A stretch of 64,000 nt of DNA from contig NZ_CP016379.1 in assembly GCF_003991135.1 (NCBI RefSeq), positions 3,038,001-3,102,000 of the forward strand, given 5' to 3'. How positions within the stretch are numbered: position 1 is the stretch's first letter; each line of letters opens with the position of its first letter. This stretch comes from Anoxybacter fermentans (GTDB taxonomy: Bacteria > Bacillota > Halanaerobiia > DY22613). The translations under genes were made by a program, and so were the position numbers. Positions 1 to 64,000 of the stretch are shown one piece after another. The notes below the pieces were generated by a model. The model made no database searches, was not told the DNA's origin, and was given only the letters and a program-made list of their open reading frames with translations.

Positions 1-136
1 TTTGTTCTTATTCATTTAAAGGGTAACTTTTCTAATTTCTATTCAAAATGAATAATAAACCGGATGTTTTCTTGTTTTAGTCTTTCTGGCAGGAGTCTTT
101 TATATAATTATCGAAAAAAGTATTATAAAAATCAAT

Positions 137-335
137 GATTAAACTACAAAAAACTAATTTTGAGCGATATAAAAATTTTTCGTTAAACCATCTTAGTGAG
201 ATTGAAAAGAATGGCCTCATCACAGAATGTTATGAGCTAATCAAGGGCCAGAAGGGCCTATTGATTAGTGTGCCTTAGTTCGACTGAAATCGAACTTTAG
301 ATGGTTCGAAAAGTTTCATTTTGAAGCGAAAAATA
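137..335 (-). repeat. Palindromic 220-bp element, minus orientation, truncated copy
   Basis: This is a degraded copy of the repeat family described at 6912-7131. It begins GATTAAACTACAAAAAAC and keeps both central hairpins (around 217-275). It ends in AAGCGAAAAAT without the usual TAGCTTTTTGCAGT terminus, so its right end is lost. The copy stops about 25 bp before the start codon of the SbcD-like gene and so forms most of that gene's leader. Confidence 0.8.
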
Positions 336-358
336 CATTTGATAGAAGGTGAAATAAA

Positions 359-1717
359 ATGGGAGGAAAAGTCCGCTTTATTCATGCTGCGGATATCCAT
401 CTGGGAAGTCTTTTGCATAGTACCGGGAGAGCTCCTCAAGAGATTTCTAATTTAATTAAAAGAGTTACTTATGAAGCCTTTGTACGGATTTGTAATGCAG
501 CAATAAAATATAGTGTAGACTTCGTTCTTCTGGCTGGAGACCTTTATGATCATAAATCCCGCTCAGTTGCAGCTAATCAGTTTTTTGTTCATCAATGTCA
601 ACGGTTAGAGAAAGAGAATATCCCTGTTTATATCATTGCCGGAAACCATGATCCTCTACAGGAACAGGGTGAATTATTTGATTTACCGAAAAATGTATTT
701 ATTTTCGACAGTGAACAGGTTGAGGTTCAGGAAGTAGTAAATAAAGAGGGAGAACTTATAGCCCGCATTTTGGGTCAATCCTACCGAGGTAGATCTGAGT
801 CACGAAAGATGTACAGTTCTTTTACGGTTCCCGATACAGGGGTATGTAATATCGGTATATTACATACTCAGCTAGACCCTACGAATAACAACTATGTTCC
901 CTGTTCGTTAAATGATCTTATTTGCAAAAATGATATTCATTATTGGGCTTTAGGACATATTCATCAACCCCGGATTTTACATAGAACTCATCCTGTTATT
1001 GCTTATTCTGGTATTCCCCAGGGCCGGGATTTTGGTGAAGAAGGAGTAGGCGGCTGTTTTCTGGTAGAGATGACTCCTCAGAATGAACCTGAAATATGGT
1101 TTATTCCTACTTCATCTGTGGTCTGGAAGAGAGTTGAAATTGCTATAGATGAGGATGAGAAGAATGTACCGGAAAATTTTACCTGTTTAGAAAATTTGAT
1201 TCTCAATAAAGCTGAAGATATTTTAAATAAAGTTCCGCCAATTCCAGAAGGTTTTAAATTGGCTCAGGATAATAATTGGCCTGATTTCTTTCAGGGTTAT
1301 ATTATTCAGTGGATTCTAACGGGGCGAGGAGAGATCCATGATTTACTGGTGGAACAAGAGGAAGAAGCTATACGGCTATTGGTGGAAAATTTACAGGATA
1401 GGCTTAAAGATAGAAAACCTTTTTTATGGACTGAATCAGTAGTAGTCCGGACCGGCAAACCTCTTCCACATCTGAAAAGTTTAAAAGAACAGAATCCTAT
1501 CTTTGCTGAAATAGAAGAGATAGTACATTTGTCCTTGACTGATGCTCAATTCAAAAAAGATTTAGTAAGTGAGTTAGGTCAAATTTGGGAAGATCGGGTT
1601 GACCATGAGAATATCAATGAACAGAAGTTTCAGCTTGATGAAGAGACTTTACAGGCGATTGTTAAACAGGCAGAAGAGATCGTTATTGAGAAACTTATTG
1701 AGGGGAGGGAGCTATAG
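359..1717 (+). CDS. yhaO: Metallophosphoesterase, DNA repair exonuclease YhaO/SbcD family
   Basis: The 452-residue product has the calcineurin-like metallophosphatase signature of the SbcD/Mre11 group: D12-x-H14, GDLYD at 60-64, GNHD at 95-98, and later GILHTQ and GHIH. These residues bind the two catalytic metal ions. Proteins of this type work with a large SMC-like ATPase as double-strand-break nucleases. That partner follows directly, its GTG sharing one base with this gene's stop codon. The length fits YhaO of Bacillus more closely than SbcD. The start has AAGGTG upstream at a suitable distance. The C-terminal half is the less conserved capping and ATPase-binding region. The role in repair is inferred from the family. 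Confidence 0.9.
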   Translation: MGGKVRFIHAADIHLGSLLHSTGRAPQEISNLIKRVTYEAFVRICNAAIKYSVDFVLLAGDLYDHKSRSVAANQFFVHQCQRLEKENIPVYIIAGNHDPLQEQGELFDLPKNVFIFDSEQVEVQEVVNKEGELIARILGQSYRGRSESRKMYSSFTVPDTGVCNIGILHTQLDPTNNNYVPCSLNDLICKNDIHYWALGHIHQPRILHRTHPVIAYSGIPQGRDFGEEGVGGCFLVEMTPQNEPEIWFIPTSSVVWKRVEIAIDEDEKNVPENFTCLENLILNKAEDILNKVPPIPEGFKLAQDNNWPDFFQGYIIQWILTGRGEIHDLLVEQEEEAIRLLVENLQDRLKDRKPFLWTESVVVRTGKPLPHLKSLKEQNPIFAEIEEIVHLSLTDAQFKKDLVSELGQIWEDRVDHENINEQKFQLDEETLQAIVKQAEEIVIEKLIEGREL

Positions 1718-4584
1718 TGAGGATTAAGCGAATATATATTGGGGATTTTGGAATTTTCCGCAACCAGACTCTGGATGAGATTGGCCCGGGGATTGTGGTT
1801 ATAGGAGGACTTAATCGGGCCGGTAAGTCAACATTTCTTAAAATTCTCCGCTATTTAGGGTATGGTTTTCCCCAAAGTGACTCCCTCCCTCCGGCTGTAA
1901 GAAAATATGAAGTTGAGAGTGATGTAATCCTTGATTCTGGAGATATTTTCAATATTCGTTTAACCGGTTATGGAGAACCTATTGTAAATTGTATAGTGGG
2001 AGAAAATAATAAAATAGCCTCAGCCAGAGAACTTTATAATAATCTAGATCCCTTTACATATCAACAGGTGTTTACCATAAGTCTTGATGAGTTACAGCGG
2101 ATTCCCAATGGGGTTTCCAGAAAAGAAATGGAAAAATTACAGTCCATTTTATTGGGAGCGGGATTGAGCGATATTGTGCAGATTCCCCAGATAGAGAAAG
2201 CTTTGATAAAAGAAGCTGAAAAAATTGGTGGAAAACACGGAAATCCCAGGGTTAAGGAGTTTAAACCCTATTATCAGCAGATTAAAGCTGGAATAGAATT
2301 AAGGGAAAGTGCTTTACAACAGGTAGAACAGTATTATAACAAGCAGAAAGAATTGGAAAAGATTAACCAGAAGATTGATGAAGGTGAAAAAGAGCTTAAA
2401 GAATTGCTGGCCCGGATTACGGCTCTGGATCTATTAAAAAACAATTTTGAGGATTATAATAAATTAAAAAAGCTTGAAATTCATCTAAGAGACCCTCAAA
2501 TACAACAGCTTTTGAAGAGTTATCCGGCTGGTTCTTTAGAAAAAGCAAAAAATTTATATGAGGAATATAAGAAAATTATTGAAGATTATAATAAACAGCT
2601 TTATCGTTTTAACAAAGAAATAGCTGAAAAGAATATATCTGATGTTAAAGAAAAACTTCTTAAGTACAAAGAAGAGTTATACTATTTTTATCAACAGCTT
2701 TCCGGGTTAAAGGAGAAGGTACAAAATTATTTAACTCAAAAGGAAGATTGTCAACAGGAAAAAAATGAATTGATTGCCGAGATGGCTCACTTAAACCAGG
2801 CCTGGGAAGGAGATTTTGATCGGGTATTAAAAATCAAATCTGACCAATTAGAACAGGATAGATTGGCTCAAACGGTAGAGGATTATAAGAAATTACAGCA
2901 GGAGAAGAGGGAACTTGAAAAAGATTTGACAGAATTAAAGAGAGAGCAAATGATACTTAAAAATCAGTTAGAGGAATTTAAAGTTTCTGAACCCGGTAAG
3001 GTTATTAAGAGGTATTTTTATCTAGCATTACTGTTTACTATATTAGGTGGTAGTTTATCCTTTATAAATTTTACGTCAGGAATTTTAATTGGGGTAGCAG
3101 GTATCATTGGTGCTGGAGCATATCTTATTTATAAATATTCTACAGAGAGTAGTTTAAGAAATCAAAAACAGAATTTAGAGATAGAGCTAAAGAATATTGA
3201 AAGTCGGCTTTTAGATCTGAAAACAAATTTTGAGCGGGTAGAAAAAGATATTAATAGTTGTGATAATGATTTACAAAGATATCGGACTTTTTTAGGACTG
3301 GCCAGAGAAACTTCTCCAGAGCTTATAAAAGAGTATTTTAGAGATATACAGGATTTAAAAAAGAGGATAGTTAAGTGGAAAAATTTTGCTGATAGAATAA
3401 AAACTGCTGCTGTAGAATTAGAAGAAGAATTAAAGAAGATGGCTCATCTGGTTCAAGAGTTAGATGAAGGGCAGGATTATATTTTTCAGTCAGGAGAACT
3501 TATAAAAAACAGTGGAAAGTTATTTGTACGGATCGAGCAGGCTATACAGCATCTGGAATTGGCTCTAAGTTTAGAAAACGGTGAGCGACTGAAAGAGAAT
3601 ATAGAGAAAAAGATTTGCCAGCTTATGAACTTGAAAGATGGTACAGATAACCTACAGGAGTTATTGGAGCAATTTATTCAACAGGGGGAAAAATTTGAAA
3701 AATTTAGTGAATTAAAATCACAGTATCAACTTTTAAAATTACAGATTTTGCAGGCATTGAAAACTGATCGGGTTAGAGATGCTATGGAAAAATTTTATAA
3801 GCACCCTATTACTGATGATCAGGATTTATTACAGACTTTTGACCGTCTTTTTAAAGAATATACTTCCCTGGAAGATGTACAAAAGGCCTATGAAGATTCT
3901 GATCGAAACTTAAAATCTTTAGAGAAAGAATTGGAAAGATTGAAAGAAAAGCGCCAGACTTTAAAAAATGAAATAGAGTATCTGGCTACTACAGAAAATT
4001 TAGAAAAAGCTCAAAAGCAAATTGATGGAGCCCGCGCCGAATTAAGACTTCTGGCAGAAAAGTTTGCAATTTATAGAGCTGCAGCCTATATTTTAAATCA
4101 GGTGCAGAAGCGATTTATTGAAAAAACAAAGGGGGAATTATTAAGTCAGGCCAGTAGAATTCTAAATCAGATTACTAATGGAGAATATAAAGAAATATTA
4201 CCACCAGATAATCTCATCGATATAGATTTTAAAATTGTCTTAGATGATGGAGTTATACAGGATACCGCTGATATACTGAGTCGCGGGACCAGAGAACAAT
4301 TATTTATGGCGGTTCGAATCAATCGGATACAGGAGATTGATCCTCCATTACCGGTAATTCTGGATGACTCTCTTGTAAACTTTGATATCTATCATATGGA
4401 TAAAGTGGTAGAACTTTTGGCTAATCTGGCAAAGAGTCATCAGATCTTTGTTATGACCTGTCACTCTCATTTAGTAGAGTGTATAGCTGCCCATAGTCCA
4501 GGCGCTCAATATTGGAAGCTGGAAGAAGGGGTGTTTAGTATTTCTGATGAAAATAAATTAATAAATTATTTGCGTAAAAGGTAA
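1717..4584 (+). CDS. yhaN: SMC-like ATPase, YhaN/SbcC family
   Basis: The 955-residue protein has a Walker A motif GLNRAGKST at residues 31-39, long charged coiled-coil segments, and a C-terminal ATPase half with a Walker B-like ILDDSLVNFD segment preceded by SRGTREQLF. A hydrophobic stretch near residues 430-475 looks like a membrane hairpin inside the coiled coil. YhaN of Bacillus has a similar length and is the partner of YhaO. The GTG start is supported by AGGGGAGGG seven bases upstream. It should form the ATP-driven clamp of the nuclease encoded by the preceding gene. The two genes form one transcript, ended by the hairpin at 4583. Confidence 0.88.
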   Translation: MRIKRIYIGDFGIFRNQTLDEIGPGIVVIGGLNRAGKSTFLKILRYLGYGFPQSDSLPPAVRKYEVESDVILDSGDIFNIRLTGYGEPIVNCIVGENNKIASARELYNNLDPFTYQQVFTISLDELQRIPNGVSRKEMEKLQSILLGAGLSDIVQIPQIEKALIKEAEKIGGKHGNPRVKEFKPYYQQIKAGIELRESALQQVEQYYNKQKELEKINQKIDEGEKELKELLARITALDLLKNNFEDYNKLKKLEIHLRDPQIQQLLKSYPAGSLEKAKNLYEEYKKIIEDYNKQLYRFNKEIAEKNISDVKEKLLKYKEELYYFYQQLSGLKEKVQNYLTQKEDCQQEKNELIAEMAHLNQAWEGDFDRVLKIKSDQLEQDRLAQTVEDYKKLQQEKRELEKDLTELKREQMILKNQLEEFKVSEPGKVIKRYFYLALLFTILGGSLSFINFTSGILIGVAGIIGAGAYLIYKYSTESSLRNQKQNLEIELKNIESRLLDLKTNFERVEKDINSCDNDLQRYRTFLGLARETSPELIKEYFRDIQDLKKRIVKWKNFADRIKTAAVELEEELKKMAHLVQELDEGQDYIFQSGELIKNSGKLFVRIEQAIQHLELALSLENGERLKENIEKKICQLMNLKDGTDNLQELLEQFIQQGEKFEKFSELKSQYQLLKLQILQALKTDRVRDAMEKFYKHPITDDQDLLQTFDRLFKEYTSLEDVQKAYEDSDRNLKSLEKELERLKEKRQTLKNEIEYLATTENLEKAQKQIDGARAELRLLAEKFAIYRAAAYILNQVQKRFIEKTKGELLSQASRILNQITNGEYKEILPPDNLIDIDFKIVLDDGVIQDTADILSRGTREQLFMAVRINRIQEIDPPLPVILDDSLVNFDIYHMDKVVELLANLAKSHQIFVMTCHSHLVECIAAHSPGAQYWKLEEGVFSISDENKLINYLRKR

Positions 4585-4610
4585 GCATCCTCGGGATGCT
4601 TTATTTTTTT
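4583..4610 (+). terminator. Rho-independent terminator after yhaN
   Basis: AAGCATCC and GGATGCTT form an 8-bp stem around a 3-nt loop, followed by a run of seven T. The stem overlaps the yhaN stop codon. Confidence 0.85.
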
Positions 4611-4752
4611 ACCAACTAATACCTTTTGTTTGAAGGAGTTTTTAATTATTTGTTTAAATAAAAAAATATCGTTTCATAAAAGTTGAAAAGATGGATATTG
4701 ATAGTTCGGTATTAACCAATAGATTTTAAACTGAGTTGGGGGTGAATAACAT

Positions 4753-6090
4753 ATGACATTACCCACAGATCAAATTTTTAAGGAATGGGTGGAGTTTGTT
4801 ACGGCTGTCAGTAAATATTCATCTATTAGGCCTATTACGTTTCAGTTTTGGGAAGGATGTCGGGAGGCAGATATAAATTCCTGTCACCAGAAATTTGTTT
4901 TTTTATCGAAAGCAGAGCTTGAACAAAAGCGGGAGGAAAATGCTGAATTAATTAAGGTTACAAGTCCTTATATAGATTATCTTTCTCTTTCGTTTTTAGG
5001 AAAACCTCATTTAGTAGTATTATCTGATAGTGAGGGTTGGATTCTTGAGGTTTGTGGTACACTCGAGGAGTTTGGGGGACAGGTAGTGGGAATCGGGCCG
5101 GGGGTTAACTGGTCTGAGGAATACTTAGGTCATAATGGTATTGGTACAGCACTTGTCAAGGGAGAACCTGTATTAATCTACGGAATTGAACATTGCGGGC
5201 TACCCTTTAATTCTATGGTATGCCTGGGGTTACCAATCAGAGATAATAATAATTCAATCATAGGTGCTCTTGATATCTGTGTTCCGAAAGAAGATGCTCA
5301 CCCGGCGTGTTTTACTCTTGCTCTTGCTAGCATTGTTTCTATCGAAAATGCTCTTTCTGCTTCTTCGAAATTACAAAATAAATTAGATTATGTTGAAAAG
5401 CTTTTGGCAACGGAAAGTCTTCTTGCAACTATGGTTCACGATTTAAAAAATCCTTTATCGACCATTCGAGGTATTAGCCAATTGGGTTATATGACTTCCG
5501 GGTCGATCAGGGAACAAGAGTATTTTAAAAAGATAATTAAACAGGTTGATATCCTTATTGATATGCTTAACGAATTATTAGGTAAATTTAAATCGGAGGA
5601 TTATATTAAGGACTCACCAGTTAAAGCTATTCAGGAAGTTTTGAATGAAATTGAACCACTATGTAGAGCCAGGGGCATTGAACTGAGTTTTTTTGCTCAA
5701 AGCTATGGAAAAACAATAATTCATGAAAGGTTCTTTAAGCGGGCCATGCATAATCTTCTAATTAATGCTGTCCAGATTATGTCAGAAGGAGGTAAACTTA
5801 TAGTTCGGGTTAACGAAAAAAAGGATTTTATTCTAATAGAGATTGCTGATACAGGGCCAGGGATACCGCTGGAGATTCAGCAAGAGGTTTTTGAACCTTT
5901 TGTTCACGGTCGTACAGACGGGACGGGTCTTGGACTTTATATAGTTCACTATGTGATTACCAAAGTTCATAGGGGTAAAATATGGTTTGAGACTGGAACG
6001 AATGAGGGTACTACATTTTACATTAAACTTCCAATTGTGAGTGTTGCTGAAAATAAACTGAATTTCACTTATCAAAGATCAGAAGTTTGA
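4753..6090 (+). CDS. GAF-domain sensor histidine kinase
   Basis: The 445-residue protein lacks membrane segments. Residues about 75-200 form a GAF-like sensor resembling that of AcoR-type regulators, with NGIGTAL and later GALDI. A HisKA helix follows with the phosphate-accepting H229 in TMVHDLKNPLS. The C-terminal ATPase domain has the N-box NLLINAVQ, the G1 box DTGPGIP and the G2 box GTGLGLYIV. It should autophosphorylate on H229 in response to a cytoplasmic signal, but no response regulator gene lies next to it, so its partner is elsewhere. GGGGGTG at 4738-4744 is the ribosome binding site. The gene stands alone between two terminators. The signal cannot be told from the sequence. Confidence 0.9.
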   Translation: MTLPTDQIFKEWVEFVTAVSKYSSIRPITFQFWEGCREADINSCHQKFVFLSKAELEQKREENAELIKVTSPYIDYLSLSFLGKPHLVVLSDSEGWILEVCGTLEEFGGQVVGIGPGVNWSEEYLGHNGIGTALVKGEPVLIYGIEHCGLPFNSMVCLGLPIRDNNNSIIGALDICVPKEDAHPACFTLALASIVSIENALSASSKLQNKLDYVEKLLATESLLATMVHDLKNPLSTIRGISQLGYMTSGSIREQEYFKKIIKQVDILIDMLNELLGKFKSEDYIKDSPVKAIQEVLNEIEPLCRARGIELSFFAQSYGKTIIHERFFKRAMHNLLINAVQIMSEGGKLIVRVNEKKDFILIEIADTGPGIPLEIQQEVFEPFVHGRTDGTGLGLYIVHYVITKVHRGKIWFETGTNEGTTFYIKLPIVSVAENKLNFTYQRSEV

Positions 6091-6105
6091 TTTTTGGTGA
6101 TTTGT

Positions 6106-6128
6106 CCACCGTAAAAGGTGGTTTTTTT
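6106..6128 (+). terminator. Rho-independent terminator after histidine kinase
   Basis: CCACC and GGTGG pair around a 6-nt A-rich loop and are followed by seven T. Confidence 0.75.
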
Positions 6129-6224
6129 ATTTCCTGAAAATATAATTCACAGGTTAATGAAGGAAGAAATATATTAATATTAAAAACAAACAATAGTTTT
6201 TTGTCCTGAAACTGAGGTGAAAAT

Positions 6225-6788
6225 ATGAATAGAATTATCTGTATTGATCCGGGACATGGTAAACCCTGGCCAGGGGCTGTTTTTGGGTTTATAAAAGAAA
6301 GCGAATTTGTTTTAAATATTGCTGCCCATCTGGCAGGAGAACTCCAGAAAAGAGGATATTTTGTAGTAAAAACCCGTTATTCTAACTTTGCTCTGGTTTC
6401 TGAAAGGGAAAAATTAGTTGAAGATCTGAATACGAGAGCCCAGATAGCAAATATGTTTAAAGCTAACATTTTCATATCTCTCCATTTCAATGCCCATGAA
6501 AACCATGCGGCAAACGGCGTAGAGAGTTGGTATTTTCAGGGGTCTGTTAAAGGCAGACATTTAGCAGAGTGTATTCAAAATCAACTTATTAAAAAATTTA
6601 AAATGCGTAATCGTGGGATTAAAGGGACAAACAAACTAATTGTTTTGAGAAAAACCCTAATGCCCGCTGTATTGATTGAATTGGGGTTTATCTCTAATCC
6701 CAAAGATAGGGAAATTATGGCTTCTTCTGATTATCCACAAAATGCAGCCTGTGCAATTGCTGATGGAGTAGATAGTTATTTTCAGTAA
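6225..6788 (+). CDS. N-acetylmuramoyl-L-alanine amidase (Amidase_3)
   Basis: The 187-residue protein is a bare zinc amidase domain. DPGHG near residue 8 carries the first zinc histidine, a glutamate in KESEF is the second ligand, SLHFNAH carries the next histidine, and the catalytic glutamate lies in VLIELGFISNP. Such enzymes cut the bond between N-acetylmuramic acid and L-alanine in peptidoglycan. There is no signal peptide and no cell-wall binding domain, so it may act in sporulation or be exported another way. GAGGTG eight bases upstream supports the ATG. It stands alone, with repeat DNA downstream. Confidence 0.9.
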   Translation: MNRIICIDPGHGKPWPGAVFGFIKESEFVLNIAAHLAGELQKRGYFVVKTRYSNFALVSEREKLVEDLNTRAQIANMFKANIFISLHFNAHENHAANGVESWYFQGSVKGRHLAECIQNQLIKKFKMRNRGIKGTNKLIVLRKTLMPAVLIELGFISNPKDREIMASSDYPQNAACAIADGVDSYFQ

Positions 6789-6854
6789 AAATATCTTCAT
6801 ATAAACGATAAGATTTATTTGTTACTATGGACGTGCTTTATTTTTCTTTTAATA

Positions 6855-6905
6855 AACGAAAAATTTCTCCTTAAACAAAAAATTAACTTTTTGTAGTATA
6901 ACCAT
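6855..6905 (+). repeat. Right-end remnant of the palindromic element
   Basis: ACGAAAAATTTCTCC followed by AAATTAACTTTTTGTAGTATAACC matches the right terminus of the 220-bp element. It abuts the full copy that starts at 6912, so an older copy probably sat here first. Confidence 0.6.
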
Positions 6906-6911
6906 ATTATG

Positions 6912-7131
6912 GTTAAACTGCAAAAAGCTAATTTTTCGCTTCTTGAGAAATTTTTCGAATCATCTAAAGCTCGATTTCCGCCGAAATAAGGCTTCCTAAT
7001 CAAAGGGCCCTCCTGGCCCTTGATTAGCTCATCACCTCCTCATATGAGGCCTTATTTCGTCGGAAATCTCGCTAAGATGATTTGGCGAAAAATTTCTATG
7101 TCGCTCAAAATTAGCTTTTTGCAGTATAATT
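6912..7131 (+). repeat. Palindromic 220-bp element, full copy
   Basis: This is a reference copy of the family. The ends are GTTAAACTGCAAAAAGCTAA and the inverted TTAGCTTTTTGCAGTATAAT. Left and right arms of about 85 bp are imperfect inverted repeats that meet at AAATAAGGC and GCCTTATTT. Between them are two small hairpins: CTAATCAAAGGGCC with GGCCCTTGATTAG, and CTCATCACC with a weakly matching CATATGAG. The flanks ATATTATG and ATATTATA look like a slightly eroded 8-bp target duplication. It has no coding capacity. Confidence 0.9.
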
Positions 7132-7205
7132 ATATTATAAGATTATCAGGAGTTTTTTTGAAAACGGATCAGTATATAAACAGAAAAAATTGGATAAAAT
7201 TTTTT

Positions 7206-8600
7206 GGGTCTATAATTAATGTTGTGAAGAAAAAATTATAAAAAATAAAAAGGCATTTGCTGGCTCCGTTGAATTAATTAGTTGCGAACTAAAAACCAAA
7301 GAAAGGAGTCCAGCAAATGCAATATAATAATATCATAAAATTTCTTGATTTGCCAGACATTATTGCAACTGAAATTATTTCAACAGAGGACAGATATATT
7401 TTTATCGCTGAAGCAAAGAAAAATCACATTGTGTGTCCTCAGTGTGGTAATATCACTAATAAAATCCATGATACAAAATGGCAAAATATTAGAGACATCC
7501 CCATAAGAGGTAAACTAGTAATCATTAGACTTCTAAAGAAAAGATATCGTTGTCCTTATTGTCATAAGAGGGGTATCCCTGAAAAATATGAAAGTATTGA
7601 TAAATATGCCCGTAAAACCAAACGCTTTGATAAATATCTTGCTAAAGAAACTGTCAGCAAGGATTATTCTAAAGTTGCTAGAGAAAACGGGTTAAGTTAT
7701 ACAGCTGTTAATAATGCAGTTAAAAAAGTAGTTGACCCTCTCATTAAACAACAAGTTTCAAAACTTAGTCAATTAAAAGCCATCAGTATCGATGAATTTG
7801 CAGTTTTAAAACGCCATAAATATGGAGTTAGCATTACAGATCCAATTAATCGGGAGTTAATTGACATTTTACCTACTCGCAAAAAGGATGATTTAATTGA
7901 CTACTTTAATTGTTGGGAAGATGAACAAAGACGACAGATTCAATCGATCTCTATGGATATGTGGCGGCCGTTCAAAGCAGTAGCAAATGCAGCATTTACT
8001 CATGCAAAAATTGTTATAGATAAATTTCATCTTGTAACTTTAATGAACAGAGCCCTTGATGAAGTTAGAAAACAAGTTCAACAAACAGTAAATAATCATC
8101 AGAGAAGAAAGTTTTTTCAAAGTCGTTTATTACTCCAAAAACGAGCTGAAGAATTGACAGATGAAGAACATGAAAAGCTCATCAAATTATTTGAACTCAG
8201 TCCAGCTCTAGAAAAGGCCTGGGAATTAAAAGAGGAATTCAGAGACCTATTGCAGCTAGATGATGTGAAAGAAGCCACCAGAGCTCTAAAAAGGTGGTAT
8301 AAAGAAGTAATAAAAAACAAGCTGATGCCTTTTTACCAGGTAAAAAAGATAATACAAAGATGGGAAGAAAAAATACTAAATTATTTTAAGACTAAGATAA
8401 CCAATGGCTTTGCTGAGGGTATCAATAACAAGATTAAATTGATCAAAAGGATTGGATATGGTGTTCCAAATGTTATGAATCTAAGGAGAAGAGTATTTAA
8501 TGCAATGTTAAGTTATTAAATTTAAATGTTTATTTCAAAATCAATTTACCAATCAATTCAACGGAGCCAACTTATCTTTCACAACATTTGACGGAGAGCC
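7206..8600 (+). mobile_element. ISL3-family insertion sequence, copy 1 (1395 bp)
   Basis: The element is bounded by GGGTCTATAATTAATGTTGT on the left and, inverted, GGCTCTCCGTCAAATGTTGT on the right. Both fit ISL3-family ends. It is flanked by a perfect 8-bp direct repeat AATTTTTT (7198-7205 and 8601-8608), the duplication length usual for ISL3. It holds one transposase gene and an inner subterminal repeat GGCTCCGTTGAATT near both ends. It landed about 100 bp upstream of the tRNA-Arg gene. A near-identical inverted copy is at 35859-37253. Confidence 0.92.
7317..8519 (+). CDS. tnpA: ISL3-family transposase
   Basis: The 400-residue transposase starts with a zinc-binding region (CPQCGN and CPYCHKRG pairs), followed by a helix-turn-helix around KVARENGLSYTAVNNAV. 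The DDE catalytic core shows aspartates in ISIDEFAVL and VIDKFHL and the glutamate in GFAEGINNKIKLIKR. It is full length and uninterrupted, so the element may still be active. AAAGGAG lies ten bases before the ATG. The copy at 35940-37142 differs at only two residues (Y3 to D and one N to S). Confidence 0.95.
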   Translation: MQYNNIIKFLDLPDIIATEIISTEDRYIFIAEAKKNHIVCPQCGNITNKIHDTKWQNIRDIPIRGKLVIIRLLKKRYRCPYCHKRGIPEKYESIDKYARKTKRFDKYLAKETVSKDYSKVARENGLSYTAVNNAVKKVVDPLIKQQVSKLSQLKAISIDEFAVLKRHKYGVSITDPINRELIDILPTRKKDDLIDYFNCWEDEQRRQIQSISMDMWRPFKAVANAAFTHAKIVIDKFHLVTLMNRALDEVRKQVQQTVNNHQRRKFFQSRLLLQKRAEELTDEEHEKLIKLFELSPALEKAWELKEEFRDLLQLDDVKEATRALKRWYKEVIKNKLMPFYQVKKIIQRWEEKILNYFKTKITNGFAEGINNKIKLIKRIGYGVPNVMNLRRRVFNAMLSY

Positions 8601-8628
8601 AATTTTTTTAAGAAATAGTTGATTTTAG

Positions 8629-9255
<627 letters not shown>

Positions 9256-9262
9256 ATGTTCT

Positions 9263-9355
9263 GGAGAGGTGGGTGAGTTGGTTGAAACCGCTCGACTCGA
9301 AATCGAGTAGACGCCCAAAAGCGTCTCGCGGGTTCGAATCCCGCCCTCTCCGCCA
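9263..9355 (+). tRNA. tRNA-Ser (anticodon CGA)
   Basis: The acceptor stem is GGAGAGG with CCTCTCC, the anticodon stem CTCGA with TCGAG encloses the loop CTCGAAA (anticodon CGA), and a long variable arm (AGACGC with GCGTCT) marks a class II serine tRNA. The T-arm is GCGGG-TTCGAAT-CCCGC and CCA is encoded. It starts 7 bp after tadA and marks the left edge of the accessory island. Confidence 0.95.
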
Positions 9356-9370
9356 TAATGTATGAATAGC

Positions 9371-9409
9371 AAGGACTTCTGGGATTTTAATCAGAAGTCC
9401 TTTTTAATT
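9371..9409 (+). terminator. Rho-independent terminator after tRNA-Ser
   Basis: AAGGACTTCT pairs perfectly with AGAAGTCCTT around a 12-nt loop, followed by TTT and a T-rich stretch. It closes the tRNA-Arg/tadA/tRNA-Ser unit. Confidence 0.85.
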
Positions 9410-9615
9410 TTTCGGAGAAGAAATTACAAATTGTCGCCGAATAGTCGCTATAATAGAGAAAAATGCACAAAACAACTGAAAATCAAATCAAAACTTTTTA
9501 CCAGAAAAGAGTCTGGGGGAATTACGACACCTCCTTAAGAAATATTATAGAAGTATTGATTTTATTTATCTTTGTGTGGTATACTAAAAATTATAAATTA
9601 CTCAAAAAAATAAAT

Positions 9616-9801
9616 GATTTTACTGCAAAAAGCTAATTTTTCGCTTCAAGAAAAATTTTTCGAACCATCTAAAGTTCGATTTCAGTGACTTGATTAGCTC
9701 ATCACATCCTCATATGAGGCCTTATTTCGACTGAAATCTCACTAAGATGGTTTAACGAAAAATTTCTATGTCGCTCAAAATTAGCTTTTTGTAGTATAAT
9801 C
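9616..9801 (+). repeat. Palindromic element, internally deleted copy
   Basis: The ends match the 220-bp family (GATTTTACTGCAAAAAGC and AGCTTTTTGTAGTATAATC). About 35 bp in the middle are missing: the sequence runs from TTTCAGT straight to GACTTGATTAGCTCATC, losing the left half of the first central hairpin. Confidence 0.85.
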
Positions 9802-10204
9802 ATCTTATTATTGCTAAAAAATATAAACCTTTAATCAAAGCTTCATGGCTATTGAATTTTGATTAATTTGACTTAATATAATTACTAAGCATCAGGTTGA
9901 TAAAAATCCCACGGAATTTTTTCCTGAAAAAGTGGGGTTTTTTTATTTGAATTGCAAATTAAATTAGTTTATCAATTGTCTCTTTTTGTCATTATAAAAG
10001 AGACATGTTTTACATTTTTCTAATATTGTAACTCAGATGGGTTGATGTCTTATATTTTAACATGTTGAATCAGAGTGGAATTAAAATATAATTGAAGTAC
10101 AAAATATAGATTTACTGAAAGGAATTGTTTGAAATTTTATTGAATTTTTAATATAAAAAACGACTGGGTAAAAGGTGGATACAGAAAGGGTATTCTACAA
10201 TGAA
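9802..10204. other. Intergenic stretch without a recognisable gene
   Basis: No coding sequence is visible. A weak terminator-like hairpin (AATCCCAC with GTGGGGTT, then seven T) lies at about 9904-9947. The rest is AT-rich and featureless to me. Confidence 0.4.
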
Positions 10205-10714
10205 TCAATCTATTAAGCACTGGGTATCTTTTGAGTTTTCTATTCCGGGTATTTCATAAAGTTCAAAACTTTTAACATTCGTTTTCTGATCTATATAAAA
10301 TTTACCTTCAAAAAAATTGGATGTATCAAAGATAAGATTGATAAATTTTTTATTAATTGGGAATAGATCTAATTTACTGATTTCATCAATAGGAACCCAT
10401 CTTAATATTCCTTCTTTTGTTTGGGTTATTGGATTCCCTTCAAATTTTGTAGATTGATAAATGAAAATTAGACCATTCAAATGTCGATCATCATCAATCC
10501 ATTGTACAATACCTCTTAGAAAAGGGTCAATTAATTTTAAACCAGTTTCTTCTTTAAATTCTCTTATAATACATTCTTTAGGAGTCTCTCCAAACTGTAC
10601 TTTTCCGCCAGGAGCACAATAACGTTTATCCCACTTTTCTTTAAAATTGATCATTAAAACTCTCCTATCATTTATTAGATAACAAATTGTGGATAAATAG
10701 AATGAATCTCTCAT
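10205..10714 (-). CDS. Nudix hydrolase
   Basis: The 169-residue protein has a full Nudix box: GETPKECIIREFKEETGLKL fits the G-x5-E-x7-REUXEEXGU pattern, with the metal-binding glutamates in REFKEETG. The N-terminal strand and the CAPGGKVQFGE segment are typical of MutT/NUDT1-like enzymes that hydrolyse nucleoside diphosphates linked to other groups. The substrate cannot be deduced. AAGGAGGA is placed well upstream of the ATG on the minus strand. It is a single gene at the left of the island. Confidence 0.88.
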   Translation of the reverse strand: MRDSFYLSTICYLINDRRVLMINFKEKWDKRYCAPGGKVQFGETPKECIIREFKEETGLKLIDPFLRGIVQWIDDDRHLNGLIFIYQSTKFEGNPITQTKEGILRWVPIDEISKLDLFPINKKFINLIFDTSNFFEGKFYIDQKTNVKSFELYEIPGIENSKDTQCLID

Positions 10715-10854
10715 ACAGATACTTCCTCCTTAATAAAAAACCGACTGGGGGGTGAAGTCACATTGAAATATATTTGACAAGAACTTTTATTATCCTTTGA
10801 AGATTTACAGGAATTACAGCTAAAAACAAAGTTTGAGTTGATCTTTGATTTTAT

Positions 10855-11319
10855 TTGTTAAGGAATAACCAGATATTGACCTTTCTGAAGACTTTGAATT
10901 ATCAGCTTGTTTTTCTTTATCTCTGGGAAAAGCTTTAGTTGAACCTTTTTTAGATTGGTTTTTATCAAGGTATATATTGGTTAAACTGCAAAAAGCTAAT
11001 TTTTCGCTTCTTGAGAAATTTTTAGAACCATCTGAAACTCGATTTTCGCCGAAATAAGGCTTCCTAATCAAAGGGCCCTCCTTGCCCTTGATTAGCTCAT
11101 TACCTCCTGTGATGAGGCCTTATTTCGTCGGAAATTTCGCTAAGATGATTTGGCGAAAAATTTCTATGTTGCTCAAAATTAGCTTTTTGCAGTATAATCA
11201 TATATTGTATTTTTAGAAATTTCGTGACGACGAGCAACCAGAGCAACATTACTTACTAATCTATATTCATCAAGGATTTGCTGTTTAAATTCATTAGAAT
11301 ACTTCTTACGTTTCATCAT
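10855..11319 (-). pseudogene. IS3-family transposase orfA remnant, interrupted by the 220-bp element
   Basis: On the minus strand the reading frame from the ATG pair at 11314-11319 gives KRKKYSNEFKQQILDEY, then RRHEISKNTIY: the start of an IS3/IS911-type OrfA with its HTH. The frame is cut at codon TAT by the palindromic element (10980-11199). It resumes beyond it as KKGSTKAFPRDKEKQAD, a typical OrfA continuation, after one further frameshift. No OrfB or clear IS ends remain. Confidence 0.75.
10980..11199 (+). repeat. Palindromic 220-bp element, full copy with 8-bp target duplication
   Basis: This copy runs from GTTAAACTGCAAAAAGC to GCTTTTTGCAGTATAATC and is exactly 220 bp. It is flanked by identical octamers ATATATTG at 10972-10979 and 11200-11207. 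Removing the element and one octamer restores the continuous OrfA codons of the IS3 remnant. This fixes the ends of the family and shows insertion by a transposition-like event. Confidence 0.93.
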
Positions 11320-11339
11320 TAATAATTCTTTTTAATTTA

Positions 11340-11648
11340 ATTATATCCCTTAAACACTATTTTTCCAAATTCATTAGAGGGATATAGAGCAAACAGCTTT
11401 TTGAAGAAATTGGGGGTTGGAATAAGGATAAAAATTTTGATTTACAGGATGATTATATTTTAAGCTAGAGGATTAAACAACACTATAATTTCCTAATCCA
11501 TCATAGAAGTATATATGATAACTTCGTAAAAAAGCTCTCGGAAAAAGGTTGAAAAATTATTTTAGAAACCAGGTATCATCTTGCACAAAATGAAGTAAGA
11601 AAAATATTTGCAAGACAGGAGCAAGATTATGTTGAATATTCTATATAA
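11340..11648 (+). other. Non-coding stretch with a short gene remnant
   Basis: The only coding trace is at about 11553-11648 on the plus strand. It reads LETRYHLAQNEVRKIF and then ARQEQDYVEYSI before a stop, with no start. It looks like the C-terminus of a lost gene whose stop is followed by GGGAGGGG, the likely ribosome binding site of the broken gene downstream. I do not recognise the family. Confidence 0.35.
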
Positions 11649-11655
11649 GGGAGGG

Positions 11656-12870
11656 GTATCTCTGGTAACCAGGGGATTTCATCTGACTTTGGAAGAGGCT
11701 AGAGCTTTGGTAATCTACAGTCAACTTTTATCAGAAAATAGTAAATTGAAAAATCCTATAGAAGTTGTTTGTGTTCTCACAGAAGTTCAATATGATCCCA
11801 ATCCGGTGGTAAGTCAGAATCATTATTTAGTCTTATGGAATAGAATTCCCGATTTTAAGGAAGAGGATCTTGATCGGGCAGCTTACCATGAACGTACACT
11901 AATTGAGGTTTATGCCATGAGACACAATAAATTCTTTGTACCAACAGATGAATTTATACTTTACCGTAAGGCAACCCGTCAAATACGCCGATGGGGTGGA
12001 TCAGATGCAGATAGAGAGGCAAAGGAATGCTTTAGTTAAGATAAAAGAGCTGAAGATATGGTTGCTCAGGCCTTTGCAAAGAATGGATCAATGGTACAGG
12101 AACAGCTGTGGACTAATTTGGGGCGCTATGAAGAATGGAGAGATTATGTAAAAAGAGCTCGTTCGGGACAAAAAGTAAAAGCTTCCCCATTAACAAGCTT
12201 TTTATCGTATGTTGCGGCGAGGAGATATCATTGTTACTGACCGTTTGTCTGGAACTTTTCGCCAACCAGTCTTTGGATTGAAAGAGCTTTTAATACCCGG
12301 GCCCTGGCCTAATGAGAATGTGACTGAAGAAGAAGCTAGACGCTTGCTTGTTTTACATATATTGAAAGCTTATGGTATTGCAGGTCGTAGTCATATTGCT
12401 TATATTACAGGACTTCCTTCCAAAAAGGTAGAGGAAGCTTTAGAATATCATAGAAAGCAGGGTCTAGCTACAACAGCTTCAATCGAAGGTATACGAGGTC
12501 AATGGTGGGTTATACCAGATTGGCAGATGGTTATTGAGAAAAATAATAATCACCGAAAATATCATTACTCTTTCCTTTAGATAATTTTGTTCGAAATAGA
12601 AAATGGCTGAATAAGTTATTTAATTATACTTTTACCATGGAATATTTTCAGAAAAAGAATATGAAATGGCAACTTTCAATTCTCTTTGGCAGTGATTTTG
12701 TTGGATATGTTGATTGTAAAGCTGATCGTAAAAAGAATCAGTTTCTTGTTAAATCTGCTGAGATTAAATGTGGATCGAAGGATTTAAGTGCTGCTCTTGA
12801 TAATAGTTTATTTAATCTGGCTAAATTTCATGGATTGTCTGAGGTACTACATCTTTACAAAGAAGCTTAA
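11656..12870 (+). pseudogene. AlkZ/YcaQ-like winged-helix DNA glycosylase, broken
   Basis: Four adjoining pieces together cover a protein of the YcaQ/AlkZ family (Pfam HTH_42), which unhooks interstrand crosslinks or protects antibiotic producers. Visible landmarks are LTLEEARALVIYSQ at the start, NHYLVLWNRIPDF, HERTLIEVYAMRH, RRGDIIVTDR, LDNFVRNRKWLNKLF and DFVGYVDCKADRK at the end. An in-frame TAA at 12037 and frameshifts near 12210 and 12570 break it. The family assignment rests on the order and spacing of these segments. It cannot make a full protein as written. Confidence 0.72.
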
Positions 12871-12947
12871 ACAATATGGGGTAAAGATAGTTGAAACCAA
12901 TATGGAAAAAATGGGATGGTCAGACTTTTGTGATGAATCAAATGTAT

Positions 12948-13050
12948 GATTAAACTGCAACAAGCTAATTTTGAGCTCTATTGAAATTTTTCGTTAAGCC
13001 ATCTTAGTGAGATTGAAAAGAATGGCTTCATTACAGGATGTGATGAGGCC
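12948..13050 (-). repeat. Left half of an interrupted palindromic element
   Basis: GATTAAACTGCAACAAGC through TGTGATGAGGCC matches the element in minus orientation up to its central hairpins. The other half lies at 13319-13370, separated by a foreign 268-bp segment. Confidence 0.8.
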
Positions 13051-13318
13051 CAGGCTGTTAAAAAAGAGAAGGTTTAGATAACCTGCTCCCACAGGGGACC
13101 AGAAAAACTAAATATAATTTCTTCCGCTACTGGACGCTCCGCCGTCCTGGTCGCGCGTCCTTAAAAGTTAAGGCTTCCGTCCGTCTGGTTCTAGCCTTGA
13201 CTTATACGCTTCAGAAATTATATTTTAGTTTCTAAAGCTGAATACCAGTGCAAGGGCAAGTCTCTAAAAAAAAAGAAGGGTTTGTCAACAATCTGGATCT
13301 CATCATAGATTAATCAAT
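13051..13318. repeat. GC-richer folded insert inside a palindromic element
   Basis: The segment splits a 220-bp element. Its outer arms are AACTAAATATAATTTCT (about 13108) and AGAAATTATATTTTAGTTT (about 13215), a near-perfect stem of about 18 bp. Inside are GC-rich smaller palindromes such as GGACGCTCCGCCGTCC. It has no ORF. It resembles other structured GC-rich patches at 25.2, 25.8 and 29.4 kb in this island. Confidence 0.55.
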
Positions 13319-13370
13319 TAGATGGTTCGAAAAATTTCTTTATGAAGCGAAAAATTAGCTTTTTGCAGTA
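13319..13370 (-). repeat. Right half of the interrupted palindromic element
   Basis: TTAGATGGTTCGAAAAATTT through GCTTTTTGCAGTA matches the terminal arm of the 220-bp family in minus orientation and completes the half at 12948-13050. Confidence 0.75.
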
Positions 13371-13451
13371 AAAGGATGGCTGACGTCAGTGGGTATTGGA
13401 CCAGGAAGCCTTGCAACTCGACTATCCGGGTTATGAAAATCATGGTAAAGT

Positions 13452-13613
13452 ATGGTATTGGCCTTTTTAAATAATTACCCGCAACTCTATCCAGAACAAA
13501 ATTTATTAAAATCAGAGATAGCAAATATGGATCAATTCCCCATTCCAAATTTTAAAGGAATTTTTGAACAAATAAAGAAGCATAACAATAATGTAAAGAA
13601 TCTGGAAAAATAA
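13452..13613 (+). pseudogene. Uncharacterised gene remnant (53 codons)
   Basis: The frame reads FLNNYPQLYPEQNLLKSE, then MDQFPIPNFKGIFEQIKK, and ends in a stop. It has no convincing ribosome binding site and looks like the C-terminus of a longer protein. It lies directly after the interrupted repeat and before a radical SAM remnant. I do not recognise the family. Confidence 0.35.
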
Positions 13614-13758
13614 TTATATCTATTGCAGGATTAAGGGGTATTTGTGTAACGTTGTCCCTAGGTCTAATACCTCTAATTATGAATATATAGTAGGCAATGT
13701 CCTATTGGAAAAAAACTATGGGTTAATTAATGCCCTGGTTTTTGTTTTTTCTTAAGGC
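13614..13758. other. Short AT-rich gap between gene remnants
   Basis: No reading frame, repeat or clear signal is visible. Confidence 0.35.
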
Positions 13759-13959
13759 TTGAATATAAAGTTCTCTGGGGAGAAGGATTCATGGGATATG
13801 ATGTTGATTACCTGGGATGGTAGAGTTTTATCATGCAGCAAAGTATTTAGTAATGTGAATGAAGATGATTTAATGGAGATCTGGACAGAGAGGTATCAAC
13901 ACTTCCGGGAATTGTATCAGAGTAGTAAATTGGATGATATCGACCTGTGCCCCTTGTGA
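13759..13959 (+). pseudogene. Radical SAM/SPASM protein, C-terminal fragment
   Basis: The frame reads LITWDGRVLSCSKVFSNVNE, then LMEIWTERYQHFRELYQ and DIDLCPL, and just past the stop a shifted CDWP. This is the layout of a SPASM domain, with its first cysteine, the LMEIW helix and the CxxC near the end. The upstream radical SAM core is missing. It precedes the ABC-2 exporter operon at 14018, just as an intact radical SAM gene precedes the minus-strand exporter at 54330. Confidence 0.6.
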
Positions 13960-14017
13960 TTGGCCTGAATAAACTTTTTAAGAATGATAGATAAATCGTT
14001 GTAAAGGAGTTGGTCCT

Positions 14018-14911
14018 TTGAATAGGGTACAAAAAGAAATTGTTAATCAAAGTGGGGTTTGTCTTTCCTGGGGGATGGATTTTAAGGAAAATCCAATTAA
14101 ACGGATCTGGTCTTTAATATCGATTGTTGTGACAATAGCAAAAATGAACTTTCGAAAGTTTTTACAGTATCGTCTAGCAAATGTTAGTGGCTTTCTGGTA
14201 AATGTTTTCTGGTTTGTTGTAGAGGCGAATATTATGATTGCATTATTTAGTTCGCGAGGCCAGACATTTAACTATACAGTAGTCCAGGCGGTAACCTATG
14301 TTGGTTTAGCAGAGGCTTTATTGATGGTATCTGGTATTTCTGGAGCTTTGGGTGAGGTAGACTTAGATGGAGATATTCGTTCTGGTCAATTTATTGTGGA
14401 TTTGATTCGTCCAGTTGATTATTTTGTCTATATTTTATCATTAGAACTGGGAAGAGTAGTTTATTATCTATTCTTTAGAGCTGTTCCATTGTTGGCGGTA
14501 CTTTTTATTTTTTTTGACTGGGCTCCACCCACATCAATTTGGACTATCTTTCTTTTCATTTTTAGTGTTCTTGGAGGAATCATTATTACTAACTGTTTGC
14601 ATTTTAGTGCATTGGTACTTGGATTCTGGTTGAATTCAAGCCGTGGAATTCTTGAGGTGGTTAATGTTATGGCGATGCTGTTTTCGGGCTTGCTTTTACC
14701 AATTGCATTTTTCCCGGAATGGCTTGCAAAAATAGTTGTGTATCTGCCCTTTGCAGGACAGTTTTACATTCCGATTTCCATCTTTCTTGGGAATGAGCCA
14801 AGGGCAATGCGCTTATTGGCAGTCGAGATGGGCTGGATAGTTGTTGCCATTACTTTGGCAAGGATATTGTTTCGGATGGCAATGAAAAAGATTTCTGTGC
14901 AAGGTGGGTAG
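14018..14911 (+). CDS. ABC-2 exporter permease (COG4587-like), operon 1
   Basis: The 297-residue integral membrane protein has about six predicted transmembrane segments, starting with VSGFLVNVFWFVVEANIMI. GDIRSGQFIVDLIRPVDYF after the second segment and SGLLLPIAFFPEWL near the end are shared with the paralogue at 47711. Such permeases pair with a second one and a COG4586-type ATPase, as here. The TTG start at 14018 has AAGGAG eight bases upstream. The substrate is unknown; the SPASM remnant next door hints at a modified peptide. A repeat element separates it from its partner permease. Confidence 0.85.
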   Translation: MNRVQKEIVNQSGVCLSWGMDFKENPIKRIWSLISIVVTIAKMNFRKFLQYRLANVSGFLVNVFWFVVEANIMIALFSSRGQTFNYTVVQAVTYVGLAEALLMVSGISGALGEVDLDGDIRSGQFIVDLIRPVDYFVYILSLELGRVVYYLFFRAVPLLAVLFIFFDWAPPTSIWTIFLFIFSVLGGIIITNCLHFSALVLGFWLNSSRGILEVVNVMAMLFSGLLLPIAFFPEWLAKIVVYLPFAGQFYIPISIFLGNEPRAMRLLAVEMGWIVVAITLARILFRMAMKKISVQGG

Positions 14912-14940
14912 AGGTATATTTCGAATTTATTAAATTAATT

Positions 14941-15160
14941 GTTATACTGCAAAAAGCTAATTTTTCGCTCCTTGAGAAATTTTTCGAACCATCTAAAGCT
15001 TGATTTCAGTCGAAATAAGGCTTCCTAATCAAAGGGCCCTCCTGGCCCTTGATTAGCTCATTACTTCCTGTGATGAGACCTTATTTCGACTTCAATCTCG
15101 CTAAGTTGGTTTGTCTAAAAATTTCTATGTCGCTCAAAATTAGCATTTTGCAGTATAATC
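14941..15160 (+). repeat. Palindromic 220-bp element, full copy inside an exporter operon
   Basis: The copy is 220 bp from GTTATACTGCAAAAAGC to TTTTGCAGTATAATC. It lies between the two permease genes and ends 24 bp before the next start codon. Flanks AATTAATT and ATTAATAG share ATTAAT. It is transcribed with the operon unless it ends or starts transcription itself. Confidence 0.92.
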
Positions 15161-15184
15161 ATTAATAGATTGAGGGGAGCTAAC

Positions 15185-15982
15185 ATGAGATATATTCAAC
15201 TTTATTTTCATTTAATTTCAATTAATCTCAGGTCACAAATGCAATATCGTGTTTCATTTGTGTTTAGTCTTCTGGTTGTTTTTCTTACTTATTCAGTAGA
15301 ATTTATTACGATAATGTTTGCACTGGATAAGTTCGGAGGAATTCGCGGCTGGTCATTGTATCAAGTTGCTTTTATGTATGGGATTGTAACCGTTGCCTAT
15401 GCTCTGGCGCGAATAATGTTTTGCGGATTTCAAAGGTTTCCGAATATGGTTAAGTGGGGAATGGTAGACAGGTTTTTGATCCGTCCCATAGATGAGAGGT
15501 TTCAACTGGTGGCTTATGAATTGCCGTTAAACCGCTTGGGACAGGTGATTCTCGGGATAATTGTTCTTATTTTTGCTATTATACATTTAGATATAAAACC
15601 AGGGCTTTCTAATATATTATTTTTGGTTGTGACAATTCTAAGCGGGACTTTGCTGTATGGTGCTTTATTTATTATCAGTGCGGCAATTGCTTTCTGGGCT
15701 GTGGAGAGTAGAGAACTGATGGGGATTATGACCCACGGTACTCTTAGAATGATCAGTTATCCGATATCCATATACAGGCCCATTCTACGGAATATAGTAA
15801 TTTTCATTATTCCAGTAGCATTTATTAACTATTTTCCGTGTCTGCATTTCTTTTCCTATGATCCTCTGGGGTTTCCGGTATTTTTCAGGTATTTGGGCCC
15901 TGTTGTTTCAGTGATGGTCTTTTACCTGTCGCTCTTGTTCTGGGATTTTGGCTTGAAAAGATATCAGAGTACAGGTAATTAA
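15185..15982 (+). CDS. ABC-2 exporter permease (COG3694-like), operon 1
   Basis: The 265-residue membrane protein has about six hydrophobic segments. WGMVDRFLIRPIDERFQL and ISYPISIYRPILRN align with the equivalent loops in the paralogues at 48511 and 52610, and it ends in the shared LKRYQSTGN. I start it at the ATG at 15185 because GAGGGGA lies seven bases upstream. It pairs with the permease at 14018 and the ATPase that begins 15 bp downstream. Confidence 0.86.
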   Translation: MRYIQLYFHLISINLRSQMQYRVSFVFSLLVVFLTYSVEFITIMFALDKFGGIRGWSLYQVAFMYGIVTVAYALARIMFCGFQRFPNMVKWGMVDRFLIRPIDERFQLVAYELPLNRLGQVILGIIVLIFAIIHLDIKPGLSNILFLVVTILSGTLLYGALFIISAAIAFWAVESRELMGIMTHGTLRMISYPISIYRPILRNIVIFIIPVAFINYFPCLHFFSYDPLGFPVFFRYLGPVVSVMVFYLSLLFWDFGLKRYQSTGN

Positions 15983-15996
15983 GGAGGTCAGAATAG

Positions 15997-16980
15997 ATGT
16001 CTACAATTATCTCTGTAAAAGAGTTACGAAAACAGTTTAAAGTCCGCAAAAGGTATAATGGATTTATGGGTTCACTGAAGACATTGCTCTCCCGGGAATA
16101 CAAGATTATCAATGCAGTTGATGGAGTAAGTTTTGAAATTGAGAAAGGTGAGATTGTTGGTTATTTAGGACCTAACGGAGCTGGCAAATCCACAACAATT
16201 AAAATGTTAATCGGGATTTTATATCCAAGCGGTGGTTCTATACTGGTAAATGGAATGGTTCCCTTTGAAGAACGTCGGGAGTTGATGAGACGGGTTGGAA
16301 TTGTATTTGGACAGCGCAGTCAACTCTGGTGGGATCTTCCGGTGATTGATTCTTTTAACTTGTTGGGAAAAATTTATTCTGTTCCAACAGATCGGTTAAA
16401 ACGGAATATTGATTTTTTGTCCGGACTTCTTGAGATTGAGGGAATTTTGGAGATACCAATTCACCAGATGAGTCTAGGACAAAGAATGCGGTGCGAGATT
16501 GCTGCTTCACTTCTCCATGAGCCTGAAATTCTATTACTTGATGAGCCATCAATCGGTCTTGATGTGGTTGCAAAAGAGAAGTTGCGTTCTATGATTAAAG
16601 CTATCAATGCTGAATGTAAGACGACGATTCTTTTAACAACCCATGACCTGGCCGATGTGGAAGCAGTCTGTTCGCGGATTTTGATCATTGACAAAGGAAA
16701 ATTGATTTATGACGGAACACAGGATGAAATAAAACGGAGGTATGGGAAAATCCGGACCCTTGAGGTGGAATTGGCTGAAACGGTTGGGAATGTGGATTTC
16801 AATCCGGCAAAAGTTGTGAAACAGGAAGGCCGGAAAATCTGGTTTGAGTTTAACCGTGAAGAACTTTCTGCAGCTGATTTGATTGCCCGGATCACAGGAC
16901 AATATGAAGTGAAAGATCTGACAATTCATGAAACGCGGCTCGAAACCATTATAAGTGATATTTACAAGGGGGCTATTTAA
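15997..16980 (+). CDS. ABC transporter ATP-binding protein (COG4586-like), operon 1
   Basis: The 327-residue ATPase has Walker A GPNGAGKST, the family-typical GIVFGQRSQLWWDLP in the Q-loop region, signature LSLGQRMR, Walker B ILLLDEPSIGLD and the switch histidine in LLTTHDL. A C-terminal extension of about 80 residues is shared with the 327-residue paralogue at 49332. AAGGAGGT gives a strong ribosome binding site. It should power export through the two preceding permeases. Confidence 0.92.
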   Translation: MSTIISVKELRKQFKVRKRYNGFMGSLKTLLSREYKIINAVDGVSFEIEKGEIVGYLGPNGAGKSTTIKMLIGILYPSGGSILVNGMVPFEERRELMRRVGIVFGQRSQLWWDLPVIDSFNLLGKIYSVPTDRLKRNIDFLSGLLEIEGILEIPIHQMSLGQRMRCEIAASLLHEPEILLLDEPSIGLDVVAKEKLRSMIKAINAECKTTILLTTHDLADVEAVCSRILIIDKGKLIYDGTQDEIKRRYGKIRTLEVELAETVGNVDFNPAKVVKQEGRKIWFEFNREELSAADLIARITGQYEVKDLTIHETRLETIISDIYKGAI

Positions 16981-17363
16981 TGTAATTAGCGCTGTATCAT
17001 GGGCCATTATATGGAGAAAGAGTGCTGGAGAGGTTTTCTTAGATAATAAGGTTTTCAAAATCTATGTTTGTAAATGAAAATTGCCTTGATTTTTTAAAAA
17101 AGAATTCGTTATAATTAAAATAAAAAAATAATTATTGATATTATAAACAATAAGTTCCAGAGGATGAAAAAGCCATTAAATTCTGTTCAAAATAATAAGG
17201 TCAGGTTAAAATATCAAGACAGTGGGAGGTAGAGAGATATTAGAGACCGATTATTTAACTTTAGTTATGTAAAGAATTCACTTTTATTAAGTATCTATGT
17301 TGCTGTATTAAATTCAAAATAAGTAAATTTTTTATAATCAATGAAAAGAAGGGAATGTTTTAG
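16981..17363. other. Intergenic stretch without a recognisable gene
   Basis: AT-rich, with several short poor frames and no homology that I can recognise. It probably carries the promoter of the next ABC operon, but no good -35/-10 pair stands out. Confidence 0.4.
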
Positions 17364-18236
17364 ATGAAAAATAGTGTAATTTCTAAAACAACAAAATCAA
17401 TATTAACTGTCAAAAATTTATGTAAAAAATATGATACTTTTTATCTGGATAATATAGGATTTGAGCTTGAAGAAGGAACAATTACAGGTTTTATCGGGCG
17501 AAATGGCGCAGGTAAATCAACTACTATTAAATTGATATTAAATATTATAAAGTTTGATAAAGGTGAAGTATTTTATCGAGGAGAAAAGTTTTGTGATAAA
17601 CGAATAGATATAAAAAGAAAAATAGGGTATGTAGGCGAACATCAAAATTTTTATGAAAATATTAAAATTAAAAATATTTATAAATTTGTTAAAGGAGTTT
17701 ACAAAGAGTCCTGGAATGACGAAAAATTTAAATATTATATAAATTCAGTGTTTGATATTGATCTGAACAAAAAAATGAAAGAATTATCTAAAGGAATGAA
17801 GACTAAATTCTTAATTGCTTTAGCACTGTCCCATGAACCGGAATTATTATTGCTGGATGAACCAACTTCTGGTTTAGACCCGCTTATAAGAGAAGAGGTA
17901 TTAGAAGTTTTGTATGATTGTGCCAAAAAACAGAATATGACTATTTTTTTCTCATCGCATATAACTGAAGATATTGAAAAAATTGCAGAGAGAATAATTT
18001 ATATAGATAATGGTAAGATATTACTAGATTGCAAAAAGAAAGAAATACACGTTAGATACAAAAAAATCAATATTGAACAATTGGATAAAGAGGCTTTTCA
18101 GGAATTAAAGAGTATAGGTGTTATAAATAAGGATTATATTTTGTTTGATGTTCAAAATGTTAAAAAGGATATTTTAAACAAATATAAAACAGAAAAAATA
18201 ATGCTTGATGAGATGTTGATTTATTTAAGGAGGTAA
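17364..18236 (+). CDS. ABC transporter ATP-binding protein (BcrA-like)
   Basis: The 290-residue protein has Walker A GRNGAGKST, signature LSKGMKTK, Walker B LLLLDEPTSGLD and the switch FFSSHITEDIE. The pattern is that of ATPases serving ABC-2 exporters of the bacitracin/lantibiotic-immunity type. AAGGGAATG precedes the start. The next gene, which begins a few bases after its stop, is its permease. This stretch is more AT-rich than its neighbours. Confidence 0.9.
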   Translation: MKNSVISKTTKSILTVKNLCKKYDTFYLDNIGFELEEGTITGFIGRNGAGKSTTIKLILNIIKFDKGEVFYRGEKFCDKRIDIKRKIGYVGEHQNFYENIKIKNIYKFVKGVYKESWNDEKFKYYINSVFDIDLNKKMKELSKGMKTKFLIALALSHEPELLLLDEPTSGLDPLIREEVLEVLYDCAKKQNMTIFFSSHITEDIEKIAERIIYIDNGKILLDCKKKEIHVRYKKINIEQLDKEAFQELKSIGVINKDYILFDVQNVKKDILNKYKTEKIMLDEMLIYLRR

Positions 18237-18241
18237 AAGTG

Positions 18242-18859
18242 ATGTTAAATATAATTAAAAAAGATATTTTATTTAATAAAAAATTTATTATTATTGCTAT
18301 TTTATATTCTTTAATATTTCCTATTTTCTTGATTATAGATGGAGAAGAGAAATATATGTTTATGAATTTTTTGATACCCCTGGTCAGTACAGGTATCATT
18401 ATTGGTAAAATCTGTTATTTAGAAGATTGTGGAGATGTCAGGATGTATTTAAAATCATTACCAATAGGGAGATATAAACATGTGTTGAGTAGGTATATAG
18501 AAATGTTGGTTATTTTAATTGCTAGTCTAATATATTTGGTAATTGTGCAGTCTTTTGTAACAAAAGATTTATCTTTATCTTATATTATAAAAATAAATAT
18601 TTTTATAATACTACTGTATACTATATATTATTCAATTTATTTAATGTTATTTTTCACCAAAAATTATTATACAGCACAAAATTCTTTAATTTTTCTTGTC
18701 TTTGGAGGGTTATTGGTATCTTTGTTTCTTCAAAAAGTATTAAAAGTACAAATAGATGTGTCGAGTTTATTGCATGGTCAGTATATTATTGGATTATTTT
18801 TTGTTACTATATTAAGTCTAATTATAACTTTTTTTATCAGTATTAAGTTCAATAATTAA
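18242..18859 (+). CDS. ABC-2 family permease (ABC2_membrane_5 type)
   Basis: The 205-residue protein has six hydrophobic segments. MFMNFLIPLVSTGIIIGKI, the ED pair that follows, and LPIGRYKHVLSRY are typical of ABC-2 permeases that accompany BcrA-like ATPases. A GTG directly before the ATG is also possible; GGAGG at 18230 serves either. It is co-transcribed with the preceding ATPase. The substrate is unknown. Confidence 0.8.
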   Translation: MLNIIKKDILFNKKFIIIAILYSLIFPIFLIIDGEEKYMFMNFLIPLVSTGIIIGKICYLEDCGDVRMYLKSLPIGRYKHVLSRYIEMLVILIASLIYLVIVQSFVTKDLSLSYIIKINIFIILLYTIYYSIYLMLFFTKNYYTAQNSLIFLVFGGLLVSLFLQKVLKVQIDVSSLLHGQYIIGLFFVTILSLIITFFISIKFNN

Positions 18860-19196
18860 TTTTTTATATGTTTTTGGTCATATAAAAATTCTGCATTTGG
18901 CTGTATTTTTATTCATTAAATATGAGTCAAATTACAGCTTGATATGGAGCTTCTGAGACATGATTTAGAATAAATGCAGGCAGAAGCCAATTTGCTGGGC
19001 TATACAGCCTATTATACCCTTTTTTCATGTAAAGCTATAATTTGCATATTTTTTGTATAACTACTTGGCAAAATGCTTCATTTTTATTTTACTAGATACA
19101 GTTTCAACTTGGAAATATATGAACAATATAAATAATGAGCTTGAAGATGGTATTATTCCTGGTTTTGAAATTACAATTTTTTGAAAGGATGTTAAT
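18860..19196. other. Intergenic stretch, traces of decayed frames only
   Basis: A plus-strand frame reads MELLRHDLE, a stop, then MQAEANLLGYTAYYTLF near 18941-19025, which may be a gene remnant. Nothing else is recognised. Confidence 0.35.
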
Positions 19197-19415
19197 ATGA
19201 AAGATACAAAAAATATCAAAGAAATATTAAAATTTACTTTGTTGGGGTTAATTGGGTTTATTGTTTTTTATATCATCAGTATAATGAAAGAAAATAGAAT
19301 CTATGAGTTAAAAGAAGTATTGAATTATATTGAGATAAAATATATTGTTCTCTGTATTATATTAATGTTGTTTTTTGGAATTACAAGGGTAATATTACGC
19401 AAATACAATAAATGA
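19197..19415 (+). CDS. Small membrane protein of unknown function
   Basis: The 72-residue product has two hydrophobic segments: one starting FTLLGLIGFIVFYIISI, and YIVLCIILMLFFGI. It ends in basic residues. AAAGGATG seven bases upstream is a fair ribosome binding site. It could be an immunity or accessory protein of the ABC pair upstream, but that is only positional inference. Confidence 0.55.
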   Translation: MKDTKNIKEILKFTLLGLIGFIVFYIISIMKENRIYELKEVLNYIEIKYIVLCIILMLFFGITRVILRKYNK

Positions 19416-19429
19416 GGTGAATAAATATA

Positions 19430-19690
19430 GTGAAACATAATGAAACAATTCAAGCAATTCAGGAATATTTCAATGGCTTATCTGATAATGTTTTCCCAGA
19501 TGAACTAAAACCTTATGCGACTGTTGTGTTGAGTGGGTCGACTGGATGGGGAATAGAGGAAGGATTTGATAAACTGGCTGACTGGGATTTACATATTTTT
19601 ATTGGATGACAGGGATTATAAATCTTTTTTACAAAAATTTGGCGAAAATTATGTGATTATGGATGAAAAATTTATTTTATAGAGGGACGA
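19430..19690 (+). pseudogene. Nucleotidyltransferase-like gene, N-terminal fragment
   Basis: From a GTG with GAGGTG upstream, the frame reads AIQEYFNGLSDNVFPDELK, then VLSGSTGWGIEEGF and DKLADWDLHIFI, which looks like the GS...DxD active-site region of a nucleotidyltransferase. It then meets a stop and shifts frame (DYKSFLQKFGENYVIMDEK). It is joined directly to an unrelated phosphatase fragment. Confidence 0.55.
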
Positions 19691-20145
19691 AGCGGATGAA
19701 TCAAACTTCGAAAATAATTGAAAAAATTCTCTTTAAACCACCTATATTGGTACCAGATCTCCGGGATTTAAATAATGGTATGGTAGCAAATCTCAATAAA
19801 GAAGAGGCTGAAAAAATAGTACTTCCTTTTACAGAGCCTGCCATTGATTGGATACCATATCCGCAGGCTGAAAGTTGGCGGATGTTGAATACACGAATAG
19901 TATCATTTATGGAGAAGATTAACGAAGATGAGCATGAAATAACCTTAATTGTATCCCATGTCAAGTATGTATTATTCTCTGGTGGCTTGAGTTGAATAAT
20001 AATGATAAAGTAATTTTAAAAATTTCATTTGATATATCAACCTGTAGTATAACTTATCTGAGGCAGGATTCATGGAGAAGTAAAGTAATTTCAAGGTTAA
20101 ATGATACTGCCTATTATAGCAAAGTGATTAAGATTGTCCTTTAAC
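19691..20145 (+). pseudogene. Histidine phosphatase family gene, C-terminal fragment
   Basis: PYPQAESWRMLNTRIVSFM, EITLIVSHVKYVLF, and in another frame ISFDISTCSITYLRQDSW and SRLNDTAYYSK match the order of C-terminal segments in phosphoglycerate-mutase-like phosphatases. The first catalytic half (RHG motif) is missing and one frameshift lies near 19990. It is a non-functional remnant. Confidence 0.55.
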
Positions 20146-20530
20146 CCCGGTCTTAATTACTGTACAATAATTAGAACTTGAACACCATGCACTTCTAGGA
20201 AAACAATTTATTTTATCCGAGAGATCATTTAATATCCATTGGTGTGAAGATTACTTTTATAGGAATCTTTTCAATTTGTTGAAGCCCAGAAATGCTTTAT
20301 TGAATGGATAATAAATATATTACAATGTGACTTTACCTGTCTGTTTAGAAAAAGCATCAAGAATTTTTTTATTGTTGAAGGGTAATTACATCAAATATAT
20401 TTACAAGATATTAAATAATTTGGTATAATGAAAAAGTTTTTGTGAAAGAAGTCTGGACTCTTGATTTAGCCATGTTGGAAGCTTTTTAAGATTTCATTAC
20501 AATCGAGTTTGTACAAAATTTCTCTATACT
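20146..20530. other. Decayed sequence, possibly nucleotidyltransferase C-terminus
   Basis: A plus-strand frame near 20170-20390 reads LEHHALLGKQFILSERSF, then YFYRNLFNLLKPRNALLNG, and could be the missing C-terminal part of the nucleotidyltransferase fragment at 19430. A possible promoter TTTACA-18-TATAAT lies at about 20400-20430, but it drives no intact gene. Confidence 0.35.
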
Positions 20531-20731
20531 TATGCCATAGTGACTATATGGTATATTATAACAAAAGCAAATCAGGGTCAACTTAGCCCTTTGATGGTGT
20601 CCAAAATAGTTAAATATATGATTCTTTCAATGTCAATGGGTTCTATACTTCATGCGGTAAGTGAAACTGATATTACAACCAGGGTCAGAACAGGAGAGAT
20701 TGGCAGTACAAAAGTTATCTACAAACTGTGA
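20531..20731 (+). pseudogene. ABC-2 exporter permease fragment (COG4587-like)
   Basis: IVTIWYIITKANQGQLSPL, then VSKIVKYMILSMSMGSIL and TDITTRVRTGEIG align with residues about 35-90 of the permease at 47711 (VTIWYAIATANSSSL, ADIIKYMILASIT, ARRIRTGEIA). Both ends are missing. It is the trace of a fourth exporter of the same kind. Confidence 0.65.
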
Positions 20732-20749
20732 AAAGTGTTGTAAAAGGGT

Positions 20750-20847
20750 ATTAAGTAGTAATTGGCGAATTATAATTAATAAATCTCTCTATTCTGGGTG
20801 TAGCAAATTATTATCTACTACTTCGGGGGAGAGATTTCTTATTTTTT
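20750..20847 (+). repeat. Second repeat family, copy 1 (terminator-like)
   Basis: The copy runs from ATTAAGTAGTAATTGGCGAA to GAGAGATTTCTTATTTTTTT. AAATCTCTC pairs with GAGAGATTT, enclosing ATTCTGGGTGTAG and CTACTAC. Other copies are at 27163-27274 and, reversed, 59191-59290. Confidence 0.7.
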
Positions 20848-20887
20848 TTATTAACATCCCAATATAAAAATGTACAAAGAGGTTGTT

Positions 20888-20974
20888 ATGAAGAAAGAAT
20901 TTGCAGTGGCTATAAAATGTGCAATTGTTAAAGATGGTAAAGTACTTACATTGTCAAAAACAACTAACTATATA
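20888..20974 (+). pseudogene. Nudix hydrolase N-terminal fragment
   Basis: ATG with AGAGGTTGTT upstream is followed by KKEFAVAIKCAIVKDGKVLT, the first beta strands of a Nudix domain, and a stop after 28 codons. The Nudix box is absent. Confidence 0.4.
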
Positions 20975-21039
20975 TGAACCAAAAATAATTGATGCAAGTT
21001 CAATAATAAAGTAATAAAGTATACTTTTGATAGAATTAA

Positions 21040-21102
21040 ACATTAAATGACCTGGTTGACAGGATGAGAATTATTGTAGATGATTACTTGAAGGAATTAT
21101 AA
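21040..21102 (+). pseudogene. Tail of an unrecognised gene ending VDDYLKEL
   Basis: The frame reads LNDLVDRMRIIVDDYLKEL and a stop. A close homologue of this tail (ALVDSMKFVVDDYLKEL) ends at 31502. In both places a DUF262 gene follows after 120-130 bp. The family is unknown to me. Confidence 0.35.
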
Positions 21103-21210
21103 CTTGACGTATCAAATAATAGAAGCTCTTATGTCATTGCTTTTTAGGGAGTATTGTTTTTTACATGGAAAGTCGTATGTGCCGGCAACATTATATGACA
21201 TTCCAAATCC
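21103..21210 (+). other. attC-like cassette boundary candidate
   Basis: The stretch begins in TTATAAC at the end of the preceding frame. It ends with ATTATATGACATTCC at 21190-21204, the reverse complement of GGAATGTCATATAA at 25783. The DUF262 start codon follows 25 bp later. The position and motif resemble the 3-prime end of an integron attC site. The fold in between is weak, so this is tentative. Confidence 0.3.
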
Positions 21211-21228
21211 TGCAAAGGAGATGATAAA

Positions 21229-22977
21229 ATGAGAAATAATGTGGTATTTAATTCTAAAACATACGCATTGTCAAATTTAATTAATGATATAGACACAGGA
21301 GATATTGCATTACCGGATCTCCAGAGACCGTTTGTATGGGATTCAACAAAAGTTAGAGATTTGATAGATTCACTTTACAAGGGGCTGCCCGCAGGTGTGG
21401 TTATTTTGTGGGAGATTGTGGAACCTGGCAAATATAGAAAGATTAATCTGGAAAATAAGAGAGAACCAAGATTTTTAGTTATAGACGGTCAACAAAGACT
21501 TACCTCTCTTTTTTCAATAATTAAAAATAAAGAGATAGTTAATAAGAATTTCAAGAAGGTAAAACTTAAAATTTCTTTTAATCCTCTGGAGGAAAAGTTT
21601 GAAGTATGGAATGCAGCAATTGAAAAGGATCCAGAATGGATTTCAGATATAAGTGCAATTTTTGATAACAGCTCCACCTATTCGTATATAAATTCTTATT
21701 TATCTAGAATAAAGTCAAAATTAATTGAAAAAGAAATAGATGAAAATAAAATAGCCGCAAATATTGAGAGGGTAAGGAATCTTCTTAATTATCCATTTTC
21801 TGTATTGGAATTGTCTTCAAGTCTGGATCCTGAAGAGGTATCGGAAATTTTTGTTAGGATAAATAGTAAAGGAAAATCTTTGAATCAGTCTGATTTTATT
21901 TTGACATTAATGGCTGTATATTGGGAAGAGGGACGGAAACAGATAGAAGAATTTTGTGAAATGTCCAGGAGAATTCCTAATGAAAATATTCCAACATCTT
22001 TTAATGTTATTAATATACAACCTAATCCAGAACATTTAGTAAGGACTATAGTAGGTTGTTCTTTTCTTAGAGGGCGGTTAAAATATGCTTATTTAATTCT
22101 TAAGGGTAGAGATTTTGAAAATAAAGTTATTTCAGAGAAATTCAGGAAAAAGAATTTTGAGATTTTTAAAGAAGAACAGAAAAAGGCATTAGATTTGACC
22201 AATTGGCATGATTTTATAAAGATAATCCAGAGCGCTGGTTTTGTTAATGATAAGTTGATAAGTTCAAAAATAGCATTTTTTGTATCATATACTTTATATT
22301 TATTAGGAAAACATAAATTCTCCATTCATTACAAGGATTTGGAGACTATCATCAGGAAATGGTTTGTTTTTTCTTTACTTACGCAGAGATATACAGGTTC
22401 TCCGGAGAGTGTAATTGAAAAAGATTTAACTTTATTTAAGGATGAGACCGTATTCATAGAAAAACTGGAAGAAATAATGAATAGTGAGCTGACAGAAGAT
22501 TACTGGAAAATAACTTTGCCTCAAAGATTAATATCTTCTTCTACTCAAAATCATGCTTATCTTGTATATTTGGCATCTCTAATTTATAGGGATATTAATG
22601 TTCTATTTTCGAATATTAAATTGAGAGATTATTTAAATCCACTTTTGAAAATGAAGAAGAAAACAATTGATTTGCATCACATATTCCCGAAAAATTATCT
22701 AAAGAAATTTGGAATAACTGATGTAAAAAATATAAATCAAATTGCTAATTTAATTTATCTCGAATATAAGGAAAACATTAATATAAGTGACAAACCGCCG
22801 AGAGAGTACTGGTTGGAATTAACCTCCTCTTTGACAGATGAGGAAAAAAATGAAATATTAAAAAAATATGATCTGCCGCAAAATTTTTGGGAGCTTGAAT
22901 ATAACACCTTTCTAAAAGAAAGAAGAATTTTGATGGCTAAAGGAATAAAAGAATATTTTAAGAGTTTAAATAGATAA
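21229..22977 (+). CDS. DUF262/DUF1524-type (GmrSD-like) protein 1
   Basis: The 582-residue protein starts with a DUF262 domain: LPDLQRPFVWDSTKVRDLI and, near residue 86, the DGQQRLTSL motif used by this ParB/Srx-like NTPase fold. The C-terminal part has LHHIFPKNYL near residue 482 and NLIYLEYKENIN, an HNH-type nuclease motif. The two-domain order matches GmrSD-type restriction factors that attack modified phage DNA. AAAGGAG precedes the ATG. It is intact. A second, diverged DUF262 gene lies at 31622. Confidence 0.87.
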   Translation: MRNNVVFNSKTYALSNLINDIDTGDIALPDLQRPFVWDSTKVRDLIDSLYKGLPAGVVILWEIVEPGKYRKINLENKREPRFLVIDGQQRLTSLFSIIKNKEIVNKNFKKVKLKISFNPLEEKFEVWNAAIEKDPEWISDISAIFDNSSTYSYINSYLSRIKSKLIEKEIDENKIAANIERVRNLLNYPFSVLELSSSLDPEEVSEIFVRINSKGKSLNQSDFILTLMAVYWEEGRKQIEEFCEMSRRIPNENIPTSFNVINIQPNPEHLVRTIVGCSFLRGRLKYAYLILKGRDFENKVISEKFRKKNFEIFKEEQKKALDLTNWHDFIKIIQSAGFVNDKLISSKIAFFVSYTLYLLGKHKFSIHYKDLETIIRKWFVFSLLTQRYTGSPESVIEKDLTLFKDETVFIEKLEEIMNSELTEDYWKITLPQRLISSSTQNHAYLVYLASLIYRDINVLFSNIKLRDYLNPLLKMKKKTIDLHHIFPKNYLKKFGITDVKNINQIANLIYLEYKENINISDKPPREYWLELTSSLTDEEKNEILKKYDLPQNFWELEYNTFLKERRILMAKGIKEYFKSLNR

Positions 22978-23115
22978 TGGTATGTTTAATTCAATAAGCG
23001 AGGTTTAAGAAGGCTTTATTACTTTGTTTGGCGGACTATACGACTTATTTTGTTTGTCTAAATTTTCTCTCTTTTCTTTCTCAAATATAATAATAACATC
23101 TTTTGGAGGTGAAAT

Positions 23116-23769
23116 ATGGAACTATTATATGCTCGAAAACTTTTATATGACTTTGTCAAGCAAAATTATTCATCAGGCAAGCATTTATCTAAGGATAATT
23201 ATTTAATAGTAGTACAACATTCATTTCGGGTTGAGAATTATGCTCAGCAAATTGCAAATTCATATGTTAATATCAGTTATGAAGAAAAAAAGTTGTTAAG
23301 GCTTGCAGCAATTTTTCATGATATTGGAACAGTTTATGGAAGGGAAAATCATGCTGAAAGAAGCAAAGAAATTGTAGAAAAATTACTTATGGAAGAATCT
23401 ATTAAGGATTTAGATGAGAATAGATTATTTATGTTAATAGAAAAACATTCCGAAAAAGGTGAATTTGATGATGGAGATATTTTACTTTCCATTCTTAAAG
23501 ATGCTGATATATTAGATCATATTGGAGCAATGTCAATTTTGATGTATGCATCGAAATATGATTATAATAATTCAGATTATTATTCTAATGTGTTAAAAGA
23601 TCTGGTTGAAAGAGATATTCCATTTTGTAAAAAACAGAAAAGTTTAATAAGAACAGAAAAGGGCAGAGAAATAATAGACCAAAAAATTAATTTTATTGGA
23701 AGTTTTATACAGCAACTTGAAAATGAAATTAAGGATTCATTATTACAACTTGAAGAGTTATTAACATAA
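23116..23769 (+). CDS. HD-domain phosphohydrolase
   Basis: The 217-residue protein carries the HD signature: VVQHSFRVENYAQQIA has the first histidine, LAAIFHDIG the HD pair, ENHAERS the next ligand, and KDADILDHIGA the late aspartate. These proteins hydrolyse phosphate esters, often nucleotides, using a metal centre. The substrate is not evident. GGAGGTG lies upstream of the ATG. A frameshifted copy lies at 33684 in a duplicated block. Confidence 0.88.
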   Translation: MELLYARKLLYDFVKQNYSSGKHLSKDNYLIVVQHSFRVENYAQQIANSYVNISYEEKKLLRLAAIFHDIGTVYGRENHAERSKEIVEKLLMEESIKDLDENRLFMLIEKHSEKGEFDDGDILLSILKDADILDHIGAMSILMYASKYDYNNSDYYSNVLKDLVERDIPFCKKQKSLIRTEKGREIIDQKINFIGSFIQQLENEIKDSLLQLEELLT

Positions 23770-23811
23770 TATATTTTGGGGCTTTTCAACTTGATGATCT
23801 TTTTAATCTAA

Positions 23812-23985
23812 ATGCCTGGAAATATTCTCAGAATAGATAGTGGATACATAGAAAAGCATTCAAATACATTTATTAAGTCTGTAGAAAAGTATATTGTTGA
23901 TTGTGGAGTCGTAGGCTATTTAAAGGAGGAATTTATATCGGAAATCTGGGTGCGTATCTATGAAATTAAACCGATCAATATCTGA
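23812..23985 (+). CDS. Possible small protein between HD and nitronate monooxygenase genes
   Basis: The 57-residue frame starts MPGNILRIDSGYIEKHSNTF and ends VRIYEIKPINI. It has no good ribosome binding site and most of it is deleted in the second copy of this block (34326-34395). It may be a remnant rather than a gene. Confidence 0.25.
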   Translation: MPGNILRIDSGYIEKHSNTFIKSVEKYIVDCGVVGYLKEEFISEIWVRIYEIKPINI

Positions 23986-24096
23986 TAAATGAGCGTATTT
24001 AGTTTACATCTGGGGTGTTCATCTAAATTTGTCTTAGGTAGACTTCAGATATGTTCGGTATGTTAAGTGAAACAATTTAATGGAGGTATATATTTT

Positions 24097-25185
24097 ATGA
24101 ATTCAATGAAAATGCCAGGATTAAGGATAGGCGAATTTGAGGCTAAAATACCAATTGTTCAAGGCGGGATGAGTGTTGGTATATCTTTATCAAGATTAGC
24201 TTCGGCTGTGGCGAACGAGGGTGGTATTGGAGTTATTGGTGCTGCTGGAATTGGTATGCTTGAACCTGATTTTAGTACAAATTTTAAAGAAGCAAACAAA
24301 AGAGCTTTGAGAAAAGAAATAAGAAAAGCAAAGGAAATGACAAAGGGGATTATTGGAGTCAATATAATGGTTGCTCTCTCAGATTTTGATGAACTTTTAA
24401 TGGTGGCAGTAGAAGAAGGTGCAGATGTGGTATTTCTTGGCGCCGGACTTCCATTAAAATTACCATTGGATGGATTGAGAAAAGTTTCTACAAAGATTGT
24501 TCCTATTGTATCTTCTGCAAGAGCTGTTAATATTATATTTAAATATTGGGCAAAGAACTATAATCATGTCCCTGATGCTGTAGTTGTTGAGGGACCTTTA
24601 GCTGGAGGACATCTCGGTTTTAAAAGGGAGCAAATAAATGATTCTAATTGTACATTAGAGAAAATGCTTCCAGAGGTTATTTCAGTAATAAAAACTTTTG
24701 AGCAACAATTTAATAAAAGTATTCCAGTCGTTGTTGCAGGAGGTATATACACTGGAGCAGATATTCACAAATTTATCCAATTAGGAGCGCAAGGAGTGCA
24801 GATGGCAACCAGATTTGTAGCCACATACGAGTGTGATGCAGATATAGAATTCAAAGATGCATATGTAAAGTGTAAACCGGAAGATTTAATTTTAATTGAT
24901 AGTCCTGTTGGATTACCGGGAAGGGCGATACGAAATATATTTTTAGATGAAGTATCAGCAGGTATTAAAAAACCATTTAAATGTCCGTGGAAGTGTTTGA
25001 AAACATGTGATTACAGAAAGTCACCATACTGCATTGCACTTGCATTAACCAATGCGAAAAAGGGAAATCTGGATGAAGGGTTCACTTTTGCAGGAACTAA
25101 CGCTTATAAAGTAGATAAAATTGTTTCTGTTAAAGAATTGATTGAGACCTTATTGACAGAATATGAAGAGGCAACATTTATATAA
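24097..25185 (+). CDS. Nitronate monooxygenase family protein, copy 1
   Basis: The 362-residue protein belongs to the NPD/FabK-like family of FMN enzymes that oxidise nitronates. PIVQGGMSVGISLSRLASAV at the start, GVIGAAGIG, VVEGPLAGGHLG and VVVAGGIYTGADI are the FMN and phosphate-binding segments, and GAQGVQMATRFVATYEC follows. I start it at 24097, ten bases after GGAGG, not at an upstream GTG. The copy at 34499 differs at four residues. Its physiological role is unclear. Confidence 0.9.
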   Translation: MNSMKMPGLRIGEFEAKIPIVQGGMSVGISLSRLASAVANEGGIGVIGAAGIGMLEPDFSTNFKEANKRALRKEIRKAKEMTKGIIGVNIMVALSDFDELLMVAVEEGADVVFLGAGLPLKLPLDGLRKVSTKIVPIVSSARAVNIIFKYWAKNYNHVPDAVVVEGPLAGGHLGFKREQINDSNCTLEKMLPEVISVIKTFEQQFNKSIPVVVAGGIYTGADIHKFIQLGAQGVQMATRFVATYECDADIEFKDAYVKCKPEDLILIDSPVGLPGRAIRNIFLDEVSAGIKKPFKCPWKCLKTCDYRKSPYCIALALTNAKKGNLDEGFTFAGTNAYKVDKIVSVKELIETLLTEYEEATFI

Positions 25186-25189
25186 ATTT

Positions 25190-25284
25190 AAATTGTTTCG
25201 CCTAACACAGCATAAAAGGTTCGTACCTTGCGGTACTTGTCCAAATTTTTGCTTTTTTATGCTGGAACCATTATGTGACATCCC
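25190..25284 (+). other. attC-like palindrome between cassette-like genes
   Basis: TTTCGCCTAACACAGCATAA has RYYYAAC-like GCCTAAC. CAGCATAAAA pairs with TTTTTTATGCTG, an inner hairpin GTACC-TTGC-GGTAC sits between, and ATTATGTGACATCCC ends it at 25270-25284. The next gene starts 38 bp later. This has the size and position of an integron attC site, though the outermost bases do not pair cleanly. An identical copy is in the duplicated block at 35592-35686. Confidence 0.4.
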
Positions 25285-25321
25285 TACTTTGGATTATATT
25301 ATAAATGAGGTGGTGGTATAT

Positions 25322-25744
25322 ATGAAGGAATTTACAGAAAATGAAATTTTAAAATTTTTAGGAAGATTAGCAAATGAGTGGGGAACTGGCCATGAAAGTG
25401 TAACAAAAATTTTAGGTAAGATAAAAACATTTTTAGATAAGAAGAAAGAGAAAATTAAATTTCTTGATAAAGTATATTTATTGGTTGAAATGTTAGAAGC
25501 TTGGTCAGAAAAGAAATATGTTATAGATGATGAAACTTTAGGTTTAATAATTGCTTGTTTAGCATATTTAATACTACCAATTGATTTAATACCTGATTTC
25601 ATAATAGCTGTTGGATTTACTGATGACGCTGCTGCATTTGCCTTAGTTTTTAACTTGTTAAGTTCTGAAATTGAACGTTTTAAAGCATGGAAAGCTAATG
25701 AACTTCAAATTGATGAAGTTGCATCAAGTTTGGAAGATAAATAA
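25322..25744 (+). CDS. DUF1232 (YkvA-like) protein
   Basis: The 140-residue protein contains the DUF1232 signature ILPIDLIPDFIIAVGFTDDA, with hydrophobic flanks that may associate with the membrane. The function of the family is unknown. GAGGTGG before the ATG at 25322 is the likely ribosome binding site. A longer frame upstream would read through the attC-like palindrome and is not credible. A truncated copy lies at 35724. Confidence 0.8.
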   Translation: MKEFTENEILKFLGRLANEWGTGHESVTKILGKIKTFLDKKKEKIKFLDKVYLLVEMLEAWSEKKYVIDDETLGLIIACLAYLILPIDLIPDFIIAVGFTDDAAAFALVFNLLSSEIERFKAWKANELQIDEVASSLEDK

Positions 25745-25782
25745 TACTTATAAAGTAACCCCTTTAAATTTTTATTATTATT

Positions 25783-25950
25783 GGAATGTCATATAACAAA
25801 GTGTTTCCGTTAGAGCTAACGTCTACCCTACGGCACAAGTCCTCTGTCACAAAACTTGCATTGGATTATATAAATGTGGTGGCTGGCAAGTTTTGTGTCA
25901 GGCCTGCGGCACGGGCACATTGGAAACACCTGGAACGTTATGCGACATAT
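25783..25950 (+). other. attC-like palindromic site (about 166 bp)
   Basis: TGTCATATAAC at the left pairs with GTTATGCGACA at the right. Then come unpaired spacers of unequal length, and GTGTTTCC pairs with GGAAACAC. Further in, GTCACAAAACTTGC pairs with GCAAGTTTTGTGTC. Two stem boxes separated by an asymmetric spacer, with ATAACAAA on the left and GTTATGCG on the right, are the features of Vibrio-type attC repeats. It is GC-richer than its surroundings and codes for nothing. Confidence 0.5.
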
Positions 25951-26289
25951 TTCACAAACCGGGTAGCGTCAAATGAGACATGAAATTTCCTGGAAAATGG
26001 AAGTAGGTGGCAGTTTAAGATTATTCTATTGGGTAGAATAAAAAATATCATGCTTAGAGTCAAGTAATAATTAACCATTCAATCAAAAAATAAGGAAATC
26101 AAAATTTCTAATAAGTTTTATCACTAATTGTACTTTACTTAAGGAACCTGCCAGGGTTAATGGGCTTCGGCCTGTTATACTATCTTGACTTTTTGCTTTG
26201 TAGTTTAGCTTCTGTAAGGCTTATTGAAGGTTAGATGTTTGTTCAATGATTTATCTGATGAGTTGCGTTCAGCTTTCAATTATTCGACC
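25951..26289. other. Intergenic stretch without a recognisable gene
   Basis: I see no ORF of credible length and no clear repeat. It lies between the attC-like palindrome and a dead transposase. Confidence 0.4.
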
Positions 26290-27085
26290 AGTGGAGTCTG
26301 TAATCTACAAAGGTGGTTTACCGCCAAATGAATCATGGGGTTTTAAGTAGTTGAAGAAATACAACTGATACAGTATTGCATGAGAGATCGCACCTTCGAA
26401 AGAACTGAAGCTTTTATGTCGTTTATAATGTAATTTATAAGTTCCAAAGAAGCGTTCTACAATGTTTTTGTAAGGACGATAAGCTTCATTGCTGTAATTG
26501 ACTATTCCATAGGGAAAAGCTCTTTAATCTGGTGGCGATCAATTTTTGCATTTAGAAATACTTTAGCAGCATGTATAGCAACTTCATAGATTGGAGCTTT
26601 ATCGGTCACTAGAGTAAGTTTTTTACCATCGTATTGTTTGATGATCCTTCATAGAATTTTGAGGGCAGCTTTAGCATCACGATGCTTAGAAAGATACTGA
26701 GAGATGATTGATTAACCCATTTAGGGCAGTTATCATTTTTATGAGAGAGCATAACCACAAAATAGGCAATGGTAGGTAGGATGTGTTTTGGGTTGGTGAG
26801 GCTTTTTTGGAGCCCATTGATATTTACAAACTTTACACTGAAGTTTTTGATATCCATCTGGATCACATCCAAAGAATCCGAGGTAATCTTTAGGAGCTCC
26901 ACAGTGTGGGCTTTTATCAACATCAACATTTAAAGATTTAATTCTACGTACAGGTTTGATTGGTTATCCATTTTTTCAACTTCAGCGAGTAATGTTTGAT
27001 AATCTTTGTAAACAGGTTTTACGAGAGGTAAAGGATTATCAAGGTTGTTTAGTTTAGAGTAGCTGACATCAATCTGGTAGATGGT
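26290..27085 (-). pseudogene. DDE transposase (IS6/ISNCY-like), frameshifted remnant
   Basis: On the minus strand, pieces in several frames read CGAPKDYLGFFGCDPDGYQK, LQCKVCKYQWAPKKPHQPKT, LTLVTDKAPIYEVAIHAAKV, NIVERFFGTYKLHYKRHKSF and YFFNYLKPHDSFGGKPP. A zinc finger followed by D-x-A-P, VERFFGTYK and NYLKPH is the layout of a DDE-domain transposase. At least three frame breaks are present. Family placement within IS groups is uncertain. Confidence 0.6.
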
Positions 27086-27162
27086 TCAAAATCAATACGG
27101 AAATATTGTAAGAGAACTAAAAAGAGATGAAGAAGAAAATTTAATAAAGAATTTAAGAGGAT

Positions 27163-27274
27163 ATTAAGTAGTGGTTGACGAATCATAATTTACGAATCCC
27201 CCCATTCTGGGTGTAGGGAGTTGTGTTTTGGTCAACTACTACCTACTACTTTAAGGGAGGGATTTCTTTTTTCA
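27163..27274 (+). repeat. Second repeat family, copy 2 (terminator-like)
   Basis: The copy runs from ATTAAGTAGTGGTTGACGAA to GGGAGGGATTTCTTTTTT. AATCCCCCC faces GGGAGGGATT, and GAGTTG pairs with CAACTAC inside. A short minus-strand-like tail of another decayed frame precedes it. Confidence 0.7.
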
Positions 27275-27371
27275 GGAAAATCTTGCCCCTACAAGGAAAA
27301 ATCAAGTTTTTGTCCCCTGAAAAAAGGGAGAAAATTTGACGGAACAATCAAAATTATAGGAGGTCGATTCT

Positions 27372-28260
27372 ATGGATAAAAAACAACAAAAAGAAGTTTT
27401 GGAATACTTTAGAAAACATGCTCAGGATTGGAAAAAAAGCGAATATTAAATCACAAGATGAAGTTAATGTAATTAAACAAAGAAATGATTACGTTATTAA
27501 GGTTATTAATGAGAGAAAAAATACAGAACGCGTTTTAGATGTTGGGTGCGGAACTGGAGATCTTGTTTGTGAAATAGCAAAAAAGGGTATTAATGCTATT
27601 GGTGTTGATTTTTCAAAAGAAATGATTGATATCGCTAAAAATGAAGCAAAAAAACTCCAACTTGAAAAAGCAAAGTTTGTGTGTTGTTCTATCTTTGATT
27701 TCCATTTTGAACTTGATGAATACGATGTAATTTCTGCAAATGGATTTATAGAATATATTTCATATGAAGAACTTGATAAGTTATTGGATATTTCTTTAAA
27801 AGCTTTAAAGCCAGGTGGTTCTTTGGTTTTAGGATCAAGAAACAGACTTTTTAATATTTTTTCATTAAATAAGTTTACACAAGAAGAAATTGATGAAGGG
27901 AATATAATTGCACTTTTAATGGAAGCTATACAAATAGTAAATTCGAATGATATTAATAGTTTGATAGGATTAAAAACAGCACCACTTCAAAAAGCAGATA
28001 AGGAACACCCGCAAACAGGAATAAAAGTCTCAACAAGATATCAATTTACTCCGGTGCAATTAATAAATATGTTAAAAGACAAAGGTTTTGAACCAATTGA
28101 AATTTTTCCAATTCATATTCATGGAGTCGTTCCTAAATTCAAAGATAAATATCCTACAATTTATGGAAACATTTCAAATTTATTACAAAATTATGGAGAA
28201 GGTAATATGTGTCTAATACCGTATTCTTCTTCTTTTATGATTCATGTTAAAAAGAAGTGA
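27372..28260 (+). pseudogene. Class I SAM-dependent methyltransferase, frameshifted near its start
   Basis: From ATG 27372 (ribosome binding site AGGAGGT) the frame reads KKQQKEVLEYFRKHAQDW and then stops after an A7 run at about 27431-27437. The next frame continues without loss as KANIKSQDEVNVIKQRNDYV and contains motif I VLDVGCGTGDL, VDFSKEMID and ALKPGGSLVLGSR. One base added or lost in the A-run joins the two frames. A start at ATG 27418 would give a 280-residue protein without the first 16 residues. Whether it is dead, phase-variable or translated from the inner start cannot be told. Confidence 0.7.
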
Positions 28261-28317
28261 AATGTGTTAAAATTAACAATTATGATGCGTCATTATGTAT
28301 GAGAAAAGAGGTGAAAT

Positions 28318-29298
28318 ATGTCAAAATTAACAATTGTGATGTACCATTATGTACGAGATTTAAAACATTCTCAATACCCTGAGATAAAGGGTTTATCAGT
28401 AGACCTATTTAAAGAGCAATTACAATATTTTTTAAGATACTATAAAATAATTAAAATGGAAGAATTAATTGAAGCTGTCAAATTAAATAAAGAGTTGCCA
28501 GATAATTCTTTGCTTCTTACTTTTGATGATGGTTATAAAGATCATTTTGAATTTGTTTTTCCTATATTGGATGAATTGGGTATCCAGGGAAGTTTTTTCC
28601 CACCCGCCAAAGCAATCCAGGAACATCATGTATTGGATGTTAATAAAATTCATTTTATTTTGGCTTCTGTTAAAGAAAAAAAGCAAATAATTTTTGACAT
28701 TTACTCTATGTTAGATAAATTTCGAAAAGAGTATTCTTTAGAAAACAATGAATATTATTTTAGGAAATTGGCTAAGGAAAATAGATTTGATACAAAAGAG
28801 GTAATTTTTATAAAAAGAATTCTCCAGAGAGAACTACCAGAAAAGCTCAGAAATATAATTATTAATTCGCTTTTTAATAAGTATGTTTCTAAGGATGAAG
28901 GTTCTTTTTCGCGTGAACTGTACATGAATATTGATCAATTAAAATGTATGAAAAGAAAAGGTATGTATATTGGGAGTCATGGTTATGATCATTATTGGTT
29001 AAACACATTATCAAAAGAAAAACAAAAAAGAGAAATTGAACTTTCTTTAGATTTTCTTAAAAAACTTGGTTGTGATATTAACGATTGGGTTATGTGTTAT
29101 CCTTATGGAGCTTATAATGAATCTTTATTGTTTTTACTTAAAGAAAATGGATGTAAACTAGCATTAACAACCCAAGTTGGTATTGCAGATTTAAATAAGG
29201 ATCACCCTCTTATTCTTCCAAGATTGGATACAAATGATTTACCTAAAGATAGATTTGCTAAACCTAATATATGGACATTAAAAGTTATTAATTTTTAG
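28318..29298 (+). CDS. Polysaccharide deacetylase (NodB) family protein
   Basis: The 326-residue protein has the NodB motifs TFDDGY (catalytic and metal aspartates), SHGYDH with the HxxxH metal pair, and CYPYGAYNE with the arginine/proline loop. It starts LTIVMYHYVRD, as sugar and peptidoglycan deacetylases of this group do. No signal peptide is visible. GAGGTG lies before the ATG. The 56 bp just upstream are a diverged duplicate of the gene's own beginning. Confidence 0.88.
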   Translation: MSKLTIVMYHYVRDLKHSQYPEIKGLSVDLFKEQLQYFLRYYKIIKMEELIEAVKLNKELPDNSLLLTFDDGYKDHFEFVFPILDELGIQGSFFPPAKAIQEHHVLDVNKIHFILASVKEKKQIIFDIYSMLDKFRKEYSLENNEYYFRKLAKENRFDTKEVIFIKRILQRELPEKLRNIIINSLFNKYVSKDEGSFSRELYMNIDQLKCMKRKGMYIGSHGYDHYWLNTLSKEKQKREIELSLDFLKKLGCDINDWVMCYPYGAYNESLLFLLKENGCKLALTTQVGIADLNKDHPLILPRLDTNDLPKDRFAKPNIWTLKVINF

Positions 29299-29629
29299 AA
29301 TGTACGGCAGGTTTTCAAACTTCTTTACTCTCTTCGGTTGCTTGATCACGCTGTGCTTTCGCTTTACTTCGTTTCGCTCAGGGCAAATAACAGTGACTAA
29401 ACGGAAAAATCTTCAGCTTAAATTTTTTTCAAATTTTTCTCACTACGTTCGCAAAATTTCGTTTAGACGCAAGCGATAGGCTGTCATTTGACGGCCTATC
29501 GAAGTGCCCATATTCCCAGAACACGGCTTGTTCGGCTGGTTGCCAAACGACGCTATCTACCGGTTTCTGGTAGATGCCCAAATGTCCTTTCGTGAATCAC
29601 TCTAATTTGGAATTTTTGTTTTCTTTAAC
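29299..29629. other. Stem-loop-rich intergenic region with attC-like hairpins
   Basis: The stretch is GC-richer than its neighbours and non-coding. GTGACTAAACG at 29393 pairs with CGTTTAGACGC at 29460-29470, enclosing about 55 nt. GATAGGCTGTCA pairs with TTGACGGCCTATC at 29474-29501, and ATCTACCGG with CTGGTAGAT at 29555-29575. The first hairpin has the size and CGTTTAGACGC end that recall an attC site. Confidence 0.4.
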
Positions 29630-31022
29630 AGGATGGGCTGTCAGACCTTCTTCAACAATTGAAGATTCCAGAAAAACATCCTGTGTTGGTCAGTTCAAAA
29701 CAGTTATTATTTCAGAACCCTCTTCAGATTGTTGATGCTGTCAATGAAGTATTAGATTCAGGAGACGAACATGGAATGGGAGTTATTATTCAAAGATTTA
29801 TTGAATCAGATTATTCAGAAGTTGTTTTTTCTTGTAATCCATTAACGGGAGTAGCTAAACCCGTAATTGAAATATGTCGGGGAAGGGGAGAACAGCTTGT
29901 TAGTGAAAAGTAACTCCCTGGATTTATTCTGATAAAGGTTGGGAAAATGGTAAATTGGATGATTTTAATGAAAATATACTGAAAATGATTCGGGAAACTT
30001 TCAGAAAAGTAGCGGAAAAATTTGGTTATGATGTTGATATGGAGTGGGCAATTAAGGATAATATTCTTTATTGGCTTCAGGTTCGCCCTGTAACTGGCAT
30101 TGTTAATAAAAATGAATGTGACCGATTTTCAAAAGAAGTCTTTAAATTGTCAGGAGATTGGTTTTTAATGGATCAATGTGATAAACCATTTGTGCCATTA
30201 TTTTATTTATTATTTACCTACTCTGGCTAAAAAACTAGAAAGATTGTTAGGTATTATTAAAAATCTGATTGATAATAGAAATACAGAAAATGTAAAAGAT
30301 GAATTTGACGAAAATCGTTGGTGAAAAGAAGCTTTGAAAATTGGAAAAAATCTCTCTTTTAAAGAGCGGTTTGATTTTTATAGACAGCTTTTGATTTTCC
30401 GTAAATTATTAGTCCGGACAGAAAATGATGATTATATTTTGCAAAAAGGGATGACCTAGGTTAGAGCTGTGATAATGGAATTTAGAAGACGTCTTTTTCC
30501 TGATAATCCAGAAGATGTATTCTATTTAGAAAAAGAAGAATAAAAAGATTGTTTAATGAGGGGTAATTCTGAAGAGTATCAGACAAGGATTGATAAGAGA
30601 AAACAGGAATTTGAGCAGACAAAGAAAATATATTCACCAAATAAAATCTGTGATGGCAAAACTGTGCATGAGAGTTTAAATGATAAAGATTCTAATTTCC
30701 TTAAAGGTCAACCGGTATCATCTGGTATTGCAGAATGATATGTTTATGTAGTGAAAAATCCATTAAATCCGGACAGCTTTACTGATATTCCTGAAGGAGT
30801 GGTTGTGGTAGCAAGAATGTTAACCTCTGCTTCGGCTGGAAATCTTGTAGCTGCAAAAGCTTTTGTTATAGAAGTTAGGAGCTTTTCTTTCACATGGAGC
30901 TATTTTGGCTCGCGAAATGCAAATTCTGGCAATAATTGGGGTAGAGTCAGCCGTTTCTAAACTTTTAACAGGAGATTATGTTGTAGTAGATGCATGCAAA
31001 GGACAGGTTTATATAAAATAAT
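29630..31022 (+). pseudogene. PEP synthase/pyruvate phosphate dikinase-like gene, heavily broken
   Basis: The pieces in order match the family. HGMGVIIQRFIESDYSEVVF and CNPLTG belong to the ATP-grasp N-terminal domain, DVDMEWAIKDNILYWLQVRP to its end, and GQPVSSGIAE then DIPEGVVVVARMLTSASAG to the swivelling phosphohistidine domain. At least five stops or shifts interrupt it (for example near 29910, 30228, 30325, 30460, 30541, 30737). It likely encoded a PEP-synthase-like kinase; it is not functional. Confidence 0.72.
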
Positions 31023-31059
31023 AAAATAAATTGTTTAATGATTTATAGTGAAAGAATTG

Positions 31060-31268
31060 GCCTCTCTTTTTAACCCTTGATGGAACAGAACTTTCTTCAT
31101 CATTTCAAACAATATCATATTTGGATATTGGAAATTGTATTCTCACGATTACTGGTAATTCAACTACGGGATATTCTTTTAAAAGAATTACGGGAACAGA
31201 TAGAGGAATACTATAATTGGCTATTACAAGATAGTGATGATGTTGTTTTAATACTTTTAAAATTGTAA
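31060..31268 (+). pseudogene. Unrecognised gene remnant
   Basis: One frame reads DGTELSSSFQTISYLDIGNC, then ILTITGNSTTGYSFKRITGT, and faintly recalls the end of a histidine phosphatase; another frame is open for 63 codons. Neither has a good start. The assignment is weak. Confidence 0.25.
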
Positions 31269-31289
31269 TGGATGATGTTTTATAAAGAG

Positions 31290-31502
31290 GTCTGATTTAA
31301 TAAAAGCATATGCTGTAACTGGAAATCAGGGAAGTGGTTATATACCTTTATGTTTTTGGCATAAAGAATCATGGAGAAGCAAACCATATCCTGAAGAAAA
31401 AGATGATTCAAAATGTAAAATTAGGCGAATTAAGACAAAGAGTAAATGCTCTGGTTGATAGTATGAAATTTGTTGTAGATGACTATTTGAAGGAATTATA
31501 AC
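31290..31502 (+). pseudogene. Gene remnant ending VDDYLKEL, second copy
   Basis: AYAVTGNQGSGYIPLCFWHK, then after a frameshift VKLGELRQRVNALVDSMKF and VVDDYLKEL before the stop. The tail matches that at 21040-21102, and here too a DUF262 gene follows. The family is not recognised. Confidence 0.35.
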
Positions 31503-31621
31503 ATGGCGCGGTAGATAACAGAGCCTGGATGTTATGGGCCTATGCTCTTGTTTTGGTCTTTTTGGACAGTTGTTATTGCATTTGTAATCTGAAAAACAGA
31601 TTAAGAATGGGGTGATTTAAA

Positions 31622-33313
31622 TTGGGAAAAAACTTAATGGAAACAAAAACAGTGAAATTAAGTGAAATATTTTTCAATGGAAAAACTTATAAAGTTCCTA
31701 CTTTTCAGAGGGATTATTCCTGGAATGAAGAGAATTGGGAAGATTTATGGAATGACGCCTTGAATATATTAGAAACAAACAACTACCATTATATGGGTGC
31801 AATAATTTTAAAAATTGTGGAAAATGATGATGAGTTAATTATTGTAGATGGGCAACAAAGGCTTGCAACTTTGATAATATTGGCTGTTGCTGGAATAGCT
31901 TTCTTAGATGATTTGGTAAAACAAGGCATAAATAAAAAAACCAATGAAGAAAGAATTAAAATACTGTCTTCAAGATTCATAGGGGAAAAAGATGCAACTT
32001 CTTTGTTTTACAGGAGTAAATTAAAATTGAATAGAAATGATGGAAATTTCTTTCAAGAATATATCTTGAAAAGAAAGAAACCGTTAAATGTTTCCCGACT
32101 TAAAGATTCACAGAAATTACTTTATAAAGCTTATCAATATTTCTATAAAAAAATTAAAGAACGCTTTAAGGATGATCATGGAGAAGGAATTGCAAACTTT
32201 TTAGAAAATATAGTTGCAAAAAGGCTTATATTTATTCAGATAACAGTTGAGGATGATTTAAATGCTTACACAGTTTTTGAAACCTTAAATGCAAGAGGGA
32301 TCGAGTTAACTCCTACAGATCTGCTAAAAAATTATATGTTTTCGTTAATTACAGAAGCTGATCTTGAAATTATTGAAGATAAATGGTATAGAATAATAAA
32401 TTTGGTAGGATTTAAAGAATTTCCAACCTTTTTAAGGTACTTTCTAAATTCTTATAGAGAAATTGTTAGAAAAGAAAGACTTTTTAAAGATATTAAAAAG
32501 GAAATAAAAAATGCTCAAGATGTAGTCAGATTGTTAGATGATTTAGAAGAAATTGCATATTTTTATGAAGCACTAAAAAATCCTTATGATGAATTTTGGA
32601 ATGATTTTTCAGATAAGAATGATATAATAAAGTATTTAGAAGAAATGAAGCTTTTTAAAGTTACTCAACCATATCCTTTGCTGATAGCAGTCTATAAGCA
32701 CAAAAGAGATATTTTAAGTCAAATCTTGAGAATGGTAACAGTAATTTCATTCAGATATAATATTATAGGCAAATTAAATCCTAACGAGATGGAAAGAGTT
32801 TATAATAAAGTTGCTATCAAGATTTCCCAAAATACCCTTGCTTCAGCAAAAGATATTTTTGAAAAACTTAAAACGATATATGTAACTGATGAAGAATTTA
32901 TTTCTATGTTTTCATCAGCTTCTATTAATACAAGGAGAAATAAAAAACTAGTAAAGTATATTTTAATAAATATTGAGAAAGAAATTTCGGGAAATTCTTA
33001 TGATTACTACGATAGTTCTATAACGATAGAACATATACTTCCGGAAAATCCAACCGATGAATGGTTTGAAATTTTTAGTAGTGAAGAAGTAGAAAATTAT
33101 GTATATAGAATTGGGAATTTAACACTTCTTGAAGATTGTAAAAATAGGGATATTGGAAATAGTATTTTTAATGAAAAGAAAAAAATATATGCGACTAGCA
33201 AATTTGAAATGACTAATAAAATAAACTTTGACGAGTGGAGCAGAGAGACTATTAGTAGAAGACAAGAAAAGTTGGGCCGAACGGCAAAGAACATATGGAG
33301 ATTGGATTTTTAA
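31622..33313 (+). CDS. DUF262/DUF1524 (GmrSD-like) protein 2
   Basis: The 563-residue protein has DUF262 motifs FQRDYSWNEENWEDLW near residue 25 and IIVDGQQRLATL near 76, then TVFETLNARGIELTPTDLLK. The C-terminal DUF1524 part has TIEHILPENPTDEWF near 469 and YRIGNLTLLE, with the histidine of an HNH-like nuclease. This domain pair is that of GmrSD-type modification-dependent restriction proteins. The TTG start has GGGGTG seven bases upstream; an ATG 15 bases further in is the alternative. It is much diverged from the gene at 21229. Confidence 0.88.
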   Translation: MGKNLMETKTVKLSEIFFNGKTYKVPTFQRDYSWNEENWEDLWNDALNILETNNYHYMGAIILKIVENDDELIIVDGQQRLATLIILAVAGIAFLDDLVKQGINKKTNEERIKILSSRFIGEKDATSLFYRSKLKLNRNDGNFFQEYILKRKKPLNVSRLKDSQKLLYKAYQYFYKKIKERFKDDHGEGIANFLENIVAKRLIFIQITVEDDLNAYTVFETLNARGIELTPTDLLKNYMFSLITEADLEIIEDKWYRIINLVGFKEFPTFLRYFLNSYREIVRKERLFKDIKKEIKNAQDVVRLLDDLEEIAYFYEALKNPYDEFWNDFSDKNDIIKYLEEMKLFKVTQPYPLLIAVYKHKRDILSQILRMVTVISFRYNIIGKLNPNEMERVYNKVAIKISQNTLASAKDIFEKLKTIYVTDEEFISMFSSASINTRRNKKLVKYILINIEKEISGNSYDYYDSSITIEHILPENPTDEWFEIFSSEEVENYVYRIGNLTLLEDCKNRDIGNSIFNEKKKIYATSKFEMTNKINFDEWSRETISRRQEKLGRTAKNIWRLDF

Positions 33314-33683
33314 TGAAATTAATGTCAAAGAAAATGATGTTTAGTTGAACTTTTCACTCTTTTTGCTTATTTAGATGTTATAGTATCTGGCCAACAGCTG
33401 TTATGTGGTTTGTTTTTGTTTTAATTTTTTTGATAATAAACCCCTATTTTTCATATTAAGTAGTTAAATGGAAAATTTCTATGGTAATCAGTTAAAAAAT
33501 TTTCAAGAGTTAAGTAAGATTTTAAGAAATTGAAAAAACAGTAGTGAAAACAATGAAAAATGGAAAATCATCTAAGAATTTTGTGAAGTTGTTCAATAAA
33601 AATCTATATTTGACAGAAATAAGGTTATTGTCAAAGCTTTAAAAAACTTATGACAATATAATAACATCTTTTAGAGGTGAAAT
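33314..33683 (+). other. Intergenic stretch with a decayed short frame
   Basis: Near 33471-33655 a frame starts MENFYGNQLKNFQELSKILR but holds several stops. TTTTAGAGGTGAAATATGG at the end begins the duplicated block and mirrors the sequence before 23116. Nothing else is recognised. Confidence 0.35.
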
Positions 33684-34325
33684 ATGGAACTATTATATGC
33701 TCGAAAACTTTTATATGACTTTGTCAAGCAAAATTATTCATCAGGCAAGCATTTGTCTAATGACAACTATTTAATAGTAGTACAACATTCATTTCGGGTT
33801 GAAAATTATGCTCAGCAAATTGCAAATTCATATGTTAATATCAGTGATGAAGAAAAAATTGTTAGGGTTTGCAGTAATTTTTCATGATATCGGAACAGTT
33901 TATGGAGGGGAAAATCATGCTAAAAAAGCAGAGAAATTGTAGAAAAACTACTTATGAAAGAATCTGTTGAGGATATGGATAAGAGTAGATTACTTATGTT
34001 AATAGAAAAACATTCCGAAAAAGATAACTTTGATGATGGAGATATTTTACTTTCCATTCTCAAAGATGCCGATAATATCGGAGCAATGTCAATTTTGATG
34101 TATGCATCGAAATATGATTATAACAATTCAGATTATTTTTCTAATGTGTTGAAAGGTCTGGTTGAAGGAGATATTCCATTTTGTAAAAAACAGAAAGGCT
34201 TAATAAGAACAGAAAAAGGTAGGGAGATAATGGACCAAAAAATCAATTTTATTAGAAGTTTCATACAACAACTTGAAGATGAAATTAAGGGTTCCCTATT
34301 ACAACTTGAAGAGTTAATAAGATAA
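33684..34325 (+). pseudogene. HD-domain phosphohydrolase, copy 2, frameshifted
   Basis: This is a close copy of 23116-23769. The frame breaks near 33860, where an A-run is shorter, and again near 33925. A 9-bp deletion removes the LDH of KDADILDHIG, including the late metal-binding region. The copy is therefore dead while its neighbour at 34499 is almost unchanged. Confidence 0.85.
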
Positions 34326-34498
34326 TATATTTTGGAATATCGGGAATTTGGGTGTGTATCTATGAAATTAAACCGAACAATATCTGATAAATGAGCGTAT
34401 TTAGGTTATATCTGTGGTGGTTATCTAAATTTGTCTTAGGTAGACTTCAGATAGGTTCGGTATGTTAAGTGAAACAATTTAATGGAGGTATATATTTT

Positions 34499-35587
34499 AT
34501 GAATTCAATGAAAATGCCAGGATTAAGGATAGGCGAATTTGAGGCTAAAATACCAATTGTTCAAGGCGGGATGAGTGTTGGTATATCTTTATCAAGATTA
34601 GCTTCGGCTGTGGCGAACGAGGGTGGTATTGGAGTTATTGGTGCTGCTGGAATTGGTATGCTTGAACCTGATTTTAGTACAAATTTTAAAGAAGCAAACA
34701 AAAGAGCTTTGAGAAAAGAAATAAGAAAAGCAAAGGAAATGACAAAGGGGATTATTGGAGTCAATATAATGGTTGCTCTCTCAGATTTTGATGAACTTTT
34801 AATGGTGGCAGTAGAAGAAGGTGCAGATGTAGTATTTCTTGGCGCCGGACTTCCATTAAAATTACCATTGGATGGATTGAGAAAAGTTTCTACAAAGATT
34901 GTTCCTATTGTATCTTCTGCAAGAGCTGCTAATATTATATTTCAATATTGGGCAAAAAACTATAATCATGTCCCTGATGCTGTAGTTGTTGAGGGCCCTT
35001 TAGCTGGAGGACATCTTGGTTTCAAAAAGGAGCAAATAAATGATTCTAATTATACATTAGAGAAAATGCTTCCAGAGGTTATTTCAGTAATAAAAACTTT
35101 TGAGCAACAATTTAATAAAAGTATTCCAGTCGTTGTTGCAGGAGGTATATACACTGGAGCAGATATTCACAAATTTATCCAATTAGGAGCGCAAGGAGTG
35201 CAGATGGCAACCAGATTTGTAGCCACATACGAGTGTGATGCAGATATAGAATTCAAAGATGCATATGTAAAGTGTAAACCGGAAGATTTAATTTTAATTG
35301 ATAGTCCTGTTGGATTACCGGGAAGGGCGATACGAAATATATTTTTAGATGAAGTATCAGCAGGTATTAAAAAACCATTTAAATGTCCGTGGAAGTGTTT
35401 GAAAACATGTGATTACAGAAAGTCACCATACTGCATTGCACTTGCATTAACCAATGCGAAAAAGGGAAATCTGGATGAAGGGTTCACTTTTGCAGGAACT
35501 AACGCTTATAAAGTAGATAAAATTGTTTCTGTTAAAGAATTGATTGAGACCTTATTGACAGAATATGAAGAGGCAACATTTATATAA
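34499..35587 (+). CDS. Nitronate monooxygenase family protein, copy 2
   Basis: The 362-residue protein differs from the copy at 24097 at four residues (V to A, K to Q, R to K and C to Y in the middle of the protein). Start, ribosome binding site and downstream palindrome are the same. It is part of a duplicated segment of about 2.2 kb whose copies are 10.5 kb apart in direct orientation. All FMN-site segments are kept. Confidence 0.9.
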   Translation: MNSMKMPGLRIGEFEAKIPIVQGGMSVGISLSRLASAVANEGGIGVIGAAGIGMLEPDFSTNFKEANKRALRKEIRKAKEMTKGIIGVNIMVALSDFDELLMVAVEEGADVVFLGAGLPLKLPLDGLRKVSTKIVPIVSSARAANIIFQYWAKNYNHVPDAVVVEGPLAGGHLGFKKEQINDSNYTLEKMLPEVISVIKTFEQQFNKSIPVVVAGGIYTGADIHKFIQLGAQGVQMATRFVATYECDADIEFKDAYVKCKPEDLILIDSPVGLPGRAIRNIFLDEVSAGIKKPFKCPWKCLKTCDYRKSPYCIALALTNAKKGNLDEGFTFAGTNAYKVDKIVSVKELIETLLTEYEEATFI

Positions 35588-35591
35588 ATTT

Positions 35592-35686
35592 AAATTGTTT
35601 CGCCTAACACAGCATAAAAGGTTCGTACCTTGCGGTACTTGTCCAAATTTTTGCTTTTTTATGCTGGAACCATTATGTGACATCCC
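35592..35686 (+). other. attC-like palindrome, second copy
   Basis: Same sequence as 25190-25284, lying between the second nitronate monooxygenase gene and the truncated DUF1232 gene. It is part of the duplicated block and so not independent evidence for an attC site. Confidence 0.35.
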
Positions 35687-35723
35687 TACTTTGGATTATA
35701 TTATAAATGAGGTGGTGGTATAT

Positions 35724-35843
35724 ATGAAGGAATTTACAGAAAATGAAATTTTAAAATTTTTAGGAAGATTAGCAAATGAGTGGGGAACTGGCCATGAAAG
35801 TGTAACAAAAATTTTAGGTAAGATAAAAACATTTTTAGATTAA
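35724..35843 (+). pseudogene. DUF1232 gene, copy 2, truncated by ISL3 element
   Basis: Only the first 39 codons remain, identical to the copy at 25322. An extra T creates a stop at 35841-35843, and 15 bp later the ISL3 element begins. The DUF1232 signature itself is lost. Confidence 0.8.
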
Positions 35844-35858
35844 GAAGAAAGAGAAAAT

Positions 35859-37253
35859 GGCTCTCCGTCAAATGTTGTGAAAGATAAGTTGGCTCCGTTG
35901 AATTGATTGGTAAATTGATTTTGAAATAAACATTTAAATTTAATAACTTAACATTGCATTAAATACTCTTCTCCTTAGATTCATAACATTTGGAACACCA
36001 TATCCAATCCTTTTGATCAATTTAATCTTGTTATTGATACCCTCAGCAAAGCCATTGGTTATCTTAGTCTTAAAATAATTTAGTATTTTTTCTTCCCATC
36101 TTTGTATTATCTTTTTTACCTGGTAAAAAGGCATCAGCTTGCTTTTTATTACTTCTTTATACCACCTTTTTAGAGCTCTGGTGGCTTCTTTCACATCATC
36201 TAGCTGCAATAGGTCTCTGAATTCCTCTTTTAATTCCCAGGCCTTTTCTAGAGCTGGACTGAGTTCAAATAATTTGATGAGCTTTTCATGTTCTTCATCT
36301 GTCAATTCTTCAGCTCGTTTTTGGAGTAATAAACGACTTTGAAAAAACTTTCTTCTCTGATGATTATTTACTGTTTGTTGAACTTGTTTTCTAACTTCAT
36401 CAAGGGCTCTGTTCATTAAAGTTACAAGATGAAATTTATCTATAACAATTTTTGCATGAGTAAATGCTGCATTTGCTACTGCTTTGAACGGCCGCCACAT
36501 ATCCATAGAGATCGATTGAATCTGTCGTCTTTGTTCATCTTCCCAACAATTAAAGTAGTCAATTAAATCATCCTTTTTGCGAGTAGGTAAAATGTCAATT
36601 AACTCCCGATTAATTGGATCTGTAATGCTAACTCCATATTTATGGCGTTTTAAAACTGCAAATTCATCGATACTGATGGCTTTTAATTGACTAAGTTTTG
36701 AAACTTGTTGTTTAATGAGAGGGTCAACTACTTTTTTAACTGCATTATTAACAGCTGTATAACTTAACCCGTTTTCTCTAGCAACTTTAGAATAATCCTT
36801 GCTGACAGTTTCTTTAGCAAGATATTTATCAAAGCGTTTGGTTTTACGGGCATATTTATCAATACTTTCATATTTTTCAGGGATACCCCTCTTATGACAA
36901 TAAGGACAACGATATCTTTTCTTTAGAAGTCTAATGATTACTAGTTTACCTCTTATGGGGATGTCTCTAATATTTTGCCATTTTGTATCATGGATTTTAT
37001 TAGTGATATTACCACACTGAGGACACACAATGTGATTTTTCTTTGCTTCAGCGATAAAAATATATCTGTCCTCCGTTGAAATAATTTCAGTTGCAATAAT
37101 GTCTGGCAAATCAAGAAATTTTATGATATTATTATCTTGCATTTGCTGGGCTCCTTTCTTTGGTTTTTAGTTCGCAACTAATTAATTCAACGAGGCCAGC
37201 AAATGCCTTTTTATTTTTTATAATTTTTTCTTCACAACATTAATTATAGACCC
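35859..37253 (-). mobile_element. ISL3-family insertion sequence, copy 2 (1395 bp, inverted)
   Basis: The length and ends are identical to those of the copy at 7206-8600, but the orientation is opposite. The flanking octamers GAGAAAAT (35851-35858) and AAAATTTT (37254-37261) do not match, so there is no target duplication. The left flank is the duplicated DUF1232 gene; the right flank is unrelated to that gene's continuation. DNA next to this copy has therefore been deleted or exchanged after insertion. Confidence 0.9.
35940..37142 (-). CDS. tnpA: ISL3-family transposase, copy 2
   Basis: The 400-residue transposase differs from the copy at 7317 at two positions (residue 3 and one N to S late in the protein). 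The zinc-binding cysteines and the DDE residues are intact. Confidence 0.95.
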   Translation of the reverse strand: MQDNNIIKFLDLPDIIATEIISTEDRYIFIAEAKKNHIVCPQCGNITNKIHDTKWQNIRDIPIRGKLVIIRLLKKRYRCPYCHKRGIPEKYESIDKYARKTKRFDKYLAKETVSKDYSKVARENGLSYTAVNNAVKKVVDPLIKQQVSKLSQLKAISIDEFAVLKRHKYGVSITDPINRELIDILPTRKKDDLIDYFNCWEDEQRRQIQSISMDMWRPFKAVANAAFTHAKIVIDKFHLVTLMNRALDEVRKQVQQTVNNHQRRKFFQSRLLLQKRAEELTDEEHEKLIKLFELSPALEKAWELKEEFRDLLQLDDVKEATRALKRWYKEVIKSKLMPFYQVKKIIQRWEEKILNYFKTKITNGFAEGINNKIKLIKRIGYGVPNVMNLRRRVFNAMLSY

Positions 37254-37279
37254 AAAATTTTTATAGAGGAGGTGAAAAA

Positions 37280-37397
37280 CCTGGTTATAAAACTTCACTT
37301 TTAACAAGCTATTTATGGTTCCAATACAGAAAATAGATACCTGGGTTATTTGCTGATGAAGTAAAGTTTTTGAATGACTTATGCTATTATAACCAGG
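37280..37397 (+). promoter_or_regulatory. Inverted repeat that could hide a ribosome binding site
   Basis: CCTGGTTATAA at 37280-37290 is perfectly repeated in inverse at 37387-37397 as TTATAACCAGG. The right arm overlaps the AGGAGG (37395-37400) of the acetyltransferase gene. About 96 nt lie between the arms. In RNA this stem would partly cover the ribosome binding site. Confidence 0.4.
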
Positions 37398-37403
37398 AGG
37401 AAA

Positions 37404-38153
37404 ATGATTAATATTAAAAAAATGATCGAATGTGAGAATAATTTTCCCAAAAATTTTACCAATGTAGTTGAAAGACCATATGGAAAGCTTTTTTATAATG
37501 AGAATAATCCTCAATCACATGATAGTAATCATGCGATAATTCTTAATCTGGCTGGAGATTTAGAAAAGGCTGTAGAAGATATTATTATTTTTTATGAAAA
37601 AAGAGGGTTAATACCGCGAATTTACCAGGCTTATCAACAAGGAGAAAAAGATGTTCTTTTTCCGGTTTTAGAGGTGAAAGGTTTCAAATATGAAGAGTGG
37701 GATAATCCTTTCTTTTTTCATGAAAAAGAATCCAAAATTTGTCCAAACGATGAACTGTACATTAAACGTGTATATCAAATTGATTCTGGCATTATTGATA
37801 TAATATATTCAGAAGATGCTGGTAATTGGACAGTAAAAGTTTTAGAGTATTGTGTTCAGTCTGAAGACTTTCACTTATTAGTAGGATATGTTGCTGGAAA
37901 ACCAGTAACTATGATTTCATTGGAGATAATGGATGGTTTTTCAAGAGTTGACCATATGTTAACTCATAAAGATTATCGAGGTAATGGTTATGGTCGTACT
38001 ATAGTAGATCATTTGGTTAATTATCATTCCGCTATTTCTAAAAATCACTTATATTTGTATGCTCATAATCCTACTGCAATCCGTATGTATATAGATGCAG
38101 GTTTTGTTGAAAAAAAATTAAATTTACAAAGTTGGTCTGCCTGGAAGGAATAG
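37404..38153 (+). CDS. GNAT-family N-acetyltransferase
   Basis: The product of about 249 residues has a C-terminal GNAT domain: MLTHKDYRGNGYGRTIVDHL holds the R-x-x-G-x-G acetyl-CoA loop, and YAHNPTAIRMYIDAGFVE is the typical last helix-strand pair. The N-terminal half is a second, degenerate domain. The acceptor substrate is unknown. AGGAGG lies only three bases before this ATG; an ATG ten codons upstream is possible but has no ribosome binding site. Confidence 0.82.
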   Translation: MINIKKMIECENNFPKNFTNVVERPYGKLFYNENNPQSHDSNHAIILNLAGDLEKAVEDIIIFYEKRGLIPRIYQAYQQGEKDVLFPVLEVKGFKYEEWDNPFFFHEKESKICPNDELYIKRVYQIDSGIIDIIYSEDAGNWTVKVLEYCVQSEDFHLLVGYVAGKPVTMISLEIMDGFSRVDHMLTHKDYRGNGYGRTIVDHLVNYHSAISKNHLYLYAHNPTAIRMYIDAGFVEKKLNLQSWSAWKE

Positions 38154-38423
38154 ATAAATACTCCTGAAGATTTAGGTCAGCTAGTAGAAAAGCAACAGGT
38201 GGGATTAGGAGAGAGAATTAAGGAATATATGAAAGATTTAGCGAAGGGATATGCAATTCCAGTTAACTCTTTTCAGGAAATTGAGCCAGTGACTTTGGAC
38301 GAACTAAAGACAATTTTTCCAGATTTTATTCCTCCCCAATCATATTTGATACTTAAAAAACCTGATCTGCTTAAATTCTTGTTAGGAAGAAAACGCATAG
38401 GTGAAAAAATCTATCAAACATAG
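38154..38423 (+). CDS. Unrecognised short reading frame after the acetyltransferase
   Basis: The frame is open straight after the acetyltransferase stop (TPEDLGQLVEKQQVGLGERI) and has a possible TTG/GTG start near 38199. It ends LLKFLLGRKRIGEKIYQT. It may be the tail of a lost gene. I do not recognise it. Confidence 0.35.
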   Translation: MNTPEDLGQLVEKQQVGLGERIKEYMKDLAKGYAIPVNSFQEIEPVTLDELKTIFPDFIPPQSYLILKKPDLLKFLLGRKRIGEKIYQT

Positions 38424-38429
38424 CTATTA

Positions 38430-38722
38430 GAAATACAGAGTCCGTAATGTTTTTGCCCTAAACCAATATTGGAAAGACCACGGATATTATGACCTTTTTC
38501 TAAAATGATAATGTATCCATGTTTTTGTAGGTTAAATTCTTTGTTAATTTATCAACCCGTAAAGCTTTCATAAAGTTGTGTAGGATAGTCTTCAATGTGG
38601 TCAAGGTACGTTTTTTCAATAATGTTAAACTGACGTAAGATTTTGATATCTTCTGATTTCTTAATAATGCTTATTTCAACTACTTCCTTTGATAGTTTAT
38701 ATTTTGAATTATCAATAATATG
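38430..38722 (-). pseudogene. Unrecognised gene remnant on the minus strand
   Basis: On the minus strand IIDNSKYKLSKEVVEISIIK, then FNIIEKTYLDHIEDYPTQLY, a stop, and GYIIILEKGHNIRGLSNIGL can be read with breaks. The 220-bp element at 38723 abuts its start. The family is unknown. Confidence 0.3.
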
Positions 38723-38943
38723 GTTAAACTGCAAAAAGCTAATTTTTCGCTTCTTGAGAAATTTTTCGAATCATCTAAAGCTCGATTTCCGCCGAAATAA
38801 GGCTTCCTAATCAAAGGGCCCTCCTGGCCCTTTGATTAGCTCATCACCTCCTGTGATGAGGCCTTATTTCGTCGGAAATCTCGCTAAGATGATTTGGCGA
38901 AAAATTTCTATGTCGCTCAAAATTAGCTTTTTGCAGTTTGATC
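38723..38943 (+). repeat. Palindromic 220-bp element, full copy
   Basis: The copy is 221 bp from GTTAAACTGCAAAAAGC to TTTTGCAGTTTGATC. Both central hairpins are perfect here: TCAAAGGGCC with GGCCCTTTGA, and CTCATCAC with GTGATGAG. The flanks ATAATATG and ATAATGTA share ATAAT. Confidence 0.92.
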
Positions 38944-39301
38944 ATAATGTAACTTAGATTTTCTTTTATTGCTTTAATCTTCTAAAAACAAAATATTTCA
39001 TGACGTTAAATTTGCAATATTTTGAAGGTTATATGTGATATTTGTTGTATACCAAAATATAGAGAATTTATATAAGTTAATACCAAAAAGGTTGTTTTTT
39101 TATTTATTAATGATAATTCGGAATTTTACTGGGGAGGGATAAAATATCAAAACTTGTTATCCGAAAAAACGCATTAGAATCAGATTTTTTAAGATAAGGT
39201 AAGCGAGTAATTGATGCTATCGCCTTTGACAAACACCATCTAAATAGTGTTGAAAAGTTACCGAGGGTGAAGGGAGTGGATATAAGAAAAGGAGGTTTAA
39301 T
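38944..39301. other. Leader region of the helicase gene
   Basis: No gene is visible. GGAGGGATAAAATATC near 39133 is followed by a short non-conserved frame. AAAGGAGGT at about 39290 is the ribosome binding site of the helicase gene. Confidence 0.4.
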
Positions 39302-42300
39302 ATGAAAGAAAAAATATTAAGTAGTGTTTTTGAAAAAATAGATTCTATAAAAAGTAGTTCAAAGCTAATATTTTTCAAAGGATTTGATATCCAAACTCTG
39401 AGTATAATGTTTGATAAATACCCTAGATTCTATGATGGAAATTACTTTACTAATGATGGTATTGATCTATTAGAATTAAATAATCAAAAGAAAAAGATAA
39501 TGAGTTCAATTTTAAATATAGAAGATGGAACTTATTCAGGACTCTATGAAGAATTTATTTTTTTAAGTGAAAGAATTGATGGACTTTATAAAGGTGAAAT
39601 AATTATAGTTGTCAATAATTATTTTGATAATTTTTATCCGAGCCAATATGTTGATTCAAATAATGTTTTACTACGGCAGTATATGAATATTATTAATGAA
39701 GAAGAAGTAGAAGATAGTGAGAGTGAGATAAGAGATATTGCAAATTATATTTCCAATGTGGTTGAGAAAGAAAATAATTTGTTTGTCTCTTATTTAGATA
39801 GAACAGAAGAGATAAAGGTGACAAAACTTAATTTAATTGATTGTAATAATGTAAAAATAGAGATAAAAGAGATAAAAGAATTACAGAAATATGTAGAATT
39901 TTCATCTACTAATACCCTCGACTTATTAGATTTGAAGTTGAAGATATTAAACGAAAATATTCCCAAAGATAGCAGGATAGATATTTTAACAGAAAAATCG
40001 ATTTTAAAAACAACAGGTTTACTAAATTCATTAAAAACCTTACTTGCTGTAGCAGGTGAAGAGTATGATATAAACATTTATTATACAAGTAAGTTTGCTC
40101 GCGGACAAGTAAGGCAAGAATTTAAGCAAATTTTAAAGCAATATTGGAACAGTGAGAGTTTTAGAATGCTTGAGTTTTATGAAAATCCGGATGAGTCTAT
40201 TGATAAAATCAAGATATCGCAAGGTGAAATTATAGAAACAATTGTTCAACAAGTTGAAGAAGCACAAAATAGTGATAATTATAGTGACATTTTTGTCACT
40301 GCCCCAACGGGAGCAGGTAAATCTTTACTTTATTAAATACCAGCAATTTATATAGCAAATAAATATAAACTGGTTACTATTGTTATATCTCCATTGAAAG
40401 CGTTAATGGTAGATCAGGTTAAACAGTTAAAGGAAAAAGGTATTGATTTTGTTGAATATATAAATTCTGATCTTACTCAAAAAGAGAAAGAAGATATATT
40501 AGAAAAAGTTAAAAAAGAAGAGGTGTCAATACTTTATGTTTCACCAGAGTTTTTGTTAGCTTATGATATTAGAACTATTATAGGTGAAGAAAGGAAGCTT
40601 GGTCTATTAGTTATAGATGAAGCCCATCTTGTTACAACATGGGGTAGAGATTTTAGAGTAGACTATTGGTATCTTGGTACCTATATTAAGAAACTTAGAA
40701 ATAATAGATTTTATGATTTCGGAAATTTTGTTATTGCTTCATTCACTGCCACAGCTGTCTATGGTGGTAATGATGATATGGTTTATGAAACCATAGATAG
40801 TTTATATATGAAAAATCCTATAAAATATCTTGGAAATACACGAAGGAAGAATATTAAATTTATAATTAGGAATTGGAAAGTGGAAAGAAGTTATCAAGAA
40901 GAAAGACAACAAAAGACGATTGATTGTATTTTGAGCTATATAAAAGACGGTAAAAAAGCAATTTTATATGCACCCTATAGAAGACATATAGATGAATTAA
41001 TGGAAATGATACCAAGAGAATATGGGCACAGGGTTGTAAAATACTATGGAAACCTTGAACCGATTTATAAAGATTTCTATGAAGAGAAATTTAGAAATGG
41101 TGAAGCAAATGTAATGTTAGCGACAAAGGCTTTCGGAATGGGAATAGATATAAGTGATATTGAAATAGTGTACCATCATGCACCTACAGGCAATCTTTGT
41201 GATTACATTCAAGAAATCGGAAGGGTAGGTAGAGATCAATCGATTATGGGTTTAGCTATACAAGACTTTAATCCTAAGGATCTTAGCTTTAGTAAAATTT
41301 TGTATAGTTTATCATCCATAAAGCAATATCAACTAAGAGAAGTTATTAAAAAGATTTATAGTATCTATAAACAGAAAAGAAGGAGAAATTTTCTTATTAA
41401 TGCAGAAACTTTTTCCTATCTTTTTCCTGATGATGAGAATTATGAAAATAAGGTTAAAAATGCTTTATTGCTAATAGAAAAAGACTTAGAAAAAAAATAT
41501 ACGTATCCAGTATTAATTGTTAGGCCTAAGAGTTTATTCTCAAAGGCTTATGCAGCGGTACCATCTGGAATTGTAAAAAAGTTTAAAAATAGCAAGTATT
41601 ATAAATATGCTAAGAAAATATCTGAGGTACAGAGTTCTAAAATATATAATGAAGAATCAAAAGGAAGTAGTATTTTCGTACAAGATATAGGACCTATATA
41701 TGAGTTTGATTTAAAAAGTCTATGGGAAGACCATTATAGTGATATGACTTTTCCTGTTTTTAAAAAGAAATTTTATGATTTAGAGTTATTTGACTTTAAA
41801 GAAAATATAGTTCCAAGGTATAAATTAACCATATCATTAAATAAATCAATTTATGATACAAGGAAAGCATTAGAAGAAAATATTTCCAATATTATTAAAT
41901 GTTTTGATATACAGAAAAAAGGATTCTTTTCAAGAGAGGAATTTTCAGAATTATTAAAAACATATTTTCCAAAAGAAGCTATTCGGAGAAAAATAATTAA
42001 TACATTTATAGATCTTTTTGTTATTAAATATGGCGAAGATAATAAAAATAAATTTATTCAAAAACGAATAAGTAAGGGCAATAGTGATCGAGAGGAATTT
42101 AGATTACAAAGTAAAATTTACCATAGAGTGTTTAGGGATATTTTAAATAGATATCTTGATTTATCTAAAAACATGGTTGGTGATGATATGACATTATGTA
42201 GATATCTAGCTGTTAAGGAAAATAACTTATATATGACATTGGCTTATACTATTGAAGCTTTCTCACTTGGTTCCTATGATGTAAGAGGTGGTGAATCACC

Positions 42301-42511
42301 AGAAATATTTATTCGTGTCAACGATCCAAGCAAGCTAAGGGTATTAAGTACTAGTTCCAATAGATATAGTAATTTAATCCTTAAAGATATTAGACAGAGA
42401 CAAAAACGATCAAGTGAGATATTAAAAAAATTCTTTACAGAGCTTGATGATGATGAAATGAGATGGGATTTTATAGAAGAATATTTTCTAGGGAGAATCA
42501 ACCTGGATTAG
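39302..42511 (+). pseudogene. RecQ-like DEAH helicase with N-terminal extension, one in-frame stop
   Basis: Two frames separated by a single in-frame TAA (40334-40336) together give about 1070 residues. The first 330 or so residues are an unrecognised domain. Then come Walker A TAPTGAGKSLLY, the stop, IPAIYIANKYKLVTIVISPL, motif II VIDEAHLV, motif III SFTATA, and the second RecA domain with ATKAFGMGIDISDIEIVYH and QEIGRVGRDQ as in RecQ helicases. The long C-terminus is unique to me. Related helicases have Q after SLLY or SLLF, so CAA to TAA is likely. The last codons lie 12 bp before a sigma factor gene, in one transcript. Confidence 0.8.
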
Positions 42512-42523
42512 AGGTGTTAAAAA

Positions 42524-43414
42524 ATGATAGGAAACTATATGAATCTTACCGAGTCAAAGATAAAAAAAAATAATATTAATGGTAAGATGGACAATATAAA
42601 CTGGTATTTGAGGGAAATAAGTGAATTTGAATTACTAAATGAAAGAGAAGAACTTTTACTAGGTGAACAAATATATAGAGGATCTAAAGAGGCAAAAGAT
42701 AAACTGATTAATGCAAATTATAGATTAGTTATTAATATTGCAAAAAAATATCAAAGAACTGGTATAGAATTAATGGATTTGATTCAAGAGGGGAATATTG
42801 GTTTAATTGAGGCTGTTAATAAATTTGATTATAGAAAAGGCAATAAATTTAGTACTTATGCAACTTGGTGGATTAAGCAGAGAATTAGCAGGTATATTGC
42901 AGATTGTGGAAGAACAATTAGAATTCCTGTTCATATGGTGGAGCGAATTAATAAAGTAAAAAAAGTAATAAGAGAATATAACTGTGTATTTGGAAGAAAT
43001 CCTTCTATAAGAGAGTTAAAGGATGAACTAGAGCTGTCAGAAAAGGAGATAGTGCGGGCCTTAAAATATTGTGAGGATACGATCTCCTTAGATATTTTAA
43101 TAGGAGAAGATAGAAATACTAATTTATCCGATTTTATTCCTGATGATACTGTACCGACAGTTGAAGATCAGGTATTTAGAAAGTCGTTAAGGGAAGATAT
43201 TTTTAAATTATTGGCTACATTAACTGAGAGGGAAAAGAGAATTCTTATATTACGTTTTGGTTTAAATGACAATAAAGAAAATACTTTGGAAGCAATCGGA
43301 AAATTATTAGATGTGACGAGAGAAAGAATAAGGCAGATTGAAGCCAAAGCTCTAAGAAAATTAAAACATCACAGCCGTTCAAGGAAACTCAGGGATTATT
43401 TGGATGTATTTTAA
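42524..43414 (+). CDS. RNA polymerase sigma-70 family factor (RpoD-like)
   Basis: The 296-residue protein has all core regions. Region 1.2 is near DNINWYLREISEFELLNERE and region 2 is YQRTGIELMDLIQEGNIGLI with KFSTYATWWIKQRI. Region 3 is RTIRIPVHMVERINKV, and region 4 is LTEREKRILILRFGL followed by DVTRERIRQIEAKALRKL. It lacks the acidic region 1.1, like group 2 or phage-type sigma factors. GAGGTG overlaps the stop of the helicase gene, so the two are co-expressed. A full RpoD-like sigma inside a helicase operon is unusual. Confidence 0.92.
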   Translation: MIGNYMNLTESKIKKNNINGKMDNINWYLREISEFELLNEREELLLGEQIYRGSKEAKDKLINANYRLVINIAKKYQRTGIELMDLIQEGNIGLIEAVNKFDYRKGNKFSTYATWWIKQRISRYIADCGRTIRIPVHMVERINKVKKVIREYNCVFGRNPSIRELKDELELSEKEIVRALKYCEDTISLDILIGEDRNTNLSDFIPDDTVPTVEDQVFRKSLREDIFKLLATLTEREKRILILRFGLNDNKENTLEAIGKLLDVTRERIRQIEAKALRKLKHHSRSRKLRDYLDVF

Positions 43415-43596
43415 ACTGCCGGATTGAAATTGATTAAGTTGATTTGAGCTATTTCTACTAGAGATTTATTGGTTTGTATTTATTATAATAGAAAAAATAT
43501 CTGTACTTTATTTTTTGATGTTGTATTTAAGGAAAAAATCTTGACAGTGATTTCTAAATTATTTACAATTTACTACCAAAAAATATTATATAGAAC
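43415..43596. other. Intergenic region with a consensus promoter
   Basis: TTGACA at 43541-43546 and TACAAT at 43564-43569 are 17 bp apart and face right. A second, stronger promoter follows directly before the T-box leader. Confidence 0.5.
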
Positions 43597-43625
43597 TTGA
43601 CGTAATTTTCGAAGTCTGGTATAAT
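43597..43625 (+). promoter_or_regulatory. Sigma-A type promoter of the T-box leader
   Basis: TTGACG and TATAAT are separated by exactly 17 bp. Transcription should start near 43632, at the first stem of the T-box RNA. Confidence 0.75.
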
Positions 43626-43631
43626 AAACAA

Positions 43632-43914
43632 AAATTTAATAGTTATAAAACGATGAAAGGGAGTAGTAGTCAATATTTCAGAAGCAAGAGAGCTGCCGGT
43701 TGGTGCAAGGCAGTCTTCTGAATTTGATGAACTCGCCCTGGAGTTGTCAAGGTGAAGTCGAGTAACCTTGAACGGGTCAGTCCGTTATTACTGAAACTTT
43801 AAACCTTGTTGAAGTTTAAAGTATGAGGGGGCAAATGTAGTAATTTGCCAAGAAGAGTGGTACCGCGGAAGCATTGTCTTTCGTCTCTTATATAGAGATG
43901 AAAGACTTTTTTAT
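43632..43914 (+). promoter_or_regulatory. T-box riboswitch leader
   Basis: The RNA has the stem I landmarks GGGAGTAGTAG, AGAGAGCTGCCGGTTGGTGC and GAACTCGCC, and the T-box sequence TGGTACCGCGG (43858-43868), which binds the tRNA acceptor end. It closes with a strong terminator, GTCTTTCGTCTCT with AGAGATGAAAGAC and six T. The specifier in front of GAACTCGCC reads GAT (43726-43728, Asp); a shifted register would give ATG (Met). T-boxes normally switch aminoacyl-tRNA synthetase or amino acid uptake genes by sensing uncharged tRNA. Here the next gene is an MFS transporter behind a repeat element. Confidence 0.92.
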
Positions 43915-43967
43915 TTCTAAGGATTTGTCTGGGAGATGGAAATTAATTTAGTATAGCACAATATATG

Positions 43968-44185
43968 GTTAAACTGAAAAAAGTTAATTTTTCGTCTTTG
44001 AGAAATTTTTCGGACCATCTAAAGCTCGATTTCAGTTGAAATAAGGCTCCCTGACTCAAAGGGCCCTTCTCACCCTTGATTAGCTCATCACCTTCTGTGA
44101 TGAGGCCTTATTTCGTTGGAAATTTCGCTAAGAAGGTTTGAAAAAAATTCTATGTTATTCAAAATTAGCTTTTTGTAGTATATAT
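43968..44185 (+). repeat. Palindromic 220-bp element between T-box and MFS gene
   Basis: The copy runs from GTTAAACTGAAAAAAG to TTTTTGTAGTATATA. It is somewhat diverged but keeps paired central hairpins, for example CATCACC-TTCT-GTGATG. It sits between the T-box terminator and the ribosome binding site of the transporter. Confidence 0.88.
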
Positions 44186-44219
44186 AAAAAAACTCATTAA
44201 AAGAAGGGAGGAAAAGTCA

Positions 44220-45446
44220 ATGTTTAGAAAATTTATAACAAATCGTATTAAATTTTACCTCTGGACAGTCTTTCAGGTGATTACTTTTTATCCACCTATT
44301 GTTACTCTATTTTTTACAGAAAATGGTCTATCTTTTACCCAAGTGATGCTTCTTCAATCCTGGTACACAATTTTGGTTTTAGTATTTAATGTTCCTTCAA
44401 GTGTTTGGGCAGATATGGTTAGCAGAAAAAAAGTTCTTATTATTGCAACTTTTCTTAATGTGATAGGTTATAGTATATATGGAAGTGGCAAATCCTTTGC
44501 TGTTTTTCTTATGGCAGAAACACTGTTAGGTTTTTCGGTTTCATTGCTTTCGGGAGTTGCACAGGCCTATTTTTATGAAATGTTAACTCCAGAAGAAAAG
44601 AAGAAAGACAAACAATATTTTGCCAGTCTTGTCACAGTATCTCTCATAGCCGGTGTTATTGGTAATTTATCAGGTTCTGTAATTGCTTCTCAATTTGGTA
44701 ATAGGATGACTTTCTGGATGAGCAGTTTTACAGCTTTAGTAGCTTTTGTTTTATCATTAATGTTAAAAGAGGATAAACGGATACAACAGGTATCTGAACT
44801 TTCATTAAGCCAGCGATATGAAAAATACATGACCAAAGTGAAAAATGGTTTTAATCATTTAAAAAATCAAAAAGTTTTATTGTTTTTAGTAATCCAGAAT
44901 GGATTTATAGGGCAAATTTTTCGGATAAATTTCTTTTATACCCAGGGAAAATTGACTGATATTGGCGTGCCGGTTGCTTATTTTGGACTCTTTTATGCCG
45001 GTTTAAACATATTAGGAGCAGTTGTTGTGAAATTAGCACCATGGATTGAGAAAAAGATTGGGATATGGAATAGTATTCATTTGACCGGGATTCTTATAGC
45101 TATGGGTTTTTTCTTTATTGGAAATAACTCAAATATTATTATAATTATTACTATTTTTATTCTGATAAATATGATCAACTATTGGCGAAATCCATTATTT
45201 TCTTCATATTTTAATCGTTTGATTAGTAATGAAGAGAGAGCTACGGTCTTATCTTTTATGGCCCTTTTTAATTCCTTGATTTATATGACATTAAGTCCGA
45301 TTATGGGTTTTGTGGCAGATAAGATAGCATTGGATAGTGTATTTATTTTTTTTGGTGTGATCATTATTTTAGCAGTTATTGTATTCAGAATTCCCAAAAA
45401 TAATATTAAAGTTATTGAAGGTTTAAAGGAGTTGTGTGGAGGATAA
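44220..45446 (+). CDS. Major facilitator superfamily transporter
   Basis: The 408-residue protein has about 12 hydrophobic segments in two halves. The motif A-like loop SVWADMVSRKKVLII follows the second helix. LGFSVSLLSGVAQAYFYEML, containing a helix 4 to 5 motif, is typical of small MFS drug or metabolite exporters. The substrate is unknown; the upstream T-box suggests an amino-acid-related role if the leader really controls it. AAGGGAGGAAA lies before the ATG. Confidence 0.88.
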   Translation: MFRKFITNRIKFYLWTVFQVITFYPPIVTLFFTENGLSFTQVMLLQSWYTILVLVFNVPSSVWADMVSRKKVLIIATFLNVIGYSIYGSGKSFAVFLMAETLLGFSVSLLSGVAQAYFYEMLTPEEKKKDKQYFASLVTVSLIAGVIGNLSGSVIASQFGNRMTFWMSSFTALVAFVLSLMLKEDKRIQQVSELSLSQRYEKYMTKVKNGFNHLKNQKVLLFLVIQNGFIGQIFRINFFYTQGKLTDIGVPVAYFGLFYAGLNILGAVVVKLAPWIEKKIGIWNSIHLTGILIAMGFFFIGNNSNIIIIITIFILINMINYWRNPLFSSYFNRLISNEERATVLSFMALFNSLIYMTLSPIMGFVADKIALDSVFIFFGVIIILAVIVFRIPKNNIKVIEGLKELCGG

Positions 45447-45484
45447 TAAAATTGATAATTGAAGAAGGATTAAATAATTTAGGG

Positions 45485-45704
45485 GTTATACTGCAAAAAG
45501 CTAATTTTTCGCTTCTTGAGAAATTTTTCGAACCATCTAAAGCTCAATTTTAGTCGAAATAAGGTTTTCTGACTTAATGGGTATATTTGGATCTTGATTA
45601 GCTCATCCCAGTTTGTGATAAGGCTTTATTTCGACTGGAATTTTGCTAAGATGGTTTAGCGAAAAATTTTTTATCGCTTAAAATTAGCTTTTTGCAGTAT
45701 AGTC
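45485..45704 (+). repeat. Palindromic 220-bp element, full copy between MFS genes
   Basis: The copy is 220 bp from GTTATACTGCAAAAAGC to TTTTTGCAGTATAGTC. The first central hairpin is eroded (GACTTAATGGG against TCTTGATTAG). It ends 32 bp before the next start codon. Confidence 0.9.
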
Positions 45705-45735
45705 AAATATTTTATTTTCAGTGTGGAGGTGGAGT

Positions 45736-46934
45736 ATGAGATTAAGTAAGCCATCTTTGATATATTTGCTGTTGGTTGGGGGGTATAATTTTTCTGACAA
45801 GTTGATTGCATCCAGTTATGTGTTTTTTTAAACAGTAATAATTTGAGCAGTACTCAGATTGGTATATTATTGGGAATACAATCATGGGTGACAAGTATTC
45901 TTGATTTTCCGACTGGTAATATAAGTGATTTAAAAGGAAGGAAAAAAACTTCATTAATTGGCCTGTTAACCTTTGGAATAGGTTTAATAATTTATGGATC
46001 TGGTCAGAAGTTTTGGCATTTTGCTTTAGCTCTGGGGATGATGGGATTGGGGTGTGCTTTTATAAGTGGAGCTATAACGGCCTGGTATATGAGTGAGCTA
46101 GAATTAATCAATAAAAAGGAAGAGTCTAAAAAGGTTTTTGCTTTATCTAATGGATTTTCGTATTTATTGAGTGCAATTGCAGGGATTATAGCAACATTTC
46201 TTTTGATTTACAGCTTAAGGTTACCATTTTGGATTGCTGGAACTACAGCATGTTTGGTGGTAATAGTTTGTAGCTTATTTATGAACGAAAATTATGGAGA
46301 GAAAGATGTAAGATATATAAATTTTTTGAATAAAACATGGAACACTTTTATAAAGAATAAGAGAATTAAGCTGTTTACATTTATACAGATTATTTCCGAT
46401 ATAGGCTTTATCTATTTTGTTTTAACCTGGCAACCTTATCTTATTTCTTTCGGATTAAAGCCTAATTGGTTAGGTATTATGTTTACCATAATGATGATTT
46501 CAATTTCTATTACTAGTTTTGTTTTATCACGCTTTATTAATTAAGAAAATTACCCTAATTTAGCAATATGTGGTATGTTTTTAATGACTCTGGCATTTAT
46601 TTTTATGTATTTAAGTAAATCTTTAATTGTTGCCATATTATCCTGTATTCTTTATGAAATTTCTCTTTCGATGAAATTAACCTCTTTTGCAGCCTGGATT
46701 AATGATATTTTACCCAACAATTCACGAGCTTCTTTATTATCGGCTATCTCTACTTTTGCTAATCTAGCTAATACTTTTATGTTTATTTTTGTAGGACATC
46801 TTGTTGAGTTGCTAGATATTCAGATAGTTTCATTATTTGTTGCGATAGTGTCTTTATTTGGTGCAATTATGTTTTATAGATTAAAATTAATTTCCAAAAC
46901 AATTAATCTAGAGTTATCTAAGTTCAATGTCTAA
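45736..46934 (+). pseudogene. MFS transporter, broken
   Basis: From ATG 45736 (ribosome binding site GGAGGTGG) the frame reads YLLLVGGYNFSDKLIASSY and is lost at a T-run near 45826-45832, where one T is missing. It goes on as SSTQIGILLGIQSW, with the MFS loop DLKGRKKTSLIG, to an in-frame TAA at 46542. It then resumes without a shift as ENYPNLAICGMFLMTLAFIF to 46934. Together these give a protein of about 400 residues like the neighbouring MFS transporter. A T-run indel and one nonsense codon are the only lesions. Confidence 0.8.
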
Positions 46935-47185
46935 AACTGGAGTGATTTGAGTAAAGAAAAAAGTCTTTTGGATGATCGTTTAGGTCCGGTATTTATCAGA
47001 TGAAACTACATCTGCATTGGATTGTTCAAAAATAGAGGAGATTAATGATGGAAAAGATGAAATCGATTTTATGAATATCAAGGACTTTGGGTGATTACTC
47101 AAAGTCTTTTTTATCTTTGATGAGAGTAATTTTTCTCCTTTAATGAAATAAGTTCCTCATAGTGACTTTTAGTTTATTGGTTAAA
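46935..47185. other. Intergenic stretch with a terminator
   Basis: A plus-strand trace reads YLSDETTSALDCSKIEEIND and looks like a remnant. GACTTTG at 47083 and CAAAGTC at 47100 form a terminator-like hairpin followed by six T (to 47112). Confidence 0.45.
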
Positions 47186-47240
47186 CGAAAAATTTTTATG
47201 GCACTTAAAAAAATTAGCTTTTTGCAATTTGATCTTAAAT
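47186..47240 (+). repeat. Right-end fragment of the palindromic element
   Basis: GGTTAAACGAAAAATTTTTAT through TTAGCTTTTTGCAATTTGATC matches the right arm and terminus of the 220-bp family. The rest is absent. Confidence 0.65.
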
Positions 47241-47362
47241 TTATTACAAAAAAAATTTTATAGATAAGAGGGAAATTTTTAAAAATTATAGAATTAAGAG
47301 ATTGAAGATGTTAATAAACATAATGGAAAGCATAATTACAAACGATTGCTATTTAATAAATT

Positions 47363-47565
47363 ATTAAACTATAAAAAACTAATTTTGAGCGACATAAACC
47401 ATTTTAGTAAGATTTCAGTCGAAATAAGGTCTCATATGAGGATTGATAAGCTAATCAAGGGCCAGGAAGGCCCTTTGATTAGTGTGCCTTATTTTGACTG
47501 AAATTGAACTTTAGATGGTTTGAAAAATTTCTTTTTTAAGCGAAAAGTTAGCTTTTTGCAATTAA
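47363..47565 (-). repeat. Palindromic element, minus orientation, diverged copy
   Basis: ATTAAACTATAAAAAACTAA begins it and AGCTTTTTGCAATTAA ends it. The hairpin GCTAATCAAGGGCC with GGCCCTTTGATTAG is intact; about 15 bp of one arm are missing. Confidence 0.85.
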
Positions 47566-47710
47566 AGTATAAAAGTGGTATTGGGACATGTCCAAAAAAT
47601 CAATATGCTGCAGAAGACCTGGGAAAGGTTTTCTCAAAATTAAGGAATAACTGGAATCTGAAGCAGTATAATTATTTTATTGTGGAGTAATAATGGGAGG
47701 TATTAACGTC

Positions 47711-48508
47711 ATGAATGCTTATATTAAGCACTATTTAATATCAGTGCAAGATAAACTTAATTATAGAATAGATTTTTTATTTAAATTTTTCACAATTTTT
47801 CTTCATTTATATGCATCAGTTACTATCTGGTATGCAATTGCTACAGCAAATAGTAGCAGTTTAGATGAAACTATGATAGCTGATATCATAAAATATATGA
47901 TTTTAGCGTCAATTACGACTAATTTAATGATTTTTTGCACACCTGAGAGAGAAATTGCCAGAAGAATACGGACGGGCGAGATAGCCCGTGATCTTATTTA
48001 TCCGATTTCTTTGCCCATAACTCTTATTTTTAAAGGCTTAGGTTTTGCTACTGCTAATCTCATTTCCATGTATATACCTGGTTTTATACTATTGTCGATT
48101 ATATATAAACCTGCCTGGAATCTTAATTTAATCAATATTGCTGGTTTACTAATCGGTATATTGCTGGGATACTTTATATTTGTTTTAATAACTTTACAGA
48201 TTGAGATGATTAGTTTCTGGTGGATTGAAAATTGGTACATGCATTATATCAAACATGCTGTATTTAATTTTTTGAGTGGGACTTTAGTACCCCTTTGGTT
48301 TTACCCTGAATGGTTATATAAAATACTTAACTGGTTACCTTTTAAAAATATTGTTTATATACCTTTAGGGTTTTATCTTAACAGGATTTCTTTAGAACAA
48401 TTTTGTATACAAATGGCATTAAGCATATTTTGGATTATTTTATTGGCGGGAGTGACTTTTGTTATCTGGAAGGCAGGAGTGAAAAAGGTTGTGATTCAAG
48501 GAGGTTGA
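47711..48508 (+). CDS. ABC-2 exporter permease (COG4587-like), operon 2
   Basis: The 265-residue protein has about six membrane segments. It shares RIRTGEIARDLIYPISLPI and SGTLVPLWFYPEWLYKILNW with the permeases of the other two exporter operons. I use ATG 47711 because GGGAGG lies ten bases upstream; an ATG six codons earlier would place that ribosome binding site inside the gene. The stop is followed after 2 bp by the next permease gene. Confidence 0.86.
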   Translation: MNAYIKHYLISVQDKLNYRIDFLFKFFTIFLHLYASVTIWYAIATANSSSLDETMIADIIKYMILASITTNLMIFCTPEREIARRIRTGEIARDLIYPISLPITLIFKGLGFATANLISMYIPGFILLSIIYKPAWNLNLINIAGLLIGILLGYFIFVLITLQIEMISFWWIENWYMHYIKHAVFNFLSGTLVPLWFYPEWLYKILNWLPFKNIVYIPLGFYLNRISLEQFCIQMALSIFWIILLAGVTFVIWKAGVKKVVIQGG

Positions 48509-48510
48509 TT

Positions 48511-49311
48511 ATGAGACATACATTACTTTGTTGTATTAAACTTATCAAAGCTCAAATTAAGGGACAAATGACACATAATTGGAGTTTTGTTGTATATGTA
48601 TTTAGTATAATGGTGGTATATGCTTCTACCCTGGCTGGTATATGGGTTATTTTAAAAAGATTTACTATAATAAACGATTGGACCTATGGACAGATTGCTT
48701 TTATTTATATTTTATCTTTATTATCCTATGGGGTACGTTCATTGTTTTTTACACCGTTTAGATTTCTGGGGATATTAGTAAAAAGCGGGGATATGGATAA
48801 TTTTTTGATTAGACCAATAAACCCCTTTATATATATCATGAGTTGCAAATTTCAACCCTACTCTCTTTCTCATATTTTGTTAGGGGTTATTTTATTTTGG
48901 TTATTAAAAGATCAATTTGGAATAACCTGGAATTTAACAAATATTATATATTTTATTTTAGCAGTATTATCTGGGGCATTGGTTCAATCTGCAATTACGA
49001 TTGTGATAGGTTCACTTGCTTTTTTCATAACTGAAACCGAAGGTCTTGACTGGATATATAACGGGTTTAAAGAGTTTATATGGTATCCAGTAAGTTTATA
49101 TAATAATGTAGTTAAATTTATTTTGTTTTTTGTTATACCACTAGCTTTTGCCAGTTATGTACCGGCAGGGATTTTTTTGGATCATCCTGAATATTTAATT
49201 TTTCCTAAATGGGTATGGAAAATATCTCTTTTGGTTGGTGTTGTACTTATTCTAGGTGCGTATGGTTTTTGGAATATAGGTTTAAGACATTATCAGAGCA
49301 CAGGAAGTTAA
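48511..49311 (+). CDS. ABC-2 exporter permease (COG3694-like), operon 2
   Basis: The 266-residue membrane protein has KSGDMDNFLIRPINPF and IWYPVSLYNNVVKF, matching the paralogue at 15185, and the shared end LRHYQSTGS. The ATG at 48511 follows AAGGAGGT. Longer frames upstream overlap the preceding permease and are not used. Confidence 0.86.
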   Translation: MRHTLLCCIKLIKAQIKGQMTHNWSFVVYVFSIMVVYASTLAGIWVILKRFTIINDWTYGQIAFIYILSLLSYGVRSLFFTPFRFLGILVKSGDMDNFLIRPINPFIYIMSCKFQPYSLSHILLGVILFWLLKDQFGITWNLTNIIYFILAVLSGALVQSAITIVIGSLAFFITETEGLDWIYNGFKEFIWYPVSLYNNVVKFILFFVIPLAFASYVPAGIFLDHPEYLIFPKWVWKISLLVGVVLILGAYGFWNIGLRHYQSTGS

Positions 49312-49331
49312 AAGAGGGGATGGGAATAATC

Positions 49332-50315
49332 ATGAATGTTATTGAAGTAAAAGATTTAAAAAGATATTTTACAATATATAAGAGGCCACCTGGGATTACC
49401 GGTATATTTAAAAGTATGATTAAACCCAAAAGAATAATTAAGAAAGCGGTAGATGGAATAAGTTTTAATGTAACTAAAGGTGAGATTGTTGGTATCCTGG
49501 GCCCGAATGGGGCAGGAAAGTCAACAACTATAAAAATGTTGACAGGAATACTTGTACCTACAGAAGGAATAGTCAGAGTAAATGGTAGAGAGCCTTTTAA
49601 AAATAGGATTAAGAATGCTATGGAGATAGGAGTTGTTTTTGGACAGAGAACCCAATTATGGTGGAATTTACCTTTAAGAGAATCATTTGATTTAATCAGA
49701 ACTATATATAAAATTCCAACTGAGATATATAATAAAAATTACAAAATATTTAGTGAAATTCTTGAACTGGACAGGTTTATTGATACACCAGTAAGACAAT
49801 TAAGTTTAGGACAGAGGATGAGAGCTGAAATAGGTGCTTCATTATTACACAATCCTAAAATTGTTTTTTTTGATGAACCAACGATTGGGCTTGATGTAGT
49901 AGCAAAACAAAGGATCAGGGAATTTATAAAAAGAGTTAATGAGAAAAGTAACGTTACAGTTATATTAACTACCCATGATATGGGAGATATAGAAAAGCTG
50001 TGTGACAGAATCATAATTATTGATAATGGAAAAATTATTTATGATGGAAGTATTAATAAAATAAAGGAAATTTATGCAAAAGAAAGAGTTTTGGTTGTAG
50101 ATTTTGAAATTGAACCGGTTGATTTTGAGTTAACTATGGGAAGGGTTATCAAGGAAGAAGGTACGCGAAAACATATACTATTTAATCGGGATGAATGCTC
50201 TGCTCCTGAATTGGTGAATTATCTTTCTGCGAAATACAGTATAAAGGATTTTATGTTAAAAGAAACAGATATAGAGCATATAATCGGACATATCTATGAG
50301 CATAAATTTAAATAA
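49332..50315 (+). CDS. ABC transporter ATP-binding protein (COG4586-like), operon 2
   Basis: The 327-residue ATPase is the same length as the operon 1 paralogue. It has Walker A GPNGAGKST, GVVFGQRTQLWWNLP, signature LSLGQRMR, Walker B IVFFDEPTIGLD and LTTHDMGDIE. ATG 49320 is an alternative start; both lie near GAGGGG. It completes the second exporter unit. No radical SAM gene is left beside this operon. Confidence 0.92.
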   Translation: MNVIEVKDLKRYFTIYKRPPGITGIFKSMIKPKRIIKKAVDGISFNVTKGEIVGILGPNGAGKSTTIKMLTGILVPTEGIVRVNGREPFKNRIKNAMEIGVVFGQRTQLWWNLPLRESFDLIRTIYKIPTEIYNKNYKIFSEILELDRFIDTPVRQLSLGQRMRAEIGASLLHNPKIVFFDEPTIGLDVVAKQRIREFIKRVNEKSNVTVILTTHDMGDIEKLCDRIIIIDNGKIIYDGSINKIKEIYAKERVLVVDFEIEPVDFELTMGRVIKEEGTRKHILFNRDECSAPELVNYLSAKYSIKDFMLKETDIEHIIGHIYEHKFK

Positions 50316-50376
50316 AAAAGATTGTCCGGTGTTATTTCTTAAGATAATGATAATTTTATCTTCTTATTGTTATACG

Positions 50377-50596
50377 GTTATACTGCAAAAAGTTAATTTT
50401 TTGCTCCTTGAGAAATTTTTCAAACCATCTAAAGCTCGATGTTAGTCGAAATAAGGTTTCCTAAGCAAAGAGACCTCCTGGCTTTTGATTAGCTCATTAC
50501 TTCCTGTGATGAGATCTTATTTCGTCGGAAATCTTGCTAAGATGGTTTAGCGAAAAATTTCTATGTCGCTCAAAATTAGCTTTTTGCAGTATAATC
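50377..50596 (+). repeat. Palindromic 220-bp element, full copy
   Basis: The copy is 220 bp from GTTATACTGCAAAAAGT to TTTTTGCAGTATAATC, after exporter operon 2. The first central hairpin is partly eroded (CTAAGCAAAGAGACC with GGCTTTTGATTAG). Confidence 0.9.
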
Positions 50597-50719
50597 TTAG
50601 ATTTGTTTTTAATATATTTTCATTCTAATTCTGAAACCTATTGATTTAGATAAGAGGTAGATTAAAATTTAAACCAAATATTGCTACAAAAATCAGATGA
50701 AGTTAATATTGAAAAAACC

Positions 50720-50766
50720 TTGACAAAAGCGAACAAAAAAGATAAACTAAAAGTGTGCATATGCAC
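50720..50766 (+). promoter_or_regulatory. Promoter and 12-bp palindrome upstream of DUF134 gene
   Basis: TTGACA (50720-50725) and TAAACT (50743-50748) are 17 bp apart. The perfect palindrome GTGCATATGCAC at 50755-50766 covers the likely transcription start. It is a good candidate operator, perhaps for the HTH protein encoded downstream. Confidence 0.65.
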
Positions 50767-50784
50767 AAAAAGGGGAGAGGGAGT

Positions 50785-51087
50785 ATGCCGCGCTGTAAGA
50801 AAAAACGTTGCTGTAGGCGATTGAATGAGGAAAAGATTTTCAAACCTATATCTATCCCTCTTAAAGAGTTAGAAATTGTAGAGCTTGAATTGGATGAGTT
50901 TGAGGCTATTCGACTCTGTGACCTGGAGGGAAAAAATCAGATTGAGGCTGGTGAGATAATGGAGATTTCCAGAGGTACTGTCCAGCGTTTGCTCAAATCA
51001 GGACGAAAAAAGATTGTTTATGCATTATTACATTCTTACGGATTAAAGATTAAGGACAATTATCAAAAGGAGGAGCAAAAAAAATGA
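50785..51087 (+). CDS. DUF134 (UPF0251) HTH protein
   Basis: The 100-residue protein starts MPRCKKKRCC, a cysteine- and lysine-rich head usual for DUF134. It then has FKPISIPLKELEIVELELDE, and a sigma-region-4-like helix-turn-helix around NQIEAGEIMEISRGTVQRLL. ATG 50785 has GGGGAGAGGG in front. DUF134 genes are commonly next to NifX/NifB-like dinitrogenase cofactor proteins, as here, and probably act as regulators. The start of the next gene overlaps its stop (ATGA). Confidence 0.87.
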   Translation: MPRCKKKRCCRRLNEEKIFKPISIPLKELEIVELELDEFEAIRLCDLEGKNQIEAGEIMEISRGTVQRLLKSGRKKIVYALLHSYGLKIKDNYQKEEQKK

Positions 51088-51450
51088 AAATCTGTTTGCC
51101 CACCATGGGAAAGGAAGGTTTAAAAGAGAAGGTGTTCAGTCATTTTGGGAGTGCCAGGTATTTTACCATATTATGATACTGAAACAAAGGATTTAAAGGT
51201 TATTGAGAACAGTAATGAGCATCACAGTCATGGGGCATGTCAACCGTTAAAAGCTATAGCAGGTTATGATATTGATGTGGTGTTGACTAACGGTATGGGC
51301 CGGCGTGCAGTTAGTTTATTAAATGAAGGTGGGATAAAAGTTTATCTTCTGGAAGGTGATACTGTAGAAGAAGCGATAGCCAGATTTGAAGCTGGTGAAT
51401 TGCGGGAATTAACCAGTGATATGGCTTGTCAGGGCCATGGATGTCATTGA
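51084..51450 (+). pseudogene. NifX/NifB-type (dinitrogenase Fe-Mo cofactor) protein, frameshifted
   Basis: The ATG at 51084 gives KICLPTMGKEGLKEKVFSHF, GSARYFTI and then a stop. The next frame continues as YDTETKDLKVIENSNEHHSH, DVVLTNGMGRRAVSLLNEGG and ends CQGHGCH. One extra T in ATATTATG near 51170-51177 explains the break. Intact relatives bind Fe-S/Mo cofactor-like clusters and often end in such a metal-binding tail. A sequencing error would restore it. Confidence 0.8.
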
Positions 51451-51459
51451 GTAAAGCTG

Positions 51460-51490
51460 GTGGTGAGGAGACTCACCACTTATTTTTTTA
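51460..51490 (+). terminator. Rho-independent terminator after DUF134 operon
   Basis: GTGGTGAG pairs with CTCACCAC around GAGA and is followed by TTATTTTTTT. Confidence 0.85.
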
Positions 51491-51506
51491 AAAAATTATT
51501 TAAATG

Positions 51507-51725
51507 GTTGAACCGCACAAAGCTAATTTTTCGCTTAGAGAGAAATTTTTCAAACCATTTAAAACTCGATTTTAGTTGAAATAAGGCTCCCTAATCAAAG
51601 GGTCCTCCTGGCTCTTGATTAGCTCATCAATCTTCATATGAGGCCTTATTTCTCCTCCGATCTCACTAAGATGGTTTAACGAAAACTTTCTATACCGTTC
51701 AAAATTAGCTTTGTGCAGTTTTTAT
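51507..51725 (+). repeat. Palindromic element, diverged full copy between convergent genes
   Basis: The ends are changed in a matching way: GTTGAACCGCACAAAGCTAA on the left and TTAGCTTTGTGCAGTTTTTA on the right, so CACAAAGC pairs with GCTTTGTG instead of the usual GCAAAAAGC with GCTTTTTGC. This compensating change supports selection or copying of the paired ends. Confidence 0.88.
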
Positions 51726-51814
51726 AAATTATCTATACCAAATGTTCTCCTTAACTTGCGAAAAAGTATAATTTCCTAAACATTGAAAAAGGCGAAAAAT
51801 AGTAATACTGCTTC

Positions 51815-52603
51815 TTAAACACCATAACCACTATATACTTTTAATGCTTTTTGCCAGGCCAATAATGAACTAATTGCAAAAATTATTAACCAAACAATTT
51901 CAATAAAAATATCTTTAATAAAACTATCTAGATATAACTTATTTTGAAGATAAGTAGTTGGAACAAAAACAAAAAATTTAAAGGGAAGAATATTAATAAT
52001 TTTTAATATTTTTTCTGGAAAAATATACAGTGGTATTATACTACCACTAAAAAAACTAACTACATTTGAAATTAACATCCGTAAGACCCAAACTCTTTCA
52101 AACTTAAATGATAATAAGCTAATCAAAAAATAAAATAGAGTATTAATAATTATTGACAGGTTAATGATAATCAAAAACTGTATTATTTGAAAAAGTTGAA
52201 TTTTGAATTGTAAATATTTTAAATAGATTAATAACAATAGCAAAAACGGCATCTTAATAATTACATTACAAAAAACTTTTCCGAAAATACTTTCAATAAG
52301 TGTTATTGGCTTACATAAATACTTTGTCAACTCACCCTTAACAACACAATCTTCAACCATTTCATTTATAATTCGGTCATTATAGAGAGAATAAACGAAA
52401 AGGGCAATGGAAAAATAGATCATAATATCTCTTAAAGAGGTATAACTTTCACTATTATTTAATATCCCTTTCCACACAAAATAGTATATAATTAAATACC
52501 CCGGATAAGATATTAAATCGAAAAAAGAGTTAATAAAATAATACCGATAATTTAATAAATTTACTCTTATTAGGATAAATAAATTCAAAAAATTTCGTAT
52601 CAT
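51815..52603 (-). CDS. ABC-2 exporter permease (COG4587-like), operon 3
   Basis: The 262-residue membrane protein has about six hydrophobic segments. CVVKGELTKYLCKPITLIES and SGSIIPLYIFPEKILKIINI match the loops of the permeases at 14018 and 47711. It is the last gene of a minus-strand operon that begins with a small peptide ORF and a radical SAM gene. The spacing to the preceding permease is 6 bp. Confidence 0.85.
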   Translation of the reverse strand: MIRNFLNLFILIRVNLLNYRYYFINSFFDLISYPGYLIIYYFVWKGILNNSESYTSLRDIMIYFSIALFVYSLYNDRIINEMVEDCVVKGELTKYLCKPITLIESIFGKVFCNVIIKMPFLLLLLIYLKYLQFKIQLFQIIQFLIIINLSIIINTLFYFLISLLSFKFERVWVLRMLISNVVSFFSGSIIPLYIFPEKILKIINILPFKFFVFVPTTYLQNKLYLDSFIKDIFIEIVWLIIFAISSLLAWQKALKVYSGYGV

Positions 52604-52609
52604 AATAAT

Positions 52610-53407
52610 CTAACCTCTACCACTTTCATAATTTTTTAGACCTTTTCGCCAAATATAGGCTGTTATTATGGTCCACGTAATAGCAACTAAAACTAAAGTT
52701 TTATTAATCTGAAAAAAATCTTCATTTGTTATCGAATGTGATGTAAATAATGTTGGATATGTTGCCAGAAAAACTAAAGGTAATACATATGTAAAAAATT
52801 TTATAATATTATCTGGATAGATTGTAATTGGATATCTAATAACTGGATTAATCATTGTTAAAATGTTTACTACAAAATTGGCCTGTTTAATCCAGAAAGC
52901 AGTATAATTTAAAGCCAAATAAATCCGATTCATTGTATAGACAACTAAACATATCATAATTAAAGACTCAATAAATCTCAATATGTCTATCTGATAACCC
53001 ATAAAAGAAAGGACAATAAACATTAGGGTAATTTCAAATCCCAATTGAAAAAGGGGCATAAAATTTATCCTCAATCCTACAATCATCCAATTTGGATTGA
53101 CCGGTTTAGTTAAAAAGACATCCAATTCTCCAGAATTAATACTCCGCCAGAACTGAAAAGTTCCACTCGATAATGCCCAGTTCAAATTATAATATATTTT
53201 AGTGTAAGAATATAACATTATTAACTGCTCAATTTTCCAGCCATAAAATCCATTAAATTTTTTAAAAATAATATTCCAGAATAAAATCTGCAACAGAAAT
53301 AAAAGTAAGTTTGTGCAAAAATACGATATTAAATTGAATCTATATTCTAAAGTTTTTTTGAAAGATATAATCAAAAAACGCCTGATCATTATGCAAAAAA
53401 ATCTCAT
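52610..53407 (-). CDS. ABC-2 exporter permease (COG3694-like), operon 3
   Basis: The 265-residue membrane protein has SINSGELDVFLTKPVNPNWM and RYPITIYPDNIIKF, as in the paralogues, and ends LKNYESGRG. Its ATG overlaps the stop of the ATPase gene (ATGA), which implies coupled translation. Confidence 0.86.
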   Translation of the reverse strand: MRFFCIMIRRFLIISFKKTLEYRFNLISYFCTNLLLFLLQILFWNIIFKKFNGFYGWKIEQLIMLYSYTKIYYNLNWALSSGTFQFWRSINSGELDVFLTKPVNPNWMIVGLRINFMPLFQLGFEITLMFIVLSFMGYQIDILRFIESLIMICLVVYTMNRIYLALNYTAFWIKQANFVVNILTMINPVIRYPITIYPDNIIKFFTYVLPLVFLATYPTLFTSHSITNEDFFQINKTLVLVAITWTIITAYIWRKGLKNYESGRG

Positions 53408-54330
53408 TGTTGATAAATCTCCTTTATAACATTTCTTAAAGAAATATCTGTAATTGATATATCAATTATGTCAAATGTATTTAATATAATTGGTAACATA
53501 TCATTTATCGTTTTATTATCTATTTTAATTCTAATATAGTCAAAAGACTCCTGTAGTACATTACAGTTTAGTCTTAGCTCCTTAAAAGCTTGATAATTAT
53601 TTACCCTGGTATAATATATCGAAATAATTTTATGAGTTAGATATTTTTTACGAAATTCCTCCATTGTATCATAATACTGAAGAGTTCCATCATTAAGTAA
53701 CATTATTTTTGAAGCTATACTTTCAACATCTCCTAATAGATGGGTAGCGAAAAAAACTGTTGCCTTTGTCTCTTTAACATATTCCTTAATCAAATTTCTA
53801 AAAATCGATTTAGTAATCTCATCTAAGCCTACCGTTGGTTCATCTAAAAAGATATATTTTGGTTTGTGGATCATAGTTACAGCAAACTCCGATTTAATTC
53901 TCTCACCGAAAGAAAACTTTCTAACTGGATGATGTAATAATTTTTCTAAATTTAATTTTTCTACCAAAAAGTTTAAATTTTTTTCAAATACCTTTTTATC
54001 CATTCTATATACATCTCGATATAATTTAAAAGATTCAATAAGTGGTAAATCCCATATCAAAACACTTTTTTGACTAAAAAGTACCCCTATATTTTTCAAT
54101 AGTTTTTTACGGTCTTTGTAAGGATTTAGATTATTAATTTTGATTTCTCCTGATGAAGGGGACAAAACACCGCACAAAAGTTTTATTAATGTAGATTTAC
54201 CACTTCCATTTTTACCTAAACAGGCAACAATTTCACCATCATCAACAGAAAAATTAATATCATTCAACACTGTTTTGAATTTCCTTCTTTTGATTTTATA
54301 TGTTTTTGATAAATTAGTAACTTCAATCAT
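53404..54330 (-). CDS. ABC transporter ATP-binding protein, operon 3
   Basis: The 308-residue ATPase has Walker A GKNGSGKST, the Q-loop region GVLFSQKSVLIWDLP, signature FSFGERIKSEF, Walker B YIFLDEPTVGLDE and FFATHLLGDVE. The signature departs from the usual LSLGQ of its paralogues. A C-terminal domain of about 80 residues is kept. TAGGAG lies upstream of the ATG. It should drive export of the product made by the radical SAM gene just upstream. Confidence 0.9.
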   Translation of the reverse strand: MIEVTNLSKTYKIKRRKFKTVLNDINFSVDDGEIVACLGKNGSGKSTLIKLLCGVLSPSSGEIKINNLNPYKDRKKLLKNIGVLFSQKSVLIWDLPLIESFKLYRDVYRMDKKVFEKNLNFLVEKLNLEKLLHHPVRKFSFGERIKSEFAVTMIHKPKYIFLDEPTVGLDEITKSIFRNLIKEYVKETKATVFFATHLLGDVESIASKIMLLNDGTLQYYDTMEEFRKKYLTHKIISIYYTRVNNYQAFKELRLNCNVLQESFDYIRIKIDNKTINDMLPIILNTFDIIDISITDISLRNVIKEIYQQ

Positions 54331-54437
54331 ATTGGTAACTCCTATCTATCATAATATTTACAATATGGCTCAGGATTCATTAAATTACCCGTAATCTCAT
54401 CAGTTACTGATGGACATCCACCATAACATTTCTTTTT

Positions 54438-55667
54438 TTAATACTCTTCACAGTATTTACATTTTGATCCTATTTCTAATGTTCTCATGAAAAGAAATTG
54501 TTCATTTTTATCCCAAATCTCTTTAAAATTTTTATTGAAAACAGATTCAGATGGTATTTCTCTTTTTTTAAAGACTTCACTTAAAAAAGTACATGGTAAA
54601 ACTTTTCCATCTGCTGCAATACTAGCATTAATAATACCTGCCCCACATCTTTTAGCTTGTAAAAATCCCATTAAATTATCTCCTACCGGTTGTGTAACTT
54701 TACCCTCAGGAGTTATTAAATGTCCATATAAAAATTGATTATTTCCTGTTTTATGAGCAAAATTTTTTATCTCATTAATCACCATCTCTTTCCAATCTGT
54801 ATTAAATTTATTTCCTTTTCTAAAATTTAAAGAGGTATTCTTTGCTCTTCCAACAGGTTTAATAGGTGAAAAAGAGCCCCGATGAATTCCACGGTCATAC
54901 ATAATATTTAAAAACTCTTTTATAGTCCATACATTTAAGTTATTTAAGACTAAATTAAAGCCAAAATCTATATTATGTTTTTGTAAAATTTTTATATTAG
55001 ACATTATTTTGTTATAAGTACCAGTACCTCTAATTCTGTCGTGTACTTCTGGAATTCCATCAATTGAAATACTCAATCTTAAAAAGTGATTTTTATACTG
55101 TTTTACAATATCTATAAATTCATCTGTTATAACAGTGCCATTAGTACAAATTTGTATATTAATTCCAGAATCAATAAGTAATTCAATAATTTTGTATAAA
55201 TCTGGATGTAATAGAGGTTCTCCACCAGTTAAACTAACTTCAAATACACCTACCTCTTTTAACTGTTGAACAATTTCCGCAACTCGATCAAAACTCATTT
55301 GAGAACCCTGTCCATAATCCCCAAAACAATGTTTACATTTTAAATTACAATAATCTGTAATTGAAAGAAATACTTTCACTGGAGCACTCAATGCATTTTT
55401 TGTTGGTAATATTTCAATAATTGAACCATTTAAATAATTTTGATTGATTACATCATTTTCTTTTAAAATATCTACGTATTCTAAAATATTTGTATATACT
55501 TCTTTTGAATCATTATGATAAAAATGTAACATTCCTTCTACGCCAAATTCATAAATCCTCTTGATAATTTCATATCCGAAATCATCTACACAAAAAAGAT
55601 TAAACTCACCTTTATCATGAACTAGTCCACCAAATCCTTCTTTTCGAATAATATATCTTTTATTCAA
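54438..55667 (-). CDS. Radical SAM/SPASM peptide maturase, C-terminus cut by an in-frame TAA
   Basis: The 409-residue protein starts with a PqqD-like domain of about 90 residues (KEGFGGLVHDKGEFNLFCVD), the part that usually binds a precursor peptide. The radical SAM core has C-NLK-C-KH-C in TDYCNLKCKHCFG and VSLTGGEPLLHPDLY. The SPASM part has CGAGIINASIAADGKVLPC, FKEIWDKNEQFLF and SKCKYCEEY, then TAA. The same frame goes on to 54342 as KKKCYGGCPSVTDEITG and ends PYCKYYDR, supplying three more cysteines normally needed for the auxiliary clusters. The gene is thus truncated by one nonsense codon, or read through. It lies between a tiny peptide ORF and an ABC-2 exporter. Confidence 0.88.
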   Translation of the reverse strand: MNKRYIIRKEGFGGLVHDKGEFNLFCVDDFGYEIIKRIYEFGVEGMLHFYHNDSKEVYTNILEYVDILKENDVINQNYLNGSIIEILPTKNALSAPVKVFLSITDYCNLKCKHCFGDYGQGSQMSFDRVAEIVQQLKEVGVFEVSLTGGEPLLHPDLYKIIELLIDSGINIQICTNGTVITDEFIDIVKQYKNHFLRLSISIDGIPEVHDRIRGTGTYNKIMSNIKILQKHNIDFGFNLVLNNLNVWTIKEFLNIMYDRGIHRGSFSPIKPVGRAKNTSLNFRKGNKFNTDWKEMVINEIKNFAHKTGNNQFLYGHLITPEGKVTQPVGDNLMGFLQAKRCGAGIINASIAADGKVLPCTFLSEVFKKREIPSESVFNKNFKEIWDKNEQFLFMRTLEIGSKCKYCEEY

Positions 55668-55741
55668 TTAAGTCCCCCCAAACCTATTTATAATATTTTA
55701 GTTATTTATTTTGCCAGATATAATTTAGACTTGAACTTAAA

Positions 55742-55791
55742 TTTAAAGAACAATAGACCTTCAAAAACTAGAAGGTCTATTGTTCTTTAAA
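55742..55791 (-). terminator. Perfect 21-bp hairpin between peptide ORF and radical SAM gene
   Basis: The arms at 55742-55762 and 55771-55791 are exact reverse complements around an 8-nt loop. On the minus strand the hairpin follows the peptide stop codon at once and lies 75 bp before the maturase start. Such a hairpin can act as a partial terminator or RNA 3-prime end, so that the peptide is made in excess of the enzymes. Confidence 0.8.
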
Positions 55792-55848
55792 TTACATCAC
55801 AGTTTGAGTACCGAGAGCAACCACTTTTTTAAATACTGGTTTCTTCAT
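55792..55848 (-). CDS. Candidate RiPP precursor peptide, 18 residues
   Basis: The ORF encodes MKKPVFKKVVALGTQTVM. AGGTGA lies nine bases before the ATG, and a consensus promoter lies 45 bp upstream. The lysine-rich first half could be a leader and VALGTQTVM the modified part. It directly precedes a radical SAM gene with PqqD-like domain and an exporter, the usual place of a RiPP precursor gene. The peptide family is not known to me. That this ORF is translated and modified is inference. Confidence 0.6.
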   Translation of the reverse strand: MKKPVFKKVVALGTQTVM

Positions 55849-55894
55849 TATTTCTGTCACCTACATATCCGATATTTCGCAATATTATAAATAT

Positions 55895-55923
55895 ATTTTA
55901 CATTTTTTATCTTTTTTTGTCAA
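55895..55923 (-). promoter_or_regulatory. Sigma-A promoter of the peptide/radical SAM operon
   Basis: On the minus strand TTGACA (55918-55923) and TAAAAT (55895-55900) are exactly 17 bp apart. Transcription should begin near 55888, about 40 nt before the 18-codon ORF. Confidence 0.78.
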
Positions 55924-56173
55924 GCTAGATATATTTTTTTATTAGTCTAATCTTAGGTTTAATGTTATTAAATATAAAAAAGTTATAATGCTCCAAACAA
56001 AAATTCTTTCTGAAGTCGATACTAAAGAACCCGTGCCATTTTAATATCCTTCTCTTCAGATAGATCAACAAAACCATCTTCAGTCTGAATTAATAGAGTT
56101 TCTTATTCGATTATCGAACAATATAACTTTTTCCCCTACCAGAAGTTTCAAAATATTTTCAGTAAAAATACAT
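55924..56173. other. Intergenic stretch with a minus-strand gene remnant
   Basis: On the minus strand EDGFVDLSEEKDIKMARVL can be read near 56024-56085, with stops on both sides. It is a short remnant I cannot name. Confidence 0.3.
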
Positions 56174-56253
56174 AATTTCGACTGAAATCGAGCTTTAGAT
56201 GGTTTGAAAAATTTCTCAAGGAGCGAAAAATTGGCTTTTTGCAGTATGACCAT
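56174..56253 (-). repeat. Arm fragment of the palindromic element
   Basis: ATTTCGACTGAAATCGAGCT through GGCTTTTTGCAGTATGACC matches one full arm and terminus of the 220-bp family. The second arm and central hairpins are missing. Confidence 0.75.
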
Positions 56254-56404
56254 ATTTATAGAATCTTTGGTTAAAGAAATTAATTGAATAAATAAGTAGT
56301 GTATAATATTTTATGTAAAGGATTTTTGTGGGGATTTGAAGAATAATATTTTTATAATTAAATGGGAAATAAGCCTATTGTTATAATTTAAAGAAGGTGA
56401 TATT
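56254..56404. promoter_or_regulatory. Leader of the ABC-F gene
   Basis: AT-rich leader with TATAAT at 56306 and AAGGTGAT at about 56393 as ribosome binding site. I see no clear leader peptide or attenuator. Confidence 0.3.
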
Positions 56405-58138
56405 TTGCTATTATTAAGATGCCAGGGTATCGCAAAAAATTATGGAGATCTCAAAGTTTTAAAAAAAGTTGATTTAAGTATAGGAATAGGTGAAAAAATT
56501 GGTCTTGTTGGTTGTAATGGGGCTGGAAAAACTACGTTGGCAAATATAATTTTTGGAAAGGAAAAATGTGATCAGGGAACAATTACCTATTACAAACAGA
56601 ACTTAAAAATAGGTTACTTACTGCAAGCAACTTCATATACTGAAAATAACTTTAATGATATGTTAAAAGAAAATTATAATCAATTTGAAATCGGTAATTT
56701 TTTTGAAGTAACCAGTTGGTTAGGTTTAGATAAAGTCCAGGAATGGGATTCAAATCGTTTTTCTGGTTTAAGTGGGGGAGAAAGAACCAAACTAGCATTG
56801 GCTAATATTTGGGTTACTAATCCTGACCTTTTAATTTTGGATGAACCTACTAATCATATGGATTTTACCGGAGTTGAATGGCTTATTACAGAACTGAATA
56901 AATTTAGGGGAGCGGTTTTAGTTATTTCACATGACCGGTATTTTTTAGATCAAGTTGTGAATCGAATAGTTGAATTAGAAGATGGTAAAATTAATAACTA
57001 TTATGGAAATTATTCTTACTATCGAGAGGAAAAAATCAGAAGATATGAAAACCAAATGCATCAATATGAAGTTCAAAAAAAAGAAGAAAAAAAACTAGAA
57101 GAAGAGATAGTACAGTTAAAACAATGGGCAAAAAAAGCAAACAAGGATGCTAGAGAGAAGGCCAGAAGAAAAGGAGTGTTAAAGGGTGGCAAAGAATTTT
57201 ACCGTGTCAAAGCCAAAAAATTAGATAGAAGAGTTAAATCAAAAATAAAACAGCTAGAAAAGCTGAAAAAAGAAGGTATTTCCAAACCAAAGGAAGAACC
57301 GGAAATTATATTTGAATTTAACAGGTCGAATAAACGTGGTCGTAGGATAATTGAAGTAAAAAATTTAAAAAAAAGTTATGGAGATAAAATTTTATTTAGG
57401 GATAGTTCTTTTTATATACTGTATGGCGATCGAATTGCTCTTTTTGGACCTAATGGTTGTGGAAAAACTACCCTTATTAAAATCCTTCTAGGGGAAGAGA
57501 AAGCGGATAGTGGTAGTATCTGGGTAAGTCCGTCGGTTAAAATAGGTTATTTAAGTCAGGATGTCCTGGACTTAAATGAAGAAGAAACACCATTAGAGGC
57601 TATGAAAACTATAAAAGGTAATTATAATACTGAAGTAAGGACATTACTGGCAAATATGGGATTTGATGAAGCAATGCTTAAAAAACCAATAGGTCAGTTA
57701 AGTTTAGGAGAAAGAACCAGGATTAAGCTTGCTGATCTTATACTTCAAAATAATGAGGTTCTTATACTTGATGAACCGACTAATCATTTAGATTTGTATA
57801 CCAGAACACAGTTAGAAAAAACTTTGGAAAAATACAATGGGACTATTATACTAGTATCTCACGATAGATACTTTTTAGAAAAAATTTCAGAAAAATTACT
57901 GGTTTTTCAAGATGGGAAGGTAAATAGGCTAGAAAAAGGTTTTAAAGAGTATATAGAAAAAATTGAAGATAAGAAAGATGAAGATGGGTACAACATAGGG
58001 GAAGAAAAGATGGTTATTGAAACCAAAATGGCTTATCTAGTTTCTGAACTTAGCAAGTTATCCGAAGATGACCCGGAATATGCACGTTTAGATGAGGAGT
58101 ATAAACAGTTGGTAAAGAAAAGAAATTCACTTAAATGA
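56405..58138 (+). CDS. ABC-F family ATPase (antibiotic resistance/ribosome protection type)
   Basis: The 577-residue soluble protein has two ABC domains. Domain 1 has Walker A GCNGAGKTT, signature LSGGERTKLALA and LLILDEPTNHMD. A lysine-rich linker follows (KKEEKKLEEEIVQLKQWAKK). Domain 2 has GPNGCGKTT, LSLGERTRIKLA and VLILDEPTNHLD. There are no membrane segments. ABC-F proteins bind the ribosomal E site and dislodge antibiotics or help stalled ribosomes. The TTG start has AAGGTGAT upstream. Which compound it protects from is not clear; an antibiotic-type acetyltransferase is nearby. Confidence 0.92.
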   Translation: MLLLRCQGIAKNYGDLKVLKKVDLSIGIGEKIGLVGCNGAGKTTLANIIFGKEKCDQGTITYYKQNLKIGYLLQATSYTENNFNDMLKENYNQFEIGNFFEVTSWLGLDKVQEWDSNRFSGLSGGERTKLALANIWVTNPDLLILDEPTNHMDFTGVEWLITELNKFRGAVLVISHDRYFLDQVVNRIVELEDGKINNYYGNYSYYREEKIRRYENQMHQYEVQKKEEKKLEEEIVQLKQWAKKANKDAREKARRKGVLKGGKEFYRVKAKKLDRRVKSKIKQLEKLKKEGISKPKEEPEIIFEFNRSNKRGRRIIEVKNLKKSYGDKILFRDSSFYILYGDRIALFGPNGCGKTTLIKILLGEEKADSGSIWVSPSVKIGYLSQDVLDLNEEETPLEAMKTIKGNYNTEVRTLLANMGFDEAMLKKPIGQLSLGERTRIKLADLILQNNEVLILDEPTNHLDLYTRTQLEKTLEKYNGTIILVSHDRYFLEKISEKLLVFQDGKVNRLEKGFKEYIEKIEDKKDEDGYNIGEEKMVIETKMAYLVSELSKLSEDDPEYARLDEEYKQLVKKRNSLK

Positions 58139-58145
58139 AGTGTAT

Positions 58146-58366
58146 GATTTTACTGCAAAAAGCTAATTTTTAGCTTCAAAAGAAATTTTTCGAATCATCT
58201 AAAGCTCGATTTCCGCCGAAATAAGGCTTCCTAATCAAAGGGCCTTCTTGGCCCTTGATTAGCTCATCACCTCCTGTGATGAGACCTTGTTTCGTCGGAA
58301 ATCTCGCTAAAATGATTTGGCTAAAAATTTCTATGTCGTTCAAAATTAGCTTTTTGCAGTTTAATT
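58146..58366 (+). repeat. Palindromic 220-bp element, full copy
   Basis: The copy is 221 bp from GATTTTACTGCAAAAAGC to TTTTTGCAGTTTAATT, lying 8 bp after the ABC-F stop. Both central hairpins are intact. Its place suggests it could act as that gene's terminator. Confidence 0.92.
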
Positions 58367-58456
58367 ATATATTATGAGATATCTGCTAGAAATCGATGGT
58401 GGAGGTATTCCGAACAAGGACTGTTTTCGCGGATGATCTCGTTCTAAGGCGTATTT

Positions 58457-59095
58457 TTATTCTATAATTTTTTCCGGGTGGTTGAGTAAATTTTGAAATG
58501 CAGAAAAATATTTTCCCACATGTAAACCGTCCATCAAAGCATGATGTACTTGAACTGATAATGGTATCTTTAATTTGCCGTTTTCTTTAAAATATTTACC
58601 CCAGGCGATTCTTGGGATAGAGTCTGTTGGGTCTAAGTTTATGGGATGAGATAAGCTAGTAAATGAAATCCAGGGGATACTGGTGATAATAAGGTGGTTA
58701 TCTTTACCTGGTTCATCTTCAAGGCATAAATTTTTTTTCACCATATCCATTTTTTTTGCCACTTCTTTGCAAAATTCTATAAAATCTTCTTTATAATCTG
58801 CTCTACAGAAGCTGAATACCTCATCTTCTCTTAGTACAGTAAATGCTGGATGGATGATTTCATGTTCGATAATTTTTTCACCGCGAATTCTATAGCGAAA
58901 TTCTTTAATATTGTTTGCTGTTCTTACAGCTATATATAAAATAGTTTTAAAAAATGATAAATTATTTTCTTTAATAAAAGGGTAGATTTTGGTTAGGTCA
59001 ACATTGGCACAGAGACTAAAATGGGGGTAGTCCATTTGTTTAAAAAAGTTAAAATGTCTTTTTCTTGGCCAATTATCCAGGTCAATGTACTTCAT
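58457..59095 (-). CDS. Chloramphenicol acetyltransferase family protein
   Basis: The 212-residue protein has the CAT fold landmarks: an N-terminal WPRKRHFNFF segment, PRIAWGKYF, and the catalytic histidine motif HHALMDGLHVGKYF near residues 185-198 (HHAxxDG consensus). It transfers an acetyl group from acetyl-CoA, in true CAT to chloramphenicol; distant family members may use other acceptors. AAGGAGGAG lies ten bases before the ATG. It faces the ABC-F gene across a repeat element. Confidence 0.9.
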   Translation of the reverse strand: MKYIDLDNWPRKRHFNFFKQMDYPHFSLCANVDLTKIYPFIKENNLSFFKTILYIAVRTANNIKEFRYRIRGEKIIEHEIIHPAFTVLREDEVFSFCRADYKEDFIEFCKEVAKKMDMVKKNLCLEDEPGKDNHLIITSIPWISFTSLSHPINLDPTDSIPRIAWGKYFKENGKLKIPLSVQVHHALMDGLHVGKYFSAFQNLLNHPEKIIE

Positions 59096-59190
59096 AATTT
59101 TCTCCTCCTTTTAAATAAAATATTCCATGCTAATTTTCCCCTTTTTAAAGTGATGAAAGTTTGAGCTTTCTTTATGGTCGTGATTTTTCT

Positions 59191-59290
59191 AAAAAAGAAG
59201 GAAACCCTCCTCTGGAGTAGGTAGGATTACTACATCCAGAATGGAGGGATTTATTATAATTCGCCAAATATTATATAATATCCTCTTAAT
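59191..59290 (-). repeat. Second repeat family, copy 3 (reversed)
   Basis: Read on the minus strand it goes from ATTAAGAGGATATTATATAA through GGCGAATTATAAT and ATTCTGGATGTAG to GGAGGGTTTCCTTCTTTTTT. AAATCCCTCC pairs with GGAGGGTTT. It would end transcription coming from the right on the minus strand. Confidence 0.7.
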
Positions 59291-59314
59291 ATTTTTAATT
59301 TTCTGCATGTATAG

Positions 59315-59440
59315 CAATAGCTTCTGAGGCTTTAAAGGATTTAAAATCTTTTGCTGAGAATGAATTAGAATTTCTAATACAGGGAGGTTTTCTTGTAGAT
59401 TCTGAAATTGGTGAAGTAGAAATGATTCAGACTTTTTGTT
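59315..59440 (+). pseudogene. Possible radical SAM peptide maturase N-terminal fragment
   Basis: The frame reads AIASEALKDLKSFAENELEF, then LIQGGFLVDSEIGEVEMIQT before a stop. Helical LEFLIxxGFLVD segments like this stand in front of the radical SAM core in many SPASM peptide maturases. No core follows. It lies 50 bp before an ABC exporter gene. The assignment is tentative. Confidence 0.35.
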
Positions 59441-59491
59441 GAAAACCAACTTATAGTCATAAAGGTAAAAGTAGAAAGGGGTTTATAGTAG

Positions 59492-61273
59492 GTGAAAAAG
59501 AATCAAGAGTCTGTAAAGATAATATTTGATTTTATCAAAGAAAATTGGTGGATTTTTATAGGACTATTTTTTGCTTTAATTTTAAGTGGACTTATGGAAG
59601 CCTATCCTGTTGGTTTAATGCAGTCAGCAATTGATGAAATCTTTGCAGGAGGAGAATTTAGAAAAATTTTAACTCTTATAGCATTCTGGTATGGTTGTCG
59701 ATTAATTAAAGCTTTAGCAGGATTTATATCAGGCTGGTTAGCAGGCATTGCTGGAGCCAATCTAGGTCATAGATTTCGGCAGATTTTATTTGAACGTTTA
59801 CGTTTAGCTTCATATGTTCAATTAGAGAAAGCTTCTTCATCAGAGACTATAGTTAGAACATTAAATGATGTCTATGATTTGGGTAATCTAGTAACCCAGC
59901 CCATTGTACTGGTTGGTCAAAATTTATTTATCTTCATATGGTCGGTTTTTTTCTTAGTTCGTCTTGATTGGGTACTTTTTATCGCGTGCTTACCCTTAGG
60001 ATTTATCATGTTAGCTGCTGGTCAATGGGTATCTGGTTTAAATCGTGAGGTATGGAAAAAGCAAAGAAATTTCTATACACGAATAGTAAATTGTCTTATT
60101 GAGACTGTTTCAGCCTGTCGTGAAATTACTATCTTTAATCTCTGGTCAAGACAGAAAAAATTATTTAACAATGCAAATAATGGTGTTACCAGAGCCCAAC
60201 GTTCTACAGCTATTTTGATAAGTGGGTTAAACAATTTTACCGAGGCATTATGGCCTTTAGCTACTGTAGTCTGTCTAATTCTTGGTGGTTATAGGGTTTT
60301 AACAGGTAATTTAACAACGGGTGGAATGATTGCTTTTATGTGGTACATTCAATGGGTGATTCATCCTATAAGCCAGATTGCTAATTATTATGCCCAAATT
60401 CAAAAAAGTTTTGTTGCTATTGAACGAATTCAGGAAATGTTAGATTGGTTTCCACCAACCTTTGAATCCCGTGGCAATGTTATAATTAATTCTGAACTTA
60501 GATTAGAAAATGTCTCTTTTGGTTATGGAAAAGAAAAAGAGGTTATTCATAATATAAACTTTTCTGTACGAAAAGGTGAAGTAGTAGCATTAGTAGGTGA
60601 AACTGGTTGTGGAAAATCAACATTATTAAAAGTCATATTGGGCCTGGTAAAACCTGATTCTGGAAAAATTTTTGTTGATGGTAAGTTAATAGAACCCAGT
60701 GATTTATGTGGTTCTCCATCTCTAGCAGCAGTTTTTCAGGACCCGTATCTTTTTAATATTTCAATTACAGAAAATGTATCCCTTGCTGTTCAAACAGATT
60801 CAGATGAAAAGGAGTCTATTATTGAACAGGCATTACAGGATGCTTATGTTATTCCCTTTTTAGATGATTTACCTCAGAAAGGTAATACTATAGTTGGAGA
60901 AAGGTCCAGTCGTTTGTCCAGTGGACAGCGGCAACGGGTAGCTTTAGCCAGGGCTTTGGTTAAAAAACCTACATTACTTATTCTTGATGAGGCGACTTCC
61001 GCAGTAGATACAGCGACTGAAGAGAATATTTATCGTGCATTATTTCAAAAACGTGATCAATTTGGTTGTATCATAGTATCTCACCGCCTGGTTAGTGTAA
61101 TGGGTGCAGATAAAATATATATGATGAAAGATGGTAGAATAATTGCTTATGGTACACATAAAGAGTTGATGGAAAATTGTGATGAATATAAGGCACTGTA
61201 TGGTGCACAAATTTCTCTGGAGGGTGATGTTAATGGATATTCGAGAGGCGTACGATGTAGATATGGTTGTTAG
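59492..61273 (+). CDS. ABC exporter, fused membrane and ATPase domains (MsbA/peptide type)
   Basis: The 593-residue half-transporter has six membrane helices in residues about 15-310 and a C-terminal ATPase domain: Walker A GETGCGKST, Q-loop AVFQDPYLFN, signature RLSSGQRQRVALARAL, Walker B LLILDEATSAVD and the switch SHRLVSV. It should act as a dimer. The GTG start follows AGAAAGGGG. There is no peptidase domain. The gene has a radical-SAM-like remnant in front, so a peptide substrate is possible, but lipid or drug export fits equally. Confidence 0.88.
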   Translation: MKKNQESVKIIFDFIKENWWIFIGLFFALILSGLMEAYPVGLMQSAIDEIFAGGEFRKILTLIAFWYGCRLIKALAGFISGWLAGIAGANLGHRFRQILFERLRLASYVQLEKASSSETIVRTLNDVYDLGNLVTQPIVLVGQNLFIFIWSVFFLVRLDWVLFIACLPLGFIMLAAGQWVSGLNREVWKKQRNFYTRIVNCLIETVSACREITIFNLWSRQKKLFNNANNGVTRAQRSTAILISGLNNFTEALWPLATVVCLILGGYRVLTGNLTTGGMIAFMWYIQWVIHPISQIANYYAQIQKSFVAIERIQEMLDWFPPTFESRGNVIINSELRLENVSFGYGKEKEVIHNINFSVRKGEVVALVGETGCGKSTLLKVILGLVKPDSGKIFVDGKLIEPSDLCGSPSLAAVFQDPYLFNISITENVSLAVQTDSDEKESIIEQALQDAYVIPFLDDLPQKGNTIVGERSSRLSSGQRQRVALARALVKKPTLLILDEATSAVDTATEENIYRALFQKRDQFGCIIVSHRLVSVMGADKIYMMKDGRIIAYGTHKELMENCDEYKALYGAQISLEGDVNGYSRGVRCRYGC

Positions 61274-61286
61274 AAGGAATGATTAA
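61233..61286 (+). pseudogene. Start of a lost downstream gene, overlapping the exporter
   Basis: ATG 61233 with GGAGGG eight bases upstream opens a 17-codon frame, MDIREAYDVDMVVRRND. It overlaps the exporter end in another frame. The placing is that of a translationally coupled second gene, now truncated. Shifted remains (MINRCANKIYDLAQMGEAYI) follow to the repeat at 61349. Confidence 0.35.
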
Positions 61287-61348
61287 CCGATGTGCTAATA
61301 AGATTTATGATCTTGCACAAATGGGAGAAGCTTATATACCATATATAT

Positions 61349-61566
61349 GATTTTACTGCAAAAAGCTAATTTTTCGCTTCATAAAGAAATTTTTCGAACC
61401 ATCTAAAGCTTGATTTCAGTCGAAATAAGGCATACTAATCAATGGATCATCCTGACCCTTAATTAGCTCATCACATCCTTATATGAGGCCATTCTTTTCA
61501 ATCTTGCTAAGATGGTTTAACGAAAAATTTCTATGTCGCTCCAAATTAGCTTTTTGCAGTTTAATC
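61349..61566 (+). repeat. Palindromic element, full copy at the island's right edge
   Basis: The copy is 218 bp from GATTTTACTGCAAAAAGC to TTTTTGCAGTTTAATC. The central hairpins are partly eroded (ACTAATCAATGGATC with ACCCTTAATTAG). Confidence 0.9.
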
Positions 61567-61754
61567 ATTAATCTCTTTTTAATTTTCTCTAATTGATTAC
61601 AGGTAAAAGATTTTTCCTCTGGAATGTAAAAATAATCTGGGAATAATTTAAAATCAAAATGGGCATAACTACCTTGACGAAGAGTATTCTCTTTGATATA
61701 ATAATTTCTGTACCTGAAAAAAGTATATAAGCCAATTTCTAGGCTTTAAAGTTT

Positions 61755-62026
61755 GGCCGTACTAGATGGGGGGGTAGCGGTACCCTGTAACCTGCAACCC
61801 GCTATAGCAGGGTCGAAGCCTATGCTGAGGGGTTAGTCCTTTTGAGGTCTGGCTTAAGTAAGTGGTGTTGACAGTTGGGTCCTACGCAATCCAGCTTTAC
61901 GAACCCCGTCAGGTCCGGAAGGAAGCAGCGGTAAGTAAATGTCTGGATGTGCCGTAGGGGTGCCTGACTCGAGCTAACTGCTTAAGTAACGCTTGGGAGG
62001 CTACCTCGAAGCTAGGCGTACGGCCA
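61755..62026 (+). ncRNA. ffs: Signal recognition particle RNA, large Gram-positive type
   Basis: The universally conserved SRP tip GTCAGGTCCGGAAGGAAGCA lies near 61908. The ends GGCCGTAC and GTACGGCC pair to close the molecule, giving about 270 nt, the long form with Alu domain found in Bacillus and related bacteria. A T-run after 62030 ends it. It binds Ffh and targets membrane proteins. It stands just before dnaX, as in many Firmicutes. Confidence 0.95.
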
Positions 62027-62079
62027 TTATTTTTTTATTCTTTTGCAGGAAATTATTTCCTGAATTAAGGAGAAAAAAT

Positions 62080-62208
62080 ATGTTGCGGGGGAAATTGACT
62101 GTTTTAAGATCGTTAGAATTAGAAGATCTGGATATACTGCAGAAATGGTACTTAGATCAGGAAGTTATGTATCGGGCCAGTGGTTGGATTAGAAAAAGTA
62201 AAAAATAG
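62080..62208 (+). pseudogene. GNAT acetyltransferase N-terminal fragment
   Basis: With AAGGAG upstream, the 42-codon frame LRGKLTVLRSLELEDLDILQ followed by KWYLDQEVMYRASGW is the first third of a RimJ/RimL-like acetyltransferase. The acetyl-CoA site is absent. It may be expressed as a stub. It sits between the SRP RNA gene and dnaX. Confidence 0.6.
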
Positions 62209-62309
62209 GGATTGAAAAAAGTTATGTTGGGGATAACCCAACTTTTATGTTATAATGGGAGGAGATAAGATAGAACTAGCGAATACAATAAAGAGAGGGG
62301 GCGGTTGCA

Positions 62310-64000
62310 TTGGGCTATTTATCATTATATCGAAAATGGAGACCAAAAACTTTTGATGATCTTGCAGGCCAGAAGACTGTTGTTAAAACATTGAAAAATG
62401 CACTGATAAATAATAGAATTGCCCATGCATATCTTTTTTGCGGCCCCAGAGGTACCGGAAAAACTTCTACAGCCAAGATTTTTGCTAAGGCATTGAATTG
62501 TGAACACGGGCCAACTCCGGACCCTTGCAATAAATGTTTTTCCTGCCAGCAGATTAACTCGGGACGTTCTGTGGATGTAATTGAGATTGATGCAGCGTCC
62601 AATCGTAGAATTGATGAAATTCGGGATCTTAGAGAAAAGGTCAAATTTTCCCCCAGTGAAGGGGATTATAAAGTATACATTATTGATGAGGTTCATATGT
62701 TAACCAAAGAAGCATTTAATGCCTTATTAAAAACCCTGGAAGAACCGCCTGAAAATGTGGTTTTTATTCTGGCTACTACAGAACCGCATAAAGTTTTATC
62801 GACCATTCAATCACGCTGTCAACGGTTTGATTTTAGCCTTCTTTCTATTAAGGATTTGAAAGAAAGGTTAAAATATATCTGTGAGCAAGAAGGAATTTCA
62901 ATTACAGATAGTGCCTTGAATTTAATAGCCAGAACTGCTGAAGGCGGGATGCGAGATGCTATTAGCATTTTAGATCAAGCCATTGCTTTTAGTGGAGATA
63001 AGGTGACTATCGATGATGTAAATACTATTTTGGGAAAAGTTGATCAACAGATTCTAGCAGAAATTGTAAATATTATTTCAAATCATGACACTAAGGCTGG
63101 TTTGAAGTTGATAAACGAGATTGTTGACCAGGGTAAAGATATGAATCAATTTGTTAAAGATATGATCTTTTATTTTAGGGATCTAATGTTAATTAAAGAG
63201 TGCGGTCTGCAAAATAATCTGATTGACCTTCCAGATGAACTAAAAGAAGAACTGGCAGACCAGGCCAGTAAATTTTCTATCAGAGATCTTTTGCGGATTT
63301 TAGAAATTTTAACAGAAACAGATCAGAAGTTGAAGTTTGCCAGTCAACCCCGGTTGCTTTTGGAGATGACAATGATTAAGTTAGCATCGCCGGAAACGGA
63401 TACTTCTATGGCAAATATAATCAACCGGTTGGCTAGATTAGAAGAGATAGTAGAGAAGAGAAAATCTGTTTTTCAGAAACCTGAAGAGGTTCTGACCGGA
63501 AAAGAACGGAAAGAAGAAGATAAAGCTGTTGTAGAAAGGAACAGAATAGAAAAAGAGACTGAGAGTCAGCAAAAAGACGTTAAAGAAAATCAGTTAGATT
63601 ATGAAGCTCAGATTGAATCTAAAAAGAGAACAGAGAATACGGAAGTTAACGAAGGACCTACCATCTCGATGGGAGAGATGGAAAAGTATTGGGAAGTTAC
63701 CATGAATCTTTTGAATAAAAATGCCAAGACCCGTAAATTAAGAGCATTTTTGTTGGTATGTAGGCCGTATAAAATCATTGGTAATACTCTTTATATTATT
63801 TTTCCTAGAGAAAGTACTTTCCATAAAACAAATGCAGAAAAAGAAATTGATTTACTGGAGCGGGCTTTAAAGAAGGTAATAGGTCAGAGTTTTAAGGTTG
63901 TCTGTATTTTTGAAGGAGAAGAAGCTATTACAAAGCAGAAGATTAAATCTGATGCTCAAGAGATGACACCAGCTTCCAGGGCTAATCAGTCTATTCAACT
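62310..64000 (+). CDS. dnaX: DNA polymerase III subunit gamma/tau, runs off the window
   Basis: At least 563 codons are present and the 3-prime end is beyond the window. The N-terminal AAA+ domain has YRKWRPKTFDDLAGQ, Walker A GPRGTGKTST, the zinc-binding CNKCFSCQQI, Walker B IIDEVHMLTKEAF, and the arginine finger SRCQRFDF. Domain III follows. After a charged linker (about 63440-63660) comes the tau-like C-terminal domain beginning MEKYWEVTMNLLNKNAKTRK. It loads the beta clamp at the replication fork. The TTG start has GAGAGGGGG about eight bases upstream. Confidence 0.95.
   Translation, partial: MGYLSLYRKWRPKTFDDLAGQKTVVKTLKNALINNRIAHAYLFCGPRGTGKTSTAKIFAKALNCEHGPTPDPCNKCFSCQQINSGRSVDVIEIDAASNRRIDEIRDLREKVKFSPSEGDYKVYIIDEVHMLTKEAFNALLKTLEEPPENVVFILATTEPHKVLSTIQSRCQRFDFSLLSIKDLKERLKYICEQEGISITDSALNLIARTAEGGMRDAISILDQAIAFSGDKVTIDDVNTILGKVDQQILAEIVNIISNHDTKAGLKLINEIVDQGKDMNQFVKDMIFYFRDLMLIKECGLQNNLIDLPDELKEELADQASKFSIRDLLRILEILTETDQKLKFASQPRLLLEMTMIKLASPETDTSMANIINRLARLEEIVEKRKSVFQKPEEVLTGKERKEEDKAVVERNRIEKETESQQKDVKENQLDYEAQIESKKRTENTEVNEGPTISMGEMEKYWEVTMNLLNKNAKTRKLRAFLLVCRPYKIIGNTLYIIFPRESTFHKTNAEKEIDLLERALKKVIGQSFKVVCIFEGEEAITKQKIKSDAQEMTPASRANQSIQ

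Follow-up and report, generated by a model that had tools for sequence, protein, structure and literature searches.

The described systems that come closest to the locus analysed here are those of SuiB (a streptide-type RaS-RiPP maturase, PDB 5v1q), of SkfB (the maturase of the sporulation killing factor, PDB 6efn) and of PQQ (PqqA/PqqD/PqqE). Cys, Tyr, Trp, Glu and Asp are often modified in such radical-SAM peptide systems, and the precursor PqqA has a KPxF-like start. In lasso and PQQ precursors, the leaders to which RREs bind have a [Y/W]xxPx[LVIAFY] motif (PMC13381572). The published consensus of the SPASM domain is Cx2-4Cx5Cx2-3Cx14-18C (PMC5682303), and natural Twitch domains, such as those of SkfB and BtrN, hold one auxiliary cluster with a reduced set of cysteines (PMC6231123). 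Precursors can be as short as pentapeptides, as in the case of the biarylitides (PMC12951456).

We analysed a stretch of 64,000 nt (hereafter the window; positions 3 038 001 to 3 102 000 of NZ_CP016379.1) from Anoxybacter fermentans, whose genome is complete (3.56 Mb). The operon of interest lies on the minus strand of the window, to which all its coordinates refer, and is ordered as follows: a promoter, an 18-codon ORF, a hairpin, a radical-SAM gene (starting at 55667), an ABC ATPase gene and two PF06182 permease genes. On balance, and with modest confidence, we read this locus as a RiPP-type operon of a known kind (an RRE-radical SAM-SPASM maturase with an exporter), probably acquired horizontally, whose maturase gene is now interrupted and which was most likely crippled recently.

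Several parts of the operon proved to be as an earlier sequence-only reading had described them. The consensus promoter it had claimed is a sigma-70-type promoter, TTGACA-N17-TAAAAT (55895..55923), which matches the consensus at 11 of 12 positions and has the top score of the region. The three-gene ABC-2 exporter is also present: Pfam identifies an ABC transporter ATP-binding protein of 308 aa (53404..54330; PF00005) and two ABC-2 permeases of 265 aa (52610..53407; PF06182, 4.8e-31) and 262 aa (51815..52603; PF06182, 1e-18). Unlike the maturase gene, these genes are open reading frames with no interruption. A further ABC-2 exporter set, with at least one PF06182 permease and an ATPase, is found a few kb away and in the opposite direction (47693-50315, plus strand).

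The radical-SAM gene (54438..55667) has a TTG start and encodes a protein of 409 aa, in which the radical-SAM core (PF04055, 4e-31) with its CxxxCxxC motif (CNLKCKHC) and a SPASM domain (PF13186) were found. All NCBIfam maturase models listed stay below their cut-offs; the highest-scoring one, mycofactocin MftC, gets 124.4 bits against a curated cut-off of 265, and PqqE is absent among the best 25 NCBIfam matches. The N-terminus had been called PqqD-like, a description that survives in part. Pfam PqqD gives no match to it, hhalign comparison with PqqD domains was negative, the N-terminus alone as a query retrieves no solved RRE, and AF2 gave low-confidence models both for the enzyme and for its N-terminus, too poor for a fold search. 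SuiB, however, which has an RRE at its N-terminus, aligns with the window enzyme from residue 5 (to residue 406; E = 8e-10 for the window enzyme alone) and in register with the RRE region, the R-x-E-x-F-G-G motif included. The RxExFG start is common to the window enzyme and four other maturases. A five-sequence family profile recovers SuiB along its entire length (3e-50), ahead of PqqE, SkfB and CteB. Since SuiB aligns from residue 5 and the family profile spans the whole of SuiB, the N-terminus is most likely an RRE domain, although the Pfam, hhalign and AF2 results give no proof of it.

The radical SAM/SPASM gene of the earlier reading is thus real in its domains, but that reading overlooked the chief feature of the locus, namely that the gene is not intact: an in-frame TAA (54438-54440) cuts the SPASM domain three codons past the CX2C pair. 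The same frame continues for 31 codons beyond the TAA (KKKCYGGCP...C; 54340..54437, KKKCYGGCPSVTDEITGNLMNPEPYCKYYDR and then TAG), and its TAG lies right before the ribosome-binding site of the ATPase gene. The cysteines encoded after the stop are those of a standard SPASM domain end, with spacings here of x3 and x17. A profile of four sequences (the window enzyme and three relatives) aligns across the one TAA, over positions 2-433 of 445. Within the CX2C...CX3C block, 23 of 24 related maturases have a gap of 5 from the second cysteine to the third, and the remaining one has 6; in the window it is 7 codons, the stop counted. From this we conclude that a SPASM domain which was once complete has been split by a change that brought in a stop, or that the assembly is wrong at this point; the stop lies at an A-rich site and could conceivably be an error of sequencing or assembly. 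Two ways past the stop were discarded from the sequence: a programmed frameshift, as the TAA lies before the A-rich run and slippage there would give no bypass, and reinitiation, as the following ATG is out of frame.

In the CX2C..CX3C block the TAA comes before the third cysteine, and the SPASM cysteine set is incomplete in the encoded protein, which keeps C341, C359, C403 and C406. As encoded, the 409-residue enzyme would be truncated, its function lost or crippled or the enzyme reduced to a Twitch-like remnant; by analogy with Twitch domains, some activity through the four kept cysteines is possible. We take the truncation to be recent, and not an established Twitch design, because the remainder of the SPASM domain can still be read in the same frame after the stop. 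Against decay of the operon stand its other, uninterrupted genes, its near-consensus promoter and its perfect hairpin; any decay would thus be recent.

The 18-codon ORF (MKKPVFKKVVALGTQTVM; 55792..55848) runs from an ATG at 55848 to a stop at 55792-55794. The good ribosome binding site attributed to it can be read directly: a Shine-Dalgarno sequence, AGGTGA (55857..55862), lies 8 nt upstream of the ATG, and no other ORF between the promoter and the radical-SAM gene bears one. The encoded peptide is leader-like (MxxPxF), judging from its likeness to the motif reported for RRE-bound leaders (PMC13381572), but it does not match that motif exactly: in MKKPVF, Met replaces Tyr/Trp. The 18-mer is a near-match to RRE-bound leaders, at the level of the motif only. 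It stops where a core would start, with nothing after the leader-like part, and Cys, Tyr, Trp, Glu and Asp are all absent from it. Pfam and NCBIfam searches with the 18-mer gave no match, as expected for such a length, and there is no second copy of the peptide in the genome. The earlier reading had found it shorter than most known precursors; short it is, but 18 residues are no record beside the biarylitide pentapeptides (PMC12951456).

An open frame of this kind could also arise by accident, in which case the hairpin and the downstream genes alone would matter. An ORF of at least 18 codons with a Shine-Dalgarno sequence and an ATG is found in 3.6% of dinucleotide shuffles of the operon leader region, and with no second copy or homologue of the peptide found, the frame could be fortuitous. 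We nevertheless hold this to be most improbable: the position of the ORF, its Shine-Dalgarno sequence, the hairpin over its stop and the P-x-F near-motif are jointly unexpected, such an ORF with P-x-[hydrophobic] near its start being seen in 0.15% of dinucleotide-shuffled leaders (by a criterion set after the sequence had been seen).

Given the 3.6% of shuffles, the 18-codon ORF is less remarkable than the hairpin. The latter is terminator-like, with a perfect stem of 23 bp and a loop of 8 nt (55740..55793; folding z = -10), and has no second copy elsewhere in the genome. No other perfect hairpin of the window comes near it in length (the runner-up has 14 bp), and its chance expectation is about 6e-7. 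A perfect hairpin had been claimed, and rightly, but with 21 bp and placed right after the stop codon; in fact it overlaps the stop: of the TAA stop region, the two A's that are transcribed first belong to the hairpin.

Attenuators, too, have a short ORF and immediately after it a terminator-like hairpin, ahead of the genes of an operon, and the stretch from the promoter to the maturase contains no further precursor-like ORF preceded by a Shine-Dalgarno sequence. The two elements could accordingly act as an attenuator or translation-sensing element, the true precursor being lost or located elsewhere. We regard this as very doubtful: the 5' arm of the hairpin together with the ORF region yields no competing antiterminator fold when the 3' arm is removed, the ORF has no run of codons for one amino acid, and the same order of peptide and hairpin is found beside a similar maturase at another locus of the phylum (L059).

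Searches for orthologues of the radical-SAM protein covered about 460 sampled genomes in all: none was found at E <= 1e-40 in 60 relatives (class), nor did 398 genomes from the phylum yield one at 1e-35. Weaker matches, below these cut-offs, are generic radical-SAM enzymes. A GTDB-wide scan for exact peptide words gave no real relative, and neither did viral contigs. Matches on plasmids of Rhizobium, Macrococcoides and Bradyrhizobium have the type of enzyme in common with the window, not the operon, and in the vicinity of the permeases' relatives (G341, Sinorhizobium plasmid) a radical-SAM gene is neither annotated nor recognised. On a plasmid of Rhizobium sp. T1473 (L045, 7784-10492), two adjoining RxExFG-type radical-SAM maturases follow an unannotated 45-codon ORF, which ends in SSSIKKRIFKVSTFHH and may be a precursor.

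The operon has a GC content of 25-27%, compared with about 30-37% around it, and is flanked by repeats: on one side, at 51512..51791, lies a full copy of a palindromic repeat that is dispersed in the genome (at least 40 matches there, and over 10 copies within the window), and on the other side, at 56175..56268, this repeat recurs as a partial copy in inverted orientation. It is probable that the operon was acquired horizontally, since its sparse distribution, its AT-richness and the flanking repeats fit acquired DNA. The repeat is ∼230-280 bp long, its copies are 72-87% alike, and dozens to possibly hundreds exist in the genome; it looks like a MITE-type or RNA-like family. Besides 51512-51791, the window has it at about a dozen places, among them 6909-7138, 38720-38939 and 61341-61562. 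The window also contains an ISL3-family transposase gene (35940-37142; PF01610) and further partial copies of its ends (7194-7359, 8499-8605 and 25198-25455).

Could the operon still work as it stands? The 18-mer would then be the precursor, the maturase would be of Twitch type (with one auxiliary cluster held by C341, C359, C403 and C406) or the stop would be an assembly error, and the leader-like peptide itself would be cleaved to give the product, in the way that PqqA gives PQQ. The near-consensus promoter, the good Shine-Dalgarno sequence, the unique perfect hairpin and the open exporter genes all speak for a working system; in addition, SkfB, the best match of solved structure, itself combines an RRE with a Twitch domain, and very short precursors are known (PMC12951456). 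We still think it unlikely, as the in-frame SPASM remainder behind the stop points to recent truncation and to no established Twitch design, none of the often modified residues (Cys, Tyr, Trp, Glu, Asp) occurs in the peptide, and no conserved relatives were found among 60 relatives, in 398 genomes of the phylum or in the GTDB-wide scan. Its more specific form, a functional RiPP system in which the leader-like 18-mer serves as both substrate and source of the product for an RRE-radical SAM enzyme whose SPASM domain was just shortened to a Twitch by the stop, seems quite unlikely.

We therefore return to an interrupted operon of a known kind. An undescribed system with an 18-residue precursor, as had been proposed, is not borne out: the maturase gene is interrupted, the leader-like peptide lacks a core, and no second copy or orthologue was found. 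Between a new working system and a representative of a known kind that has recently been crippled or stripped down, the latter is the more likely. The RiPP-type layout itself (peptide, terminator-like hairpin, RRE-type radical-SAM maturase and ABC exporter) is supported: a comparable order of peptide, hairpin and maturase is found at L059 and a like exporter at a second RiPP-like locus of the same genome (L061). For the intact ancestor we infer the following: a short precursor gene would have been transcribed from the strong promoter, and the hairpin would have terminated most transcripts past it, leaving the precursor in excess over the enzymes. The N-terminal RRE-type domain of the maturase would have bound the leader of the peptide, its radical-SAM/SPASM part would have modified the core, and the ATPase with the two PF06182 permeases would have exported the product. 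Function would since have been lost, and most likely the pathway no longer yields its original product. The main present value of the case is one of caution: a broken key gene can hide in an operon that looks tidy from raw sequence. If intact relatives exist, the operon would represent an exporter-linked branch of RRE-radical SAM peptide systems, and a truncation from SPASM to Twitch would be of interest if the enzyme is active.

Compared with the described systems, the window locus is like that of SuiB in its probable RRE-type N-terminus, its radical SAM core and start of a SPASM domain, and in having an operon of a short precursor and a transporter. But the SPASM domain of SuiB is complete while that of the window enzyme is interrupted, the sequence similarity is distant and the type of transporter differs; the window peptide also lacks the core motifs that name the streptococcal RaS-RiPP families (PMC13361665). 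SkfB (E = 2e-17, over the radical-SAM core) shares a shortened C-terminal cluster domain and probably an RRE; however, SkfB is naturally of Twitch type, whereas the window gene still encodes the SPASM remainder behind its stop, and SkfA is a 55-mer against the 18-mer here. The PQQ system is similar in its very short precursor, with a KPxF-like start, and probably in RRE-type recognition of the leader, but the window peptide has no Glu or Tyr to cross-link and the radical-SAM protein is not recognised as PqqE.

Two further loci resemble it in make-up. L059 (G372:C11, 414-2069) has, like the window, a peptide gene, a terminator hairpin and an RRE-type radical-SAM maturase with an R-x-E-x-F-G-G start, but its precursor candidate is an 80-aa peptide with no match in NCBIfam, which has an exact leader motif (YVSPEV) and a Cys-rich core, and its SPASM domain is intact; no exporter genes were recognised among the ORFs after the maturase, within the stretch read. 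A profile based on L059 found no additional members in its class. L061 (G000:C1:2298000-2311000, minus strand, 3171-11126) comprises a PF06182 exporter trio, a stretch of transposon-like remnants, a 29-aa peptide (MRKYEKPIIEYESPTVAFTTMWDKESDLT) with an exact motif (YEKPII, i.e. YxxPxI), a radical-SAM-SPASM-PqqD enzyme of 604 aa, a methyltransferase and a PqqD-flavoprotein. A search with this enzyme gave no additional members in the phylum (no relatives at E <= 1e-60 among 274 genomes). In both L059 and L061 the peptides have residues after the leader, a possible core, whereas the window peptide ends there, and L061, which looks intact, is a stronger new-RiPP candidate than the window locus.
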